A DNA stretch of 64,000 nt, from positions 1 through 64,000 of the forward strand of contig CAMVBJ010000001.1 of NCBI GenBank assembly GCA_947165675.1. Direction: 5' to 3'. This document shows, one piece after another, positions 1 through 64,000 of this stretch; positions within the stretch are counted from its first letter, which is position 1; each line of letters opens with the position of its first letter. This DNA comes from an uncultured Prevotellaceae bacterium. GTDB taxonomy: Bacteria > Bacteroidota > Bacteroidia > Bacteroidales > Muribaculaceae. Below the pieces are notes generated by a model that did not search any database, was not told the origin of the DNA, and saw nothing but the letters and a program-made list of their open reading frames with translations. The position numbers and the translations under genes were made by a program.

Positions 1-51
1 CGCTGATTATCAGTCCCCATTTTTTCAAAAATCAAAGACCGCGGAAAACGG

Positions 52-120
52 GAGGATGACGACGTGCAGAACGTCTTCACCACCATGGCCGAGGCCGAAG
101 TCGAAGGTGACGACGAGTAA
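52..120 (+). pseudogene. C-terminal stub of a YebC/PmpR-like regulator
   Basis: The last 22 codons before the TAA at 118-120 read EDDDVQNVFTTMAEAEVEG plus a short acidic end, which is the typical C-terminus of YebC/PmpR family DNA-binding regulators. The reading frame is closed by TGA at 4-6, and the roughly 45 bases in between do not continue the family sequence in any frame I can read. It is therefore either a degraded gene remnant or a junction or assembly artefact at the left edge of the window. The family call rests on a short but characteristic tail. Confidence 0.5.
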
Positions 121-151
121 TTCATACTCAACCCACCATTAACTGAAAAAA

Positions 152-287
152 CGATATAGCAGGTGTTGACCATGAAATGTTTTTAATGCGATTTCGCTAA
201 GAAAAACTTATTTCACGAAAATTATTTAAAACTATTCGTGTAATTGGCATTAGCCCCGCAGGGTTCGGGTCAACATCTATATCATCG
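152..287 (+). repeat. Dispersed intergenic repeat, copy 1, with terminal inverted repeats
   Basis: The left end (GATATAGCAGGTGTTGACC, 153-171) and the right end (GGTCAACATCTATATCAT) are inverted copies of each other. The inside contains ATTTCGCTAA and a TTAGCCCCGCAGGGTTCG block. Related copies lie at 17871-17990 (reverse orientation), 37000-37089 (reverse, partial) and 49499-49566 (partial). No coding capacity is seen. It looks like a non-autonomous mobile or REP-like repeat. Confidence 0.65.
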
Positions 288-290
288 CAA

Positions 291-336
291 AAACTGAAGT
301 GACGGGAAGGATGACCTCCCGTCACTTCAGTTTTCT
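291..336. terminator. Strong bidirectional terminator hairpin
   Basis: A perfect 17-bp stem (291-307 with 317-333) encloses a 9-base loop. It is preceded by an A-rich and followed by a T-rich stretch. It lies between the yebC stub (+) and the convergent metalloprotease gene (-), so it can end transcription from both sides. Confidence 0.85.
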
Positions 337-360
337 TGTTATTCAACAAGTTATGTGTGA

Positions 361-3207
361 TTAATTGCCTGACAGCAACATGTCGATGAGAGTGGTCACA
401 TCAGCTATGGTTACTCCATCGGCACCATTCACGTCGGCACAGATGGGGCAACTGCCACCCGCTTCATTGCCACTAAGCAGATAATCGATCAATGCAGTAA
501 CATCGGCAATGGAAACTGAACCGTCATGGTTCACGTCTCCGAGGTCAAATCCGTGACCATTCTCGAACAGGGTCACTTCCTCGACATTACTCCAAGCGCT
601 CTCGGTACCGTCAGCAAACACGGTCTTCACCTTATAGATATAGGTGCCAGCGGCCTCAAGGTCACCAACGGTATAGAAGCGGTCAGTAATGTCAGTAATC
701 AGACGATAGGTGGCATCGCCACTCTCACTGGCCTTGAGTTGCATGGTGTTCAAATCACCTGCATAGACCTCAACAGCCTTCAGGGCCAGCAGATTGTTGG
801 TGGTGCTGAACGACACCCTGTCATTGGCATCACAATCGAGCACTACAACGTAATCCTCAAAGTCTTCACCCAGGGTCAGTGTTTGGCTACCCTTACTGGT
901 AGAAACCTCAATGGTGGCGTTACCGTAGTAACTCTGGTAATAAGAACAAGCCTTCAAGACTACAGTCATCTTCTCATAGCCCGTAAGATTGTAATACGGG
1001 GTGCGGATGAGAGCCTGTGAAATCAGGTAACCACCATAGGCATACAGGGGAGAAGTGCACGTCCAGCCTTGAGGCAGGTAACCCTCGGTATTACCCGATA
1101 TATCAGCCAGATAGCCATTGTCAATAGCATCAGGAACGGTGCTGAAGTCGGCCGTTTCGAGCAGATCGACATTAGGCTTGGTGCTTACCTCAAGAGTGTA
1201 GCTGGCCACATTCTGGGCAGACGTCAGGTCGGTCCAGTCGGCACGGAATTGAGTCAAGTTGATATAAGTACTGTCGGCAGGTAACATCACGGGAGCATAG
1301 CCCTCGATGAGACCGTGACCGGTGAGGTTGACCACGATATCCTGAGCACCGTTGCTCTTCAGGGTCAACGTAGCGTTATAATCTTTAATGGCAGTAGGAT
1401 TGAAAGTCACCACGACGCTCATGCCATTGGCTGCATCGACTGCACTGATTACGTTAGGCTCAACAGAGAACACATGGTCGGGATCATTCACCTCAAGCAC
1501 GATTTCGCCCGTCAACGCCTGGCCAATGACATGGAGGTTCATGCTTTCACTTGAGTTCATCATCACGTTGCCAAAGTTCATATCGGTCGATGAAACCGAG
1601 ATAGTGGGATCGACCGCTGCACCCTTCATGAACCAGAAGCTGGCTGTTCCGTCGGCATTGATCACCATCTCGGTCACGGGCTTGCCCAGGTTGCCTGCGT
1701 TACCCGAGATGTTGCCATTGGCAGCCATGAAGAGCTTGGCGGCAGGGGTAGAATTGTCGGTAAAGGCATTGTTGTTGCCACGCGGCCACAGGTCGGCACC
1801 CTCGTTATAATAGGATGAGGAGTTGTCGGCAGGCACAACATACATCAACTGGATGTCCTGGTTGTTAGGCGTATTTGCCCACCAGCGGTCGGCATCATAG
1901 GTCACATGGGTGATCATGATGCCCTCGCCCGGCATGTAGCGGTCCCAGCCCTGGCGCTTGCGGTTCTCGATGATGAAATACTCGTTCTCGTTCAGGTCAC
2001 TGGTGATGCACACAGCCTTGTCGGTCGATTGCTGCTTCAGGTTAAACACGGGCAAGGTATAATAGGTTCCAGGTCGAGCCTTGATATAGTCAATCCAGCC
2101 CATGAACACCTTCTCATAGGCCGTGTAGCCTGGAGGCGTGAAGCCATCGTTGTTGTAGCAACCATTGCACATGATAGACCAGCTACCCATGCCATAGTGG
2201 CCACCGTTGCCCGTATCATAGAAGTCGGGCAAACCCAAGCAGTGACCAAACTCGTGGGCAAACGTGCCAATGCCGTCGATGGTCTTGCCGTCATCGTTAC
2301 CGCCATGCAGCTCGTTGAACACAGCGAAGTTGTTGACATAGGGGTCACCATCACTGGGACGGAAGGCACCATTACCACCATAGTTATAATAGGCAGCGGC
2401 ATCAAGTGTCCAGTTACAGGGCCAGATGGCTTGAGGATAGGTTGTTGAGGCTTGAGCCTCGCCCACACCTGCATAAATCACGATGACCACGTCACAGAGG
2501 TCGTCGTCATTGGTATCATAGGGGGAGAATGACACACCGTCGGCAGCCGCCAACTGGCACGCCTCGGTCACCATTGATCCCAGGCCCTTGTCATTGCCGC
2601 CCACGTTACCACCATAATACTCGCGGTTTTGGGACAGGCCATAGATGCCATAGACATCAAAATCGGGTTGATACAAGCCATTGGACTGGTCACGGAAGTA
2701 TTGTCCCACGCTCTCCTGACCCGTGAGCATGGCCTGGATGATATCCTCGCGTGTGTTATTGAACTTCTTGTCCTTGAACTCGACCAGAATAATGGGAATG
2801 CGGCGATTGCCCAGCGAGGGAACATCGGCATCGGCATTGCTGCCACCCACACCCAGCTTGCTCTTCTTGCCAGGCATCTGGAAAGACCTGTGTTGCATCG
2901 TCAGGTTGGCCCGCTGGGCATTAATGAATGCCGACTCGGCAGGAGTGCGCAGCTTGACATCATGGGCACGCATGGTCGTCAGTCCCGTCAACGACGAGGT
3001 GTAGTAAAAGTCACCGTCAGCGCCACGGGCCACCGTCAGGCCATCGCGGGTGAGAATCGCATGATTGAACGCATTACCCACAGCTTGCACCTGCAGGGTC
3101 GTTCCGTCACTCTGAGTAATCGTGTGCCAGCCTGGCTTGGCGGGCACTGCCATGGCCGCAAGCGAGCAGCACATCAGCATTAAGAAAGATAAAAATTTCC
3201 TTTTCAT
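361..3207 (-). CDS. Secreted M6-family zinc metalloprotease with C-terminal dockerin-like repeats
   Basis: A 948-aa exported peptidase. A hydrophobic signal peptide covers about the first 20 residues. The zinc site is HEFGHCLGLPDFYD, with HEFGH at residues 318-322, followed by YGMGSWSIM, the usual met-turn of M6 (immune inhibitor A-like) peptidases. A beta-sandwich of the choice-of-anchor D type follows at about 540-635, then a domain of unknown type. The last 60 residues hold two calcium-loop helix repeats (GDVNHDGSVSIADV and ADVNGADGVTIADV) resembling a type I dockerin. In this group such tails occur on many secreted proteins without any cellulosome, so a surface-anchoring or stabilising role is inferred. 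The gene stands alone, with a -7 box 46 bases upstream of the ATG. Confidence 0.9.
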   Translation of the reverse strand: MKRKFLSFLMLMCCSLAAMAVPAKPGWHTITQSDGTTLQVQAVGNAFNHAILTRDGLTVARGADGDFYYTSSLTGLTTMRAHDVKLRTPAESAFINAQRANLTMQHRSFQMPGKKSKLGVGGSNADADVPSLGNRRIPIILVEFKDKKFNNTREDIIQAMLTGQESVGQYFRDQSNGLYQPDFDVYGIYGLSQNREYYGGNVGGNDKGLGSMVTEACQLAAADGVSFSPYDTNDDDLCDVVIVIYAGVGEAQASTTYPQAIWPCNWTLDAAAYYNYGGNGAFRPSDGDPYVNNFAVFNELHGGNDDGKTIDGIGTFAHEFGHCLGLPDFYDTGNGGHYGMGSWSIMCNGCYNNDGFTPPGYTAYEKVFMGWIDYIKARPGTYYTLPVFNLKQQSTDKAVCITSDLNENEYFIIENRKRQGWDRYMPGEGIMITHVTYDADRWWANTPNNQDIQLMYVVPADNSSSYYNEGADLWPRGNNNAFTDNSTPAAKLFMAANGNISGNAGNLGKPVTEMVINADGTASFWFMKGAAVDPTISVSSTDMNFGNVMMNSSESMNLHVIGQALTGEIVLEVNDPDHVFSVEPNVISAVDAANGMSVVVTFNPTAIKDYNATLTLKSNGAQDIVVNLTGHGLIEGYAPVMLPADSTYINLTQFRADWTDLTSAQNVASYTLEVSTKPNVDLLETADFSTVPDAIDNGYLADISGNTEGYLPQGWTCTSPLYAYGGYLISQALIRTPYYNLTGYEKMTVVLKACSYYQSYYGNATIEVSTSKGSQTLTLGEDFEDYVVVLDCDANDRVSFSTTNNLLALKAVEVYAGDLNTMQLKASESGDATYRLITDITDRFYTVGDLEAAGTYIYKVKTVFADGTESAWSNVEEVTLFENGHGFDLGDVNHDGSVSIADVTALIDYLLSGNEAGGSCPICADVNGADGVTIADVTTLIDMLLSGN

Positions 3208-3252
3208 TGGGTTGAACAGTTTAATTATTTTAGACTCATTGATTAATAGTTA

Positions 3253-3260
3253 CAAATGTA
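3253..3260 (-). promoter_or_regulatory. Bacteroidota -7 box (TACATTTG) for the M6 peptidase gene
   Basis: On the minus strand the sequence TACATTTG fits the TAnnTTTG consensus and sits 46 bases before the ATG at 3207. Confidence 0.5.
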
Positions 3261-3311
3261 GAATAATAAATTGACTTACACAACACTATCTTGATGCTGG
3301 ACAGCAACATA

Positions 3312-4328
3312 TCAGTTATTCAGTTGGAATTTAGCGATTGCGGCAGCTTGAGATCGTGCGGGTTTCCCATTCGGTGTCAAGGGCAAGCAGGAGATGGCAA
3401 GAATCTGCTTGGGACGTGCATACTTAGCCAGGTGCCGCTCACACATTTCACGGGCAGCCAGCACATCAGCATCGGTGCCCTGCACGAGCATCACCACAAT
3501 TTCGCCGAACTTGGCATCAGGGCACTTGGTTATCAGGAAGGGCGTGGCGATGTAAGGTGCCAGGGTCTGTTCAAGCTGCTCGATATGGATTTTCACTCCG
3601 CCCGTGTTGATGACGTTATCAATGCGACCCAGTATCTTGAAATGCTGGTTGCCAGGCTGCATTTCCACCACGTCGTGGGTGATGAGGCGCTCGGGACACA
3701 GGTGAGGAGCATCGATGACAAGACAGTTGTCGGGGGTTGTTGACAAGGTCACGCCAGGCATGGGCGTGAACCAGGTTGACGCCTCGGGACCACTCACGCG
3801 GCGCAGGGCGATGTGGGACAGCGTCTCGGTCATGCCGTAACTGTGCCAAATCGCATTATTGAAGCCTCGTAGCTGCCTTTCCAGTGACAGCTCCAGCGGA
3901 CCGCCACCGATGATGACATGGCGGATGTTGCCCAATATGTCACGCTCTCGCGGGTCTTGCAGACTGCTGTAAACCTGCATGGGCACCATAGCGGTAAAAT
4001 CCACATTTTTGCCCATTTCATCGACCCATTCAGGCCTATTGAGCGGATGACTGGAAGGCTCTACCGACAGCAATCTCAGGTTTCGTTCGATGGCTCGCAC
4101 CACCATCATCTTGCCCGCAATATAGTCCACACTCATGCACAACAGCGCCGTGTCACCTGGCATGAGGCCCAAGAAATCGCAGGTTGCTCGAGCACTGGCC
4201 AGCATGCGACGTTTCTCGACGCGCATCACCTTGGGCGTGCCTGTCGAGCCACTGGTGTGCACCTCGATGGTATCGGTGGCACCACGCCACTCATGGAGGA
4301 ACTCGTCAACCGTCATGGCAGGTACCAT
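3312..4328 (-). CDS. menE: O-succinylbenzoate-CoA ligase
   Basis: An adenylate-forming enzyme that activates o-succinylbenzoate with ATP and CoA, the fifth step of menaquinone synthesis. The AMP-binding signature HTSGSTGTPKVM lies near residue 24. HSYGMTETLSHIALR is the adenylate-binding A5 region, GRIDNVINTGGVKI is the hinge, and PLTPNGKPAR near the C-terminus holds the catalytic lysine. At 338 aa it is much shorter than the roughly 450-aa E. coli protein because the N-terminal lobe is reduced, as is common in Bacteroidota. It is the last gene of the men operon and its start overlaps the end of menC by 16 bases, which suggests translational coupling. Confidence 0.93.
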   Translation of the reverse strand: MVPAMTVDEFLHEWRGATDTIEVHTSGSTGTPKVMRVEKRRMLASARATCDFLGLMPGDTALLCMSVDYIAGKMMVVRAIERNLRLLSVEPSSHPLNRPEWVDEMGKNVDFTAMVPMQVYSSLQDPRERDILGNIRHVIIGGGPLELSLERQLRGFNNAIWHSYGMTETLSHIALRRVSGPEASTWFTPMPGVTLSTTPDNCLVIDAPHLCPERLITHDVVEMQPGNQHFKILGRIDNVINTGGVKIHIEQLEQTLAPYIATPFLITKCPDAKFGEIVVMLVQGTDADVLAAREMCERHLAKYARPKQILAISCLPLTPNGKPARSQAAAIAKFQLNN

Positions 4329-5353
4329 AGTTTATCGCCCTGGATGGCGATGGGGATGGTGTCAACATTGTCGGTAAACAGTTGGCCCGTGCCCAATCCC
4401 TGGGGCATAGTGATGGCTGGACCATAAAGCTCGGCAGCCAAGTGGGCAATGGCGTTAAGACCCACGTTGCTCTCCAGCGCACTGGTGATCCACGAGCCGA
4501 TGCCACGCTCCTGGGCCAAGGCGATCCACTCACGACAACCAGCCATGCCACCATGGAGCGATGGCTTGAGGATGATGTACTGGGGACGGATGGTGTCAAG
4601 TAGCTGGCGCTTGCGGTCAAGGGTGTTGACGCCTATCAGTTCCTCGTCGAGGGCAATCGATAGCGGTGAGGACTCACACAATCGTGCCATCTCCTGCCAC
4701 TGGCCAGCCATGATGGGCTGCTCGATGGAATGGATATCGTGCATGGACAACTGCTGCAAGCGGTCTAAGGCGACAGTGGGCGCAAAGGCACCATTAGCAT
4801 CGACACGCAACTCGATGCGGTCACTGCCGTAACGGTCACGCAAGCGGCGAATAAGCGCCATTTCATCGACAAAATCGATGGCTCCAATCTTGATTTTAAC
4901 ACAGGAGAAGCCCTGAGCGAGTTTCTGCTCCAGCCGTCTCGACATGGTGTCAAAGTCACCCATCCACACCAGGCCGTTGATGGGTATGCCCTCTTCACCA
5001 CGGGCAAACGGGGTCGAAGACAATGCAGTACTGCCCCCACGATGCAGTTGCAGCCACGCCGTTTCCAAGCCGAAGAGCATCGACGGAACATCACGCATGG
5101 CATCCACATCGATGCCGCCACGGGCACACACGTCATCACAATGCCGCCTCAACACTGCGTCATAGTCAGGCAGGTCATCACAACTCAAGCGGGGAAGCGG
5201 GGCACACTCCCCCACCCCGACGATGCCTGGCAAGTCATCACACGTGAGATGCACAAAGCGGCTGGTGCGCGTGAGATAGACGCCACGCGAAGTGCCCGCG
5301 GGCTCCTTGAAGTGGAACACTCGGGTAGTGATGTCGATGTGGTAACTGCTCAT
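4313..5353 (-). CDS. menC: o-Succinylbenzoate synthase
   Basis: An enolase-superfamily dehydratase that converts SHCHC to o-succinylbenzoate. The lysine pair KIKIG, the metal-ligand sites RVDANGAF, IEQPI and ALDEEL, and the second catalytic lysine in IILKPSLHGG are in the expected order. The 346-aa length is normal. The ATG overlaps the menB stop by one base (TGATG), and its end overlaps menE, so menB-menC-menE form one tightly coupled unit. Confidence 0.93.
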   Translation of the reverse strand: MSSYHIDITTRVFHFKEPAGTSRGVYLTRTSRFVHLTCDDLPGIVGVGECAPLPRLSCDDLPDYDAVLRRHCDDVCARGGIDVDAMRDVPSMLFGLETAWLQLHRGGSTALSSTPFARGEEGIPINGLVWMGDFDTMSRRLEQKLAQGFSCVKIKIGAIDFVDEMALIRRLRDRYGSDRIELRVDANGAFAPTVALDRLQQLSMHDIHSIEQPIMAGQWQEMARLCESSPLSIALDEELIGVNTLDRKRQLLDTIRPQYIILKPSLHGGMAGCREWIALAQERGIGSWITSALESNVGLNAIAHLAAELYGPAITMPQGLGTGQLFTDNVDTIPIAIQGDKLWYLP

Positions 5354-6180
5354 CAGGGAAGATAAGGATACTGGTCGAAGTCGGGTTTACGCTTCTCAAG
5401 GAAGGCTTTGCCACCCTCCTGTGCCTCGTCCATGCAGTAGTAGAGCATGGTACAGTCACCAGCCAACTGCTGGATGCCAGCCTGGCCGTCGAGTTCGGCA
5501 TTAAGGCCCATCTTGATCATGCGCAGGGCCAGTGGTGAGCGCTCCATCATCGTCTGTGCCCACTCGACACACTCATCCTCCAGTCTCTCCAGGGGCACCA
5601 CCTTGTTGACCATGCCCATCTGCTCGGCCTCGCGGGCGGTGTACTGGCGGCAGAGGAACCAGATTTCGCGTGCCTTTTTCTGCCCCACGATACGGGCCAG
5701 ATAGGATGAGCCGAAGCCCGCATCAAAGGAGCCCACCTTGGGACCCGTCTGGCCGAAGATGGCATTCTCGCTGGCAATCGTCAGGTCACACACCACGTGC
5801 AGCACGTGACCGCCACCGATGGCATAGCCATTGACCATAGCGATGACGGGCTTGGGCAGTCGGCGTATCTGCATCTGCACGTCGAGCACACTCAGGCGGG
5901 GCACACCCTCGCTATCGACATATCCACCACGGCCCTTGACGTGCATGTCGCCACCGGCACAGAAGGCCTTGTCGCCAGCACCAGTGAGCAGCACCACGCG
6001 GATGTCGGAGGCCTCGCGGCAATGATTAAACGCTTGGGACATTTCCAGGGTCGTCAACGGCGTGAAGGCGTTGCGGTAACGCTCGCGGTTGATGGTGATC
6101 TTGGCAATGCGGTCATATTGCTCAAACAGGATTTCCTTGAAGTCAAATCCCTCAATCTTTTTCCATTCTCTTGTAGCCAT
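5353..6180 (-). CDS. menB: 1,4-Dihydroxy-2-naphthoyl-CoA synthase
   Basis: A crotonase-fold enzyme that closes the naphthoquinone ring from o-succinylbenzoyl-CoA. Seen are [17 protein letters not shown] (oxyanion hole and substrate pocket), [17 protein letters not shown] and [16 protein letters not shown], all characteristic of MenB. I start at the ATG at 6180 ([11 protein letters not shown]); the frame is also open three codons upstream, but only from a TTG. The upstream neighbour in the transcription direction is not menD but a restriction-modification gene, separated by a 190-base palindromic spacer, so menB may need its own promoter or read-through. Confidence 0.94.
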
Positions 6181-6203
6181 ATTCTTCAATATTTAAAAAA
6201 CAT

Positions 6204-6369
6204 TTGTGAGTCCACTTAAAAAAGTCGCTGCCTATTTTATCGCCTGCGAATTAATCAAATTATACGAATAATTATTTATTATCCTGGTAAAAATGGAGTC
6301 ATTGTTAGAAATAACGTGATAAAAATTCGATTAATTTGATTAATTCGTAGGCAGATCACAAGTGGATTC
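6204..6369. repeat. Long imperfect inverted repeat between the R-M gene and menB
   Basis: The arms 6242-6262 and 6331-6352 share GAATTAATCAAATTA, and an outer pair at 6209-6217 and 6360-6369 shares TCCACTT. The stop of the restriction-modification gene (6368) lies in the right outer arm. The DNA is AT-rich and non-coding. It could form a large cruciform or RNA hairpin and may be the downstream border of the inserted gene. Confidence 0.6.
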
Positions 6370-9300
6370 AGGTCACTATTTTGTCAATTTCATTCATTAA
6401 GCGTTCTGTTTGCATTAGCACATAGATGATCTGCTCATAGTGCTTCACATCCTCGAAGTTCAGGGTCATTCCCTTGCGGTCTTTGAGCCACTTCTGTGCC
6501 GGTTGGTAACCACCGATATAGAATTGCCAAGCTGATTGGGGCACACCCTCAAAGTATTGCTCACTGTTGATATAGACTCTACCGTCCTGCCAGCGGTAGC
6601 AATCGACACGCAACGATCCAGCAACAGGCATGGTAACACCTGTCAATGAAGGCAAACCTTCCATTAAGTGCAAGCGCCGCAATTCAGCACCTTTTTCTTT
6701 CAAACTGTGATATTGTGTTGCAGTTGCAGGAAATGGTATCCGAGGAAAATCTATCTTTAGAAATTCCTTGTAGCGTTCCCGATAGGACGGAGAATGCAAC
6801 ACCGCATAGATGTAGTCAAAGAGTTCTTCGGAAACAACCTTCTCGCCCAACGACTGCTCAATCTGCTCTACAATCTCTATATTGAAGTTCGGAATAATAT
6901 TATCACCTTCCTCAAAAATAGGATTACTCTTATTGGACTTGATATAAAGTGGAAATACATAGGTTGCTTCTTTTGTCTGAGAAGAGTTAGTACATTTATC
7001 AGCAAAAGCCTCTTTTACTATAAATACATGTTGAAAATCGAACGAACTTTGTTGTTTACAAACCAGAAGACCTAAATTCTGCGGATGCAATAAAACATCC
7101 AACGAACGGCCTCGTGGCCAGGCCACGAGGCCGTTCGTTTTTCCAGTATGTACTATGTACTTAGTATCAAATGGACGATAAAGATAAGGAGCAACGATTG
7201 CCTCGTTCTCTTTGACATCGGCCATGGCTCTTTCTACCGACCAATCTCGTGTATCATTGCCTGTATTATATTTTTCTCTAAATGCTTCAATCGAAAGATT
7301 TCTACAATCCTGTATGAGTATTTTTGCCTCTTCCTTGGTTGATTTTACATTAACTTTATCTTTAGACGTAACAAAGCCACATACATTATATGTAAATAGT
7401 TGATCAAGTTTGAAGCCTTTTTCATAGTCATCTCGTGCAGAAAAATCTTTTGGTACAAAGAAATAATACGGATCTTCTAAATTGATATTAGTCCATGGAG
7501 TCTCTACAAATAAAAGAGACTTTAATGTTTCGTATTTATAATTACGCAGACCATATATGTCATGATAGAATACATGTCCAAGGCTATTTTTGGCTTTTCT
7601 ACCTGTTTTAACAAAGATATTAATGCTAACACCTTGCTGAATGTCAAACACGTTTTCATCTTTGCTTCCATCTATTGCTGTTTCACGCTTTTTGCTATTT
7701 CCATGTAAATTAATGATATAAATGTTGTCAAATGCCTCAAGTAATCTTCTTCGCATTTGACGAAAAATAATCCCATCTAAAAAAGAATTATTTGAAATAA
7801 TACCTACAATTCCTTCCCCATTTTTCTCCACATAATATTGTGCAAGTCTTATGAACTTGATGTAATCATCGCTTAATGGTTGTATATTCTTTTCATTCAA
7901 ATTTTTCTTGTAGTCAGCTATTAGGTTAGTTATCCAATTACCGTTATTTTGACTACTAATAGAATACGGTGGGTTGCCGACCATGACCATTACCGGGCAG
8001 TCGCGCTTAATGATGCTTGCCCTCTTGGCCTCGTTGCTGAGCCATACCGAGAAAAGGGTGTCAATGTCCTTATTGGCTTCCTCAAGCGAATTGGTGAGCA
8101 ACAGGTTGAGTCCTGGGAAATCTGTTTCAGACAATCCCACGTCATCCTTGAGTTGCAAGAAGAGCTTCATGTGGGCAATGGTGTAGGGAGCCATCATCAC
8201 TTCAAAGCCGTAAATCCTGGGCAAAAGATAGGAGCGCACATAGTCTTTCCATATACCCTCGTTGCCGATGAATTTATCCTTGATCTGCCTGATGATTTCA
8301 TGGAGGAAAGTGCCTGTTCCCATGGCGGGATCTAAAATCTGAACCCTAAAGACATCCTGAGTGACATGTTTCTTGCGATCGGCAGTTCGCTTGTCCTGGC
8401 TTTGCTCCAGAGCTATCGTATGCGGTATCTTGCTATAGTCGGCTAATCCATCTGCCAAGCCAAAGTCACGCTGCAATATCTCATCGATGGCTCGCACAAT
8501 AAAGCTCACTACAGGCTGCGGAGTGTACCACACACCACGCGCCTTGCGCAATGCAGGATTATAGGCAGCAAGAAAGTCTTCATAGAAGTGCATCATGGGA
8601 TCCTCTCGCTGGGTATCCTTGTTATAGCTTGTGAGCACCTTCCTCATATCGGTTGCGCCAAAAGCCGTAACAAGGTCATCAATGATCCACTCGATGCGAG
8701 GGTCGGGATCAAGGCCTACCACTTGCTGGAACAGGTTGCGTAGAAAAGGACTTGTCTTGGGAATCAGGCTCAAGGCCTCATGACGTGAGAAATCTTCAGG
8801 TGTCTTGTCGTTGAGTCTTGCTGCAAAAAGTCCATAGACAATCGTCTGAGCATACACATCAGCAAAGGATGCTGGAGTAATGTCGTGCAAGAGGACACGC
8901 TTGAACGTTTCCATCTGCTCCCTCAATCCAGATTGGAACGCTTTATCCTGCGGTAGCTGGAAAAGTGAATCAGCGTTACCATTGCCATCGTTAGCTTTAT
9001 CTTCATCTGACACTACGGCCTGCTCAATTACCCTTGCTAACAAACGAGCCTTAGCAGCCATCAGCTTTGCTAAACGTGAAGCAGAGGTAATCTTCTGTAT
9101 AGCAACACCTGCCAAGTGATTGATCATGCCCAGAAACTTATCCTGGGCCTCGCTGATAGCTACAATCTTATCACCCTTGACCTGGGCAATGCGAACACTG
9201 TCCACAAACTCTCCATGCTCATAGAGGTGGAAATCCAGATAATCAGTAAATATAATATAGTCAAGTGCCTGCCTGTAACGATCAAACTGCTCTTTGTGGC

Positions 9301-9556
9301 CCTTAAGATTACGCCCATCCAGGTCATTGTCGCCTATATCCTTGGCTTCGACAAAAAACACGGGCAGATGATCCTTCTCACGCATGATGATATAGTCGGG
9401 CGCACCACATTCAAAGTGAGCTGGCTCATTGGTCACCACCATCGATGGCATTAGGTTCTCTAAAAGGTTTTTCAGGGCTGGGCGATAAGAGTGCTCCCGA
9501 GCCAAACCAGTGCGATACTGCTGATTGATATCGGTGATGTATTGTTTTAAGTCCAT
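6368..9556 (-). CDS. Type ISP-like restriction-modification enzyme (nuclease-methyltransferase-specificity fusion)
   Basis: A single-chain enzyme of about 1062 aa. The N-terminus carries a PD-(D/E)xK nuclease pattern, with PD at residues 53-54 and EAK at 70-72. A helical coupler follows. An N6-adenine methyltransferase domain has motif I DPAMGTGTFLHE (from about 409) and motif IV NPPYS (528-532). The C-terminal 450 residues would be the target-recognition part. It lacks the helicase of full type ISP enzymes such as LlaGI (about 1600 aa), so it behaves more like type IIG. I start at ATG 9556; an earlier in-frame TTG exists at 9577. It sits 17 bases after menD and splits the men operon. The stretch around 7000-7950 is more AT-rich than its flanks, suggesting exchange of the recognition domain. 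Confidence 0.85.
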   Translation of the reverse strand: MDLKQYITDINQQYRTGLAREHSYRPALKNLLENLMPSMVVTNEPAHFECGAPDYIIMREKDHLPVFFVEAKDIGDNDLDGRNLKGHKEQFDRYRQALDYIIFTDYLDFHLYEHGEFVDSVRIAQVKGDKIVAISEAQDKFLGMINHLAGVAIQKITSASRLAKLMAAKARLLARVIEQAVVSDEDKANDGNGNADSLFQLPQDKAFQSGLREQMETFKRVLLHDITPASFADVYAQTIVYGLFAARLNDKTPEDFSRHEALSLIPKTSPFLRNLFQQVVGLDPDPRIEWIIDDLVTAFGATDMRKVLTSYNKDTQREDPMMHFYEDFLAAYNPALRKARGVWYTPQPVVSFIVRAIDEILQRDFGLADGLADYSKIPHTIALEQSQDKRTADRKKHVTQDVFRVQILDPAMGTGTFLHEIIRQIKDKFIGNEGIWKDYVRSYLLPRIYGFEVMMAPYTIAHMKLFLQLKDDVGLSETDFPGLNLLLTNSLEEANKDIDTLFSVWLSNEAKRASIIKRDCPVMVMVGNPPYSISSQNNGNWITNLIADYKKNLNEKNIQPLSDDYIKFIRLAQYYVEKNGEGIVGIISNNSFLDGIIFRQMRRRLLEAFDNIYIINLHGNSKKRETAIDGSKDENVFDIQQGVSINIFVKTGRKAKNSLGHVFYHDIYGLRNYKYETLKSLLFVETPWTNINLEDPYYFFVPKDFSARDDYEKGFKLDQLFTYNVCGFVTSKDKVNVKSTKEEAKILIQDCRNLSIEAFREKYNTGNDTRDWSVERAMADVKENEAIVAPYLYRPFDTKYIVHTGKTNGLVAWPRGRSLDVLLHPQNLGLLVCKQQSSFDFQHVFIVKEAFADKCTNSSQTKEATYVFPLYIKSNKSNPIFEEGDNIIPNFNIEIVEQIEQSLGEKVVSEELFDYIYAVLHSPSYRERYKEFLKIDFPRIPFPATATQYHSLKEKGAELRRLHLMEGLPSLTGVTMPVAGSLRVDCYRWQDGRVYINSEQYFEGVPQSAWQFYIGGYQPAQKWLKDRKGMTLNFEDVKHYEQIIYVLMQTERLMNEIDKIVT
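7101..7139. repeat. Perfect 39-bp palindrome inside the R-M gene
   Basis: Arms of 19 bases (7101-7119 and 7121-7139) are exact inverted copies around a single central A. The sequence is in frame and encodes residues about 807-819 (TNGLVAWPRGRS) of the specificity region. Confidence 0.95.
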
Positions 9557-9573
9557 AGTCTGCACTTGATTTT

Positions 9574-11232
9574 TCAATTGATTAATGAGGCAAGTTGTTG
9601 AATGGCTTGGTTCCAGGCGTGGCGGTCGTGGGGGGCGTCGGTGATGACTTCGAGCAGGCGTGGACGGGTGCTGTCGTCCTGCACGAGCCAGGTGATGCCG
9701 CTGTACAGGTCCTCGCTGCCATGGGCTGCTCGGTATTCCACGCCATGCTGGTCGCAGCAGCCACGGGCATGGGTCATGTGAGCGGCGGCAATCATCTTGT
9801 CACGGGCTGGAGAAGCCTCAAGTCCTGGCAGTTGAGAGAAGATGCCACCACCGCCGTTGTTGAGCAGCAGGATGCGCAGGTTGCCCCGCAGATTGCCATT
9901 CCACAACGCATTTTGATCATAGAAGAAGCTCAAGTCGCCTGTCACGCACAACACACGCTCATCGGTCACCGCGGCACAACCGGCAGCAGCCGAGGTTGAA
10001 CCCTCGATGCCGTTCACTCCACGATTACAGCGGACGTGCTGTCGCGCAAACAGATTGGCCAGGCGAACGGGTTGGCTGTTAGCGAAATGTAGAATTACCG
10101 GGTGACTCCATTCTCGTGCCGACTGCAAGGCCAATTTCACTGCCAACATCTGAGAAAAATCGGGACGCAGGCTATCGAAATGCCAAGCTAATTGATCCAG
10201 ATGCTCATTCCATAGCCGGGCAAAGGGGTTGCCCACAGCGGTGCCAAACAGTTTTTCCAGGACATGTAAAGCCGCCCGGGGAGAACATTGAACCACTTGG
10301 GTCAAGTTGCCAAAGGTATCATGGATAGCCCCGTTCTCACTGACTTGAACCATGGGCACATCAGTCAAGCGACGCAAATAGGCCTTGACGCGCTTGCTCA
10401 CGAGCGTTCCACCCATGTAGATGACAAAATCGGGCTCAAAATCGGGATGATGCTCCACCAGAGGGAGCAACTCGTCAAACGCATGGCCACCGTCGTCTGA
10501 ACCCAACGACTCGACAAGCACAACCAGGTGAGGCACCAGGTGAGTCATGATCTCATGAGTGACCAAGCCGTGAGTCATCTGGCCGATAACCAACATCGGT
10601 TTTTTAGCCGATTTGATGGGCTTCAAAACCTCAAAAAGCGCCATTTCATCGACCCAAACGGCCATTGATGTGATGATGCGCTCGACGGGTAATTCAGGTA
10701 CAGTGAAGTTAAACAACGGCTCGTCATAGGGCACATTGATGTGGACCGGACCCCCGCGACGGACAGCCAGCATCGCCTCATTGACCATGCGGTTACAATG
10801 CCATCGAGTGAGATCATCATGAGGTTCAACCAGGTTGACATCCATCAACGTGAATTGCGACAAGACACCTGGTTGATCAATGGTCTGCCCCATCTGCTGG
10901 CCAATGTGGGCCATGGGACGATCGGCACTGATGATGACCAAAGGTATATTGCGATGAAAAGCCTCGGCCACCGCTGGTGATAAGTTGAGAATAGCTGTCC
11001 CAGAGGTGACCACCACGGCAACAGGCTCACCCAACTGCTCGGCCATGCCCAGAGCAAAGAAGCCGGCACTGCGCTCGTCGGTCACCGGGAAGCACTCCAC
11101 CTGCGGGCACTCGTTGAGGTTGTGCACGATGGGGGCATTGCGCGACCCCGGGCACACCACGGCATGGGTAACGCCGTGACCGAGCATCACGGCACACAGG
11201 ATATTGATATTTTCCTTGTCGCTGTAATTCAT
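9574..11232 (-). CDS. menD: 2-Succinyl-5-enolpyruvyl-6-hydroxy-3-cyclohexene-1-carboxylate synthase
   Basis: A thiamine-diphosphate enzyme that joins isochorismate and 2-oxoglutarate, the first committed step of menaquinone synthesis. The N-terminal VVCPGSRNAPIV and TDERSAGFFALGMA regions and TSGTAILNLSPAVAEA are typical. The ThDP/Mg site is in the C-terminal part (CVTGDLSFFYDQNALWN, LLNNGGGGIF). I start at ATG 11232 (MNYSDKENI), 5 bases after the menF stop; the frame is open upstream only from a TTG. The 552-aa length is normal. Its usual operon partner menB is displaced by the restriction-modification gene. Confidence 0.94.
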   Translation of the reverse strand: MNYSDKENINILCAVMLGHGVTHAVVCPGSRNAPIVHNLNECPQVECFPVTDERSAGFFALGMAEQLGEPVAVVVTSGTAILNLSPAVAEAFHRNIPLVIISADRPMAHIGQQMGQTIDQPGVLSQFTLMDVNLVEPHDDLTRWHCNRMVNEAMLAVRRGGPVHINVPYDEPLFNFTVPELPVERIITSMAVWVDEMALFEVLKPIKSAKKPMLVIGQMTHGLVTHEIMTHLVPHLVVLVESLGSDDGGHAFDELLPLVEHHPDFEPDFVIYMGGTLVSKRVKAYLRRLTDVPMVQVSENGAIHDTFGNLTQVVQCSPRAALHVLEKLFGTAVGNPFARLWNEHLDQLAWHFDSLRPDFSQMLAVKLALQSAREWSHPVILHFANSQPVRLANLFARQHVRCNRGVNGIEGSTSAAAGCAAVTDERVLCVTGDLSFFYDQNALWNGNLRGNLRILLLNNGGGGIFSQLPGLEASPARDKMIAAAHMTHARGCCDQHGVEYRAAHGSEDLYSGITWLVQDDSTRPRLLEVITDAPHDRHAWNQAIQQLASLIN

Positions 11233-11237
11233 GATTA

Positions 11238-12266
11238 TCAATCGATTAGAGATAACATGGCCTGCATCTTGGCAGCGGTTTCATCCCATTCAAGTGCTTC
11301 CTCGCTCTGTGACAAAATTCCACCGCCAGCAAACAAGCGGTAACGGTCGCTGAAGATGCGCATACAGCGCAACGAGACAAACATCGCTGTATCACCATCG
11401 AGATTGATAGGGCCTGAAAAACCACTATAATAGCTGCGGTCAAGACACTCATTATCAAGAATGTAGTGGAAAGCTTCCTGCTTGGGTACGCCACAGACCG
11501 CCGGCGTGGGATGCAGGGTCTCAAGCACGTCGCCGATGTGGACCCCAGCATTGAATGTAAACTTGAAATCGGTGCGAAGGTGCTCCAGAATTCCTGCCTG
11601 GACGGTATAGGGACCATCGATCTGGATATCATTGCTGAATCTATCCAGACAGGACTTGATGTATTGTGCCACATACTGCTGTTCACGCTGATTCTTGTCG
11701 CTCCATTGTGCTGTGGAGTCGGTGATTCGCATGGTGCCAGCCAGAGCCATCGTGTGCCACTGGTCCTCATGGCGTGACAAGAGCACCTCGGGGGTTGCCA
11801 CAAGCCAAGTGCCACACTGTGGAGCCGAAAACAGCGTCACAAAAGCCTCGGGATTGGCCCTGCAAGCCTGTACAAACAGACTCACAGGTTGGGTACCGTT
11901 ATGGGTGACATCGGCACAGCGTGCCAACACCAATTTCTGGATATCGGTTACCGAAAAAGATCGATGAAATCGGGAAAAAACCTCATGATAGGTGTCCCTT
12001 GAAGCCGGCTTCAAGGGAATGTCAGTACCATCGAGATATAGGGGTAAAGAACCCATTGCAGCCACATCGTCAAGGGTGCAATCCTGGACTACATCAGGAT
12101 GCAATAGAACGATGGGTGAACCATCGTTTACAGCAAATGGTGCTATCACAAAACCCGAGTCGTCACCGATGGCCTGAAACGACGACAACGTGACCGGGTC
12201 GCCGTGCTGAACCACCAGCTTGCAACGGCTGGTGTGAGGCAAACGATATAGTGCAAAAGCATCCAC
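11238..12266 (-). CDS. menF: Isochorismate synthase
   Basis: A chorismate-utilising enzyme that converts chorismate to isochorismate for MenD. The C-terminal half carries the family signatures LHPTPAVCGVPKQEA, RSYYSGFSGPINLDG and RLFAGGGILSQSEEALEWDE. At 342 aa it is shorter than the roughly 430-aa E. coli MenF, with a reduced N-terminus as usual in Bacteroidota. The start appears to be GTG at 12266. It lies 18 bases after rdgB and 5 bases before menD, so it is probably read from an upstream promoter together with rdgB. Confidence 0.9.
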   Translation of the reverse strand: MDAFALYRLPHTSRCKLVVQHGDPVTLSSFQAIGDDSGFVIAPFAVNDGSPIVLLHPDVVQDCTLDDVAAMGSLPLYLDGTDIPLKPASRDTYHEVFSRFHRSFSVTDIQKLVLARCADVTHNGTQPVSLFVQACRANPEAFVTLFSAPQCGTWLVATPEVLLSRHEDQWHTMALAGTMRITDSTAQWSDKNQREQQYVAQYIKSCLDRFSNDIQIDGPYTVQAGILEHLRTDFKFTFNAGVHIGDVLETLHPTPAVCGVPKQEAFHYILDNECLDRSYYSGFSGPINLDGDTAMFVSLRCMRIFSDRYRLFAGGGILSQSEEALEWDETAAKMQAMLSLID

Positions 12267-12284
12267 TACTACAACTCAGATTTT

Positions 12285-12875
12285 TCAGTTGTTTTCCTGA
12301 TTCTTGAGAAATTCAATCAAGCGTGCAACAGCGCGGCCACGGTGACTGATGCGGTTCTTGTCCTGGGGCGACATCTGGGCAAAGGTGCTTCCATCACCCT
12401 CAATGGGCCGGAAGATGCTGTCGTAGCCGAAGCCTCCCGTGCCATGGCGCTCGGTGAGGATGATGCCCTCGACCTGTCCTTCAAACATGTGCATTTCATT
12501 GTCTTGCAACAGTGCAATAGCGGTGCGGAAGCGTGCAGTCCTGTCGGTCACTCCCTGCATCTTATCAAGGACCTTGTCAATATTGGCCTCACTGTCATGA
12601 CCAGGGCCTGCATAGCGTGCCGAGTGAACACCCGGTTCACCGCCCAGTGCGTCGATTTCCAGACCCGTGTCGTCGCTGAAGCAGTCGTAGCCATAGTGTT
12701 CCTTGACATAACGAGCCTTCATCTGGGCATTACCCTCGATAAAATCGGCAGTTTCGGGGATATCCTCATGACAACCGATGTCGGCAAGACCTAAAATCTC
12801 GTAACGGTCACCCAGCATCTGACGCAACTCCTGGAGCTTGTGGGCATTGTTGGTTGCAAAAACAATCTTCTTCAT
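12285..12875 (-). CDS. rdgB: Non-canonical purine NTP pyrophosphatase (RdgB/HAM1)
   Basis: Removes ITP, dITP and XTP from the nucleotide pool. The N-terminal FATNNAHKLQEL, the SDDTGLEIDALGGEPGVHSARYAG core and the C-terminal ISHRGRAVARL are all family signatures. I start at ATG 12875 (MKKIVFATNN), giving 196 aa; the reading frame extends seven codons upstream, but only from a TTG. It is followed closely by menF. An AT-rich hairpin repeat separates it from leuS upstream. Confidence 0.94.
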   Translation of the reverse strand: MKKIVFATNNAHKLQELRQMLGDRYEILGLADIGCHEDIPETADFIEGNAQMKARYVKEHYGYDCFSDDTGLEIDALGGEPGVHSARYAGPGHDSEANIDKVLDKMQGVTDRTARFRTAIALLQDNEMHMFEGQVEGIILTERHGTGGFGYDSIFRPIEGDGSTFAQMSPQDKNRISHRGRAVARLIEFLKNQENN

Positions 12876-12900
12876 AAAAAAAACAACTACTTTCAAAAAA

Positions 12901-12980
12901 AAGAAAACAATAAATACAACAAATACAAATAATTAATTGTCAAATAATTAATTGTAATTATTGTATTTATTGTTGTTTAA
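12901..12980. repeat. AT-rich hairpin repeat family, copy 1 (after leuS)
   Basis: AACAATAAATACAACAAATA on the left and the inverted TATTTATTGTTG on the right form a long AT-rich hairpin around AATTAATTG. It directly follows the leuS stop on the minus strand. Related copies are at 32376-32450, 33985-34063 and 39848-39925, each with the same end abutting the 3' end of a minus-strand gene, which fits a terminator role. Confidence 0.7.
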
Positions 12981-12983
12981 TCC

Positions 12984-15755
12984 TCAGACGACGACGTTGA
13001 CAATCTTGCCTGGAACGACAATCACCTTCTTGGGCTGCTTGCCGTCGAGCCAACGCTCGGCACCGGCATCACTCAAGGCGATGCGCTGCACCTCGTCCTG
13101 GGCTGTACCAGCGGCAACCTCGATGTTGTAACGGGGCTTGCCGTTGAACAGGACTGTATATTTAACAGTTGATTCCTTCAAGTAATCCTCGTTCCACGTG
13201 GGCCACTGGGCATCACACACGGTGGTGTCGTGACCCAGCACGTGCCACAGTTCTTCGGCGATGTGAGGAGCGAACGGAGCTAACAGCACGACCAGCGGCT
13301 CATAGATTTCGCGGGCACGGCACTTCATGCTCGTCAACTCGTTGACACAGATCATGAAGGCTGCCACCGACGTGTTGTAGCTGAAGGTCTCGATGTCGCC
13401 GCTCACCTTCTTGATGAGCTTGTGAAGTGACTTGAGCGCCTCGGCACTGGGTTTCTCGTCGGTGAGCTGCATGTTGTCGCCCTTGTAGAAGAGTGCCCAC
13501 AGGCGCTTGAGGAAGCGGTTGACGCCATCGATGCCATTGGTATCCCAGGGCTTGCTGGCCTCGACGGGACCCAGGAACATCTCATAGAGTCGCAACGTGT
13601 CGGCACCGTAGTTGTCCACAATATCATCGGGATTCACCACGTTGAACATCGACTTGGACATCTTCTCGATAGCCCAACCGCAGATGTACTTGCCGTTCTC
13701 AAGAATGAACTCGGCATCCTTGAACTCGGGTCGCCATGCACGGAATTTCTCGATATCGAGCGCGTCCTTATCCACAATATTGACATCTACATGGATGGGA
13801 GTCACGTCATAATCCTTCTTGAGGTTCAACGAGACAAACTTGTTGGTGTCCTTGATGCGGTAAACAAAGTTACTGCGTCCCTGGATCATACCTTGATTGA
13901 CAAGTTTGCGGAAAGGCTCGACCTCGCACACATAACCGTAATCATAGAGGAACTTGTTCCAGAAACGGCTATAAATCAAGTGACCCGTGGCATGCTCGGT
14001 ACCACCCACGTAGAGATCTACCTGACGCCAGTATTCATCGGCCTCACGCGAGACGAGTGCCTCGTCGTTGTGAGGATCCATGTAACGCAGATAGTAGGCC
14101 GATGAACCTGCAAAACCAGGCATGGTGTTCAATTCCAGGGGATAGCCATCGGTAGTTACCCAATTCTTGGCGCGACCCAGGGGTGGTTCTCCTGTCTCGG
14201 TGGGCAAGAACTTATCGACCTCGGGCAACTGCAGTGGCAACTTATCCTCGCCAAGAGGCTGTGGCTGGTTGTTCTCGTCATAATAGATGGGGAACGGTTC
14301 ACCCCAATAACGCTGACGGCTGAAGATGGCATCACGCAATCGATAATTCACCTTAACGTGACCGATGCCCGTTTCCTCGATATACTGTTTGGTCTTGGCA
14401 ATAGCCTCCTTGACCTGCAAGCCATTGAGTTGCAGACGCTCGTTAGACGAGTTGGCCATAATGCCTTCCTTGGCGTCAAAACTCTCTTCGCTGACGTCGG
14501 CACCCTCAATCAAGGGGATGATGGGCAGGTCGAAGTGTTTAGCAAAAGCATAGTCACGGCTGTCATGGGCAGGAACAGCCATGATAGCGCCCGTGCCATA
14601 GCCCGCCAGCACATAGTCACTTATATATATAGGTATATTCTTGCCCGTAATGGGGTTGACCGCATAGCTGCCGGTAAACACACCGCTCACCTTCTTCTCG
14701 ATCATGCGCTCGCGCTCGGTCTTGTGCTTCACCTCATCGAGATAAGCATCGACTGCCTTGCGCTGGTCGGCTGTTACTACATCGTCAACGTAGATACTCT
14801 CGGGAGCCAGAACCATAAAGGTCACACCGAAGATGGTGTCGGCCCTGGTGGTGAAAATCAACAGGCTCTTGTCACTATCGGCAATGGGGAAGGTCATCTC
14901 GGCACCCTCACTGTAACCGATCCAGTTACGCTGGGTTTCCTTGATCGACTCGGTCCACTCGATGGTGTCCAAGTCACGCAGCAGGCGACCGGCATAGGCC
15001 GAGACACGCAAGCACCACTGGCTCATCATCTTCTGCTCGACGGGATAACCGCCACGCACCGACACACCCTCACTCACCTCATCATTGGCCAGCACGGTGC
15101 CCAACTTGGGACACCAGTTCACCATCGTATTGCCCAGGTAAGCAATGCGATAGTTCATGAGCACTTCATTCTTCTGCACCTGGGTCATGGCGTTCCACTG
15201 CTCGGCAGTGAACTCGTCGGTCGAATTGGTGTGTGCATGGCAACCATCAGTACCATGCTTCTCGAAGTGAGCCACCAGCTCATCGATGGGACGAGCCTTA
15301 TCAAGGTCGGTGTTATAATAGCTCTTGAACATCTTCAAGAAAGCCCATTGCGTCCACTTGTAATACTTGGGGTCACAAGTGCGCACTTCCCGGTCCCAAT
15401 CATAGCAGAAACCTATCTTGTCCAACTGCTCACGATAACGGGCGATGTTCTGGTTGGTGGTGATTTCAGGATGTTGACCCGTCTGGATAGCATATTGCTC
15501 GGCGGGAAGACCATAGGCATCATAGCCCATGGGATGCAGCACATTGAACCCCTTCAAGCGCTTGTAGCGGGCATAGATGTCGCTGGCAATGTAGCCCAGG
15601 GGATGTCCCACGTGCAGACCCGCTCCCGACGGATAGGGGAACATGTCAAGCACATAGAATTTGGGACGATTCTTGTCAATTTCGCACTTATAGGTGTGAT
15701 GATCACGCCAATACTGCTGCCACTTTTTCTCTATTTCTTTATAATTATAGTCCAT
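12984..15755 (-). CDS. leuS: Leucyl-tRNA synthetase
   Basis: A class I aminoacyl-tRNA synthetase that charges tRNA-Leu; a tRNA-Leu(CAG) is encoded 12 kb away. The HIGH-type motif is in [16 protein letters not shown], the editing (CP1) domain contains [12 protein letters not shown], and the KMSKS loop is [17 protein letters not shown] start at ATG 15755 ([13 protein letters not shown]), giving 923 aa, the normal length. A longer frame reaches 15857 but has an unrelated N-terminus and would overlap the glutathione peroxidase gene. Confidence 0.97.
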
Positions 15756-15778
15756 TAATGATAGATAAGTATTTATTT

Positions 15779-15807
15779 TGGGACAAAGGGACGGTTCTTT
15801 TGTCCCA
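15779..15807. repeat. REP-like palindrome between gpx and leuS
   Basis: TGGGACAAA (15779-15787) and TTTGTCCCA (15799-15807) form a perfect 9-bp stem, with a GGACGG-containing loop. It resembles short GGGACAAAGGGACGG palindromes scattered through many gut bacterial genomes. There is no convincing T-tract on either strand, so it is not a clear terminator. Confidence 0.6.
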
Positions 15808-15817
15808 CTTTTATAGT

Positions 15818-16423
15818 TTAGAGTAATTTCTTGATGGCTTGTTCGATGACATTGCAATCGGTTGTAGGCTCATAGCGCTCCACAACGTTGCCCTCGCGGT
15901 CGATGAGAAACTTGGTAAAGTTCCACTTGATGTCGGGCTTGCTGGCATAGTCGGGATCAGCCTTGGAAAGCATGTCGTCGAGCAGGGCACCAATCTTGTG
16001 GTCCTTGTCAAATCCCTTGAAACCCTGCTTAGACTTCAAGAAAGTATATAGTGGCGACTCGTTCTCACCATTCACTTCAATTTTCTTGAACTGTGGAAAC
16101 TCGGTGCCATAATTGAGGGTGCAGAACTGATGAATTTCTTCTTCGGTGCCAGGAGCCTGCTCGCCAAACTGGTTGCAGGGAAAATCAAGAATTTCCAGAC
16201 CTTGATCCTTATAGTTCTTGTACAGTGCTTCCAGCTCCTCATATTGAGGGGTGAAACCACAACGGGTAGCGGTGTTGACAATCAGGAGCACCTTTCCCTT
16301 ATATTCAGTAAGCGACACGTCACCATTGCGGCGATCTTTTACAGTAAAATCATATACGTTCTGTGCCATGATGTTGAATACATTTAATATAATTAATAAT
16401 GATAGTAAACTAATCTTTTTCAT
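15818..16423 (-). CDS. Glutathione peroxidase-family thiol peroxidase, exported
   Basis: Reduces peroxides with a cysteine, probably using thioredoxin-like donors since Bacteroidales generally lack glutathione. The catalytic site is [11 protein letters not shown] (Cys55 in place of selenocysteine), followed by [15 protein letters not shown] with the conserved Gln, and [12 protein letters not shown] with the conserved Trp-Asn. A hydrophobic signal peptide ending MAQ (about residues 1-20) places it in the periplasm. The 201-aa length fits the family plus leader. It lies between nadA and leuS on the same strand. Confidence 0.9.
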
Positions 16424-16455
16424 ATATACTTAAATTTTTATTTGATGATTATTCT

Positions 16456-17442
16456 TTACTTGATAATACCCAAGTCACGGGATATATCAAGCATGCGCTG
16501 GATGGGACGAACAGCACGCTCGGCTATCTTATCATCGACTGTGATCTCGGGAGCCATAAACTTGAGTGAATTATAGAGTTTCTCGAGCGTGATGAGCTTC
16601 ATGTACTCGCACTCGTTGCAGGCACAGGTGCCGTCCTCGGGCGGAGCGGGAATGAAGGTCTTGTGGGGACAACGACGCTGCATCTCAAAGAGGATGCCAC
16701 TCTCGGTGCACACGATGAACTCCTGACTCTCGTCATCGACAGCAAAATTCAGCAAAGCCTGGGTGGAACCCACCTTGTCGGCCATGATGCGCACGGGCTT
16801 GGGACACTCGGGGTGAACCAGAACCTTGGCACCAGGATGCTCACGCTTGAGGTCGGCGAGCTTGGCGGCACTGAATTTCTCGTGCACGTGGCATGCTCCA
16901 TCCCACAACAGCATTTCACGGCCCGTGATGCTGTTGATGTAGTTACCCAGATTGCGGTCAGGTCCGAAGATGATTTTCTCATCCTGGGGCAGACTGCCTA
17001 CAATTTCCTTGGCATTGGACGAGGTCACCACCACATCGGTCACCGCCTTGACGGCAGCACTGGTGTTGACATAACTGATGACAGTGTGGTCAGGGTGATC
17101 ATTGACAAAACGTTCAAACTCGTCGGCAGGGCAACTATCGGCCAGCGAACAACCAGCGCTCAAGTCGGGCACGATGACCGTTTTGTCGGGGCACAGGATC
17201 TTGGCCGTCTCTCCCATGAAGTGTACACCACACAGGATGATGACCGGCGCATCGGTTTTAGCTGCCAGTTGAGCTAATGCCAGGCTGTCGCCGATGTAGT
17301 CGGCCAGCTGCTGGATTTCCTCACGCTGGTAGTAATGTGCCATGATAACAGCGTTGCGCTCCTTCTTCAAGCGCAAGATTTCTTCTCTCAGGTCGATGCC
17401 CTCCTCGATGGGCTCATCGACATAGCCTTTTTCAACATTCAT
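16456..17442 (-). CDS. nadA: Quinolinate synthase A
   Basis: Condenses iminoaspartate with dihydroxyacetone phosphate to quinolinate in de novo NAD synthesis. MAHYYQREEIQQLADYIGDS, NTSAAVKAVTDVVVTSSNA and the HPECP and TCACNECEYMK cysteine sites of the [4Fe-4S] cluster are visible. The 328-aa length is normal for this branch. nadB and nadC are not adjacent. A TAnnTTTG box lies far upstream (minus strand, 17650-17657), so a long leader of about 200 bases is possible. Confidence 0.95.
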   Translation of the reverse strand: MNVEKGYVDEPIEEGIDLREEILRLKKERNAVIMAHYYQREEIQQLADYIGDSLALAQLAAKTDAPVIILCGVHFMGETAKILCPDKTVIVPDLSAGCSLADSCPADEFERFVNDHPDHTVISYVNTSAAVKAVTDVVVTSSNAKEIVGSLPQDEKIIFGPDRNLGNYINSITGREMLLWDGACHVHEKFSAAKLADLKREHPGAKVLVHPECPKPVRIMADKVGSTQALLNFAVDDESQEFIVCTESGILFEMQRRCPHKTFIPAPPEDGTCACNECEYMKLITLEKLYNSLKFMAPEITVDDKIAERAVRPIQRMLDISRDLGIIK

Positions 17443-17581
17443 ATTATATATTGTTTATTTTTTAATTTCTTAAAAATTTAATTTTAACTACAATAATAAT
17501 GCCTGTTAATTGTGTCGATAACTTTTTGGTCTCTATCGACCGCAGCAGCATGTCAACACCCAGTTGAGAGTTATTGATAGT

Positions 17582-17844
17582 TTATGAACAAGCCTAATTG
17601 CTGTATTATAGCAGTTTTGGCTATTTATTAACAGGGTGTAAACAACCTGCAAAGTTAATAAATATTTGCTGAATTTTCTATTAAAGGTTGTAGAAAACCA
17701 TGTTTAAACCCAAATAAAAATTTAGTGCTAACTTTTTTGGTCAGTACATAAAGAATGATAAGCCAGATGGGTTTGAATTTGTCAAGTATTTTTTATTGTT
17801 TTTTATTGTGTACTTATCAACACTTATTGACATGCTTATTGACA
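17582..17844 (+). other. AT-rich intergenic region with five DnaA-box-like 9-mers
   Basis: Five same-strand TTATnnACA sequences occur at 17582, 17625, 17814, 17824 and 17836, the last three about one helical turn apart; a sixth is at 18579. None is the perfect TTATCCACA. The region (17443-18029) has no gene, is AT-rich, and lies where gene orientation switches from all-minus to mostly-plus. A replication-origin role is only a hypothesis. Confidence 0.3.
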
Positions 17845-17870
17845 ATGTTTTCAAGACTTGATGACAGTGT

Positions 17871-17990
17871 GTTGGCGCGAGCCCTGCGGGGCTAACGCGA
17901 ATTATAGGAAATAGTTTTATTTTCAGCGAAATGACATTAGCGAAATTAGCATTATAAAAAACTTTACAAGGCCAACTCCTATATCGTTCA
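17871..17990 (-). repeat. Dispersed intergenic repeat, copy 2 (reverse orientation)
   Basis: Read on the minus strand it starts AACGATATAGGAGTTGGCC, contains AATTTCGCTAA and ends in a GTTAGCCCCGCAGGGCTCG block, closely parallel to copy 1 at 152-287. It ends just upstream of the trmH-like gene. Confidence 0.65.
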
Positions 17991-18001
17991 CAAATGTTTT
18001 G

Positions 18002-18009
18002 TACCTTTG
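18002..18009 (+). promoter_or_regulatory. -7 box (TACCTTTG) for the TrmH-family gene
   Basis: An exact TAnnTTTG match 21 bases before the ATG at 18030. It supports that start rather than the upstream in-frame codon at 17994, which would lie before the promoter. Confidence 0.7.
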
Positions 18010-18029
18010 TAGTGATAATATTAATAATA

Positions 18030-18563
18030 ATGTCAAAGAAGAAGTCGATGCTGGAGCTGCACCGCGTGGGTGTAGAGGAATATAAAAAGGTAGAAAAGTT
18101 GCCGGTTACCGTTGTGTTGGATAACGTGCGCAGCGAGATGAATGTGGGATCGGTTTTCCGCACGGCCGACGCGTTTCTCATCGAGCGCATCGTGTTGTGT
18201 GGCATAACACCACAACCGCCCAAAGCAGAGATTCACAAGACAGCCCTCGGAGCCGAGGAGTCGGTCGATTGGCAATATTGTGCCGACACGCTTGATGCTA
18301 TCAATCAACTCACGCATGATGGATATGTCATCTGCTCGATTGAGCAAGTTCATGACAGCGTCAGTCTGGAAAAATTTACTGTTCAACGTGGTCAACGTGT
18401 AGCCATCGTTATGGGAAATGAAGTTAAGGGTGTGAGTCAAGAGGTGGTGGATGCCAGTGACTGTTGCATCGAGATACCGCAGTATGGCACTAAACATTCA
18501 TTGAATATATCGTGTTGTGCAGCTATCGTGATGTGGCATTTATTTGAGGGCAACCAATTATAA
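18030..18563 (+). CDS. TrmH (SpoU)-family RNA 2'-O-methyltransferase
   Basis: A SAM-dependent knotted (SPOUT) methyltransferase acting on tRNA or rRNA. The three family motifs are present: LDNVRSEMNVGSVFRTADAF (motif 1), VAIVMGNEVKGVSQEV (motif 2) and IEIPQYGTKHSLNIS (motif 3). The protein is 177 aa, a short form lacking an N-terminal RNA-binding extension. I start at ATG 18030 because a clear -7 box lies between it and the earlier codon. The exact target cannot be told. It is an isolated plus-strand gene in AT-rich surroundings. Confidence 0.9.
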   Translation: MSKKKSMLELHRVGVEEYKKVEKLPVTVVLDNVRSEMNVGSVFRTADAFLIERIVLCGITPQPPKAEIHKTALGAEESVDWQYCADTLDAINQLTHDGYVICSIEQVHDSVSLEKFTVQRGQRVAIVMGNEVKGVSQEVVDASDCCIEIPQYGTKHSLNISCCAAIVMWHLFEGNQL

Positions 18564-18863
18564 TTGATAGGAGAAAAGTTATTAACAGGGGATGATTTGT
18601 AACTATTTTGAAAGAAAAATGTAGTAGAATCACACCAAATCCGTTCAAAAATAGTTAAAAACTGAATGTTAAAAGGTGTTTTTTTTAACATTGATAAACA
18701 CAGCAAAAAGAATCAATCAATAGTTTTGGATTTATTGATAAAATATCTATTTATCAATCTGTTAAATATATAATTGCATGTAAAAATCTATTTTTTTACA
18801 AAATAATTTTAAATTGGTCAAAAAGTTAGAAAACACAAGCAATTAGTTAAATTTGTCCATTTA
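18564..18863. other. AT-rich intergenic region with two hairpins, upstream of susC
   Basis: No gene is seen. AATGTTAAAA (18665-18674) pairs with TTTTAACATT (18683-18692) and may end transcription of the TrmH gene. ATTGATAAA (18734-18742) and TTTATCAAT (18750-18758) form a perfect 9-bp inverted repeat spaced by 7, about 105 bases upstream of the susC -33 element, and could be a regulator site. Confidence 0.45.
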
Positions 18864-18896
18864 TTTTGCCCATTTCACATTTTTTGATTAGTTTTG
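18864..18896 (+). promoter_or_regulatory. Promoter of the susC-susD locus (TTTTG - 20 bp - TAGTTTTG)
   Basis: A -33 element TTTTG at 18864-18868 and a -7 box TAGTTTTG at 18889-18896 have ideal 20-base spacing. A start near 18903 would leave a leader of about 115 bases before susC. Confidence 0.7.
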
Positions 18897-19017
18897 CATA
18901 CTTGTAAAAATCGATAGCAGCTATTGTGAAAAGCACCGTCGAGACCTTACATGTAATAACTGAAAATGATATAATTTTAACTAATAACTGTATTAATTTT
19001 ATAAACATCACTATTTT

Positions 19018-22000
19018 ATGAAGAAGCTATTTCTGCTGCTGATAGCCATCTGTGCTATCTCACTGGGCATGAGTGCCCAACAAGTAGTGAGGGGACAAGT
19101 TACCGATCCCAACGGCGAACCGCTGATTGGTGCAACGGTACAGCCCATTGGCGGAGGAAACGGCGCGGCCACCGACGTTAACGGTGAGTTCTCGCTCAAT
19201 CTTCCCTACAATGTGAAGACCCTCAAGGTTTCGTATGTGGGTTACAAGACCCAGGAATTACCTGTTCAGCCTTCAATGGCCATCACGTTGAGTGACAATG
19301 GTGCCACCAACCTGGACGAGGTGATGGTAGTTGCCTATGGTACTGCCAAGAAGACCTCTTACACGGGTTCGGCCGAGGCTGTGACCAACAAGAAACTGGA
19401 GTTGCGTCCCGTGACCGATGCTACCAAGGCCCTCGAGGGTAATGTAGCCGGTCTGCAGGTGACCAGCGCATCGGGCCAGCCCGGTTCGTCGCCCAACATC
19501 CAGATTCGTGGTTACGGTTCTATCAACGCTTACAGCACCCCGTTGTATGTTGTTGATGGTGCACCCTTTGACGGCAACCTGAGTTCAATCGCTCCCTCGG
19601 ACATCGAGTCGATGACTGTCTTGAAGGACGCTAGTGCTGCCGCTCTGTATGGTGCCCGTGGTGCCAACGGTGTTGTGATGATTACTACCAAGAAGGGTGT
19701 TGAGGGCCGCAGCAATATCATGTGGCGTTCGACCTTCGGTTGGTCATCACGTGCCACCAAGCGCTACCAGCATGTTGACCAGAAGGAGTATGTTCAGCTC
19801 GTGTATGAGGCTCTGCGCAACCAGGCTATTGACAATGGTAATAGCTGGAGTGATGCTGAGGCCATCGCCCGTGCCGGCCTGAGCGGCCAGCTGGGTGGCG
19901 AGCAGTACAACCCCTTCAAGAATTACAGCTGGGATCAGTTGATTGACCCCGCTACTGGTTACGTTCGCGAGGATGCCAAGAGCGCCTGGGACGAGGACTG
20001 GTATGACAGCGTTATCCGCAAGAACGCCTTCCGTCATGAGCATCAGTTGCAGGTGACCGGCGGTAGCGAGCACGCACAGTACATGATGTCGTTGGGTTAC
20101 TTGAATGAGGACGGTATCCTGAAGACCACCAACTATGAGCGTTACACCGGCCGTGCCAACATCACGAGCCAGATCACTGACTGGTTGGGCGCTAACATCA
20201 ACGCTTCGTTGGCCCACTCGGTAAGCAACTTCAGCGACTATGACGGTACCAGCACTTCTAACCCCTGGTACACCGCACAGTTCATCAACCCGCTGCTGCC
20301 TGTTTACTTGAAGGACATCAACGGTAACACCGTATATGACAGCGATGGTAACATCCAGTATGACTGGGGTGAGGCAACTCCCAATGGTACCCGTCCCGGT
20401 TCGTTGAGCGACTTCTCGTCGCTGGGTATGCTGATGCTCGATAAGGCCGACACCAAGCGTGACGTTGCTGGCCTGCGCACCGGTCTGGTGCTGGGTAGCG
20501 ACCTGGCCAAGTACGGCTGGCGTCAGGGCTTGAAGCTGGCTGTGAACTTCAGCATGGACTATGTGAACCGCAACTACATGCGCTACATGAACTCGCAGCA
20601 CGGTAACCAGGCTAACGCCGGTGGTCTGCTGGAGAAAACCAATAGCCGCACCCAGAGCTACACCTTCAACCAGTTGCTGACTTGGGACCGCTCCTTCGGT
20701 GATCACACCATCGGCCTGTTGCTGGGTCACGAGTGGTATGCTTACCAGTACAGCTACCTGCTGGCTGGCAAGACCAACCTGGTTGACGGCATCTTTGAGT
20801 TGCGTCCCGCAACCACACTGCTCGAGGCTGACTCCTACAGTGACAAGTATCGCATTGATTCTTGGCTGGGTCGTGCAAGCTACAACTATGGTGGCCGCTA
20901 TTTCTTGACTGCTTCGCTGCGTCAGGATAAGTCCTCACGTTTCCACCCCGATCACAACAAGGGTACCTTCTGGAGTGTAGGTGCCAACTGGCGTATCTCG
21001 GGTGAGAAGTTTATGGAGAATGTGGGTTGGATCAACAACCTGTCTGTTAAGGCCAGCTATGGTGAGCAGGGTAACGATATGTTGACCACTTACTATGCAT
21101 GGCAGTCACTGTACAACCTGAGCTACAGCAACGCTACCAACATCGGTGCGCTGATCTCTTCGCTCGAGAACCAGAACGTATCTTGGGAGAAGAGCCAGAA
21201 CTTCAACGCTGGCTTTGACGCTATCCTGTTCAACCATCGCTTGCAGTTGAATGTGGACTTCTACAACCGCTTGACCAAGAACATGCTGCTTAACCGCCCC
21301 ATGGCATTGTCGACTGGTTTCACCGGTTTCATGGACAACGTGGGTGACATGCGCAACCGTGGTGTTGAGGCATCACTGCGCATCACTCCCGTCCGCACTG
21401 CCGACTTTGAGTGGAACATCACCGCAATGGCTACCCACAACAAGAACAAGGTCATCAAGCTGACCAAGGAGGCTCCCGAGCTGATCAGCGGTGTTCGCGT
21501 GATCAAGGAAGGTATGCCCATCAACACCTATTATATGGCTAAGAGTGCTGGTGTAGACCCCTCTAACGGTCATTCACTGTACTGGGCCTATGAGAAGGAC
21601 GATGATGGTAATATGGTTCCTGGCAGTGAGTATATCACCGATAGCTACTCGGTTGCTAACACCTGCAAGTACTACCTGGGCAGCCGTCAGGCTGACATCT
21701 TTGGTTCACTGGGAACTGACTTCAGCTGGAAGGGTCTGACCCTGAGCGTGCTGACTACCTATTCGCTGGGTGGCAAGGTTTATGACAGCCTGTATGCCAG
21801 CGACATGAACCTGTGGTACCTGAGCTCGACCTGGAACAAGAACGCTATGCGCCGTTGGCAGAAGCCCGGTGACGTGACCGACGTTCCTCGCTCGACCATC
21901 GCTGAGTCGATTGCTGCCAACGACCGCTTCCTGATTGATGCTAGCTACTTCGCTATCAAGAACATCACTTTGGCATGGGCTCTGCCCAACAACTGGATCA

Positions 22001-22716
22001 GCAAGCTGGGTATGACCGGTGCCCGTATCTTCGGTTCGGTCGACAACCTGGCTCTCTTCACCCACCTCGATGGTATGGATCCCCAGTACAACTTCAGTGG
22101 TGGTACCGATTATGACTACAGCCCCAACAAGACCTACACCGTGGGTATCGAGCTGAACTTCGGTAAGAGCTATGCAGCAGCTGCTCCCGCCGTCAACGTT
22201 AACGCCTTGAATAGTCAGATCAACGACCTGCGCGCTCAGCTCGCTGACGCTCAGGGTGCCGCTGCCGACGCCAACAGCCGTCTGGCTCAGCTGCAGGGTG
22301 ACCTCGACGCCGCTAACCGCGCTCTGGCCAACTGCCGCAACGACCTGAATGCTGCCAAGAATGTTGCTCCCAAGGTGGTTGACAACAGCAAGCAGTACAT
22401 GAACATCCTGGTTCACTTCCCCAAGAGTGGTACCGCAATCACTGCCGACCAGCGTGCCAACGTTGAGCGCGTGGCTGCTTATCTGAAGAGCCATCCCGAG
22501 GCAACCTGCGTTATCAAGGGTTATGCTTCGCCCGAGGGCAAGGAAGAGGTGAACATCAAGCTCGCTAACGGCCGTGCCGCCAGCGTGAAGGATATGCTCG
22601 TCAAGAAGTATGGTATCGCTGCCAACCGCATCAACGCCGCTGGCCAGGGTATCAGCAACATGTTTGACGAATTGAGCTGGAACCGTGTTTCCATTTGCGA
22701 AATCATTGTTAAGTAA
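19018..22716 (+). CDS. SusC/RagA TonB-dependent receptor fused to a C-terminal OmpA domain
   Basis: An outer-membrane active importer of 1232 aa. A signal peptide covers about the first 20 residues, then a carboxypeptidase-D-like beta-sandwich (GQVTDPNGEPLIGATV), a TonB box region (DEVMVVAYGTAKK), the plug domain (DASAAALYGARGANGVVMI) and the beta-barrel, ending around TYTVGIELNFGK (residue 1050). Normal SusC proteins stop here. This one continues with a coiled-coil-like Ala/Asn/Leu linker (about 1056-1110) and an OmpA domain (about 1120-1232; GYASPEG, RAASV, GIAANRINAAGQG, WNRVSICEI). The OmpA arginine that binds diaminopimelate is kept (RAASV), while the usual aspartate position is a serine in GYASPEG. 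It is followed by susD. Codon use is strongly biased to a few codons, suggesting high expression. Confidence 0.93.
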   Translation: MKKLFLLLIAICAISLGMSAQQVVRGQVTDPNGEPLIGATVQPIGGGNGAATDVNGEFSLNLPYNVKTLKVSYVGYKTQELPVQPSMAITLSDNGATNLDEVMVVAYGTAKKTSYTGSAEAVTNKKLELRPVTDATKALEGNVAGLQVTSASGQPGSSPNIQIRGYGSINAYSTPLYVVDGAPFDGNLSSIAPSDIESMTVLKDASAAALYGARGANGVVMITTKKGVEGRSNIMWRSTFGWSSRATKRYQHVDQKEYVQLVYEALRNQAIDNGNSWSDAEAIARAGLSGQLGGEQYNPFKNYSWDQLIDPATGYVREDAKSAWDEDWYDSVIRKNAFRHEHQLQVTGGSEHAQYMMSLGYLNEDGILKTTNYERYTGRANITSQITDWLGANINASLAHSVSNFSDYDGTSTSNPWYTAQFINPLLPVYLKDINGNTVYDSDGNIQYDWGEATPNGTRPGSLSDFSSLGMLMLDKADTKRDVAGLRTGLVLGSDLAKYGWRQGLKLAVNFSMDYVNRNYMRYMNSQHGNQANAGGLLEKTNSRTQSYTFNQLLTWDRSFGDHTIGLLLGHEWYAYQYSYLLAGKTNLVDGIFELRPATTLLEADSYSDKYRIDSWLGRASYNYGGRYFLTASLRQDKSSRFHPDHNKGTFWSVGANWRISGEKFMENVGWINNLSVKASYGEQGNDMLTTYYAWQSLYNLSYSNATNIGALISSLENQNVSWEKSQNFNAGFDAILFNHRLQLNVDFYNRLTKNMLLNRPMALSTGFTGFMDNVGDMRNRGVEASLRITPVRTADFEWNITAMATHNKNKVIKLTKEAPELISGVRVIKEGMPINTYYMAKSAGVDPSNGHSLYWAYEKDDDGNMVPGSEYITDSYSVANTCKYYLGSRQADIFGSLGTDFSWKGLTLSVLTTYSLGGKVYDSLYASDMNLWYLSSTWNKNAMRRWQKPGDVTDVPRSTIAESIAANDRFLIDASYFAIKNITLAWALPNNWISKLGMTGARIFGSVDNLALFTHLDGMDPQYNFSGGTDYDYSPNKTYTVGIELNFGKSYAAAAPAVNVNALNSQINDLRAQLADAQGAAADANSRLAQLQGDLDAANRALANCRNDLNAAKNVAPKVVDNSKQYMNILVHFPKSGTAITADQRANVERVAAYLKSHPEATCVIKGYASPEGKEEVNIKLANGRAASVKDMLVKKYGIAANRINAAGQGISNMFDELSWNRVSICEIIVK

Positions 22717-22723
22717 GATTAAT

Positions 22724-22835
22724 CAGTTTTTAGTTTTAAGTTTTTAGTTTTAAGTAATATTACCTTATTGACTATTCAATTTCAGGCGATACTAGCTGTA
22801 CTTAAAACTTAAAACTTACAACTTACAACTAAAAC
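22724..22835. repeat. Inverted TTTTAAG/CTTAAAA repeat between susC and susD
   Basis: Left arm 22724-22756 (repeated TTTTTAGTTTTAAG) and right arm 22800-22835 (repeated ACTTAAAACTTA) can pair into a long AT-rich hairpin. The right arm ends 11 bases before the susD ATG. It could tune susC versus susD expression or be a repeat scar. Confidence 0.6.
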
Positions 22836-22846
22836 AAGATACAAAC

Positions 22847-24394
22847 ATGAAAAAGATATTTAAATATTTGTTTATTGGCCTGTTTGGTGTGGCTTGCCTG
22901 ACCTCGTGTAACAGCGAGTTGCTAGAGACTGAGCCCACCGACTCGATGTCGGGTTCAACCTTCATGAGCGACGCTACCAAGGCGTTGATTCCATTGAACG
23001 GTATCTACCGCTCGATGTACACTGCTGGCTGGTCCACCACCGGTAACACTCACCAGTGCTTCGGTATCAGCGCCTATAACCTGATGGGCGAGGTCATGGG
23101 TGACGACTTCATCATGGGAGCCCAGGGTAGTGGCTGGTTCTGGTTCGACGCTGCCTATAATGTAAAGGGCCGTTTCACCAGCAGCTCATGGCGCAGCTAT
23201 GACCTGTGGATGGCCTACTACACCTGGATTGCTAACGCTAACTATATCATCGCTGCCGAGGAGACCATGGAAGGCTCCAGCGAGGATGTTGGCTACGTAA
23301 TCGGTCAGGCTTATGCCATCCGTGCCTACAGCTACTTCATGTTGGCACAAACCTTTGCACGCAACTACAACTTCAGCAACGATCCTTGTGTGCCCATCTA
23401 CAATGAGCCCACTATGACCACCACCACCGGTCAGCCCCGCTCGACCGTGGCTCAGGTGTATGAGCAGATCGACAATGACATCAACAAGGCTATTGAGTTG
23501 CTGGCCAAGAGCCCTGCTCAGCGTCATCCCAGCCACATCAGCTATGCTGTGGCTCTGGGTCTGAAGTCCCGCATCGCCCTCGTCGAGGAGAAGTGGGGTG
23601 AGGCCCTGGACGCTGCCCAGAAGGCTATCGCCGCCAGTGGCAAGAGCATTCAGACTGTTGATGCCAGCGCATTTGCTCCCAACAAGGCTAACTTCATCAA
23701 CTCTGTTGGCCAGGGTAACGTGATGTGGGGTGCTCAGATCGTCAGCGATCAGGCTGGTATGTATGCTTCGTTGATGACCCACATGAGTGGCACCGCTCCT
23801 TATGGCGAGCGTGCTCCCAAGGTGATTTCCTCTTGGCTCTACGACAAGATGAGTCCTACCGATAGCCGCCGTATATGGTGGAACCCCGCCGAGGGTTACC
23901 AGCAGAAGAAGTTTGAGTTCTCCAATGCTCAGACTTGGGAGGCTGACTACATCTGGATGCGTGTTGAGGAAATGTACCTCAACGCTGCCGAGGCTGCTTG
24001 CCATGCCAACAATGATGCACTGGCTAAGGAGTATCTGATGGCCTTGATGAGCCAGCGTGATGCTAACTACAACACCAACAAGACTGGTAACGCATTGGCT
24101 ACCATTACTACCGAGAGCACTGGCTCGCTGCTCGATGAGATCCTGATCCAGCGTCGTCTTGAGCTGTGGGGCGAGGACGGCCGCATCTACACCATCCGTC
24201 GCCTGCACCAGGGCTTCGTACGTCCCTCCGAGTTTGGTTGGCCCGATGGTCTGCTGCTGCCTACCCACCAGACTGCTATGAAGGATCCCGCCAGCTACCT
24301 GTGGGTACTCACTATTCCTCAGGCCGAGTTTGACGGCAACGTCAACATGGATATCAACAAGGATCAGAACCCCGTTGGTGACTATCCTGAGTAA
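22847..24394 (+). CDS. SusD/RagB-family surface lipoprotein
   Basis: The substrate-binding lid of the SusCD importer, 515 aa. The lipobox is CLTSC with acylated Cys21. The SusD-like N-terminal fold begins near ELLETEPTDSM, TPR-type helices follow (GQAYAIRAYSYFMLAQTFA), and the C-terminal EILIQRRLELWGEDGR motif is diagnostic. It is paired with the SusC-OmpA gene and followed by a third lipoprotein. No glycoside hydrolases or sugar regulators are next to it, so the substrate cannot be inferred. Confidence 0.95.
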   Translation: MKKIFKYLFIGLFGVACLTSCNSELLETEPTDSMSGSTFMSDATKALIPLNGIYRSMYTAGWSTTGNTHQCFGISAYNLMGEVMGDDFIMGAQGSGWFWFDAAYNVKGRFTSSSWRSYDLWMAYYTWIANANYIIAAEETMEGSSEDVGYVIGQAYAIRAYSYFMLAQTFARNYNFSNDPCVPIYNEPTMTTTTGQPRSTVAQVYEQIDNDINKAIELLAKSPAQRHPSHISYAVALGLKSRIALVEEKWGEALDAAQKAIAASGKSIQTVDASAFAPNKANFINSVGQGNVMWGAQIVSDQAGMYASLMTHMSGTAPYGERAPKVISSWLYDKMSPTDSRRIWWNPAEGYQQKKFEFSNAQTWEADYIWMRVEEMYLNAAEAACHANNDALAKEYLMALMSQRDANYNTNKTGNALATITTESTGSLLDEILIQRRLELWGEDGRIYTIRRLHQGFVRPSEFGWPDGLLLPTHQTAMKDPASYLWVLTIPQAEFDGNVNMDINKDQNPVGDYPE

Positions 24395-24428
24395 ATAATG
24401 TTTAATCTCATTAAACTAATTGAATATT

Positions 24429-25256
24429 ATGAAATTAGGTAAATATATTTTAGGCTTGGCTCTCGTCGCTGCTGCTTTTACCAGTTGCGATACTGAGAAC
24501 AAGGGTGCCATCTATGAGCCCACTGTAGCCAATATCTCCTTTATGACCGCTGAGCCGAGCACTGTTGTGACCAAGGCATCCAGCATTGAGATTCCCGTGG
24601 CTCTATCGCGTGCTATCAAGAACGGTAGTTACACTGCCAATGTTACGCTTACCGATGCACCTGCCAATGTATCACTCAAGAGCAATCAGGTAACCTTTGC
24701 CGACGGCGAGGGTATTGCCTATGCTACTGTTGTGTTCAATGAGATGGAGCCGGGTGAGACTTATACCGCAAAGGTTAGCCTCTCAGAAGCCGATGTCAAG
24801 ACTGCCAACACCGAGTTTGGTGAGCAGTTAGCGACATCTACAGTATCTGTTATGTGCGACTTCAACTGGATTGATGCCGGCACTTGCGACCTGTATGACT
24901 TTACATGCGCTATGTTTGGTCTCCCTGCACCCACCGAGGCAAAGGGTGTTAAGGTTATCCAAGGTGAGCGTTCCAACGTTTATCGCATCCTTGATCCCAT
25001 GGAGGCTCTCTTCCCTGGCGATCCCGATAACGATCATGACTACCTTGAGTTCACTTTGAAGGATGGTAAGATGAGCTTCACCGAGGGCTTCCATGTGAGC
25101 TACTGGGGCTACTACATCTACTACGTTCCCAGCAACTATCCCAGCTACTGCTTCGTTGCCGACGACGGCAACACCCACGACTTCAACTTCCTGTTGAATG
25201 ACAACGACGGTGGTCTGTACAGTGGTGGTCGCTTGGTTATCGTTTATCCCAACTGA
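24429..25256 (+). CDS. Surface lipoprotein of the SusCD locus (SusE-like position)
   Basis: A 275-aa lipoprotein with lipobox FTSC (Cys20). Residues about 45-140 form an Ig/Calx-beta-like domain (ALSRAIKNGSYTANVTL, VTFADGEGIAYATVVF). The C-terminal half is rich in Tyr and Asp (GYYIYYVPSNYPSYCF, NDNDGGLYSGG) and could be a ligand-binding face. I start at ATG 24429; the reading frame extends three codons upstream from a TTG. The position right after susD and the architecture suggest an auxiliary binding protein of the SusE/SusF kind, without clear sequence identity to them. Confidence 0.75.
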   Translation: MKLGKYILGLALVAAAFTSCDTENKGAIYEPTVANISFMTAEPSTVVTKASSIEIPVALSRAIKNGSYTANVTLTDAPANVSLKSNQVTFADGEGIAYATVVFNEMEPGETYTAKVSLSEADVKTANTEFGEQLATSTVSVMCDFNWIDAGTCDLYDFTCAMFGLPAPTEAKGVKVIQGERSNVYRILDPMEALFPGDPDNDHDYLEFTLKDGKMSFTEGFHVSYWGYYIYYVPSNYPSYCFVADDGNTHDFNFLLNDNDGGLYSGGRLVIVYPN

Positions 25257-25302
25257 TCCACTAATCGCTTAGTTCTATAATCAGAACATAAATCCACACT
25301 GC

Positions 25303-25341
25303 AAGGGTGGGCGCTCCCGCAACAGGGAGTAGCCCACCCTT
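25303..25341 (+). terminator. Terminator of the susCD locus
   Basis: AAGGGTGGGC (25303-25312) pairs exactly with GCCCACCCTT (25332-25341). The trailing T-run is weak. It follows the third lipoprotein gene. Confidence 0.7.
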
Positions 25342-25363
25342 CGTCATTCAATAATTCCACTTC

Positions 25364-25510
25364 ACTATTTTGCCGCAACGAGGTTGGAAATGTCAATTGC
25401 GGCAAAATAACGACCAACTATTTTGCCGCAACGAGGTTGAAAATACTGATTGCGGCAAAATAACGACCGACTATTCTGCCGCAACGAGGTATTAATGAGC
25501 AATTCTGGTA
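25364..25510 (+). repeat. 53-bp tandem repeat, about 2.7 copies, each a hairpin
   Basis: Units start at 25364, 25417 and 25470 with ACTATTTTGCCGCAACGAGG (the third has ATTCTGCC). Within each complete unit ATTTTGCCGCAA pairs with TTGCGGCAAAAT 18 bases later. The third copy is cut short and diverged. It lies in the non-coding gap between the susCD locus and the mscS promoter. Confidence 0.9.
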
Positions 25511-25577
25511 AAAAATGGAGGTAGTGTGCTGCTTGATGTGGATGGATGGAATTGTTGTGGGATTGAGGGGAATATAT

Positions 25578-25585
25578 TACCTTTG
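25578..25585 (+). promoter_or_regulatory. -7 box (TACCTTTG) for the MscS-family gene
   Basis: An exact TAnnTTTG match 23 bases before the ATG at 25609. Confidence 0.65.
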
Positions 25586-25608
25586 CCCATATAATTGATT
25601 CAATTGTG

Positions 25609-28080
25609 ATGACGATGAAGAAGTATATATATGTAGTGCTGCTGGTGCTGGCGACGGTGTTGCCCGCTGGAGCAGTGCTCAAGGAGAGCAACATGGCGCA
25701 GACGCTGGGCGTGCTGTGCGAGGAGCTGAGTGAGACCCACAAGGAGCAGAAGGCCCGTGCCGAGCGCTTTGAGCAACGCAACAAGCAGTTCCAGCGCAGC
25801 ATCGGCCGCGATCTGGAATTGTGCAACAACATTGAGCTCATGCTCTATAGCCAGAAGGAGCAGAACGTCTTTGACCTGGCCTACGCCTGCGGCCAGGCCA
25901 CTGAATTGTATAAGCGCGTGTCGCGCACGCGCTCGTTCAAGCAGTTTGAGCAACAGCAGGACGAGCAGATAGCCCAGTATGAGCATCTGGTCCAGGCCCT
26001 CAACAACATCTCGGACAACCAGATCAAGACCCCCGAGATGCGCGTCAACCGCGACAGTTGCATCTACCTGGCCCGTGCCATTGAAAATGACATCCGCCAT
26101 GCCCGCGAGACGATGAAGGACAATCACGAGAAACGCCAGTGGGTGGCCAGCAAGGCCAAGCGGCTCAACGACTATGCCCTGTCGATGTATGAGCGCATCC
26201 GCCAGAGTGTGTTTGTCAACGGCGGGCAGAGCTATTACCAGATATTGAAGCGCTTGAATTATAACTGGAAAAGCAGTCGTGAAGACTTGGCCGAGAAGTA
26301 CACCCCCTCGCGCAAGGCTCGCAGCGAGTGGCGAGGTCCTCTCATCGGCTTCCTGTTTATCTTCTTGGCAGTGTATGTCGTTGGAGCGTTATTGCTCAGC
26401 TGGCTGATCATCAAGTTGATTCCAAGGCGGTTTCTCACCCGTGAGTCTTACAAGAAGTTTTTGCCTAAGCGCTCGTGCATCATCATCTGTGGGGCAGCGG
26501 CTGTATTTGCCATCGCCACGTTCATCATCAGCAACGTCACCGACCAGAACTTCATGATCATGGCCACACGTCTCTTGAGCGAGTATGCCTGGCTCATTGC
26601 TGTCATCATGCTGTCAATTATCATCCGCGTGAGCGGTGATGCGGTCAAGAGCGGCATCAAGCTCTATGTACCGGTGTTGCTGTTGGGCTTTGTGGTGTTC
26701 TTCTTCCGCATCGTCTTCCTGCCCAGCACTGTAGTCAATCTGGTCTTCCCTCCCCTGCTGCTGGTGTTCACCATCTGGCAACTGGTCATCAACCGTCGCC
26801 ACAACAGTGAGGTGCCGCGCAGTGATGTGTTCTACTCCTGGATTTCGTTGATTGTGATGGCAGTTTCGACAGTCATGGCATGGATGGGCTACACGTTGAT
26901 GAGCGTGCAGGTGCTCATCTGGTGGATCATGCAGTTGACCCTCATCCAGACGATAACCGTCATCTATGACCTGCTGCACAGTTATGAGCGCAAGCACATC
27001 AGCGACGATGCCGACGTGAGGACGACATGGTTCTATGATGCTGTCTATAAGATGATTGTGCCCATTGCGGCTACGCTGAGTGTTGGACTGTCGATCTACT
27101 GGGCAGCGCGGGTGTTTGACTTGACGCAGTGGTGCGAGTACATCTTCCGCTACAAGTTTGTCGATCAGCCGGGACTCATCGTCTTGTCGCTCGACAGGAT
27201 ACTGGCCTGCGTGGCATTTGGCTTTGTGTTCAACTACATCATCTATCTGTTTATCCAGGGTTATCAGTTGTGGAAACAAAATCGTGCCGAGGCCAAGGCC
27301 ATCTCCCTCTATGAACAAGAGAATGACGTGGATGACAATCAGGAGATTGATATCCAGACCGTCATCGAGGATGATCCCAATGCCAAGGCTAAAGTCAAGG
27401 CGGCATCCAAGGCTGTTACCCTGTCGATGAACATCATCAAGTACATCGGTTGGGGTATCTACATCTACATCGTGCTGGTCACCCTGCACGTCAGCCGCAC
27501 GGGCATTACATTTATCCTCACGGGTCTCTCGACGGGTATCGGTTTTGCCATGAAGGACACCCTCGAGAACCTCTTCTACGGCCTCTCGCTGATGAACGGG
27601 CGTGTCAAGATAGGTGACGTCATCGAGTGTGACGGCGTGCGCGGCAAGGTGAGCAACATCAACTACCAGAGCACACTGGTCGAGACCATCGACGGCTCGG
27701 TCATTGCCTTCCTTAATAGCCAGCTGTTTACCAAGAACTTCAAGAACATGACCCGCAACCACGGCTATGAGATGGCCAAGATCACCGTCGGTGTGGCCTA
27801 TGGCAGCAAGGTGGACCAGGTGCGCCAGATGATTATTGACCGCATCAGCCAGCTCGACTGCTATGACCCCAGTAAGGGCATCCAGGTGCTGTTCCAGAAC
27901 TTCGGTGAGAGCAGTGTGGATCTGCTGGTTGTCGTGTGGGTGCGTGTAGCATCCCAGACGATCGACATCGCGCGCATCAAGGAGAACATCTATGGAGTGC
28001 TCAATGACAACGGCATCGAAATCCCCTTCCCACAGACCGACCTTCACATCCGCACCAACGAGGCGATTCACCACTCATAG
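25609..28080 (+). CDS. Large MscS-family mechanosensitive channel with coiled-coil N-terminus
   Basis: A membrane channel of about 823 aa that would release solutes on hypo-osmotic shock. A signal peptide (about 1-20) is followed by a charged, coiled-coil periplasmic region (about 25-230; EELSETHKEQKARAERFEQR), a series of transmembrane helices from about 245 to 560, a short cytosolic acidic loop (NDVDDNQEID), and the MscS pore and beta domain from about 600 (GLSTGIGFAMKDTLENLFYG, GDVIECDGVRGKVSNIN, VEIPFPQ-like GIEIPFPQTDLHI). The layout matches the large MscK/YbdG-type members rather than the 286-aa MscS. GTG at 25606 and ATG at 25615 are alternative starts. Confidence 0.9.
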   Translation: MTMKKYIYVVLLVLATVLPAGAVLKESNMAQTLGVLCEELSETHKEQKARAERFEQRNKQFQRSIGRDLELCNNIELMLYSQKEQNVFDLAYACGQATELYKRVSRTRSFKQFEQQQDEQIAQYEHLVQALNNISDNQIKTPEMRVNRDSCIYLARAIENDIRHARETMKDNHEKRQWVASKAKRLNDYALSMYERIRQSVFVNGGQSYYQILKRLNYNWKSSREDLAEKYTPSRKARSEWRGPLIGFLFIFLAVYVVGALLLSWLIIKLIPRRFLTRESYKKFLPKRSCIIICGAAAVFAIATFIISNVTDQNFMIMATRLLSEYAWLIAVIMLSIIIRVSGDAVKSGIKLYVPVLLLGFVVFFFRIVFLPSTVVNLVFPPLLLVFTIWQLVINRRHNSEVPRSDVFYSWISLIVMAVSTVMAWMGYTLMSVQVLIWWIMQLTLIQTITVIYDLLHSYERKHISDDADVRTTWFYDAVYKMIVPIAATLSVGLSIYWAARVFDLTQWCEYIFRYKFVDQPGLIVLSLDRILACVAFGFVFNYIIYLFIQGYQLWKQNRAEAKAISLYEQENDVDDNQEIDIQTVIEDDPNAKAKVKAASKAVTLSMNIIKYIGWGIYIYIVLVTLHVSRTGITFILTGLSTGIGFAMKDTLENLFYGLSLMNGRVKIGDVIECDGVRGKVSNINYQSTLVETIDGSVIAFLNSQLFTKNFKNMTRNHGYEMAKITVGVAYGSKVDQVRQMIIDRISQLDCYDPSKGIQVLFQNFGESSVDLLVVVWVRVASQTIDIARIKENIYGVLNDNGIEIPFPQTDLHIRTNEAIHHS

Positions 28081-28129
28081 TTTCAGAGATTGAGTGGTGA
28101 ATGGGCGTGATTTTTCCACTTGAAGGAGA

Positions 28130-28172
28130 CAAAAAAGAAATCCTCGGCAATCGGTTGATTGTCGAGGATTTT
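28130..28172 (-). terminator. Terminator of tRNA-Leu
   Basis: On the minus strand AATCCTCG pairs with CGAGGATT across a 16-base loop and is followed by TTCTTTTTT. It begins right after the tRNA 3' end. Confidence 0.8.
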
Positions 28173-28174
28173 AG

Positions 28175-28256
28175 TGCCCAGGGCGGGACTCGAACCCGCA
28201 CACCTTGCGGCACACGCACCTGAAACGTGCGCGTCTACCAATTCCGCCACCTGGGC
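28175..28256 (-). tRNA. tRNA-Leu (anticodon CAG)
   Basis: On the minus strand it begins GCCCAGGTGGCGGAATTGG and closes with the complementary CCTGGGC plus an A discriminator. The D-loop (GGTAGACGCG), the anticodon loop TTCAGGT with a 5-bp stem, a long class II variable arm (TGTGCCGCAAGGTGT) and the T-arm GGGTTCGAGTCCC are present. The CCA is not encoded. The anticodon CAG reads CUG. Confidence 0.96.
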
Positions 28257-28295
28257 AAATGGCTTTGCGCAAAAAGCGTTTTGCGTTTAGCGGTG

Positions 28296-28303
28296 CAAAG
28301 GTA
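28296..28303 (-). promoter_or_regulatory. -7 box (TACCTTTG) for tRNA-Leu
   Basis: An exact minus-strand TAnnTTTG match 40 bases upstream of the tRNA 5' end. Confidence 0.6.
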
Positions 28304-28427
28304 GTACTTTTTTTTAATATACAAGCATTTTGGCAAAAAAAATCCACAAAAATCGATGATTCTTTCCATTTCTGCCACTGGATTGTGTGCCGCGTGTACG
28401 CTTCGTCATAAAAAACTCGCGTGGCAG

Positions 28428-28458
28428 TTGACAGATTTAGGGAAAAAGATTACCTTTG
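28428..28458 (+). promoter_or_regulatory. Promoter of aminopeptidase P (TTG - 20 bp - TACCTTTG)
   Basis: TTG at 28428-28430 and TACCTTTG at 28451-28458 have the expected Bacteroidota spacing, 51 bases before the ATG. Confidence 0.65.
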
Positions 28459-28509
28459 CTATTTCAATAGTGAAAACATTAACAACCTTAATAACTATAA
28501 TGGTATATT

Positions 28510-29910
28510 ATGTTTAGTAAAGAGACTTATATCGGACGCCGCAACGAGTTGAAGAAGCTCGTGGGCGATGGCGTGATTCTGTTGTTCGGCAACAATGAGT
28601 CGCCGTGCAATTATCCCAACAACGCTTATTATCCATTCCGTCAGGACTCGTCGTTCCTGTACTACTTTGGCCAGCAGCGTGATGGACTGGTGGGCGTGAT
28701 CGATATCGACAACAATGTGGAAACCCTCGTGGGTGATGATATTGATATCGAGGACATCGTTTGGTATGGTTCGGTGGACAGTGTGGCCGACATGGCAGCC
28801 CAGGTGGGCGTTGCCCATTCTGCCCCGATGAAGCAGTTGCAGGTCATCTGTGACGAGGCGCGCGCCAAGGGTCGCCGCATCCATTTCCTGCCCCCCTACC
28901 GTCACGATACCAAGATCCAGATCATGGACCTCCTGGGCATTCACCCGTCAAAGCAGGCCGAGGCCGTGAGCCATGACCTGCGCATGGCGGTCATCAATAT
29001 GCGCTCTGTCAAGACGGCCGAGGAAATCGACGAGCTGGAGCGTGCTGCCGAGGTGGGCTACCTGATGCACACTACCGCGATGCGCCTCATCAAGCCTGGT
29101 GTGACCGAGAAGTACATCGGTGGTCAGGTGGATGGCATCGCCGAGAGCTATGGCGCCAAGGTGAGCTTCGCCACCATTTTCTCACAGCATGGCGAGATCA
29201 TGCACGGCAACCCCTCCATGGCTCCGCTTGAGGCTGGCAGGCTTGCCCTGTGTGACTGTGGTGCCGAGACGATGGAGTTCTATTGCAGCGACAACACGCG
29301 CACGATGCCCGTGAGCGGCAAGTATGACCAGCGCCAGTTGGAGATTTACCGCATCGTCGAGGAGTGCCACGACCTGGCCTTGGGGATTTCCAAGCCAGGC
29401 ATGAAGTACAAGGACGTGCACATGGCTGTGTGCCGCTTGATGACCGAGCGACTCAAGGAATTGGGCCTGATGAAGGGTGACGTGGACGAGGCTGTTGCCG
29501 CAGGAGCCCACGCCATGTTCCTGCCTCACGGCCTGGGCCACATGATGGGCATGGACGTGCACGATATGGAGGGTCTGGGTCAGATCTACGTCGGCTTTGA
29601 CGAGGAGACGCGCCCCAATCTCGAACAGTTCGGCACCAACGCCCTGCGCATGGGTCGCCGCTTGCAGGAAGGCTTTGTCGTGACCGATGAGCCGGGTATC
29701 TATTTCATTCCTGCCCTCATCGACGACTGGCGTGCCAGTGGCCATTGTGCAGAGTTCCTGAACTTCGACAAGCTGGAGACTTATAAGGACTTTGGTGGCA
29801 TCCGCATCGAGGATGACATCCTCATTACTGCCGATGGTTGCCGCTTCCTGGGCGAGAAGCGCATCCCCTATCATCCCCAGGATGTCGAGGATTTCATGGC
29901 CTCCAACTGA
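28510..29910 (+). CDS. pepP: Xaa-Pro aminopeptidase (aminopeptidase P, M24B)
   Basis: Removes N-terminal residues that precede proline from peptides. The 466-aa protein has the N-terminal aminopeptidase-P domain (NAYYPFRQDSSFLYYFG) and the pita-bread catalytic domain with the dinuclear metal site: LCDCGAETMEFYCSDNTRT (two Asp), LPHGLGHMMGMDVHD (His), VTDEPGIYF (Glu) and GIRIEDDILIT (Glu). No signal peptide, so cytoplasmic. It is transcribed alone and ends in a bidirectional terminator. Confidence 0.94.
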   Translation: MFSKETYIGRRNELKKLVGDGVILLFGNNESPCNYPNNAYYPFRQDSSFLYYFGQQRDGLVGVIDIDNNVETLVGDDIDIEDIVWYGSVDSVADMAAQVGVAHSAPMKQLQVICDEARAKGRRIHFLPPYRHDTKIQIMDLLGIHPSKQAEAVSHDLRMAVINMRSVKTAEEIDELERAAEVGYLMHTTAMRLIKPGVTEKYIGGQVDGIAESYGAKVSFATIFSQHGEIMHGNPSMAPLEAGRLALCDCGAETMEFYCSDNTRTMPVSGKYDQRQLEIYRIVEECHDLALGISKPGMKYKDVHMAVCRLMTERLKELGLMKGDVDEAVAAGAHAMFLPHGLGHMMGMDVHDMEGLGQIYVGFDEETRPNLEQFGTNALRMGRRLQEGFVVTDEPGIYFIPALIDDWRASGHCAEFLNFDKLETYKDFGGIRIEDDILITADGCRFLGEKRIPYHPQDVEDFMASN

Positions 29911-29933
29911 TGGTCTCCTCGATGAACATGATA

Positions 29934-29968
29934 AAAACCCGCTTGACCGATCCGGTCGAGCGGGTTTT
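29934..29968. terminator. Bidirectional terminator
   Basis: AAAACCCGCTTGACC pairs with GGTCGAGCGGGTTTT with one G-T pair and a 5-base loop, giving a T-tract on both strands. It separates the convergent pepP and zinc-ribbon genes. Confidence 0.88.
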
Positions 29969-30002
29969 ATCATATCTCTATCACATCAAGGAAAGGGAGG
30001 CG

Positions 30003-30596
30003 CTACACGGCCGTCTCAATACTGGAACCAGCGACAATGATGCAGACGAGGACAATGAGCAGCACGGCGATGACGGCATAGGCTGCGATCTTGAACGTCC
30101 GACTGGGCATTGTGCCGTGTTGATGCAGTCTGGGATGCATCGTGTTGTAATGGGGCATCGTGCGCAACTTGTCCTCGACTTGGCTTGATGAAGATTGACG
30201 TTGAGCAGACGGCTGCTGCTCCGCAACCACTTCGGGCTTGGGCTTCTTGACAGGCTCGGGTGTGGTGACCTCTGTAGTAGCGGGTTGGGGTTGCGGCTTG
30301 GGCTGTATCCCGTCGAACGGGGCTTTCAAGTCGGCTCCGCAATAGGGGCAGAAGCTGATGCCGCTGGGCAGTTTCTTGCCACAACTGTAGCAAAACTTGG
30401 AATTATCCTGCTTGACAGCACCGGCATTGGCCGTGTGTCGATAGGGGGCATCCGAGTCGTCGCGTACAATGAGCGTTCCGTTCTCGTAGGTGCACACGGC
30501 AAGGCACTGTGGACACACGACTTGGCAGTCGTGTATCACAAGTTCCTCTTGGGATACCGCCATCCATTTACTGCACTGTGGGCATTGTAATTCCAT
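30003..30596 (-). CDS. Double zinc-ribbon protein with C-terminal membrane anchor
   Basis: A 197-aa protein of unknown function. The N-terminus has paired CxxC sites (CPQC at 5-8 and CPQC near 28), and a second rubredoxin-like ribbon follows at about 69-86 (CYSCGKK, CPYCGADL). A Pro/Gln/Glu-rich spacer (about 97-145) leads to a single hydrophobic helix (IAAYAVIAVLLIVLVCIIVAG) near the C-terminus. That places the zinc ribbons in the cytosol, tail-anchored to the membrane. A -7 box (TATCTTTG, minus strand, 30630-30637) lies 34 bases upstream. No neighbour hints at a role. Confidence 0.8.
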   Translation of the reverse strand: MELQCPQCSKWMAVSQEELVIHDCQVVCPQCLAVCTYENGTLIVRDDSDAPYRHTANAGAVKQDNSKFCYSCGKKLPSGISFCPYCGADLKAPFDGIQPKPQPQPATTEVTTPEPVKKPKPEVVAEQQPSAQRQSSSSQVEDKLRTMPHYNTMHPRLHQHGTMPSRTFKIAAYAVIAVLLIVLVCIIVAGSSIETAV

Positions 30597-30778
30597 TCTT
30601 GTAAGTCCTTGTTAATCTTGACGTGGGGGCAAAGATAATGCTTTAATGCCAATGTTGCAAATATTTTTTCGGTCGATTTTGTCTCTCAAATGGTCAAAAC
30701 AAGCAAGAAGGTGCTGCCAAAAATGCGTAAAAAACAAAAATAGTTGCTTTTTTGCTTTTTAATGTTAAGAATAACTAT

Positions 30779-30786
30779 TACTTTTG
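30779..30786 (+). promoter_or_regulatory. -7 box (TACTTTTG) for the TPR protein gene
   Basis: A TAnnTTTG match 44 bases before the ATG at 30830, with a TTTG at 30751-30754 slightly further upstream than ideal. It argues for the start at 30830 rather than at 30752. Confidence 0.55.
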
Positions 30787-30829
30787 CACCCGCAAAACTG
30801 TCGAAAACATTAAATTAACGCAAGATAAA

Positions 30830-31510
30830 ATGGCAAAAAAACAAGAACAAGGTGCCCGCACAACCCTCGAAGAGGTGAATGAGTCCCTCTCGACCGCGGC
30901 ACAACGCATTGAAGACAACAAGAAGTACATTAATTGGGCTCTCATTGCTATCGCAGTTCTGGTGCTGTTAGCAGTGGGCTACATCTATGGCATCCGCAAC
31001 CCGAATTTGCAGAAGGCTAAGGATCAGATCGGCAATGCCGATATAGCGTTACTGCAAGGTAATCAGGATGAGGCATTGAAGGAATATGAGAAGGTAGCTG
31101 CTGAATTCAGCAACAAGCCTGCCGAGCGCGCCCACCTGAACGCTGCAATCATTCAATATGAGAAGGGTGAGTATGAGAAAGCTGCCAAGCATCTTGAGAG
31201 CTACAGCTCCGATGGTAACCTCATCGGTCCTGCAAGCCAGTCGCTGTTAGGTGACTGCTATGTTAACCTGAAGAAGCTCGACAAGGCTATCGCAGCCTAT
31301 GACAAGGCTATCAGTTTGGCTGGTGACAACGAGGCATATGCTCCTGCTTTCATGATCAAGAAGGCCACTGTTCTCCACGAGCAGAAGAAGTATGCCGACG
31401 AGGCTGCTATCTACCAGACCATTAAGGACAAATATCCCACTTATACCCAGCAGACCGGTTTCAATGTTGACAAGTATTTAGAGCGTGCCAACGCACTTGC
31501 CGGCAAGTAA
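30830..31510 (+). CDS. Membrane-anchored tetratricopeptide-repeat protein (YfgM-like layout)
   Basis: A 226-aa protein with a short cytosolic N-terminus, one transmembrane helix (about 36-54; WALIAIAVLVLLAVGYIYG) and a periplasmic TPR domain (NADIALLQGNQDEALKEYEK, GDCYVNLKKLDKAIAAYDKA). This is the layout of YfgM-type proteins that help envelope protein folding, but sequence alone does not prove that role. I start at ATG 30830 (MAKKQEQGAR), downstream of the -7 box. A terminator-like hairpin separates it from pyrH. Confidence 0.8.
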   Translation: MAKKQEQGARTTLEEVNESLSTAAQRIEDNKKYINWALIAIAVLVLLAVGYIYGIRNPNLQKAKDQIGNADIALLQGNQDEALKEYEKVAAEFSNKPAERAHLNAAIIQYEKGEYEKAAKHLESYSSDGNLIGPASQSLLGDCYVNLKKLDKAIAAYDKAISLAGDNEAYAPAFMIKKATVLHEQKKYADEAAIYQTIKDKYPTYTQQTGFNVDKYLERANALAGK

Positions 31511-31536
31511 TCATCGATAATAATGATTCACAATAT

Positions 31537-31577
31537 AAAGGGTTGGACACAACATCGTTTTGTGCCAATCCTTTTTT
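31537..31577 (+). terminator. Terminator after the TPR protein gene
   Basis: AAAGGGTTGG..CACAA pairs imperfectly with TTGTGCCAATCCTTT and runs into TTTTTT. Confidence 0.7.
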
Positions 31578-31608
31578 CTTAACCTTAATATATTAAAAAG
31601 ACAAAATT

Positions 31609-32322
31609 ATGACACCGATTTATCATCGCATATTGCTCAAGCTCAGCGGCGAGTCGCTGGCAGCAGAACAGAGTAGCGGCATCGATCCGCAGCGTGTGGC
31701 AGACTATGCCACCCAGATCAAGGAAATCGTGGACGCCGGCGTGCAGGTAGCCATCGTCGTGGGCGGCGGTAACATCTTCCGCGGCCTCAAGGGTGCCGCC
31801 CAGGGTTTTGACCGCGTCAAGGGCGACCAGATGGGTATGCTTGCCACTGTGATTAACGCATTGGCGCTATCATCGGCACTGGAGGCCATCGGGCAGCCTG
31901 CCCAGGTGTTCACCGCCATCGGCATGTTCCCCATTGGTGAGCCCTACAGCAAGTGGCGCGCCATCGAGGCGATGCAGGCCGGTAAGGTCGCCATCTGCTC
32001 CTGCGGCACGGGTAGCCCCTTCTTCACCACCGACACGGGCAGCACGCTGCGTGCCATCGAGGTCGAGGCCGACGTCATGCTCAAGGGTACCCGCGTGGAC
32101 GGCATCTACACGGCCGACCCCGAGAAGGACCCCACGGCAACGAAGTTTGACCGCATCACCTACGACGAAATCTACAACCGCGGCCTCAAGGTCATGGACA
32201 TGACCGCCACCGTGATGGCCCGCGACAACAAGCTGCCCATCCACGTGTTCAACATGGATGTGGTCGGCAACCTCAAAAAGGTGATGAGCGGCGAGCCCAT
32301 CGGTACCGTCGTCACCCTGTAA
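31609..32322 (+). CDS. pyrH: UMP kinase
   Basis: Phosphorylates UMP to UDP; a hexameric amino-acid-kinase-fold enzyme. ILLKLSGESLA, VVGGGNIFRG, DQMGMLATVINALAL, SCGTGSPFFTTDTGS and DGIYTADPEKDP are the family signatures. The 237-aa length is normal. The usual neighbour frr is not seen here. The last codons (IGTVVTL-stop) and the DNA just downstream are repeated 1.6 kb further on, at 33911, beyond a DUF4143 ATPase gene. Confidence 0.96.
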   Translation: MTPIYHRILLKLSGESLAAEQSSGIDPQRVADYATQIKEIVDAGVQVAIVVGGGNIFRGLKGAAQGFDRVKGDQMGMLATVINALALSSALEAIGQPAQVFTAIGMFPIGEPYSKWRAIEAMQAGKVAICSCGTGSPFFTTDTGSTLRAIEVEADVMLKGTRVDGIYTADPEKDPTATKFDRITYDEIYNRGLKVMDMTATVMARDNKLPIHVFNMDVVGNLKKVMSGEPIGTVVTL

Positions 32323-32450
32323 CCGACGTCCCGAGCACTCACACTAAGGCGCAAAGCCGTCAAGAACACGAAACAACAACAATAAGTACAATAAATACAA
32401 ATTACTTGTTAATCAGTGATTTGTGTTTATTGTACTTATTGTTTTCCTTT
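32299..32450 (+). repeat. Direct repeat A: pyrH 3' end plus AT-rich hairpin (copy 2 of the hairpin family)
   Basis: Positions 32299-32360 match 33911-33972 with only three or four differences, two of them silent changes in pyrH codons. The following hairpin (arms around AATAAGTACAATAAATACAA and TTTATTGTACTTATTG) is also shared. Together with the copy at 33911-34063 it brackets the ATPase gene. Confidence 0.9.
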
Positions 32451-32465
32451 TATCCTTGTGTAGTC

Positions 32466-33782
32466 TCAATGTGGCTCTTGAGAGAGAAAACCCTGGATAC
32501 AAAATAGTGGAATGTTCTCCATCCATCCCTGGTCCTTGTAGGGAAGCATGGAGCATCGCAGCCCTTTCATGTGCTTGTCGGCATGGTCTATTGTAATGAA
32601 TTGCCTTAACGACTTACTTTTAACGTTCTCTTCGGCTTTGACCTCAATAGGTATTATACGCTGCGAGGTTTGCACCAGAAAATCCACTTCCTGAGTGGAC
32701 TTCTCTTTAGCAAAATAATAAATGCTCATAGATGGCATCAGCGACTTGATTTCTTGCAGAACATAATTCTCGGTGAACGAGCCCTTAAACTCCTTGAAAA
32801 CGTCATTACTGGCAAGCATTTGGGCAGGTGAAGCGCCACTCAAAGCACCAAGCAAACCCACATCAAGCATATAGAGTTTGAAGGCGTTAAAGTCTTCATA
32901 GAATTTTAAGGGCATTTCTGGTTTTTTGCACTGATGCACTTTATATATCAACCCAGCATCGACTAACCACTGTATTGCAATTTCAAAATCCTTGGCACGA
33001 CCGCCTTTTTTCACGGCGCCATAGATGAATTTCTTATTCTCTTTGGCCAATTGAGCGGGGATGCTGTTCCACACCATTCTGATGCGCTCCGCTTCTCGGC
33101 CTGCGTGCTTGGATATATCGTTGATGTAGGAATCAATAATGTTTTGTTGGATTTTTCTCACGGCATGTATGTCTTCATTGGTTGTCCAGTTTAATACTAC
33201 CTCGGGCATGCCTCCCACATAATAGTATTGACGGAGCAAGTCCTCACACAAAACTTTTAACGTCTCGATTGATGCCCACTCACATCCTTGCAGCATCTGA
33301 GCAAGCGTTTCTCTGCCTTTAGCCCATAAAAACTCCTTGAACGACATGGGAAATAGCCTCAGCGTATCGACTTTACCCACTGGGTAGGATTCTCCGGGGT
33401 GATGAACTACGCCCAATAGCGAGCCAGCAACAGCAACATGTAATTCTGGTGCATTCTCGCAGAAGTATTTCAATGCTGTGATGCCATGTGGAGCTTCCTG
33501 TATCTCGTCAAAGATGATGAGTGTTTGCCCTGGAATCACCGATTGTCCAGTACTGGCTTCTATGTCTCTCACGATGCGAGCAGGTTTCAAGTCCTGAAGG
33601 AATAAGTTCTTTGCGAAACTGTCATCAGCACAATTGATGTAGATGACATGATAAAACTCATTGCGCCCAAACTCCTTTAATAGCCAGGTCTTGCCAACCT
33701 GCCGCGCTCCTTCAAGAATTAATGGCTTGCGGTTAGGACTGTTTTTCCACTCTATTAACGTATTGTATAGTTCTCTTTTCAT
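32466..33782 (-). CDS. AAA-type ATPase with DUF4143 C-terminal domain
   Basis: A 438-aa protein of a family common in Bacteroidales and archaea whose role is not settled. The Walker A is GARQVGKTWLL (from about residue 25) and Walker B is LIIFDEIQEAP. A winged-helix-like middle part follows, then the DUF4143 domain (AFKLYMLDVGLLGAL, GSFTENYVLQEIKS, EVDFLVQTSQRIIPIEVKA), where the last stretch has an ExDFL..IEVK pattern of PD-(D/E)xK nuclease folds. A -7 box (TAATTTTG, minus strand, 33814-33821) lies 32 bases upstream, beside repeated operator-like elements. The gene is flanked by duplicated DNA from the pyrH 3' end, indicating acquisition as a cassette. Confidence 0.9.
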   Translation of the reverse strand: MKRELYNTLIEWKNSPNRKPLILEGARQVGKTWLLKEFGRNEFYHVIYINCADDSFAKNLFLQDLKPARIVRDIEASTGQSVIPGQTLIIFDEIQEAPHGITALKYFCENAPELHVAVAGSLLGVVHHPGESYPVGKVDTLRLFPMSFKEFLWAKGRETLAQMLQGCEWASIETLKVLCEDLLRQYYYVGGMPEVVLNWTTNEDIHAVRKIQQNIIDSYINDISKHAGREAERIRMVWNSIPAQLAKENKKFIYGAVKKGGRAKDFEIAIQWLVDAGLIYKVHQCKKPEMPLKFYEDFNAFKLYMLDVGLLGALSGASPAQMLASNDVFKEFKGSFTENYVLQEIKSLMPSMSIYYFAKEKSTQEVDFLVQTSQRIIPIEVKAEENVKSKSLRQFITIDHADKHMKGLRCSMLPYKDQGWMENIPLFCIQGFLSQEPH

Positions 33783-33852
33783 CGATTCTTCTTGTTCTCG
33801 TGTTATTCTATCGCAAAATTACATTTTTTTGATGGAATAAATAGCTATATCG

Positions 33853-33907
33853 ACATTTTTCGTGGGAAAAAGTGTAATTGATTTACATTTTTTCGTGGGA
33901 AAAAGTG
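33853..33907. promoter_or_regulatory. Two operator-like direct repeats upstream of the ATPase gene
   Basis: ACATTTTTCGTGGGAAAAAG (33853-33872, then TG) recurs at 33885-33907 with one extra T, 32 bases apart, about three helical turns. Each is an imperfect palindrome (CA-T5-C..GGG-A5-GTG). A weaker third copy (ACATTTTTTTGATGGA) overlaps the -7 box region at 33821. It looks like a regulator binding array, possibly autoregulatory. Confidence 0.55.
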
Positions 33908-33910
33908 ATG

Positions 33911-34063
33911 ATCGGCACCGTTGTCACCCTGTAACCGACGTCACGAGCACTCACACTAAGGCGCAAAGCCGCTATGAATGTAAAACAACGACAATAAGTA
34001 CAATAAGTACAAATTATTAATCAACAGGCAATTGTGTTTATTGTACTTATTGTTTTCCTTTTA
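33911..34063 (+). repeat. Direct repeat B: diverged duplicate of the pyrH 3' end plus hairpin (copy 3)
   Basis: It begins with ATC GGC ACC GTT GTC ACC CTG TAA, encoding the same seven C-terminal pyrH residues with synonymous changes, and continues through the CGACGTC..CGCAAAGCCG block to the AT-rich hairpin (arms near 33991 and 34036). Pairs with direct repeat A. Confidence 0.9.
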
Positions 34064-34104
34064 TTCATGTTGCAAAATTTTGCGTCTCTACAGGTTTCAG
34101 ATGG

Positions 34105-35067
34105 CTAACTCATTGATTTCTTAAGGCTGAAGGTTTGCAGGGTGGCGACGGCCTCGTCGATGTCGTCGGTGAGGGTGAGTTGCAGGTTCTTGTATTTGCC
34201 GGTTTTCATCAGGTGTTCGATAAGAGGATAGACGGGAATCTCTTCGGTCCAGTAGCGCTTGCCCAGGAAAATCATGGGACTGGCAAAGCCATAGGACAGG
34301 TAGTGGTTCTGGACCGCTTCCTGAAATATCTCCTGCAGGGTGCCCGCACTGCCTGGCGTATAGATGATACCGCCAAAGGCCAGGGTGAGAATGTTGTCCT
34401 CGCGAATGCTGTTCTCAAAGAATTTGGCGATGTGGGTGGCAAACGGCGTTGACGGCTCGTGCCCATAAAGCCACGTGGGAATGCCCAAGCTCACATATTC
34501 ACCCCTGGGAAACCTCTCGATCACTCTAAAGGCCGAGCACAGCCATCCCTGGTCCCTGAACGACGGTGATGGCGACATCATCGCCAGCGCATCATCCAGT
34601 TCGCTGTCGCCCCGCCCTGCCAGCCATGCCCCCAGGTGGGTGGCTTCCATGGCTCCGGGACCGCCACCGCTCAACATGACAAAGCCTTGCTGGGTGAGTC
34701 GCTGGCTCAATCGAGCAATCTCACGAAACATCTTGTCGGTCCTGAGCAGGGCATGACCGCCCATGATGCCCACGCAGCGACGATGGTCATACTCCTTAAA
34801 GAAGCGGGCCAGCGCCGCATGAATGCAGTGGTCGTGCAGGGCGCGTGCCAACAACTCTTTCACGTTGCGGGCGTGCTGCCCCAGTGAGCAGTAGCGCTGA
34901 TACACCTTGTAGTCAAAGCAGGAGTTATAACTGGTCTCATCGTCGGGGCAATAGCCCTCGTAGAGCTCGGCAGAGGAATACAACGTCTTGCGGGTCACGT
35001 CAAAAGGAGCCTGCTCCAAGTAGGCCATCACGTCCTTCAATTCATCATATCCAGTGGCTGTAATCAT
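34105..35067 (-). CDS. LOG-family nucleotide-binding protein
   Basis: A 320-aa Rossmann-fold protein related to cytokinin phosphoribohydrolases and PpnN-type nucleotidases. MGGHALLR, VMLSGGGPGAMEATHLGA and the PGGxGTxxE-like TPGSAGTLQEIFQEAV are the family motifs. The second motif has Gly-Ser-Ala in place of Gly-Gly-x, a modest deviation. Residues 1-95 are an N-terminal extension as in longer PpnN-like forms. It probably cleaves nucleoside monophosphates to base and ribose phosphate, but this is inferred. A -7 box (minus strand, 35106-35113) lies 39 bases upstream. Confidence 0.85.
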   Translation of the reverse strand: MITATGYDELKDVMAYLEQAPFDVTRKTLYSSAELYEGYCPDDETSYNSCFDYKVYQRYCSLGQHARNVKELLARALHDHCIHAALARFFKEYDHRRCVGIMGGHALLRTDKMFREIARLSQRLTQQGFVMLSGGGPGAMEATHLGAWLAGRGDSELDDALAMMSPSPSFRDQGWLCSAFRVIERFPRGEYVSLGIPTWLYGHEPSTPFATHIAKFFENSIREDNILTLAFGGIIYTPGSAGTLQEIFQEAVQNHYLSYGFASPMIFLGKRYWTEEIPVYPLIEHLMKTGKYKNLQLTLTDDIDEAVATLQTFSLKKSMS

Positions 35068-35140
35068 TATGACAAGGTCTTTAGGAGGTTTGAGTTCACG
35101 AATGGCAAAGTTACTAATAATTCGGTTAGTTTTCCTGCGA

Positions 35141-35165
35141 TTTTAACAGTTTGGGACTGTTAAAA
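35141..35165. promoter_or_regulatory. Perfect 10-bp inverted repeat in a divergent intergenic region
   Basis: TTTTAACAGT (35141-35150) and ACTGTTAAAA (35156-35165) flank TTGGG. It lies between the divergent LOG and OmpP1 genes and could be a shared operator. The only other signal noted in this 240-base gap is a -7 box TAATTTTG at 35243-35250 for the porin gene. Confidence 0.4.
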
Positions 35166-35309
35166 AGTGTAATAATGTGGTGATATGGGGCAAAAACGCC
35201 ATTTTTTAGGACAATTTACCCACTATTTTGGGCCGATAGCAGTAATTTTGTCGCCCTAAAGTAAAAATCTCCACTTCAGGTTTGTTTAATAAAACATAAT
35301 GTGATAGCA

Positions 35310-36758
35310 ATGAAAAGAATAACATCTGTAGCCCTGTTGCTGACCATCGTCAGCATGACCGCCATGGCAGGTGGTCTCCTCCACAACACCAATCAGCACA
35401 TCGCCTTCATGCGCATGATGGCCCGTGGTGCCAGCCACGAGATTGACGCCGTCTATACCAACCCCGCCGGTCTGGCCTTTATGGACCACGACGGCTGGAC
35501 CCTGTCGCTCAATATCCAGAGCGCTTCTCAACGTCGTGACGTGCTCACCACGTTTGCCCTCTTCCCCGAGGCCGACCACACCCGCCTTTACAAGGGCAAG
35601 GCCGAGGCTCCAGTTCTCCCGTCACTCTACGGTGCCTACAAGAAGAACCGCTGGACGTTCTCAGGTTTCTTTGGCATCACTGGTGGTGGCGGCAAGTGTG
35701 ACTTTGACAGCGGCCTGCCCATGTTTGACGCCGCTGTGATGGCCGGCGTAGCCGCACAGACCAAGCCGCTCATCTCCAAGTTCCCCCAGGCAGCCCCCTT
35801 GTTCCCCCAGGGCTATGTGGATCCGTCATTCTATGACATTGAGTCGGCAATGAAAGGTCGTCAGTATATCTTCGGACTGCAATTAGGTGCTACCTACAAG
35901 ATCCTGGACTGGATGAGTGCCTATGCCGGTTTCCGCATGAACTATTTTAACGGCAACTATTCTGGCCACATCACAGCAAGTGCCAATGATAAATTGAAGA
36001 GCGCAGTCGGTCAGATCATGCCCCTGGTGCAACAGTATGCACCTGAGTATGTGCCCGTGCTCTCAAATATGTCAGGTGAAGGCGGATTGGCCAAGGTCGC
36101 ACTCGACTGTTCCCAGACGGGCTGGGGAGTGACCCCCATCATCGGTGTAGATCTGGTATGGAAAGGCTTTACCCTGGCTGCCAAGTATGAGTTCAAGACC
36201 AACTTGAACATCGAGAACGATAACAAGACGTTTGAGACCGATGTACCTGATGCGTTCAAGGAGAAGATGGCCGACTACAAGCACGGCGTGAACACGCCCA
36301 GCGACCTGCCCGCAGTGTTCTATGCCGCCCTGGGTTATGAGTTCATCCCCAACAAGCTCCGCGCCACCGTCGAGTACCACTACTATGACGACAAGCACGC
36401 CGAGATGGCCCATGACAAGCAGAAACACCTGCGCCACGGCACCCACGAGGTGCTGGCTGGTGTGGAGTGGGACATCAACAAGACGTTCACCGTGAGTGCC
36501 GGTGCCCAGAACACCGACTACGGTCTGAGCGACGCTTACCAGACCCACACCTCCTTCTCCTGCGACAGCTACTCGATCGGCTTTGGCGGCGCTGTCAACC
36601 TGACCGAGAAGGTGAAGTTGAACGTGGGCTACTTCTGGACCACCTACAAGGACTATGACCGCAGCGAGACCGACTACTTCGGCACCACGCTGCCTGGCAA
36701 GGACACCTATAGCCGCACCAACAAGGTGTTCGGTGCCGGTATCGACTTCAAGTTCTGA
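35310..36758 (+). CDS. OmpP1/FadL/TodX-family outer-membrane protein
   Basis: A 482-aa beta-barrel of the FadL type that lets hydrophobic compounds cross the outer membrane. A signal peptide is seen (about 1-18). The hallmark near the mature N-terminus is GASHEIDAVYTNPAGLAFM, the conserved NPAGLA motif of the hatch domain. Many alternating strands follow, and the protein ends in FGAGIDFKF, a typical barrel-insertion terminus. I start at ATG 35310; a GTG at 35301 is in frame. Its ligand is unknown. Confidence 0.87.
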   Translation: MKRITSVALLLTIVSMTAMAGGLLHNTNQHIAFMRMMARGASHEIDAVYTNPAGLAFMDHDGWTLSLNIQSASQRRDVLTTFALFPEADHTRLYKGKAEAPVLPSLYGAYKKNRWTFSGFFGITGGGGKCDFDSGLPMFDAAVMAGVAAQTKPLISKFPQAAPLFPQGYVDPSFYDIESAMKGRQYIFGLQLGATYKILDWMSAYAGFRMNYFNGNYSGHITASANDKLKSAVGQIMPLVQQYAPEYVPVLSNMSGEGGLAKVALDCSQTGWGVTPIIGVDLVWKGFTLAAKYEFKTNLNIENDNKTFETDVPDAFKEKMADYKHGVNTPSDLPAVFYAALGYEFIPNKLRATVEYHYYDDKHAEMAHDKQKHLRHGTHEVLAGVEWDINKTFTVSAGAQNTDYGLSDAYQTHTSFSCDSYSIGFGGAVNLTEKVKLNVGYFWTTYKDYDRSETDYFGTTLPGKDTYSRTNKVFGAGIDFKF

Positions 36759-36820
36759 GGATAAAGTTCATCAATATAAACAGGAGGAATAGATATCATA
36801 AAAATCTTTATCCTATGGCA

Positions 36821-36863
36821 CGCCGCCGCTCGATTAACTGTCGGGCGGCGGTGTAGTTTTTTT
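36821..36863 (+). terminator. Terminator after the OmpP1 gene
   Basis: CGCCGCCG (36821-36828) pairs with CGGGCGGCG (36842-36850) and a TTTTTTT run follows at 36857. The rest of this 361-base gap holds a second small GC hairpin (CCGCCC-TGT-CGGGCGG, near 36901-36916) and a dispersed repeat. Confidence 0.7.
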
Positions 36864-36999
36864 GGCAATGATATAGATGTTGGCCCATTGGTGGTATTAA
36901 CCGCCCTGTCGGGCGGGAAATTAATCAAATTAATTTTAAAATTTAATTTTCTTTTAATTTCCCGAAACTTGGCTGCACCTCAGCCATATAAGTAAACTT

Positions 37000-37089
37000 A
37001 ATGGCGTTCGATTTGCACAAGTTTTCCCGTGCGTTAGCACGGTTTGATGCAGAGACGTTTCAGCGCAGGGTCAACTGCTATATCGTTCC
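37000..37089 (-). repeat. Dispersed intergenic repeat, copy 3 (reverse, partly diverged)
   Basis: On the minus strand it starts AACGATATAGCAGTTGACC, the same terminus as copies 1 and 2, then differs inside. It contains a perfect hairpin CCGTGC-GTTA-GCACGG (37027-37042). Confidence 0.55.
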
Positions 37090-37119
37090 GTTTTTTTTCA
37101 GTTATTATTTGTCCGTAAA

Positions 37120-37662
37120 CTATCTTAACAAGTTGGACATCATAGTGTTCCAGTCCTGGGCATCCGAGATGCTGCCCAGCAATCCCTCGTGGGGAGGGAA
37201 GGCGATGCTGTCGTTGAGGGTGTAGGTGACCTGGGGTATTTTCACATATAGCGTCAGCGTGTTCAGCGTCTCGCCATTCTTGTATTGCTGTCCCAGTTGC
37301 TTGAAGTCGTCGGCCTTGATGTAATACAGGCGGTCACCCTTGTTGCACAGGTAGATGCGGTCAAAATCGAGCTCAGTTAACTCCTGGGCACACTGTAACA
37401 TGCAACGAGTGACATCAAAGCGGTCGAAGCTACGCTCGTCGGGCTCCTTCACGTTGAAGGACAATTCCCTCTTGGGGTTATACCAAGGCTGCGTGACCTC
37501 AATATTGATTCCATTGTTGGCAGGATCCAGGTTCTTCAACTCGACGCGAGTGATGACCTTCCTGCCCCCCTTCACAAAGTCCATCGAGATCAAGGCATGA
37601 ACGGCTACTAAAGCCAGAATGCCAATGATGGCGACGAGGAGCAATTTATCTTGGCGTGTCAT
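37120..37662 (-). CDS. Small single-pass membrane protein of unknown function
   Basis: A 180-aa protein that I do not recognise. One hydrophobic segment near the N-terminus (about 6-25; LLLVAIIGILALVAVHALI) anchors it, with a mixed alpha/beta soluble domain outside (RFDVTRCMLQCAQELTELDFDRIYL). I start at ATG 37662 (MTRQDKLLL); an in-frame TTG lies three codons upstream. Its start overlaps the end of the LD-carboxypeptidase gene by 17 bases, so the two are probably translated together. That links it to the nagZ-like and S66 peptidase genes upstream, a muropeptide-processing context. Confidence 0.7.
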   Translation of the reverse strand: MTRQDKLLLVAIIGILALVAVHALISMDFVKGGRKVITRVELKNLDPANNGINIEVTQPWYNPKRELSFNVKEPDERSFDRFDVTRCMLQCAQELTELDFDRIYLCNKGDRLYYIKADDFKQLGQQYKNGETLNTLTLYVKIPQVTYTLNDSIAFPPHEGLLGSISDAQDWNTMMSNLLR

Positions 37663-38704
37663 GGTTTTCAAATGTGAGAGTGACTCCTTGTGGAGTGACT
37701 TCGAGCAAGGCGGGGCACCCTTCGATCATGGGATAATTCCAGTCCTCGTCATGGCTGGCGGGGAAGTCGTAGCACACGGGGATGTTGTAGCCGTTCAAGG
37801 TTTCGGCCAGCATCTCGTTCATGTCGGTGTAGCCGTTACTCGGCTGATATTCGGTGAAACGTCCCACAATGATGCCCTTGACATGGCTGAGGACTCCCTT
37901 GAGACGCAACTGCTGCAACATGCTGTTGACGCGCGCCATGCTCTCGCTCACGTCCTCAAAGAAAAGGATGATGTCCCGTCCGCTCACGTTGTCACGGTCC
38001 AGGAAGTCCCAATTGCGGCTGCCACCGATGTTGGTAAACACGGCCATATTGCCACCGAGGACAATACCGCGTGCTGTGCCCATCTTGTTGAGCGGGTGGG
38101 CAGGAACGCTGTAGCTGGGCAGATTACCCATCAACACGTCGCGCAACATCAGGTTGATGCTGTCGTTCGCTCCACGGCTGCCCAGTGCACCGCCCATGTT
38201 GGCGTGCAGGCTCATCACGCCGCTGCAGACCATTGCGCTGTGCAGAGCAGTGATGTCGCTGTAGCCCACAATCCACTTGGGATTGCGGTTGAAGTCCTTG
38301 TGGGTCATCGGGTCAAGCAGCATGGCCGAGCCATAGCCACCGCGGGTGCACACGATAGCCTTGATCTCGGGGTCATTGAGTGCCCAGCGCAAGTCTGCGA
38401 CACGTTGGTCAATGGTGCCGGCATACATGTGGCACTTGGACAGCGCATGAGGGCCTATCACGGGATTGAAACCCCAAGCGCGCAGCGTGGCGGCGGCTTT
38501 GTCGGGATTGTCTTCACCAGGGGTGCTGGCAGGCGATATGATGGCGATCTTGTCGCCAGCCTTGAGTGGCAAGGGCCTTGTTATCATTTTGGTCTTGAGC
38601 AGTTTGTTGTGTTTCTTGGGGCTTTTCTTGATCGTTAAGTCGCTGGCCATGGCTGTCATGACAGCCAGTAATGCGATCGTGGTGATGAATAAGATGCGTT
38701 TCAT
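37646..38704 (-). CDS. Exported LD-carboxypeptidase (S66, LdcA/MccF family)
   Basis: Removes the terminal D-alanine from tetrapeptide muropeptides in this family; some members cleave other peptide conjugates. A signal peptide covers about residues 1-20. AIISPAS opens the fold, CTRGGYGSAMLL and VGYSDITALHSAM (catalytic Ser149) form the nucleophile region, LFFEDV carries the Glu and YDFPASHDEDWNYPM the His of the triad. The 352-aa length is normal plus leader. It lies 11 bases after the nagZ-like gene and overlaps the small membrane protein gene. Confidence 0.88.
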   Translation of the reverse strand: MKRILFITTIALLAVMTAMASDLTIKKSPKKHNKLLKTKMITRPLPLKAGDKIAIISPASTPGEDNPDKAAATLRAWGFNPVIGPHALSKCHMYAGTIDQRVADLRWALNDPEIKAIVCTRGGYGSAMLLDPMTHKDFNRNPKWIVGYSDITALHSAMVCSGVMSLHANMGGALGSRGANDSINLMLRDVLMGNLPSYSVPAHPLNKMGTARGIVLGGNMAVFTNIGGSRNWDFLDRDNVSGRDIILFFEDVSESMARVNSMLQQLRLKGVLSHVKGIIVGRFTEYQPSNGYTDMNEMLAETLNGYNIPVCYDFPASHDEDWNYPMIEGCPALLEVTPQGVTLTFENHDTPR

Positions 38705-38715
38705 GTCAATAGCTA

Positions 38716-39828
38716 TTATTGTCTAATTCCTAATTTCATTATGCGTTCGTGGGACTGCTGTAGGCGCTCCCAGGGGATGCGGCCCTGCTTAACCGAGTTG
38801 ACGATCATGTCCACAAGCAGGAATGGGCGGTCGGCCTCAAAGCCAGTGTTGATGTTGTTGCCCACACAGATGAGGTCGGCTCCAGCATTGATGGCCAGTT
38901 CCAGGGCCGTGGGGATGCTGTACTGGTTGCGGATGGCCTGCATGTACAGGTCGTCGGTCACAATCACGCCATCATAGCCCATCTCGACGCGCAGCAGGTC
39001 GGTGAGCGTCTTCTTGGACAGCGTGGCCGGATAGTCCTCATCAATCTGTCGGTTGAACAAGTGGGCCGTCATGATCAGGTCGGCCTTGCCGGCATCGATG
39101 AGCATCTTGAAGGGCTCAAGCTCCTGAGGTGTCCAGACATTGGTCACATCGACAAAGCCATAGTGTGAGTCGTCGATGGCGTTGCCGTGTCCAGGGAAGT
39201 GCTTCAACGTGCACAGCACACCCTGCTTGTGGCTCTCGTCAATAAACCAACCGGCGTTATGGGCAATCACGGCAGGATCCATCGAGAAGCTACGCATGAA
39301 GTGCCCCACTGCAGCACAGTCATGGTTGAGCACATCGACCACTGGCGCCAAGTTGACATTTACACCAGCCTCGTGCATCTCCCGCGCCAGTCGCTTGGCA
39401 TAGTAGCGCGTTGTGTCCTCGTTGTCAACAGAGCCCAAGTATTCGGCGGTCACTGTGGGCAGGAAGCCATATTGGGGCTTGAGTCTTGCTACCTTGCCAC
39501 CTTCCTGGTCAGTCGCGATGATCAGGGGATAGTCGGCCCATGCCTGTAGCTGGGCGGTCATGCGAGTCAAGCGTTCCTTGCTGGTGATGTTGCGTGAGCC
39601 GATTGTGGCATCCCCTGTCATGTCAATGTCAAACAGCACGATGGCACCAACATGCAGGTCACGCACATAGCGGGCGGCGTCACAATCCACGGTCACGCTG
39701 TCTCCCTTGAAGCCCACCATGAGCATCCCAGCGGCATAACGCCGGATGACCGAGTCGGGCGGCAGCTGCGCAAACATGCTACCCGCTGCTGCCAGCGCAA
39801 TAGCCAGTGTCAATAATATTCTCTTCAT
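38716..39828 (-). CDS. Exported GH3 beta-N-acetylhexosaminidase (NagZ-like)
   Basis: Cleaves N-acetylglucosamine from anhydromuropeptides or chitooligosaccharides. Signs are the NagZ motif KHFPGHG (209-215) with the catalytic His, ATDQEGGKVARL and VIVTDDLYMQAI with the nucleophile Asp. At 370 aa it is the single-domain form, but unlike cytosolic E. coli NagZ it has a signal peptide (about 1-20), so it acts in the periplasm. It is the first gene of a run with the S66 peptidase, which would process the peptide part of the same fragments. Confidence 0.88.
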   Translation of the reverse strand: MKRILLTLAIALAAAGSMFAQLPPDSVIRRYAAGMLMVGFKGDSVTVDCDAARYVRDLHVGAIVLFDIDMTGDATIGSRNITSKERLTRMTAQLQAWADYPLIIATDQEGGKVARLKPQYGFLPTVTAEYLGSVDNEDTTRYYAKRLAREMHEAGVNVNLAPVVDVLNHDCAAVGHFMRSFSMDPAVIAHNAGWFIDESHKQGVLCTLKHFPGHGNAIDDSHYGFVDVTNVWTPQELEPFKMLIDAGKADLIMTAHLFNRQIDEDYPATLSKKTLTDLLRVEMGYDGVIVTDDLYMQAIRNQYSIPTALELAINAGADLICVGNNINTGFEADRPFLLVDMIVNSVKQGRIPWERLQQSHERIMKLGIRQ

Positions 39829-39847
39829 GTATCAATGAGTGGATAAA

Positions 39848-39925
39848 AAAGAAGACAATAAATACAATGATACAAATTAACTGATTACCAATAATTTGTA
39901 TTTATTGCGCTTATTGCTTTCCTTT
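39848..39925. repeat. AT-rich hairpin repeat family, copy 4
   Basis: ACAATAAATACAATGATACA pairs with TTTGTATTTATTGCGCTTAT, followed by the shared tail TTTCCTTTTATT. Its right end abuts the stop of the minus-strand gene at 39933, as in the other copies. Confidence 0.7.
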
Positions 39926-39932
39926 TATTTTA

Positions 39933-40364
39933 TTACTTGTCAAAGAAGTGGAAGAAGTAATAGCAGGCAATCCAGTCCACTCGCACGCCGCGGGCAAAGC
40001 CGATGGTCTTCTTGGCAGCATCGGTCACCTTACCGTCATTGATGTTGATGTAGCCCAGGATGTTGCTCTCGCCGTCACGCACCGTGCCATCGGTGTTGAT
40101 GTAGCCGATGCGGGTGCCAGTTGTGTTAAATATCTCGAGCTGGTTGATGGTGCCCACCGCCTTACCGGCATTGTCTCGCACCGTTCCATCGGCGTCAAAT
40201 GACCCGATCGAGTGCATACTCTGATCCCTGACCACACCATTACCGTTAATGCGGCCAATGCTGTTAAAATCGGCGTCGCGCAGCACCTGTGCACTCGCCT
40301 CGGTTGCCATCATGCCGACTATTGCCAGCACCGCAACCATCATGTATAATCTGATCCGTTTCAT
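39933..40364 (-). CDS. Small exported repeat protein (beta-flower-like)
   Basis: A 143-aa secreted protein with a signal peptide (about 1-26, ending SAQ). The mature part is built from about five repeats of 19-22 residues of the form IG.I...GTVRD (SIGRINGNGVVRD, SIGSFDADGTVRD, GTINQLEIFNTTGTRIGYINTDGTVRD, LGYININDGKVTD, IGFARGVRVDW). This pattern matches small beta-flower proteins of Bacteroidales, whose function is unknown. A -7 box (TAACTTTG, minus strand, 40409-40416) lies 45 bases upstream. Confidence 0.75.
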   Translation of the reverse strand: MKRIRLYMMVAVLAIVGMMATEASAQVLRDADFNSIGRINGNGVVRDQSMHSIGSFDADGTVRDNAGKAVGTINQLEIFNTTGTRIGYINTDGTVRDGESNILGYININDGKVTDAAKKTIGFARGVRVDWIACYYFFHFFDK

Positions 40365-40498
40365 AGTCGTTCCTCCAGTTTTGTATCCATTAGACTAACA
40401 ACAAGCCACAAAGTTAAAAAGTTTTTCCAAATTAGCCAAATTTTGTCAAATATAGTCAAATATAAGCCATTGAGCACCGAGTTTTCAAAGATTATGCG

Positions 40499-40506
40499 TA
40501 ATTTTG
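40499..40506 (+). promoter_or_regulatory. -7 box (TAATTTTG) for the GT117 gene
   Basis: A TAnnTTTG match 66 bases before the ATG at 40572. Confidence 0.55.
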
Positions 40507-40571
40507 CCGTTTAGTATGCGTTAAATCAATAAACAACGAGATAAAACCTAAAATTATTTAGAAAAGAAACG

Positions 40572-43500
40572 ATGAAGAAGTACAAGCTCATCAACAATGC
40601 GCTGGGATGGCTCATCTTTGTAGTGGCAGCGGCGACCTACCTGCTGACCATCGAGCCGACCGCCAGCTTCTGGGACTGCCCGGAGTTTATTGCCCAAGGT
40701 TTCAAGACCGAAATTGGTCACCCGCCTGGCAACCCGATTTTTATTCTTGCCGCCAACTTTGCGAGCAAGTTTGCCGGTGGTGACGTGATGGCTGTGGCCA
40801 AGTGCGTCAATGCGATGTCAGCGATCTTCAGTGCGCTGACGATCCTGTTGCTCTTCTGGTCCATTACCCACCTGGTGAAAAAACTGGTGGTGAAGGACGG
40901 CGAGGAAGACAAGATGACGCTGGCCCAGTACCTCGTGGTGATGGGCAGTGGCATCTGTGGCGCTCTGGCTTACACGTGGAGTGACACCTTCTGGTACAGT
41001 GCCGTTGAGGCCGAGGTGTATGCCTTCTCATCGTTCTGTACCGCGCTGGTGTTCTGGCTCATCCTCAAGTGGGAAAACCGTGCTGACGAGCCAGGCAGTG
41101 ACCGCTGGATAGTGCTGATTGCCTACGTCTTCGGTGTATCGCTGGGTGTGCATCTGTTGAACCTGTTGTGTATCCCCGCCATTGCGCTGATATATTACTA
41201 TCGTCATTGCCGTGCCCGTGGCAAGGACTCGACGTTGAAGGGTTCCTGCTTGACGCTGCTTCTGTCCTTTGTCATCGTGGGCTTGATCCTCTACGGCCTG
41301 GAGCCAGGTTTTGTGGAGTTGGGTCAGAAGTTTGACCTCTTCTTTGTCAACACCTTGGGCATGTCGTTCAACTCGGGTGTGCTGGTATATGCCATTGTGT
41401 TGTTAGCTGTAATGGCATGGGCATTGTGGGAGCTGTACAGCAACAAGAGCCCGCTGCGCATCAAGTTGTCGTTTGCGCTCGCCATCCTGCTGTCGGGCAT
41501 GCTCTTCTTGGGCGATAGCCTGTTGATACCGCTGGTACTTTTCATCGGCCTGTGTGTCTATTTGTTCAAATTCTGCAAATCGGTGCCTGTGCGGGTGTTT
41601 ACCAATATCGTGTCGTGCATCATGGTCATCTTTATCGGCTTCAGCTGCTATGCGCTGATTCTTATCCGCAGCTCGCAGAACACGCCGCTGGACGAGAACT
41701 CTCCCAACAATACCTTTGCCCTTGCCAAGTACTTGAGCCGTGAGCAATATGGCGAGACCCCGCTGCTGTATGGCCGCACGCTCTATAGCGACGTGATGTA
41801 TCAGGACAAGGGTAATGGTGTGATGCAGCCAGCCACTACCGATGGCCCCATGCAGTATGCCCCTGAGGTGAAGGCCAGCGCTGACCAGCCTGACCACTAT
41901 AAGGCATTGGGTCCCAAGAAGAATTACAAATACAGTCCCGAACAGAACATGCTCTTCCCTCGCATTCATGACGAGAAGCACGAGCGCGAGTATGTAGAGT
42001 GGCTGGGTATGCAAGGCACTCAAGTTGAGGCCACCACCTCGCTCAACCGTGACGGTAGCCCCAACAGCAAGGAGATGAAGATGAAGCCCACCATGATGGA
42101 GAACCTGCGCTTCTTTGTCGATTACCAGCTGAATTACATGTACTGGCGCTACTTCATGTGGAACTTTGCCGGTCGCCAGAACGACCTTCAGGGCATGGGC
42201 GAAATTACCCACGGCAACTGGATCTCGGGCTACTCGTTTATCGACAATCCACGCCTGGGTGACCAGAGCCTGCTGCCCGATGACCTGGGCAAGGGCAACA
42301 AGGGTCACAACGTGTTCTATCTGCTGCCGTTGATCATGGGTATCATCGGCCTGTTGTGGCAGGCCTATCGTGGCCGTCGCGGCATCGAGCAGTTCTGGGT
42401 GATCTTCTTCTTGTTCTTCATGACAGGTATTGCCATCGTGCTCTACTTGAACCAGACGCCCAGCCAGCCCCGTGAACGAGACTATGCTTACGCTGGTTCG
42501 TTCTATGCCTACAGCATCTGGATTGGAATGGGTGTTGCCGGCTTGTGGAGCCTGGTGATGTGGTTCCTCAAGAAGAAAGAGAAAAAGGCCGCTAAGGGCG
42601 AAGCCGCCCTTGCCACCGAGAATGGTAACCGAGGAGGCGTGGCAACGGCAGTGGCTGCCTGTGCAGCCATCGTGGGCCTGATTGTTCCCTTACAGATGGT
42701 GAGCCAGACGTGGGACGACCATGACCGCAGTGGCCGCACGGCTGCAAGAGACTTTGGCCGCAACTACTTGTCGAGCGTGGCACCTAACGGCATCATCTTC
42801 TGTAACGGTGACAACGATACCTTCCCCTTGTGGTACCTGCAGGAGGTAGAGGGCTACCGCACCGACGTGCGCGCCGTGAACCTGAGCTATCTTGCCACCG
42901 ATTGGTACATTAGCCAGATGCAGCGTGCCGCCTATGAGTCGGCTCCGCTGCCCATGCAGGCCAAGAACAACACCTACGCCTACGATGAGCGCCAGTTCTG
43001 CTACTTCATCCAGCCAGACCAGACGCCGACCGAGGCCCTGCAGTCCTTAGCATTCACCTACAGTGAGGATAGCAAGAAGAACGACTATGGCATCAATGAG
43101 ATCCGTTATCCGCGCGTATATATCCCCGTCAATGCTGACCAGGCCATCAAGGCCGGTGTTGTCAAGGCGGAGCAGCGCGACGCAATCCAGGAGTCAATCA
43201 ATCTGGACCTGCAGCGCATGGGCTCTGGCATGACCGCCAGCCAGTTGATGTCGTTTGATATCATAGCCAGCAGCATCGCCCAGGGCTGGAACCGTCCATG
43301 CTACTTCGCCATGACCGTTCCCAACGACTACTATCTGGGCTTGGATCCCTACCTGCGCCTCACGGGTCTTGCCTATCAGGTGACCCCATTAGTATCAGAC
43401 ACTCAAAGGGGCAACGCGGGCGTATCGACCGACATCATGTATGACAACGTGGTGAACAAGTTCAAGTGGGGTGGCCTCGACACTGCCAAGCCTGGTTCGC

Positions 43501-44150
43501 TCTACCTGGATGAGACCATCAGCCGCATGGTGACCACGATGCGCAGTGCATTGATCGACCTGGCCAGCAGCCTGAGCAACGAGGGTAACCTGGCTCAGCA
43601 AGGCTTGCAGCCGTTGCCTGCCGGCATGACCGCCGACCAGTATGCAGCCGACCGCTACAAGAAGGCCAAGACTATCCTGGACTTGATGATGGAGAAGTTG
43701 CCCATTGCATCATGCCCCCTCACTGTGCAGATGGGTCAACAGGTGGCTCAAGTTTATTACAACTTGGGTAAGATCAGCAATGATCAGGATTGCCTCAACA
43801 AGAGCACCCAGCTGCTGGAAAGCGAGATCCTGCGTTACGCCGGATACATCCGTTTCTATCAGTCGCTTGATCCCTCACAGTATGAGCGCTTGACCCGCAT
43901 CGACAAGTTTATCGACCAGCAGTATCTGCTCGACTTGCTGGCAGATTATGGTCAGCAGGTTGATGATAAGAAGTACCAGGAGCTGGCTAACAAGTTGCAG
44001 TCAACAGGTGTCAACATGGACCGCTTGCAGTCTTATCAAGATGCTTACGAGCGTGCCATGCGCCAGCAGATGGAGGCCCAGCGCGCTGCTCAAGAGCAGC
44101 CCCAGGGCGAAGAGGCATCATCTGAGTTAAGCGAGATGCTGGGTAACTGA
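40572..44150 (+). CDS. GT117-type membrane glycosyltransferase (DUF2723)
   Basis: A 1192-aa polytopic membrane protein. The N-terminal half has about 12 hydrophobic helices and the conserved motif FWDCPEF (33-39) in the first periplasmic loop, where a GT-C enzyme keeps its acidic catalytic residues. A second conserved block is [20 protein letters not shown] (about 630-650). The C-terminal half from about 720 is soluble, with [26 protein letters not shown]. It probably uses a lipid-linked sugar to glycosylate secreted proteins or glycans, by analogy to GT-C families; the substrate is not known. The length is typical for Bacteroidota. Confidence 0.88.
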   Translation: [1192 protein letters not shown]

Positions 44151-44198
44151 TGTTCAACTGAAAAGGGTATGTCCCCTGAATAATCTGCGACAATCATC

Positions 44199-44816
44199 GT
44201 GCTGGTTGAACGTCCCCCTTTAATCTACCGAATGATATTTCCCGAGACCGTGTGGCGCATCCATAAGCGCGACCACACGGTCTATTTGACCTTTGACGAC
44301 GGTCCCATTCCCGAGGTCACGCCGTGGGTGCTCGACACGCTCGACCGCTATGGCATCAAGGCCACATTCTTTATGGTGGGTGAGAACGTTGAGCGACACC
44401 CCGAATTGCTCGAAGAAGTGCGCCGCCGTGGTCACACAGTTGGGAATCACACCATGAGCCATCTGCAAGGCGCTCACGTGGGTACCAAGCACTACCTGCA
44501 CAACGTCTTCCGAGCTAACGAGCTTATCGGCAGCACGCTCTTTCGGCCCCCACACGGCTTGCTGCGCTGGGGGCAGTCCCGGGTGCTGCGTTCGCGTTTT
44601 GCCATCATCATGTATGACCTGGTGACACGAGATTACAGCCGCAAGCTGACAGGCGAGCAGGTGCTGAACAACGTCAAGCGGTATGCCCGCAACGGGTCGA
44701 TAATCGTCTTTCACGACTCGCTCAAGGCCGAGAAGAACATGAAATATGCCTTGCCACGCGCTATCGAGTGGCTGCAAAGCAAGGGCTATAAATTTGATGC
44801 CATCCCTGAATTGTGA
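44199..44816 (+). CDS. Polysaccharide deacetylase (NodB-domain) family protein
   Basis: A 205-aa NodB-fold enzyme that would remove acetyl groups from N-acetylated sugars. The metal/catalytic motifs are TFDDGP (31-36), NHTMSH (83-88), RPPHGLLRWGQ and VFHDS near the C-terminus. No signal peptide is seen. The start is probably GTG at 44199 (VERPPLIYRM follows); an ATG at 44232 would remove the conserved N-terminal residues. It follows the GT117 gene and overlaps queG by 20 bases. Confidence 0.87.
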   Translation: MLVERPPLIYRMIFPETVWRIHKRDHTVYLTFDDGPIPEVTPWVLDTLDRYGIKATFFMVGENVERHPELLEEVRRRGHTVGNHTMSHLQGAHVGTKHYLHNVFRANELIGSTLFRPPHGLLRWGQSRVLRSRFAIIMYDLVTRDYSRKLTGEQVLNNVKRYARNGSIIVFHDSLKAEKNMKYALPRAIEWLQSKGYKFDAIPEL

Positions 44817-45732
44817 CATAGCATCGTTGATCAAATCCCAGGCCTCGCGTCTGGGATTTGACGCATGTGGTTTTGCGTCAGCCACTCCCGTCGATGATGA
44901 GGCTGAGTCGCGTTATGACCGCTGGATCGAGCTGGGTCACAACGGTTGCATGCAGTGGGCAGCTGGTCACCGGGACCTGCGCCACGATCCGTCGATGCTG
45001 CTTGAGGGTGCTCAGACGGTCATTGCCCTTGCCGTGAACTATTATCCTGCCCGATTCCAACCCGAGGGGACACTGCGTGTCGCGTACTATGCCTACGGGC
45101 GCGATTACCATGAGGTGCTGAGGGAAAAAATGTCAGAATTGGCCCATTTCATCGAACAAATCACCCATTGTGCTACCCGCCCGTGTGTGGATTCGGCCCC
45201 TATCAGGGAACGCTACTGGGCGCAACGTGCTGGCCTCGGTTTCATCGGTCGAAATAACTGTCTCATCATTCCTGGCAAGGGTTCCTATTTTTTCCTGGGC
45301 GAAATTGTCACGTCAGCGTCACTGCCCCCTGACGAGCCTTGCACGTTGACTTGCGGTAACTGTGGCAAGTGTGTCGAGGCGTGCCCTGCTGGAGCGTTGC
45401 ACCGTGAAGGGGCTGCCGATTGTAACCGTTGTCTGTCCTGCCTGCTCATCGAGAACCATGAGGCAACACTGCCCGCCTGGGTGAGCGATGTCGTCGGCGA
45501 TAAGGTGGTGGGTTGTGATGAATGCCAGTTGTGTTGTCCCCACAATGCTCCAGCAAAAGCGACCCAGGTCGAAGATTTTGCTCCGACCCAGGCCGTCATG
45601 ACATTGACAAGGCAAGGCGTTGAGGCCATGACATCAAGCCAGTTCAAGCGCGCCTTTGCCCACAGCGCTATCTCGCGCCTGCGCTACAAGACCCTATTGA
45701 GAAACGCGACCCTCAAGCCATCCAAGGATTGA
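44797..45732 (+). CDS. queG: Epoxyqueuosine reductase
   Basis: Catalyses the last step of queuosine synthesis, reducing epoxyqueuosine in tRNA with cobalamin and two [4Fe-4S] clusters. DSAPIRERYWAQRAGLGFIGRN is the conserved core. The cluster ligands are in CGNCGKCVEACP, CNRCLSC and CDECQLCCP. I start at ATG 44797 (MPSLNCDIASL), 311 aa; the longer frame from 44746 has no family-like residues. The stop is directly adjacent to that of the convergent MBL gene, with no spacer. Confidence 0.93.
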   Translation: MPSLNCDIASLIKSQASRLGFDACGFASATPVDDEAESRYDRWIELGHNGCMQWAAGHRDLRHDPSMLLEGAQTVIALAVNYYPARFQPEGTLRVAYYAYGRDYHEVLREKMSELAHFIEQITHCATRPCVDSAPIRERYWAQRAGLGFIGRNNCLIIPGKGSYFFLGEIVTSASLPPDEPCTLTCGNCGKCVEACPAGALHREGAADCNRCLSCLLIENHEATLPAWVSDVVGDKVVGCDECQLCCPHNAPAKATQVEDFAPTQAVMTLTRQGVEAMTSSQFKRAFAHSAISRLRYKTLLRNATLKPSKD

Positions 45733-46488
45733 TTACTGATAGTTGCGGATGCGCACATCGATGCCACTGCCGTCCAGCAGTTTCACCACTTGCTGGATGT
45801 CGGTCTCACCATAGTGGTAGGGGAACAGCACGGTGGGCTTCACCATCGTGGCGGCGTGGGCACACTGTTCGGGCGTCATCGTGAAGGGCAGGTTGCAGGG
45901 CAGGAATGCCACATCGATGTCCTTGAGCGCGGCCATCTCGGGGATATCCTCGGTATCGCCAGCGATATAGATGCGCATGCCTTCGATGTCGAGGACAAAG
46001 CCGTTGTCGCGCCCCTTGGGGTGGAACTGCAATTTGTCGGGCGAGTTGTTATATGCGGGAATGGCGTGCACCGTCCATCCATCGTCATTAGTGCGCGAGT
46101 CGCCGTTGCCCATCACTTCACCCTTGCCGCCCAGCAGGTCGTGGCAGCGGGCGTTGGTGATGAGCATGGTGCCAGGCTTGGTCAATTGACTGATGGCCAC
46201 CGAGTCCAGGTGGTCAAAGTGCTCGTGGGTCACCAGGATGTAATCGGCTTTGGGCAGGACAGAGTAGTCGGTTACGGGCTTGACAGCCGTCGTCACCGGG
46301 TCCACATAGATCCACTTGTCGCCCACCTGCATCCTCACGCTACCGTGCTTGATGCAAAAAAACTTTACCGGAGTGCCGGCGGGAGTCTTGAACTCATCAC
46401 AAGCATTGCCTTCTTTTTCATGAGCTGTGCAAGCACACATGCTCCCAACAATCATCATAGCCATGATCAATACTTTTATTTTCAACAT
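45733..46488 (-). CDS. Metallo-beta-lactamase-fold hydrolase, lipoprotein
   Basis: A 251-aa metal-dependent hydrolase of the UlaG/UPF0173-like branch. The zinc site is THEHFDHLD (His88, His90, Asp92, His93), with AGDTED and FPYHYGETD supplying the remaining ligands. The N-terminus is a lipoprotein signal (MIVGSMCAC; Cys18 or Cys20 could be acylated), so it is periplasmic or membrane-bound. The substrate is unknown. A -7 box (TAATTTTG, minus strand, 46516-46523) lies 28 bases upstream. Confidence 0.85.
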   Translation of the reverse strand: MLKIKVLIMAMMIVGSMCACTAHEKEGNACDEFKTPAGTPVKFFCIKHGSVRMQVGDKWIYVDPVTTAVKPVTDYSVLPKADYILVTHEHFDHLDSVAISQLTKPGTMLITNARCHDLLGGKGEVMGNGDSRTNDDGWTVHAIPAYNNSPDKLQFHPKGRDNGFVLDIEGMRIYIAGDTEDIPEMAALKDIDVAFLPCNLPFTMTPEQCAHAATMVKPTVLFPYHYGETDIQQVVKLLDGSGIDVRIRNYQ

Positions 46489-46628
46489 CTTAATTTGAAT
46501 TTAATTTCGATGTTTCAAAATTAAGCATTTCAGTTCATATTCAAGGTCAAAGAGAGCAAAAAAATATGTTTTTCGGGTTTTTGATAGACGATTGTCTCAA
46601 TATTTTACGGTTTTTCATAATTTTTTAC

Positions 46629-46636
46629 TACCTTTG
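46629..46636 (+). promoter_or_regulatory. -7 box (TACCTTTG) for the first uridine-kinase-like gene
   Basis: An exact TAnnTTTG match 30 bases before the ATG at 46666. Confidence 0.6.
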
Positions 46637-46665
46637 CAACTTATAAACCCGTAAGCATTGGTGTT

Positions 46666-48351
46666 ATGAAAAAATATGATGACCTCAAGGTGTTCTGCAA
46701 GAATACCGGCGAGTACCTGGATATCGATGGCGGTGAAGCGCTCATTGATCTGTATGAATCCATCAAACCCCGCGTGGGTCTCAAGGGTGATGCTGTGTGT
46801 GTGCTCGTTAACAACAAGGTCGAAGATCTACACTACCCCGTGTTTGCTCCCAAGCACATTGAGTTCATCGACATTACCTCTAATGCGGGTTATCGCGTGT
46901 TCACGCGTTCGCTGTGCATGGTTCTGTACAAGGCAGTTAACGAGTTGTTTCCAGGCAAGCGCCTATGCATCCAGCACAGCATCAGCAACGGCCATTATTG
47001 TCAGATCAAGCATGAGGACGGCTTCCTCACGCCCCAGGTGATTGACCAGCTCAAGCAGCGCATGAGCGAGATCATAGAGGCCGACATACCCTTCAAGCGC
47101 CGTGAGCGCCTCACGACCGATGTCATTGAGATGTTCCGCAAGCAGGGGCTCAAGGACAAGGTGCGCATCCTGGAGAGCATCAACCAGCTTTACACGGTCT
47201 ATTACAAGCTCGGTGACATCATCGACAGCTTCTATGGTCCGTTGGTACCCTCGACCGGCATGTTGAAGGTATTTGACCTGATCCCCTATGAGGACGGGCT
47301 GCTCCTGCTCGGTCCTGACCGCAAGAACATTAACCAGGTGGCTACATGGCAGCCTCAGCCCAAGCTGTTCAACGCGTTTACCGATTACATCAATTTCAAC
47401 AAGGTGATCCGTCTGGGTGATGTCGGAGAGCTCAACCATGCGATTAAGGCGGGTTACGCCCCGTTGCTCATCAATGTGGTTGAGGCCTTACACAACAAGC
47501 ACTTTATCCAGATTGCCGACGAGATTACCCGCCGTTATCATGCTGGCGGAGCCCGCGTTGTGCTCATCGCTGGACCATCGTCAAGTGGCAAGACCACGTC
47601 GTCCAAGCGACTGGCTATCCAGTTGATGACTAACTTCATTGTGCCCAAGGTCATCGAGCTCGACAATTACTTTGTCAACCGCGAGCACACCCCTCGTGAC
47701 GAGAAGGGAGACTATGACTACGAGTCACTGTATGCTCTTGACCTTGACCAGTTCAACAAGGATGTTACCGACTTGCTGGCCGGTAAGGAGGTGGCGATGC
47801 CCACTTATAACTTCAAGACCGGTGAACGTGAATACACAGGGAAGACGCTTAAGCTCGAAGACGGTGACATCCTGCTCATGGAGGGCATCCATGGATTGAA
47901 TCCCGAGCTCACGCGAAATATCCCCGATGAACAGAAGTTCCGCCTCTTTGTGTCGGCATTGACGACACTCAATATCGATGATCACAACTGGATAGGCACC
48001 TATGACAACCGCCTGCTGCGCCGCATCATCCGTGACTACAAGTATCGTGGATGTGCTGCTCTTGACACCATCAAGCGGTGGCCCAGTGTGCGCCGAGGCG
48101 AGGACAAGTGGATCATGCCCTTCAGCGAGAATGCTGACGCGATGTTCAACTCGTCCCTGTTGTTTGAGCTATCGGTGATCAAGAAATATGCGTTACCTGT
48201 CCTGGAGCAAGTTCCCAGCAGCGTTCCCGAGTATGCCGAGGCCTCGCGGCTGATTAAATTCTTGAACTACTTTGAACCGCTGGACGAGAAAGACATTCCC
48301 AGCACGAGCTTGTTGCGCGAATTCCTGGGAGGTAGCAGTTTCCACTATTAA
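46666..48351 (+). CDS. Nucleoside kinase with ThrRS-like N-terminal domains
   Basis: A 561-aa protein of a type found across Bacteroidota. The first 60 residues resemble a TGS domain and residues about 65-215 the second additional (editing-like) domain of threonyl-tRNA synthetase (SISNGHYCQI gives an H-x-C-like site). The C-terminal half is a uridine-kinase P-loop domain with Walker A GPSSSGKTTSSK (from 302), LDNYFVNREHTPRD and a lid region (RRIIRDYKYRG). It probably phosphorylates a nucleoside, with the ThrRS-like part of unknown use. It is followed by a shorter paralogue. Confidence 0.87.
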   Translation: MKKYDDLKVFCKNTGEYLDIDGGEALIDLYESIKPRVGLKGDAVCVLVNNKVEDLHYPVFAPKHIEFIDITSNAGYRVFTRSLCMVLYKAVNELFPGKRLCIQHSISNGHYCQIKHEDGFLTPQVIDQLKQRMSEIIEADIPFKRRERLTTDVIEMFRKQGLKDKVRILESINQLYTVYYKLGDIIDSFYGPLVPSTGMLKVFDLIPYEDGLLLLGPDRKNINQVATWQPQPKLFNAFTDYINFNKVIRLGDVGELNHAIKAGYAPLLINVVEALHNKHFIQIADEITRRYHAGGARVVLIAGPSSSGKTTSSKRLAIQLMTNFIVPKVIELDNYFVNREHTPRDEKGDYDYESLYALDLDQFNKDVTDLLAGKEVAMPTYNFKTGEREYTGKTLKLEDGDILLMEGIHGLNPELTRNIPDEQKFRLFVSALTTLNIDDHNWIGTYDNRLLRRIIRDYKYRGCAALDTIKRWPSVRRGEDKWIMPFSENADAMFNSSLLFELSVIKKYALPVLEQVPSSVPEYAEASRLIKFLNYFEPLDEKDIPSTSLLREFLGGSSFHY

Positions 48352-48361
48352 CGCCTTAACG

Positions 48362-48398
48362 GGTGGGTTCTTGAGTGCGAAAGGACCCACCTGATTTT
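48362..48398 (+). terminator. Terminator or attenuator between the two kinase genes
   Basis: GGTGGGTTC (48362-48370) pairs with GGACCCACC (48383-48391), followed by TGATTTTTTA. It lies in the 91-base gap and would reduce transcription of the second gene. Confidence 0.75.
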
Positions 48399-48442
48399 TT
48401 ATAAGAACATTTCAAACACAATCATAACATCAACCCAACACA

Positions 48443-49486
48443 ATGTCAGAAATTACAGCAAGCGTAATGCAGCAACCATCTACTCATAACGAGCACATGT
48501 CATTAGAGGACTTCTGCGGTACTATCAGGAAGATGGAATCACAGGGTCAGGATGGAATATCGCTTTTTAACGATGTCATCTCTCAGGGCTATGCTCCCGA
48601 CCTGATTGCCGAGGATGAGTTCCAGCACAGCCGTCGCCTGGAACGCATCACGACCGAGATCACACGTCGATTCAGGCAGGAGGGGATGCGTATCGTGCTT
48701 GTGGCAGGGCCGTCCTGCTCGGGCAAGACCACCACGTCGCGTTTTCTCAACCTCATGCTGCGTGATAACGGCATCCAGCCCTGTGTCGTCTCGCTCGACA
48801 ATTATTTCCTGAATCTGGATCAGCGCCCGCTGAATGCTAATGGCGAAATTGACTATGAGTCATTCTATGGACTGGACCTGAAGCAGTTGGGACGTGACAT
48901 CTCAAGCCTGCTTGCTGGCGACCAGGTGTCCATGCCCACCTATGACTATGTGAAGGGTGAGCGCACCTATCGCGGCAATACACTCAAGCTCGAGAGCAAC
49001 AGCCTGCTGTTCCTTGAGGGTCTCCATGCCTTGAATCCGCTGCTGGTTCCCGACATTGATGATGACTTGAAGTTCAAGCTGTTTGTCACCGCCCAAGCGA
49101 CCATCTACTATGGCGAGAAGGTGGGACTGGAGGAGCATGACAATCGCCTGTTGCGCCGCATCTACCGTGATTATAACAGCCGTGGTGCCAGTGCGTTGCA
49201 GACGCTGCAATGGTGGCCTGGCGTGTTGCGGGGTGAAAACCTGTGGATCTTGCCGTTTGCCAGCAATGCCGATGCCTGGTTCAACACGTCGATGGTGTTT
49301 GAATTTTCGGCAATCAAGTCCCGTGTGTCTCAGCTGCTGTGTGAGGTGCCCGAGAGCGAACCTGTAGAATACAAGATCGCTCAGCGCCTGTATGCGTTGC
49401 TTGACCGCGTGGCGCCCCTTACCCACGAGGACTTTGTCGCCATCGCTCCCAAGCGTCGCTTCCTGTTAAGCAACGAGGGGAAATAA
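48443..49486 (+). CDS. Uridine-kinase-like protein, short paralogue
   Basis: A 347-aa P-loop kinase with Walker A AGPSCSGKTTTSRF (about 88-101), LDNYFLNLDQRPLN, IDYESFYGLDLKQL and RRIYRDYNSRG, all in line with the kinase half of the upstream gene. It lacks the TGS and ThrRS-like domains and has instead a roughly 70-residue unrelated N-terminus. Probably arisen by tandem duplication with domain loss. Whether it has the same substrate cannot be told; its catalytic motifs look intact. Confidence 0.82.
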   Translation: MSEITASVMQQPSTHNEHMSLEDFCGTIRKMESQGQDGISLFNDVISQGYAPDLIAEDEFQHSRRLERITTEITRRFRQEGMRIVLVAGPSCSGKTTTSRFLNLMLRDNGIQPCVVSLDNYFLNLDQRPLNANGEIDYESFYGLDLKQLGRDISSLLAGDQVSMPTYDYVKGERTYRGNTLKLESNSLLFLEGLHALNPLLVPDIDDDLKFKLFVTAQATIYYGEKVGLEEHDNRLLRRIYRDYNSRGASALQTLQWWPGVLRGENLWILPFASNADAWFNTSMVFEFSAIKSRVSQLLCEVPESEPVEYKIAQRLYALLDRVAPLTHEDFVAIAPKRRFLLSNEGK

Positions 49487-49498
49487 CGTCACAAAAAA

Positions 49499-49566
49499 TA
49501 GTTAAAACTATTCGTGTAATTGGCTTTAGCCCTGCAGGGTTCGAGCAGGGCAGCTATATCATTGCC
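49499..49566 (+). repeat. Dispersed intergenic repeat, copy 4 (partial)
   Basis: AAACTATTCGTGTAATTGGC and TTTAGCCCTGCAGGGTTCG match the right half of copy 1 nearly base for base, ending GCTATATCATTG. It sits between the convergent kinase and obgE genes. Confidence 0.65.
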
Positions 49567-49633
49567 CTATTAAGTTTTCCCGTACGATAATGTGGTTATG
49601 TTTCCGAGTCGAAATGGTGACGTAGCGCCATTT

Positions 49634-50860
49634 TTACTCCTCATCGGGGTCACTGACCACCTGGAAGTCCTTGTTCTCGTCCTCGTAGTCGCTTTCCCAG
49701 TACTCTTCGCTCCATTGCTTGCCACCCGAGTCAACCATCTTGCCACCGGCATTGGGCGCCTCATCGTCCTCCAGATCGTCAGCGCCAAAGATGAAGTCGT
49801 CCTCGGCCTGTTCGCGGTGACGATCGTCCAGGTCACGGTGGGTGAGCGTCTCGGGAATGCGGTTGCGCTCATCGTTGATGGTGCGCCACAGCAGGTCTTT
49901 CAATTGTGTCAAGCCCATCTGAGCCACACTCGAGATAAACACGCTGGGAACGTCTTCGGGCAGTTCAGGACGCATCTGCTCGATGAGTTCATCATCCAGC
50001 ATGTCACACTTGGTGATAGCCAGCACGCGGGGTTTCTCGACGAGGTCTGGGTTAAACGTCTCTAATTCATGGCACAGGATGCCGTACTCCTTGCGGATGT
50101 CGTCGGTGTCGGCTGGCACCATAAACAGCAGCACGGCATTGCGCTCGATGTGGCGCAGGAAGCGAAGCCCCAGTCCACGTCCCTCGCTGGCACCCTCGAT
50201 GATACCAGGAATGTCGGCCATGACAAATGACTGCTGCCCACGGTAGGAAACGATGCCTAAGTTGGGCTCCAGTGTTGTGAAGGGGTAGTTGGCAATCTTG
50301 GGCTTGGCGGCGCTGATGACGCTCAGCAGCGTTGATTTACCGGCATTGGGGAAGCCCACGAGACCCACATCGGCCAGTAGCTTGAGTTCCAGGATGACCG
50401 ACTTCTCGACACCCTTCTCGCCAGGCTGGGCAAATCGCGGCGTCTGGCGCGTCGCGGTCTTGAAGTGCTGGTTGCCCAGGCCTCCGCGTCCGCCTCGCAG
50501 CAGGCGCACGATCTGGCCGTCCTCGGTCACGTCACACAGGAACTGTCCCGTCTCGGCATCATAGACTGCCGTGCCACAGGGCACCTCGATGGTACGATCC
50601 TCGCCATCCTTGCCTGTACACTGGTTCTCGCCACCCGACTGACCGTCGGTAGCAAACACGTGGCGCTGGTACTTCAAGTGGATGAGCGTCCACAGGTTGC
50701 GGTTGCCTTTCAGGAAAATGTGGCCGCCACGGCCGCCATCACCGCCGTCAGGACCACCCTTGGGGACATACTTGGCGCGATGCAGGTGGGCCGAACCGGC
50801 TCCGCCCTTGCCACTGCGACACAGGATCTTCACATAGTCGATAAAATTGCTTTCTGCCAT
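49634..50860 (-). CDS. obgE: Obg GTPase
   Basis: An essential GTPase in ribosome assembly and stress response. The N-terminal glycine-rich Obg fold (residues about 1-158; [28 protein letters not shown]) precedes the G domain: G1 GFPNAGKST (from 169), switch region [13 protein letters not shown]3 [10 protein letters not shown] and G4 ITKCD. The last 70 residues form an acidic, probably disordered tail ([10 protein letters not shown]). The 408-aa length is normal for Bacteroidota. A -7 box (TACCTTTG, minus strand, 50880-50887) lies 20 bases upstream. Confidence 0.96.
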
Positions 50861-50879
50861 AACTTGTTGATTTTGGCAG

Positions 50880-50926
50880 CAAAGGTACTATTTTTTCACG
50901 TGAATGAAAAATTCTTGTTACCTTTG
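50880..50926. promoter_or_regulatory. Divergent promoters for obgE and lgt
   Basis: CAAAGGTA (50880-50887) is a -7 box for obgE on the minus strand, and TACCTTTG (50919-50926) is one for lgt on the plus strand, 32 bases before its ATG. The short space between contains TTTCACGTGAA, a palindrome core. Confidence 0.65.
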
Positions 50927-50957
50927 CCATCGCTAAACACGTAAACACTACATCACA

Positions 50958-51824
50958 ATGATACTGGATTCTATTACTTGGACCGCGAGTCCCAACCTCT
51001 TCTCCTTCGGTTCAATCACCGTGCGCTGGTACGGGCTGATGTTTGCCATCGGCTTTCTGGTGGGTTATGAAATCGTTTACCGCATCTTCCGTCACGAGGG
51101 GGCGAAGGAAAACTGGGTGGGCAGCCTGTTCATCTATGTGGTGGTGGCCACCATCCTGGGTGCCAGACTGGGTCACGTCTTCTTCTACGACTGGGCTTAC
51201 TATAGCCAGCACCTGGGCGATATTCCCAAGATTTGGGAGGGCGGACTTGCCAGCCACGGCGGCACGCTGGGCATCATGCTGGCCATCTGGCTCTACAGCC
51301 GCCTGGTGACCCGCAAGCCCATGCTGTGGACGCTGGACCGTCTGGTGGTGCCCGTGGGCTTTGTCGCGGCCCTCATCCGCATCGGCAACCTGATGAACCA
51401 TGAGATTTATGGTGGCGAGACCTCCATGCCCTGGGGTTTCCGCTTCATCGAGAACGTTGGCCAGTGGATGCAGGGTGCCGAGCCCGTTTTCACTGCCCCG
51501 TGCCACCCTACGCAGATCTATGAGGCATTGTTCTACCTGTTGACCTTTGCCGTGTGCCTGCTCATGTACTGGCGCTGGCGCTGCCAGGAGCGCGAGGGAC
51601 TGATCTTCGGCGTGTTCATGTTAGGCATATTTGTGCCGCGCTTCTTCATCGAGTATATCAAGAATGTGCAGGAGCCGTGGGAAATCGCCATGCGTGCCAG
51701 CTATGGCATCGACCAGGGTCAGCTGTTGAGTATCCCGTTCATCGTGCTGGGCATCGTGCTCATCGTCAGGGCGCTGCACCGCCCGCGTGTGCCACTGGAG
51801 TACCCCAACCGCTTTGCTGATTAG
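50958..51824 (+). CDS. lgt: Prolipoprotein diacylglyceryl transferase
   Basis: Transfers diacylglycerol from phosphatidylglycerol to the lipobox cysteine of prelipoproteins, such as the SusD and other lipoproteins encoded in this window. The 288-aa inner-membrane protein has about seven hydrophobic segments and the Lgt signature RIGNLMNHEIYG near residue 140, plus the conserved GGLASHGGTLG region and HPTQIYEALFYL. Its stop codon is inside a TATAGGC-type short tandem repeat. Confidence 0.95.
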   Translation: MILDSITWTASPNLFSFGSITVRWYGLMFAIGFLVGYEIVYRIFRHEGAKENWVGSLFIYVVVATILGARLGHVFFYDWAYYSQHLGDIPKIWEGGLASHGGTLGIMLAIWLYSRLVTRKPMLWTLDRLVVPVGFVAALIRIGNLMNHEIYGGETSMPWGFRFIENVGQWMQGAEPVFTAPCHPTQIYEALFYLLTFAVCLLMYWRWRCQEREGLIFGVFMLGIFVPRFFIEYIKNVQEPWEIAMRASYGIDQGQLLSIPFIVLGIVLIVRALHRPRVPLEYPNRFAD

Positions 51825-51867
51825 GTTTTAGGCTATAGGCTATAGGTTATAGGCTATAGGCTTTAGG
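51822..51867 (+). repeat. Short tandem TATAGGC repeats at the lgt stop codon
   Basis: The sequence consists of repeated TATAGGC/TTTAGG units from 51822 to 51867, starting with the TAG stop of lgt. Downstream (51888-51922) lies a low-complexity AACTGACAACTGACAA stretch like that upstream of susD. Copy number may vary by slippage without affecting the protein. Confidence 0.7.
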
Positions 51868-51922
51868 ACTGCGGATGCTAAATTGCGACTAAAAACTGAC
51901 AACTGACAAGTTACAACTAAAA

Positions 51923-52684
51923 ATGAAGAAAATTCTCCACTATTTTTTCCCGGTGCTGGCGGCACTCGTGTTGTGCTGCTGCACCACGTGTAAACCCAAG
52001 CAGGCCACTATGGAACAAGGCGACACCATCGACATGCATGGCTCTCCCGTGATGATTGACGACACCACGGTAAAGGGGCTCATCATCTATTATCCGCAGT
52101 TCAGCCGCATTGACCTCGTGTGCGGGAAGATGCCGTCCAGTCAGGACACCAGCATCATCTACTGTGCCGAGGCGGCTTTCACCCACGAGTTGCTCGATGA
52201 GTTTGCCCATAGCAACATCGACGGCGACCACGTGAGTGGCGGCAAGCGTTACAAGGGCGCCCAGTGCAAGGACAACAGCGGAGCCTTTGCCTGGTTCAGC
52301 GACACGACGTGGGAGTTTGTTCACGGTGAATATGGAGAACTGCTCGACAGCGTAGCCGCCGCTGGTGGCATGGGCTTCGGTCAAGCCATCATCATCCATG
52401 GTGGCGAGAGCATCCGCCCCCTGTGGCGCGAGGGCGTGAACCAGTACCGTGCCCTGTGTGAAAAGGACGGGCGCCTGTGCATCGTGGATAGCCGCGAGGC
52501 GGTAGAGTATGAGGACTTTGTGGAGATGTTAGATAAGTTCGCTCCCACCCATGCCTTGTACATGGACATGGGTGCCGGCTGGAATCACTCCTGGTGGCGT
52601 GATGGCCGCGGCAAGGCTCATGAGATTCACCCGGTAGCCGAGAAATCCCGCTACTGCACTAACTGGATCACCTTCTACAAGTAG
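51923..52684 (+). CDS. Lipoprotein of unknown function, phosphodiester-glycosidase-like
   Basis: A 253-aa lipoprotein; the signal ends in a run of cysteines (LVLCCC, 15-20) with the acylated one among Cys18-20. The layout resembles the NAGPA-type phosphodiester glycosidase fold: a central AFAWFSDTTWEFVHGEY region and a late VDSREAVEYEDF..LDKFAPTHALYMDMGAGWNHSW segment, where NAGPA proteins have ALNLDGGGSS. The match is loose and I would not assign an activity. It follows lgt after 98 bases and precedes the convergent LtaS-like gene. Confidence 0.6.
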   Translation: MKKILHYFFPVLAALVLCCCTTCKPKQATMEQGDTIDMHGSPVMIDDTTVKGLIIYYPQFSRIDLVCGKMPSSQDTSIIYCAEAAFTHELLDEFAHSNIDGDHVSGGKRYKGAQCKDNSGAFAWFSDTTWEFVHGEYGELLDSVAAAGGMGFGQAIIIHGGESIRPLWREGVNQYRALCEKDGRLCIVDSREAVEYEDFVEMLDKFAPTHALYMDMGAGWNHSWWRDGRGKAHEIHPVAEKSRYCTNWITFYK

Positions 52685-52740
52685 TGCTGATGTAAACACT
52701 CCGCCACTCGGAGGCATTTCAACATATCTATCCCTAAAGT

Positions 52741-54699
52741 CTAACGAGAAGGTGTCAGGCGGTTGTCGTTCATGCGAGACATGTATTGCTGGATGATGGC
52801 CTTGAGGAACCGTTCCATTTCCTGTTGTTCGGGTAACTGGTTGACAAGGTTGGTTTTCAATAACTTGTCGGTCTTGAAACGATAGACGGCAATTGTCTTT
52901 TCCCCGTCGAATTGCAGCATGAGTTCACCCTTGACGAGCTGGTAGATGCCCGCATTGTAGCTGAACGCCCAGGTCTGTCCGGGTTCGTCACCGAAGAGGT
53001 CGTTACCGAAGGCCAGGTAAGGCTTGTCATATCCCAACAGGTGCAGCAGCGATGGCGTAATATCGGTCTGCTGGGCTATCATGGTCTGGTCAAGCATCGG
53101 TGGCAGTGAACCGTCGGGTGTGAAGAAGATGATGGGTATGCTGTAGAGGCCCAGGTCGTTCTTATAGACGTCGTGGCTGGTCTGGTTGGTATGGTCGGCC
53201 ACGAGGACAAAGATGGTGTTCTGGTACCACGGTTCATGGCTGGCTCGCTCGAAGAAGCGTCTCAGCGCCATGTCGGTATAGCGCACGCACTTGTGGATGG
53301 GCTGGCCCCCCTCATCCTTGAGAGAGTCGCGGTACTGCTCTGGCACGTTGTAGGGGTGGTGAGACGATGCGGTGAACACGGTAGCCAGGAAGGGTTGCTT
53401 CATCTGGTCGATGCCATCGAGGGTGAATTGCAGGAACGGCTCGTCCCAGATGGCCCACTTGCCGTCAAAATCGTCCATGCCGCCATACTTGGTGGACTTG
53501 CAGTACTCATCGAGACCGTAGTATCGCTGGTAGCCGATGCTGTGGGCAAAGGCGCTGAATCCCATCGAGATGTTGTGTCCGCCGTGAAAGAAGGCGCTGC
53601 TGTAGCCCTCACGCCCCAGTATAGACGAGATGCCCTCGACGTCGTTGAGCGAGGCGGGAGTGAGAAAGAAAGGTTCAACCATCATGGGCAGTCCCGACAG
53701 GATAGATGGCATGGCATCCATGCTGATGCGGCCGTTGGCATAGCTGTATTGAAAAGTGTGAGACCTGGTCAGCAAGGAATCGATAAAGGGCATATAACCC
53801 TCGTATTGCCCACCATCCAGGTCGCGGTTGAGCGATCCGATGTATTCCTTGCCCATGCTCTCGACGATCAAGATGACCACATTCTTGCCCTTGTGGCTCA
53901 ACTGATCGACCGTGGAATGGCTGTGAATAGGGCTGTAAGTGGCCTCTAACTGATCAGGAGACATGTAATGGGGCGTGACAAAGGGCTTCTTGCCGATGCT
54001 GCGAATCATGGAGAACGGCGTGTTGAGCACCACCGACGCCTCGACAGGACGGTTGACAAACTGGTTGGCGTTGCTGATGGTCATCGGGCGCGTGCCTGCC
54101 GTGACGCTGCCACGGATGCCCACAATGGAGAGCGGTATCATCACCAGCAGGGCAATGAGCTGGGAGAGATAGTATTGATGCCCAAATCGATAGACATCGA
54201 GCCGTGGCCTGGTGTAGCAGCGCCACAGGGTATATACCAGTGCGCCAAAAGCAAGCACCAAGTACCAGTGATGCACAAATTCGGTCAAGATGATGGATGT
54301 GATGTTACCCTCGGCTGCAAACTCGGTGAACACCGAGACCGTGGAGCGCCGTCCTGTGTACTGGAAATAGACGGCATCCATCAGGTTCATGGCCAGGCCG
54401 ACAGCATTGGTCGCAACGAAGAGCCACTTCAAGCCCTTGTGGAAGCCAGAACGCTCCTTGAGATGTAACGGCAGCAACATGAGTACCAAGTACAGGCTGT
54501 TGACATAGAGCAGCGCCGACGTGTCAAAGACCAGCGCCCCGTGGAGCATACTCTTGAACAAGGACCATGACATATAGGGCGCGAAGGTTGACCAGTTCTC
54601 CATGAAGAATGCCACCCGCGAGAGCATCCACACCAAGTAGGCCACGAGCATATTCAACACCGCAGCCCCGATATTACTATGAATCCATTTTTTCCACAT
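52741..54699 (-). CDS. LtaS-like sulfatase-fold phosphotransferase
   Basis: A 652-aa inner-membrane protein with five N-terminal hydrophobic helices (to about 205) and a periplasmic alkaline-phosphatase-fold domain. The metal and nucleophile regions are VILIVESMGKEYIG (metal Glu), YANGRISMDAMPSILSG (about 320-337, probable nucleophile Ser where LtaS has Thr), AFFHGGHNISMG and VLVADHTNQTSH. Related enzymes transfer phosphoglycerol or phosphoethanolamine to glycans or lipids. A Gram-negative has no lipoteichoic acid, so a lipid A, glycan or capsule target is likely. It starts 20 bases after a GH3-type synthetase gene. Confidence 0.87.
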   Translation of the reverse strand: MWKKWIHSNIGAAVLNMLVAYLVWMLSRVAFFMENWSTFAPYMSWSLFKSMLHGALVFDTSALLYVNSLYLVLMLLPLHLKERSGFHKGLKWLFVATNAVGLAMNLMDAVYFQYTGRRSTVSVFTEFAAEGNITSIILTEFVHHWYLVLAFGALVYTLWRCYTRPRLDVYRFGHQYYLSQLIALLVMIPLSIVGIRGSVTAGTRPMTISNANQFVNRPVEASVVLNTPFSMIRSIGKKPFVTPHYMSPDQLEATYSPIHSHSTVDQLSHKGKNVVILIVESMGKEYIGSLNRDLDGGQYEGYMPFIDSLLTRSHTFQYSYANGRISMDAMPSILSGLPMMVEPFFLTPASLNDVEGISSILGREGYSSAFFHGGHNISMGFSAFAHSIGYQRYYGLDEYCKSTKYGGMDDFDGKWAIWDEPFLQFTLDGIDQMKQPFLATVFTASSHHPYNVPEQYRDSLKDEGGQPIHKCVRYTDMALRRFFERASHEPWYQNTIFVLVADHTNQTSHDVYKNDLGLYSIPIIFFTPDGSLPPMLDQTMIAQQTDITPSLLHLLGYDKPYLAFGNDLFGDEPGQTWAFSYNAGIYQLVKGELMLQFDGEKTIAVYRFKTDKLLKTNLVNQLPEQQEMERFLKAIIQQYMSRMNDNRLTPSR

Positions 54700-54719
54700 G
54701 ACACTCGACCATTTTATCC

Positions 54720-56240
54720 TTATTCGGGCTTGTTGATGAATTGCAGCATCTGTTCGATGATGGCGCGGTTGTTGTTCAGGCGGGGCACCTTGCGCTGTCC
54801 GCCTAATTTGCCAGTTGAGGCAAGCCAGCGGTCAAAGAGGCCCGTGGGAGCGACAACAAGCTCAGGCATGTCCAGGAAGATGTCGCCCGTGCGCTTGGCG
54901 TCGTAATCGCTGTTCACCTCGCGCAGGTGCTGGTCCAGAAGCTGCATGAAGCGGGATGGGTCGTCGGGCTTGCTGGCAAACTCGATGAGCCACTGGTGAT
55001 GACCTCGTTCATTGTCGTGGGCATAGACTGGAGCGGCAGTGTAGTTGAGAACTTGGGCCCCCGTCTCGTGAGCGGCTGCTGTGATGGCCTTGTCGGCGTT
55101 GTGTACCATCAGTTCCTCGCCGAAGGCGTTGATGAAGCTATGGGTGCGCCCGGCGATCCTGATCTTGACGGGATTGAGTTGTTCGATAGTAACTGTGTCA
55201 CCGATGCGGTAGCGCCACAGGCCGTTGGCAGCGGTGATGATGAGTTCATAGGTGCGTCCAGTCTCAATTTCCCAGATGGGATAGACCTCGGGAGTCTCGC
55301 TGTCACTTTCCTCGATGGGCAGGAACTCGTAGAAAACGCCCACATCGAGCAATAACAGCATGGCCTCGGTTGACCAGTCACTCTGCACGGCAAAGAAGCC
55401 CTCACTGGCATTATAAGTGTCCAGGAAGTGCATCTTGTTCATGTCACACAGGGCCTCGTATTGCTGCCTGTAGGGCTCAAAGGCGATGCCACCGTGGAAG
55501 AACACCTCCAGGTTGGGCCACACCTCGTGGATGCTGGATTTGCCCGTCTGCCGCAGCACCTCCTTGATCACGGTCAGGAACCAGGAGGGCACACCACTCA
55601 GGTTGGTGACATTGGCGTTCATGCTGGCCTGGACCAGCCGTGGCAGCTTCTCACTCCAATTCTCCATGAGGGCAACGTCCTTACTGGGGATGCGCAACAG
55701 GTTGGCCAGCGGGTTGATGTTCTCGATGAGGTTGGCACTCAAGTCCCCTACCCTCACTCCAGGTTGCACTTGCAAGTTGTTGGCAAAACTGCCTCCCAGG
55801 ATAAAAGCCCTGCCCGAGAAGATGCGGCTCTGGGGATTCATATTCAGGTAATGTGACACGACGTCGCTGCCTCCCTGATAATGGTTCCACTGGAAGGATT
55901 CGCGGGTAATGGGGATGTACTTGCTGCGGCCACTCGTTCCCGATGACTGCGCAAAGTTGAAACACCGTCCTGGCCAGAGCTCGTCCTTGCCGCCCTTGAC
56001 CATTCGCATGATGTTGGGTTCCAGATTCTCGTAGGAGAACAGCGGTAGTCGTGAGGCAAACTGCTTATAGGTCCTGATGGTTGAGAAGTCATACTTGCGG
56101 CCAAACCGCGTGAGCGCCGCTTTCTCGACCAGGCGCACGAGCTCGCCTTGTTGTACGGCATCGGCATGGTCAATGTAGCGTACCTGTTGCTGGAGGCGTG
56201 ACAGGAAATGACTGCGTACTAAAGGTGTAAAGTCTATCAT
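54720..56240 (-). CDS. GH3-family acyl-acid amido synthetase
   Basis: An adenylate-forming enzyme of the GH3 (auxin-conjugating) type, 506 aa. NFAQSSGTSGRSKYIPITRES is the nucleotide-binding P-loop, LEVFFHGGIAFEPY and TYNASEGFFAVQ the acyl-acid and adenylate sites, and GLWRYRIGDTV the hinge. Bacterial members are mostly uncharacterised; plant ones join amino acids to hormones. I start at ATG 56240 (MIDFTPLVRSHF); a -7 box (minus strand, 56246-56253) lies only 6 bases upstream, so the earlier codon at 56282 would precede the promoter and the mRNA may be leaderless. It is coupled to the LtaS-like gene. Confidence 0.87.
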   Translation of the reverse strand: MIDFTPLVRSHFLSRLQQQVRYIDHADAVQQGELVRLVEKAALTRFGRKYDFSTIRTYKQFASRLPLFSYENLEPNIMRMVKGGKDELWPGRCFNFAQSSGTSGRSKYIPITRESFQWNHYQGGSDVVSHYLNMNPQSRIFSGRAFILGGSFANNLQVQPGVRVGDLSANLIENINPLANLLRIPSKDVALMENWSEKLPRLVQASMNANVTNLSGVPSWFLTVIKEVLRQTGKSSIHEVWPNLEVFFHGGIAFEPYRQQYEALCDMNKMHFLDTYNASEGFFAVQSDWSTEAMLLLLDVGVFYEFLPIEESDSETPEVYPIWEIETGRTYELIITAANGLWRYRIGDTVTIEQLNPVKIRIAGRTHSFINAFGEELMVHNADKAITAAAHETGAQVLNYTAAPVYAHDNERGHHQWLIEFASKPDDPSRFMQLLDQHLREVNSDYDAKRTGDIFLDMPELVVAPTGLFDRWLASTGKLGGQRKVPRLNNNRAIIEQMLQFINKPE

Positions 56241-56438
56241 AGACTGCAAAATTAGTAATAAACCCCGAGAAACAGGAAGCACGATCGCAAAAATCGAGGA
56301 AACGTCGCCCTTGGTCGATAGAAAATCATTGCTCGCCCGCTATTGGGCCCTTGGCCGTGAATGGGCTGTCAAGATGGCACGGGATGTGCACAATCCACGG
56401 GTGGTTAGTCGATTATTTATGAATATTTGTCTAAAATA

Positions 56439-56470
56439 TTTGCAACTATTCATTAATGAGACTAATTTTG
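56439..56470 (+). promoter_or_regulatory. Promoter of the secreted 205-aa protein (TTTG - 20 bp - TAATTTTG)
   Basis: TTTG at 56439-56442 and TAATTTTG at 56463-56470 have consensus spacing, 43 bases before the ATG. Confidence 0.7.
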
Positions 56471-56512
56471 GGACAATAAACATTTAGTAACACATTTAAA
56501 ACGCATACGACT

Positions 56513-57130
56513 ATGAAACGCTTTATCTTAACAATGGTTGCCATGCTGACCTTAGGGGTAGCGGCCAACGCAATGAGCTATAAGTCGGCACGTGATCAGG
56601 CTTTCTTCCTGACCGACAAGATGGCCTATGAACTCGGCTTGAGCGATGACCAGTATAACGCCGTGTTTGAAATCAACATGGACTACATCATGTGTCTGGA
56701 CGTGTATGATGACATCTTCGGCTCCTTCTGGACTCGTCGTAACAATGAACTCAGGTATGTGCTCACGGCCGCACAATACCAGTACTACATGCAGTTAGAG
56801 TACTTCTATCGCCCTGTTTCGTGGCAGAACAAGAAGTTTGTCTTTTCCATCTATAACCGTTATCCCAAGGATCGCTTCTACCGTGCAGCTCCTCCTGGAT
56901 ACCAGGTCTATAAGGGTTCTAACCGCTACTTTGACCACAGTGCTTACCACGGACGCACCTTTGGCGCTCCCGAGAGCAAGAGTCAGCCCAAGCCCGGCAT
57001 GGGTGGAACGCAGCCCGCTATGGGTGGCACATCCAAGAGTCAGCCTGGCAGCAAGAGTCAGCCTGGCATGACCAAGAAGCAAGCCGTCAATAGAGGCAAG
57101 CAGATGATGAACCAGCCTCCTCGCCGGTAA
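56513..57130 (+). CDS. Secreted protein of unknown function with repetitive tail
   Basis: A 205-aa exported protein with a signal peptide (about 1-20). The mature N-terminal part is helical (AYELGLSDDQYNAVFEINMDY, YVLTAAQYQYYMQLEYFYRP) and resembles LTxxQ/CpxP-like periplasmic proteins in its helix-LSxxQ pattern, though this is weak. The last 65 residues are low complexity with repeats of SKSQPG and GMGGTQP. It has a good promoter and its own terminator, so it is a single-gene unit. Confidence 0.75.
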   Translation: MKRFILTMVAMLTLGVAANAMSYKSARDQAFFLTDKMAYELGLSDDQYNAVFEINMDYIMCLDVYDDIFGSFWTRRNNELRYVLTAAQYQYYMQLEYFYRPVSWQNKKFVFSIYNRYPKDRFYRAAPPGYQVYKGSNRYFDHSAYHGRTFGAPESKSQPKPGMGGTQPAMGGTSKSQPGSKSQPGMTKKQAVNRGKQMMNQPPRR

Positions 57131-57165
57131 TCACGAAGCACCGATCACACTTATTCACGATAGTA

Positions 57166-57207
57166 AACAAGAGGAAGACCTCGCCTAATACGGGCCTTCC
57201 TCTTGTT
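57166..57207. terminator. Terminator after the secreted 205-aa protein
   Basis: AACAAGAGGAAG (57166-57177) pairs exactly with CTTCCTCTTGTT (57196-57207), followed by GTTT. It lies between convergent genes and may serve both. Confidence 0.85.
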
Positions 57208-57231
57208 GTTTCCCAAAGGCTGTCGTAGGGA

Positions 57232-57834
57232 TTACTTCTTGAGTTCAAAGCCTATCATCACATCCTCGTAATTATCCATCAGCTTGGACAACACCTTGAC
57301 GGTGGAACTGTCACTGAAGCGGCCGGCGAGAGTGAGTAGCGAGATGAACTTGTCGGCATCAAAGGTGATGTGCATTTTCTTCTTGCCATCACGCTTGAGG
57401 TGGGCCGTAATGGGAACCCCGTGCCACTTGATGTAAATCTTCTCCTGGTCGGGATTGTAGTTATAGGTGCCGCCTATATTCTTTCCCAGCAGATTGATGG
57501 CACAAGTCCCATCCTCGTTGAAACTGAAGCGTGGGCGCATCTTGTCCAGGCCGATGCTCTTGAAGGCGTTCTTGAGTTTCTTCTTGATCTTGCTCTTGGC
57601 AATGGGTTTGCCAATGCCAGCAATCAGGTTCTTGCCACTCACGTCAACGCTGGGTGCCTTGTAGGTCCATTCTCCCTTGATCATTGAATTGACCAGGAGG
57701 GTTTCGCGGGCGATGTCGTCCTCGGTGATGGTGAACACTTGGTCGGGGTGCAAGGGGCCGCCAGCCGCATTCTTCTTGGCCGCGCAGGAAGTCAACAACA
57801 ACAATGCGCACAAGATGGTTGCAATAAGTCTCAT
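57232..57834 (-). CDS. DUF4923-family lipoprotein
   Basis: A 200-aa lipoprotein with lipobox LLTSC (Cys17). The body shows the DUF4923 pattern (GEWTYKAPSVDVSGKNLIAG, KKKLKNAFKSIGL, FNEDGTCAINLLGKNIGGTY), a lipocalin-like beta-barrel of unknown function common in Bacteroidales. I start at ATG 57834 (MRLIATILCA); the frame extends 30 codons upstream but a -7 box (minus strand, 57853-57860) lies inside that extension. Confidence 0.82.
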   Translation of the reverse strand: MRLIATILCALLLLTSCAAKKNAAGGPLHPDQVFTITEDDIARETLLVNSMIKGEWTYKAPSVDVSGKNLIAGIGKPIAKSKIKKKLKNAFKSIGLDKMRPRFSFNEDGTCAINLLGKNIGGTYNYNPDQEKIYIKWHGVPITAHLKRDGKKKMHITFDADKFISLLTLAGRFSDSSTVKVLSKLMDNYEDVMIGFELKK

Positions 57835-57913
57835 ATTATCATTATTTTTTGGCAAAGTTAACTCAAATTGAGAAAAAGGCATAATAAAAAACGACTTAAA
57901 AGAAAAAAAGTTG

Positions 57914-57921
57914 TAATTTTG
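57914..57921 (+). promoter_or_regulatory. -7 box (TAATTTTG) for the glycosyltransferase gene
   Basis: A TAnnTTTG match 73 bases before the ATG at 57994. Confidence 0.5.
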
Positions 57922-57993
57922 CATCTTGCGTCAGTATGGCGCAGATGAAGGACTGAATTTTTATTAAGAAAAACGATTAATTGAATACGGAAT

Positions 57994-59133
57994 ATGGTAG
58001 TAGGTTACGGTGGCCGCAAGATTATCATGGAGAATGATGATACATCCTATTATGGGCGTATCCTCATTAAGGCACTTGCCGTCAATTATCCCGACAATTA
58101 TTATATCCTTTATTCTCCGCAGAACGAGCATAACAAACGTTTGACACCTATCTTCAACGAGGAGAGCGTGCGCGTGAAGTTCCCGCGCAACCACATCCAT
58201 AACAAGGAACGGTGGTACACGGGTAATGGCATTGTCCGTTCGGCCAAGGGTCATGGTGTGAACACCTTCCATGGCATTGATGATGGAATCGCCTCGGGTT
58301 TCAAGGGCAGCAATTTCCCCACAGTGTTCACGATGCTCGACCCCCTCTACAAGAATGCCCATGGCTGGATTCAGCGCATGTTCATGCAGCGTCGCGCCCG
58401 CAAGGCGTGCAAGATTGCCAAGCGCGTGATCGCCCTTAACGAGGTTGACCGCCAGCTCATCATCGACCACTATCACGTGTCACCAGACAACGTGGAGGTG
58501 GTGCACCCGTGCTTCTTCTCGGGCTGCGATGAGTCGGTTCCCGAGAACATGTATGGCATCTTGCGTGAGAAGTATCACCTTCCCGAGAAGTTTGTCCTCT
58601 ACAAGGGGCGCTTGAACAGCAATGATAACGTCAACGAGGCGATGCAGCTTGTGCATGAACTGCGTGACCGCAAGATCTCGATTGTGCTGTTGGGTTACCG
58701 TACCGATTACTTTGACAGCGTTATCAAGGAACAGGCTCATAATTTGCACATTTTCCACCGCTTCAAACAGGTGGACAAGGTGCACCATGCCGACCTTACT
58801 GCTGTCGTCAAGATGGCTCAGGCCGTCATTATCCCTAACACGGACCGTAGCCGCGACACCTTCAAGCTCTTGAACGCTCAACGAAGCGGCGCCCTTGTCA
58901 TCTGTAAGGACAGTGCAAAGGCTCGAGAGATTGGTGGCGACGGCGCGATATACTATGATGATTTCCATGATGGAGCCGAGGCATTGAGCGATATTCTTGA
59001 TGATGAGAACAAGAAGGCTGCAATGCTCAAGGCCGCTCGTGATAACACCGAGCGCTTCACGGGCAAGATTATTGCCGACCAGATGATCCACATCTATCGA
59101 TCGGTACTGATGCACCGCAGGCTCTATCAGTAA
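57994..59133 (+). CDS. Glycosyltransferase (GT4-like, GT-B fold)
   Basis: A 379-aa cytosolic sugar transferase. The N-terminal domain reads DDTSYYGRILIKAL and HGVNTFHGIDDGIASG. The linker FVLYKGRLNSNDNVNEAM opens the C-terminal Rossmann domain, with VIIPNTDRSRDTFKLLNAQRSGALVI in the place of the donor-binding E-x7-E region of GT4 enzymes. The gene is alone, outside any sugar-synthesis cluster, and the acceptor is unknown; a core-envelope glycan is plausible. Confidence 0.8.
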   Translation: MVVGYGGRKIIMENDDTSYYGRILIKALAVNYPDNYYILYSPQNEHNKRLTPIFNEESVRVKFPRNHIHNKERWYTGNGIVRSAKGHGVNTFHGIDDGIASGFKGSNFPTVFTMLDPLYKNAHGWIQRMFMQRRARKACKIAKRVIALNEVDRQLIIDHYHVSPDNVEVVHPCFFSGCDESVPENMYGILREKYHLPEKFVLYKGRLNSNDNVNEAMQLVHELRDRKISIVLLGYRTDYFDSVIKEQAHNLHIFHRFKQVDKVHHADLTAVVKMAQAVIIPNTDRSRDTFKLLNAQRSGALVICKDSAKAREIGGDGAIYYDDFHDGAEALSDILDDENKKAAMLKAARDNTERFTGKIIADQMIHIYRSVLMHRRLYQ

Positions 59134-59155
59134 AGTTTTGGTGGACTAATTGAAG

Positions 59156-59191
59156 ACAAGGGCGACGGATTGTTGAATCTGTTGCCCTTGT
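59156..59191. terminator. Terminator between the glycosyltransferase gene and nadK
   Basis: ACAAGGGCGAC (59156-59166) pairs with GTTGCCCTTGT (59181-59191) with one G-T pair. It is between convergent genes. Confidence 0.7.
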
Positions 59192-59231
59192 GTGTTGTTG
59201 TCCCGTTGGGAGGGAGTCGTGTTGCGAGATG

Positions 59232-60095
59232 CTATAGCTTATCGGTTCCCCAGAGGAGTTTCTGTCGCAGCGTGCTGGCAAAGTTATTGGTAGTGCGTTG
59301 GATGACACGTGCACAGTAAGGTGCACGGCTCACGGTCAGCGTCGAGCCTGTGGGGCACAGTGTCACCTCCCCATCGATACTTACCTCGTATTGAGGCGCT
59401 CTCGAGTGGGTGCAAATGACAATCTCGCTATCGTCGCGCACGACGAGCGGCCTCATTGTCAAGGAGTGGGCCGAGATGGGCGAAAGCACCAGGCAGGAGG
59501 TCGTCGGCTCCAGGATGGGACCACCCACACTCAGGTTATAGGCCGTTGATCCAGTGGGAGTGCTCACGATGAGTCCATCACCGCGATAGGTGGTGAGTTC
59601 ACGTCCGCGCAACAGCGTCTGCATGTCGAGCATTGACGAGGTGTCATGACGCAGCACGGCAATCTCGTTCAGGGCCCAGGGGTGCTCGATGGTGACGGCG
59701 TCACATGCAGCTTGCAGCATGGTGCGCTCCTCGATGCGGTAATTACCAGCCAGCACATCGTCAATCAGGTCGCTGTTATCGTCAAGATTGCCGGCTGTCA
59801 GGTAACCCAAGTGCCCCAGATTAATGCCCAGGATGGGCATGCCTTGACGTGAAACCCACATGGCAGTGGTGAGGAATGTTCCGTCGCCACCCAGTGAGAG
59901 AGCCATGTCAGCATCAGGCACCTGGTTAGCGTCGAATCCTGGCAGATGGATGTCCTGCTTGCCGCTCAGGTAATGCAGGTATTCTTGTTCAACGGCCACA
60001 TCGATGCCGTGCTGCCGCAGGTGCTCAAGGAGCCCGAGCACTGCATTGATTTCACCTTGCTGGTAGGTGTTGCCGAATATCACCAGTCGTTTCAT
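59232..60095 (-). CDS. nadK: NAD kinase
   Basis: Phosphorylates NAD to NADP. The diagnostic GGDGTFL (69-75) is present, with GINLGHLGYLTAGNLDD, LNEIAVLR and GLIVSTPTGSTAYNLSVGGP. The 287-aa length is normal. A -7 box (TAAATTTG, minus strand, 60101-60108) ends only 5 bases before the ATG, so the transcript is probably leaderless or nearly so. Confidence 0.95.
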   Translation of the reverse strand: MKRLVIFGNTYQQGEINAVLGLLEHLRQHGIDVAVEQEYLHYLSGKQDIHLPGFDANQVPDADMALSLGGDGTFLTTAMWVSRQGMPILGINLGHLGYLTAGNLDDNSDLIDDVLAGNYRIEERTMLQAACDAVTIEHPWALNEIAVLRHDTSSMLDMQTLLRGRELTTYRGDGLIVSTPTGSTAYNLSVGGPILEPTTSCLVLSPISAHSLTMRPLVVRDDSEIVICTHSRAPQYEVSIDGEVTLCPTGSTLTVSRAPYCARVIQRTTNNFASTLRQKLLWGTDKL

Positions 60096-60100
60096 AGTGG

Positions 60101-60108
60101 CAAATTTA
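60101..60108 (-). promoter_or_regulatory. -7 box (TAAATTTG) abutting the nadK start
   Basis: A minus-strand TAnnTTTG match ending 5 bases upstream of the start codon. Confidence 0.55.
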
Positions 60109-60202
60109 GTGACTTTATTTCATTAGGTAGTGAAAATGGGCTGAAAAATGTGTATATCGAGCCGACTGAACTGTTGAGCAGGGCCATTTGTTTTGCTGTT
60201 GC

Positions 60203-62026
60203 TTACTCGGGTTCGTTGGCGCTATTGAGGGTCTGAAGCAGCTTGCGGGCCTTGGCCGGGCCGATGACTGCTGCGAGATCGGCTTCGCTTGCCTCCTTGA
60301 TGCGCTTGAGTGACTTGAAGTGCTTGAGCAGTAACGTGCGTGTCTTGGGACCGATGCCAGCCACGTCGTCGAGTGCGCTATGGACTTGTCCCTTGCTGCG
60401 CTGCTTGCGATGAAAGGTGATGGCAAACCGGTGTGCCTCGTCACGCAGGCGCTGGATCACGTGCAGTGTCTCGCTGTTCTTGTCAATAAACAGGGGCACA
60501 CTGTCGCCAGGGAAATAGACTTCGTTCAGCCGCTTGGCAATGCCCACGACCGTGATTTGCCCATGCAGGCCGATTTCGTCGAGCGCCTCAAGCGCCGATG
60601 TGACTTGTCCCTTGCCTCCATCGACAATGAGTAGCTGTGGCAATTCCTGGCCCTCTTGGACAAGGCGGCTGTAACGTCGAGTGATGACCTCCCGCATCGA
60701 GGCAAAGTCATCAGCCCCCTCGACGGTCTTGATGTTGAAATGGCGGTATTCTTTCTTAGCCGGCTTGGCATTGCGGAACACCACGCACGAAGCCACAGGG
60801 CTCGATCCGCTGATGTTGCTATTGTCGAAGCACTCGATGTGGCGTGGAAGGGCTGTCATGCGCAGGTCGCGTTGCATGGTCGTCAACGTGCGCGTCGTGC
60901 GTTGCTCGGGGTTGAGCTTCTCCATCATTTTCAGGCGGTCGGTGCGGTGTTGTGTGGCGTTCTTGACGGCGATGTCGAGTAGTTTCTTCTTATCGCCGCG
61001 CTGCGGGATCGCAAACATCAGTCCCGAGAATTCGACATCGGGCAGCACGTTGACGATGGCCTCGCTCACGCGTTCCTTACTATAGGTTGCCGCAAACCTC
61101 TTGTGGATCTCGGCGACAGCCATCGACATGAGTTCGGCGTCGCTCTCGTCCTGGGTTGACAGGCGGTATTCGAGGGTAAACGATTGAACCACTGCCCCAC
61201 CCCTCATGTGCATATAGTTCACATAGGCTGCATCCTGGTCGCGCAGCAGCCCGAAGATGTCGATATTGTGAATCGTCGGGCTGACGATGACCGAACGGCG
61301 CCTGACGTGCTCCAGCAGCTTGTATCGTCGCTTGATGACCTCGGCTTGCTCAAATCGCAGCTCGCTGGCGAGTTGCTGCATCTGCTGCATGAGCACATCC
61401 ATGAGCACATGGGTGTCGCCGTTAAGTATTTGACGGATCTCGCTGATGTATTCGCCGTATTGCTCGGGCGACACAAGCCCCTGGCAGCAGCCCTCGCAGC
61501 GGTGGATGTGGTATTGCAGGCACAGCCGATGCTTGCGCTCGGCGATTGTTTCACGTGAAACAATCAGGCGGCAAGTGCGCAGCGGATAAATCTGCCGGAT
61601 GGTGTCGATGAGTACCTTGGCGACCTCGGTTTTGGGATAAGGGCCATAGAAGCGTTCGCCCTTGGCGCGGGCTTCGCGCGTGATGTAAACGCGCGGATAT
61701 AAATCTCCCGATATACATATCCAGGGGTAGCTCTTGTCGTCCTTGAGCAGGACGTTGTAGCGTGGCTGGAATTCCTTGATGAGGGCGTTCTCAAGGTCGA
61801 GTGCCTCTTCCTCGGTGTTGACGACCGTGTATTCCAGGTCGGCGATGTTGCGCACAAGCATGGTGGTGCGCACCGATGTGTGCTCGCGGTTGAAATAGGA
61901 ATTGACTCGGCGCTTCAGGTTCTTGGCCTTGCCGACATAGATGATGGTGCCCTCCCGGTTGCGGTAGCGGTAAACACCGGGTTCGTCGGGGAGCAGCGAT
62001 AGCTTGAGTTTCAATTGTTCGTTCAT
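60203..62026 (-). CDS. uvrC: Excinuclease ABC subunit C
   Basis: The dual-incision nuclease of nucleotide excision repair, 607 aa. The GIY-YIG domain is at the N-terminus (EPGVYRYRNREGTIIYVGKA), the UvrB-binding UVR motif near 200-235, the RNase H-like nuclease domain follows (ECFDNSNISGSSPVAS, LLIVDGGKGQVTSA), and a helix-hairpin-helix pair closes it (DDVAGIGPKTRTLLLKHF). A perfect ParB site lies within the coding region at codons for IVSRETI (about 154-161). It is downstream of apt on the same strand. Confidence 0.96.
   Translation of the reverse strand: MNEQLKLKLSLLPDEPGVYRYRNREGTIIYVGKAKNLKRRVNSYFNREHTSVRTTMLVRNIADLEYTVVNTEEEALDLENALIKEFQPRYNVLLKDDKSYPWICISGDLYPRVYITREARAKGERFYGPYPKTEVAKVLIDTIRQIYPLRTCRLIVSRETIAERKHRLCLQYHIHRCEGCCQGLVSPEQYGEYISEIRQILNGDTHVLMDVLMQQMQQLASELRFEQAEVIKRRYKLLEHVRRRSVIVSPTIHNIDIFGLLRDQDAAYVNYMHMRGGAVVQSFTLEYRLSTQDESDAELMSMAVAEIHKRFAATYSKERVSEAIVNVLPDVEFSGLMFAIPQRGDKKKLLDIAVKNATQHRTDRLKMMEKLNPEQRTTRTLTTMQRDLRMTALPRHIECFDNSNISGSSPVASCVVFRNAKPAKKEYRHFNIKTVEGADDFASMREVITRRYSRLVQEGQELPQLLIVDGGKGQVTSALEALDEIGLHGQITVVGIAKRLNEVYFPGDSVPLFIDKNSETLHVIQRLRDEAHRFAITFHRKQRSKGQVHSALDDVAGIGPKTRTLLLKHFKSLKRIKEASEADLAAVIGPAKARKLLQTLNSANEPE
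61547..61562. promoter_or_regulatory. parS site 1 (ParB-binding centromere element) inside uvrC
   Basis: TGTTTCACGTGAAACA is a perfect 16-bp palindrome and an exact match to the widely conserved parS consensus TGTTNCACGTGAAACA. Confidence 0.9.
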
Positions 62027-62056
62027 CTCTTGTGGCTGACTATTACCTGAATGAAA

Positions 62057-62086
62057 GGGCTCAAGTCGGCGGTTGCCCTTGAGCCC
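62057..62086 (-). terminator. Hairpin after apt
   Basis: GGGCTCAAG (62057-62065) pairs exactly with CTTGAGCCC (62078-62086). On the minus strand it follows the apt stop and is followed by TTTCATT, a weak terminator or a processing site before uvrC. Confidence 0.6.
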
Positions 62087-62095
62087 CCTGGTGGG

Positions 62096-62629
62096 TTAAA
62101 ACGTGAACAGAGAGGTGACCTCGACATCCTTGGGGAACACGTCGCGTCCGTGCAAGTCGGCCAGGTCGCAGATGAAGTTGATGTAAATCTTTTTAGGATT
62201 CATGGACTTCACGAGTTCATAGGCGGCCAGCATGGTGCCACCAGTAGCGAGCAGGTCGTCATGGATGACCACGATGTCGTCGGGGGTGATGGCGTCCTTG
62301 TGGATCTCGATGGTGTCGGTGCCATACTCCTTGGTGTAGGATTTCTGGATGACTTCGGCAGGCAGTTTGCCCGGTTTGCGCAGTGGAACGAATCCTGCAT
62401 TCAACTGTGTTGCCAAGATGGCTCCGCCAATGAAGCCTCGTGCCTCGATGCCCACGACCTTGGTAACGCCTGAGTCGCGATACATGTCGGTCATGGCGCG
62501 AGTCATGATTTGCAGGGCTTCGGGGTCCTTAAATGCGGTGGTCAGGTCCTTGAACTGGATGCCTGGAACAGGGAAGTCGGGTACGTTGCGTACCACGCTT
62601 TTTACTTTTTCTAATTCTTGTTTATTCAT
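62096..62629 (-). CDS. apt: Adenine phosphoribosyltransferase
   Basis: Salvages adenine to AMP with PRPP. The PRPP-binding motif is DDIVVIHDDLLATGGTML (about 117-134), preceded by GIEARGFIGGAILA and PLRKPGKLP, which are characteristic of Apt. The 177-aa length is normal. It lies 45 bases after mnmG, with a parS site in the gap, and before uvrC, so the three genes are probably one unit. Confidence 0.96.
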   Translation of the reverse strand: MNKQELEKVKSVVRNVPDFPVPGIQFKDLTTAFKDPEALQIMTRAMTDMYRDSGVTKVVGIEARGFIGGAILATQLNAGFVPLRKPGKLPAEVIQKSYTKEYGTDTIEIHKDAITPDDIVVIHDDLLATGGTMLAAYELVKSMNPKKIYINFICDLADLHGRDVFPKDVEVTSLFTF

Positions 62630-62656
62630 CTGAATATCAATATTTTATGTTTAAAT

Positions 62657-62672
62657 TGTTTCACGTGGAACA
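62657..62672. promoter_or_regulatory. parS site 2 between mnmG and apt
   Basis: TGTTTCACGTGGAACA is, on the other strand, TGTTCCACGTGAAACA, an exact match to the parS consensus TGTTNCACGTGAAACA. It begins 3 bases past the mnmG stop. Confidence 0.9.
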
Positions 62673-62674
62673 TG

Positions 62675-64000
62675 TTATCTGCCCAGTAATGCGAGCAGGA
62701 TGTTGATGTCGCTGGGTGATACGCCGGGGATGCGCGAGGCTTGCCCCACTGTTTCGGGGTCAATGGCCTGTAGCTTTTGACGGGCCTCGGTGGATATTTG
62801 GCGGATTTGGGAATAGTCAAATTTGCCTTTCAGTGTCACGCCATCGAGCCGGGCCACGCGGTCGGCAATGAGGGTCTCGCGTTCGATGTAGCCCCTGTAC
62901 TTGATGGAGATTTCGGTGGCCTCGACTATCTCTTGGCGTCGTGCGTCCTCGAGTTCATCTATCTGAGCCTTCAGGTCGGGTAAGGCTTCGGCGAGCAGAA
63001 TCATGTTTAACTGGGGCCGCAATAGCAGGTCGTGCAGTCGTTGGCCTTGGGTCAAGGGCTGCATACCGTGGGCCTCAAGTGCAGGGTTGATCAAGCTGGC
63101 CTTGACGGTGTAGTTGCGACAGAAGTCCGTGAGCCGCTCGATCTGTTCACGCTTAGAGTACATCAAATTGTAGCGTTCGCTGGTGGCTAATCCCAGTCGG
63201 TAACTGCGCTCGGTCAGGCGCATGTCGGCGTCATCCTGGCGCAACAGGATGCGGTGCTCGGCGCGCGATGTGAACATGCGGTAAGGTTCGTCCACGCCAC
63301 AGGTGACGAGGTCATCGATGAGCACGCCGATGTAGGCTTCGTTGCGTGCCAGCGTGAAGGGTTCGCCTCCGGTCACATTCTGGTGGGCGTTAATGCCAGC
63401 GATGAGTCCCTGCCCGGCAGCCTCTTCATAGCCTGTAGTGCCGTTGACCTGTCCTGCCAGGAACAAGTTCTTGATTAATTTGGACTCAAGCGTGTGGGTG
63501 AGCTGGGTGGGGTCAAAGAAGTCGTACTCTATCGCATATCCAGGGCGGAAGGCGTGCACATCGCGCAGGGCGGGAATGTGGCGCAGTGCCTCGATCTGGA
63601 CCTCCCAGGGCAGGGATGACGAGAAACCATTGAGGTACATCTCGTGGGTCGTGGCTCCCTCGGGTTCGATAAAGAGTTGATGGGAAGTTTTGTCGGCAAA
63701 GGTCACGATTTTGGTCTCAATGCTGGGACAGTATCGGGGACCGATGCTGGTGATTTGTCCATTATAGAGTGGTGATTGCGGCAGTCCCATGCGCAGGATC
63801 TCATGCACCTGTTCGTTGGTATGCACAATCCAGCATGGGCGTTGTGGCAGTCGTGAACCCACGCCTGGTAGGTATGAGAAGTGGTGGAAGTCATGCTCGC
63901 CTTCTTGCTTGATGCACTGTGAGAAGTCGATTGTGCGCTCGTCAAGTCGTGGTGGCGTGCCCGTCTTCATGCGTCCGACGGTGAAACCGAGCGATGCTAA
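62675..64000 (-). CDS. mnmG: tRNA uridine 5-carboxymethylaminomethyl modification enzyme, partial at window edge
   Basis: The FAD-dependent partner of MnmE that modifies wobble uridine in several tRNAs. The open frame runs off the right end; about 441 C-terminal residues of a roughly 620-aa protein are present. MKTGTPPRL, GQVNGTTGYEEAAGQGLIAG, FTSRAEHRILLRQDDADMRLT and the C-terminal PEVAQASRIPGVSP-like ETVGQASRIPGVSPSDI are family hallmarks. mnmG (gidA) is often origin-proximal, in line with the two parS sites next to it. Confidence 0.95.
   Translation of the reverse strand, partial: LASLGFTVGRMKTGTPPRLDERTIDFSQCIKQEGEHDFHHFSYLPGVGSRLPQRPCWIVHTNEQVHEILRMGLPQSPLYNGQITSIGPRYCPSIETKIVTFADKTSHQLFIEPEGATTHEMYLNGFSSSLPWEVQIEALRHIPALRDVHAFRPGYAIEYDFFDPTQLTHTLESKLIKNLFLAGQVNGTTGYEEAAGQGLIAGINAHQNVTGGEPFTLARNEAYIGVLIDDLVTCGVDEPYRMFTSRAEHRILLRQDDADMRLTERSYRLGLATSERYNLMYSKREQIERLTDFCRNYTVKASLINPALEAHGMQPLTQGQRLHDLLLRPQLNMILLAEALPDLKAQIDELEDARRQEIVEATEISIKYRGYIERETLIADRVARLDGVTLKGKFDYSQIRQISTEARQKLQAIDPETVGQASRIPGVSPSDINILLALLGR

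Follow-up and report, generated by a model that had tools for sequence, protein, structure and literature searches.

Within the 64,000-nucleotide window of DNA that we analysed, one open frame encodes a SusC importer that is followed, behind its last barrel strand, by a stalk and an OmpA-type domain (Table 1). The fusion gene is real and not an assembly artefact, and its tail has spread to five SusC families, a larger finding than the single fusion described in the initial annotation. We consider it likely that the product, with its SusD lid, is an importer additionally tethered to peptidoglycan by an OmpA tail that was captured once and copied by recombination, the tether itself being predicted from sequence.

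Table 1. Features of the fusion locus, in positions of the window.
Feature	Position	Strand	Basis
SusC-OmpA fusion gene, 1232 aa	19018..22716	+	Single open frame and domain matches
Complete SusC/RagA TonB-dependent importer, residues 23-1048	19084..22161	+	TIGR04056, Pfam, ends of unfused orthologues
Connector, short and variable, residues 1049-1060; the added tail begins here	22162..22197	+	Family-specific; downstream sequence common
Stalk, coiled-coil-like, one predicted helix, residues 1061-1115	22198..22362	+	AlphaFold2, periodicity, porin homology
OmpA peptidoglycan-binding-type domain (predicted), residues 1134-1214, fold to about 1231	22417..22659	+	
Pocket residues Ser1171, Asn1179 and Arg1186, with Glu1173	22528..22575	+	Numbering, conservation, PorE equivalents
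Partner susD lipoprotein gene, 515 aa	22847..24394	+	PF14322 and PF07980
Third cluster gene, 278 aa, possible lipoprotein	24420..25256	+	Open frame

The importer part is complete, as had been read from the sequence initially. The SusC/RagA model TIGR04056 is matched over positions 2-981 of 981 on residues 23-1048 (805.5 bits, cut-off 368.25), TIGR04057 matches residues 195-225, and Pfam places CarbopepD_reg_2 at 24-104, Plug at 112-219 and OmpA (PF00691; 48.1 bits against a gathering score of 27.2) at 1134-1214. In its full-length match, carboxypeptidase-like domain, plug, barrel, terminal aromatic residue and adjoining susD, the protein resembles other SusC/RagA members. These normally end with the last strand: unfused orthologues carry a TAA stop codon after the Phe equivalent to F1048, which closes the barrel sequence TYTVGIELNF, and the listed representatives of other genera stop close to that strand. 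The fusion frame instead runs on from F1048 to residue 1232, adding 184 residues of stalk and then OmpA domain with no stop between them. A susD-like start lies downstream of 68 of the 76 fused genes described below (the other 8 were not read by the script), while the third gene of the cluster had no match in a Pfam or NCBIfam profile search.

That a sequencing or assembly error had merged two neighbouring genes was an objection already raised in the initial annotation, and the named loci are indeed titled as uncultured or metagenome-assembled organisms. We regard the chance of this as negligible because the identical junction recurs across many independently assembled genomes and in five gene families. 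In addition, the stand-alone porin sits on a different contig from the fusion, and none of the 8 unfused genes inspected holds any trace of the tail.

We modelled the tail alone with AlphaFold2, a prediction that the initial annotation had proposed. The model (mean pLDDT 75.4, pTM 0.48) has the predicted fold of an OmpA peptidoglycan-binding-type domain, preceded by a single helix over residues 1061-1115 with block means of pLDDT between 76 and 90. The hydrophobic residues of the linker repeat with a period of 3.5 residues (15 of 2000 shuffles were equally strong), which agrees with the coiled-coil-like character first assigned to it; the same period is less marked in the porin (87 of 2000 shuffles) and in two tails of the C type (78 and 63). 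Stalk and porin linker are homologous, the stalk carrying, as read from the alignment, an insertion of 11-14 residues. The connector differs from one fused family to another, and the five families share the sequence beyond it.

Among the matches listed in a search of the genus there were 76 distinct full-length fused genes, in at least 38 of its 101 genomes, distributed over barrel families A (18), B1 (16), B2 (16), C1 (17) and C2 (9). The genome of the window itself has three fused SusCs (frames 1239, 1264 and 1308) and at least one SusC lacking the tail (G000:C62). Barrel A occurs in 37 genomes: it bears the tail in 22, stops immediately behind residue 1049 in 12, and is broken or incomplete in 3; unfused orthologues were likewise seen elsewhere in the genus for B2, C2/C1 and B1. 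The frame of a few fused genes is split in two, and it is otherwise kept across many species. Among the matches listed in the sampled genomes of other genera there was no joined SusC-OmpA gene. One of these (G643) aligned across the junction at 28% identity, but its 396-aa frame is porin-sized, and the alignment of another (G1183) reached model position 183 by passing two stops. These results, from surveys of the genus, family, order and phylum, hold among the matches listed; the latter three surveys scored at most 6-8 candidates per genome, and divergent fusions elsewhere could escape them. We found no published description of a SusC-OmpA fusion in the open-licence literature.

The barrels of different families share a median identity of 28-35% (53% for C1 and C2; 8 sampled pairs each), whereas the tails, compared in all pairs, have median identities of 79% among A, B1 and B2, 84% between C1 and C2, and 64-66% between the A/B and C groups. 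In the barrel tree, each family forms a clade (SH-aLRT 100) containing both fused and unfused members. Since the tails are far more alike than the barrels, and every family retains unfused members, we rejected a single ancient fusion whose barrels later diverged. The fused or unfused label changes 7 times on the barrel tree, 3 of them in B2 (2 on a B2-only tree), where the unfused genes of G064 and G033 are nested among fused ones. The tail was therefore lost or gained more than once in B2, which suggests that it is dispensable.

By sequence comparison, the tail derives from the porin lineage. In a midpoint-rooted tree, the 76 fused tails form one clade (99/97) adjoining 13 porins of fusion-bearing genomes. 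Taking 10 porins of other genera as the outgroup, in a quick search supported by SH-aLRT alone, we obtained the same order: the clade of fused tails (97) is sister (99) to that of the 13 porins (95), and the porins of 8 genomes with no fusion listed fall outside this pair. The topology thus points to a probable single capture of the tail, followed by copying onto other SusC genes. Two captures, from close relatives of the porin, are less likely but conceivable, as A/B and C-type tails differ from one another about as much as each group does from the porin (medians 64-67%); the clade support speaks for one. We infer the number and direction of the copying events. Tails have also been exchanged between loci, with a B-like tail on the C1 gene of L067 and the tails of C1 and C2 intermixed. 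An AT-rich palindrome 3' of the gene, considered as part of the moving tail, was discarded, being absent behind the fused A genes of L044, L047 and L049; in its own genome it has 60 matches at an E threshold of 1, mostly short, a number that includes the query and hits on both strands.

The signal peptides of the neighbouring SusD proteins seem to mark the end of the copied block in three families. In fused C1, C2 and B1, they are 65, 62 and 50% identical to that of unfused B2, against 29, 40 and 32% to their own unfused orthologues (C1 was compared with one of three unfused sequences, owing to a length filter, and C2 is represented by 4 fused sequences). The mature SusD proteins remain 78, 56 and 75% identical to their own orthologues. 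These signal peptides indicate B2 as the donor, although B2 is not basal in the tail tree.

The initial annotation had suggested that the fusion might replace a separate OmpA. We rejected this because a stand-alone porin (about 413-428 aa), its tail homologous to the fused one, is kept on another contig of the same genome, and because 36 of the 38 genomes with a fusion also have a separate porin-type match listed, in 4 of them within a short frame of 168-205 aa. The fused tails of every family show 62-72% identity to the porin from the same genome. Like the Bacteroidales OmpA/OprF-type porins, which carry PF00691 after a small barrel, the fusion has a Ser/Asn/Arg pocket, and it differs from them in its SusC barrel and in the stalk insertion.

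The pocket residues correspond to Asp576, Asn584 and Arg591 of PorE, so the canonical Asp is replaced by Ser1171 while the Asn and Arg are kept, as the initial reading had it for the Asp and Arg; Glu1173 lies two residues past Ser1171. A motif search found the S/[ED]/N/R pocket in 75 of the 76 fused tails, and the remaining tail (L087) has it too, with Phe in place of the preceding Tyr. The further proposal, that binding might differ specifically in the fusion, did not survive comparison with stand-alone OmpAs. Ser occupies the Asp position in all 21 read in the genus and in all 17 distinct ones from other genera (picked by a motif expression); it is usual in the OmpA porins of this order and therefore not specific to the fusion, and the substitution is inherited from the porin. 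Median dN/dS is 0.105-0.197 in the tails and 0.065-0.225 in the barrels (first nine sequences per family), which indicates purifying selection on the tails like that on the barrels.

From these data we propose that the cell's own OmpA porin supplied its periplasmic half, stalk and wall domain together, which was appended behind the last SusC barrel strand. The product amounts to an OmpA that carries a SusC barrel in place of its small one. Its stalk would hang into the periplasm and the OmpA domain would grip the stem peptide of the wall non-covalently, so that the importer could neither drift freely nor depart with blebbing membrane. Tethering of the importer to peptidoglycan, already suggested by the initial annotation, thus stands as the likeliest role. 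The capture would have happened in one ruminant gut Bacteroidales lineage, with recombination carrying the tail onto further SusC genes and, in three families, apparently extending into the susD signal peptide. More tentatively, the tail may be a transferable anchor cassette, bounded by the barrel Phe and in three families by the susD signal peptide, that has repeatedly made SusCD wall-bound and organises a subset of importers beside the Ton motor.

Other roles for the tail are compatible with parts of this evidence. It could serve positioning, also raised in the initial annotation, and not mechanical anchoring, with a wall-bound importer held near TonB and energised more often, since the Ton motor would itself touch peptidoglycan through ExbD. 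We judge this rather unlikely: the ExbD data come from another phylum, and if closeness to TonB were generally useful, tails would be expected on other SusCs, whereas G000:C62 is untailed beside the three tailed proteins. The longer stalk would suit such positioning, as would the ExbD-peptidoglycan interaction, for which the available text of one study proposes an anchoring role (PMC10771500). Exclusion from shed outer-membrane vesicles, by which the tail would hold importers back, is in our view improbable. It draws on Bacteroides thetaiotaomicron, where an OprF-type porin with a peptidoglycan-binding domain stays in the outer membrane and some other SusC-like proteins are enriched in membrane and vesicles; yet the classical SusC and the TonB-dependent receptor BT_2817 are also retained, with a tail unmentioned in the available part of that report (PMC6222051).

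That the tail is useless and spread merely by recombination among repeated susCD loci would account for its exchange between loci and for the unfused members within B2. The purifying selection, the pocket kept in all 76 tails and the frame maintained across many species make such hitch-hiking very unlikely. SusCD complexes are dimers, and the 55-residue helix, with its 3.5-residue period, could be a dimerisation element pairing the two SusC proteins of SusC2D2 as a coiled coil, with wall binding secondary. Set against the tether reading, this is highly improbable, as it leaves the retention of a complete OmpA domain and pocket unexplained, and the parent linker of the porin shows the same period.

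To our knowledge, OmpM of Veillonella is neither TonB-dependent nor furnished with an OmpA domain. According to the available text, it too combines nutrient uptake with tethering of the outer membrane in a single barrel protein, but it is a trimeric porin of the Firmicutes whose stalk binds polyaminated peptidoglycan (PMC10628300). PorE of the type IX secretion system offers another Bacteroidota envelope OmpA domain, solved with a peptidoglycan fragment; as described in the accessible sections, it differs in being a periplasmic lipoprotein with an Asp/Asn/Arg pocket and no transport barrel (PMC7192894). As pal genes are reportedly undetectable in Bacteroidetes, on the partial text available (PMC12204202), extra links between outer membrane and wall are of wider interest in this phylum.

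The fusion bears on the placement of SusCD importers in the outer membrane, and on what holds them there, with respect to the wall and the Ton motors. Orthologous importers with and without the putative wall anchor, within one genus and in five families, amount to a natural experiment, and swapping such natural tails would make it possible to test what tethering does to a TonB-dependent importer. The spread of a domain between distantly related susCD loci may represent a route by which envelope proteins acquire an anchor.

The initial annotation had proposed a genuine fusion of a SusC importer with an OmpA domain, and this is borne out by a complete match to the SusC/RagA model TIGR04056 (positions 2–981 of 981 on residues 23–1048; 805.5 bits, cut-off 368.25) that is followed, without a stop between, by an OmpA domain (Pfam PF00691, residues 1134–1214, 48.1 bits). 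The carboxypeptidase-like domain and plug lie at the usual positions (Pfam), and the closest solved chain by sequence is 8aa4, a SusC homologue. Unfused orthologues terminate at the residue corresponding to F1048, downstream of which the fused protein continues through a short connector and a helix of ∼55 residues into the OmpA domain; everything after F1048 (residues 1049–1232) is called the tail below. The 278-aa product encoded after susD could serve the cluster as a surface binding protein; the neighbouring genes that were scanned included no recognisable glycoside hydrolase.

Features of the window (menC-like and menD-like are presumed names)
Feature	Position	Strand	Remarks
Peptidase M6 protein	361–3207	-	C-terminal type I dockerin domain
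menC-like gene	4313–5353		
Type ISP restriction-methylation gene	6368–9577	-	PF18135, N6 methylase
menD-like gene	9574–11241		
Chorismate-binding gene	11238–12266		
SusC-OmpA fusion gene	19018–22716	+	One open frame, 1232 residues, no internal stop
AT-rich palindrome	22717–22846		∼110 bases, between fused susC and susD
susD gene	22847–24394	+	Next after fused susC (Pfam)
Possible lipoprotein gene	24420–25256	+	278 aa, after susD; without Pfam or NCBIfam match

The palindrome looks like a dispersed palindromic element: of 60 matches in its own genome, most of them short, three are further copies of nearly full length at 83% identity, two lying behind the other two fused genes and one on contig C33. 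Its presence varies between close relatives. The type ISP gene sits among apparent menaquinone synthesis genes, with a four-base overlap with the menD-like gene.

Assembly or sequencing error is ruled out by the recurrence of the fusion. A search of its own genome with the tail gave fused copies in three frames (1239, 1264 and 1308), a single stand-alone OmpA porin (433-aa frame, 64% identical) and two further, weaker OmpA-like sequences. Tail matches occur in 99 of 101 genomes of the genus and, judged by frame length and identity, at least 38 of the 101 carry a fused copy, including one cut by a contig end (G027). A relative was encoded by 151 stretches of a named genome collection, the best 80 of which gave 65 loci; the hosts, where record titles name one, are goat, sheep, roe deer and water buffalo, many other loci belong to the RUG series, which we take to be cattle rumen, and the taxon labels are Muribaculaceae, Prevotellaceae, Porphyromonadaceae or Bacteroidales. 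Reading the window together with the first 104 loci yielded 76 distinct full-length fused genes, each with a frame of at least 1200. Fused genes in two pieces, with a stop or frame break, at G057:C16, G055:C58, G060:C105 and G048:C29 (genome:contig) may reflect either decay or assembly errors.

Beyond the genus, 397 genomes of the family gave no joined gene among the matches listed, and every frame in 16 re-examined multi-match genomes was 433 aa or shorter. Among the matches listed for 393 genomes of the order, only the own genome had a junction-spanning match in a SusC-sized frame; a 396-aa frame in genome G643 aligned weakly across the junction. With a five-family profile and 395 genomes of the phylum, a match spanning model positions 1–297 was listed only for the own genome, the other listed SusC matches ending mostly near position 115–122. 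Few candidates were scored per genome in these searches, and rare or divergent fusions could therefore be missed. Among the hits listed by searches of an open-licence literature library, most of them unrelated, no account of a SusC–OmpA fusion was found; the component parts are already known, and their combination appears to be new.

Sorted by barrel, the 76 genes fall into five families: A (18, including the window gene), B1 (16), B2 (16), C1 (17) and C2 (9). The family A barrel matched 37 of the 101 genus genomes (E up to 1e-200), of which 22 have the tail (G057, in two pieces, among them), 12 stop just past residue 1049 and three are incomplete or broken (G012, G049 and G062); barrel identity to the window gene is 82–98% for fused copies and 63–68% for the 12 unfused ones. 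Fused and unfused genes likewise coexist in B2 (58/101 genomes matching), C2/C1 (73/101) and B1 (38/101). The unfused genes inspected end ...NF or ...TF (DL or DI in C1), then TAA, with susD starting a few tens of bases downstream.

What was least expected is that one tail has spread across five families of importers. Between families, median barrel identity is 28–35% (C1/C2, 53%; eight sampled pairs per family pair). For the tails, with all pairs taken, the median is 79% among A, B1 and B2, 84% for C1 vs C2 and 64–66% for A/B vs C, single pairs ranging from 59 to 90%. With unfused relatives included, every family is a clade in the barrel tree (SH-aLRT 100), and A, B1, C1 and C2 each require one change between the fused and unfused states. 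B2 needs two or three changes, because unfused genes at G064:C5 (L262) and G033:C54 (L263) nest among fused ones, through tail loss or regain, or gene transfer.

All 76 tails form a single clade in the tail tree (bootstrap 99, SH-aLRT 97), adjoining the stand-alone porins from 13 of the genomes that carry fusions. Rooted on 10 other-genus porins, the fused tails (97) are sister to those 13 porins (95; sister node 99), and porins of eight genomes without listed fusions fall outside, which fits a history in which the OmpA tail of the lineage itself was captured once and then copied. Signal peptides of susD seem to mark a copied block, comprising tail, gap and signal peptide, with the B2 locus as its source. 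An MKLxKSxILCG... signal, already present in three of five unfused B2 susD genes (L264–L266), recurs in fused C1, C2 and B1 susD genes, their unfused orthologues having other signals. Compared over 18 residues up to and including the lipid cysteine, the signals of fused C1, C2 and B1 show 65, 62 and 50% identity to those of unfused B2, but only 29, 40 and 32% to those of the respective unfused orthologues (one unfused sequence for C1, four fused ones for C2). For mature SusD, identity is 78, 56 and 75% to the respective orthologue and 25–29% to B2. The family A signal is of a non-B2 type (23%). As B2 is not basal in the tail tree, C1 and C2 tails are intermixed and the C1 gene of locus L067 (4665–8528) has a B-like tail, later exchange must be assumed. 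In L067 and the minus-strand C1 genes L058 and L098 the tail groups with another family than the barrel does, and we read these as signs of tail exchange between loci.

The suggestion that the fusion replaces a separate OmpA did not hold, the matches listed including a separate porin-type one in 36 of 38 fusion-bearing genomes (four of them in short frames). With a complete barrel and a SusD of its own, the fused protein should import in the same way as other SusCD pairs, by the mechanism established for that family. In OmpA itself the last strand is also internal, with a periplasmic portion after it, so assembly of the fused barrel should be possible. The tail would bind peptidoglycan and keep the importer held there. 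Its benefit may be mechanical strength, an importer kept near the Ton motor, which itself also contacts peptidoglycan according to PMC10771500, or an importer kept out of vesicles, for which PMC6222051 offers a parallel in a wall-binding porin of B. thetaiotaomicron. The closest functional parallel known to us is OmpM of Veillonella, a porin that, according to PMC10628300, links tethering with nutrient uptake, the two functions that the fused importer would likewise combine.
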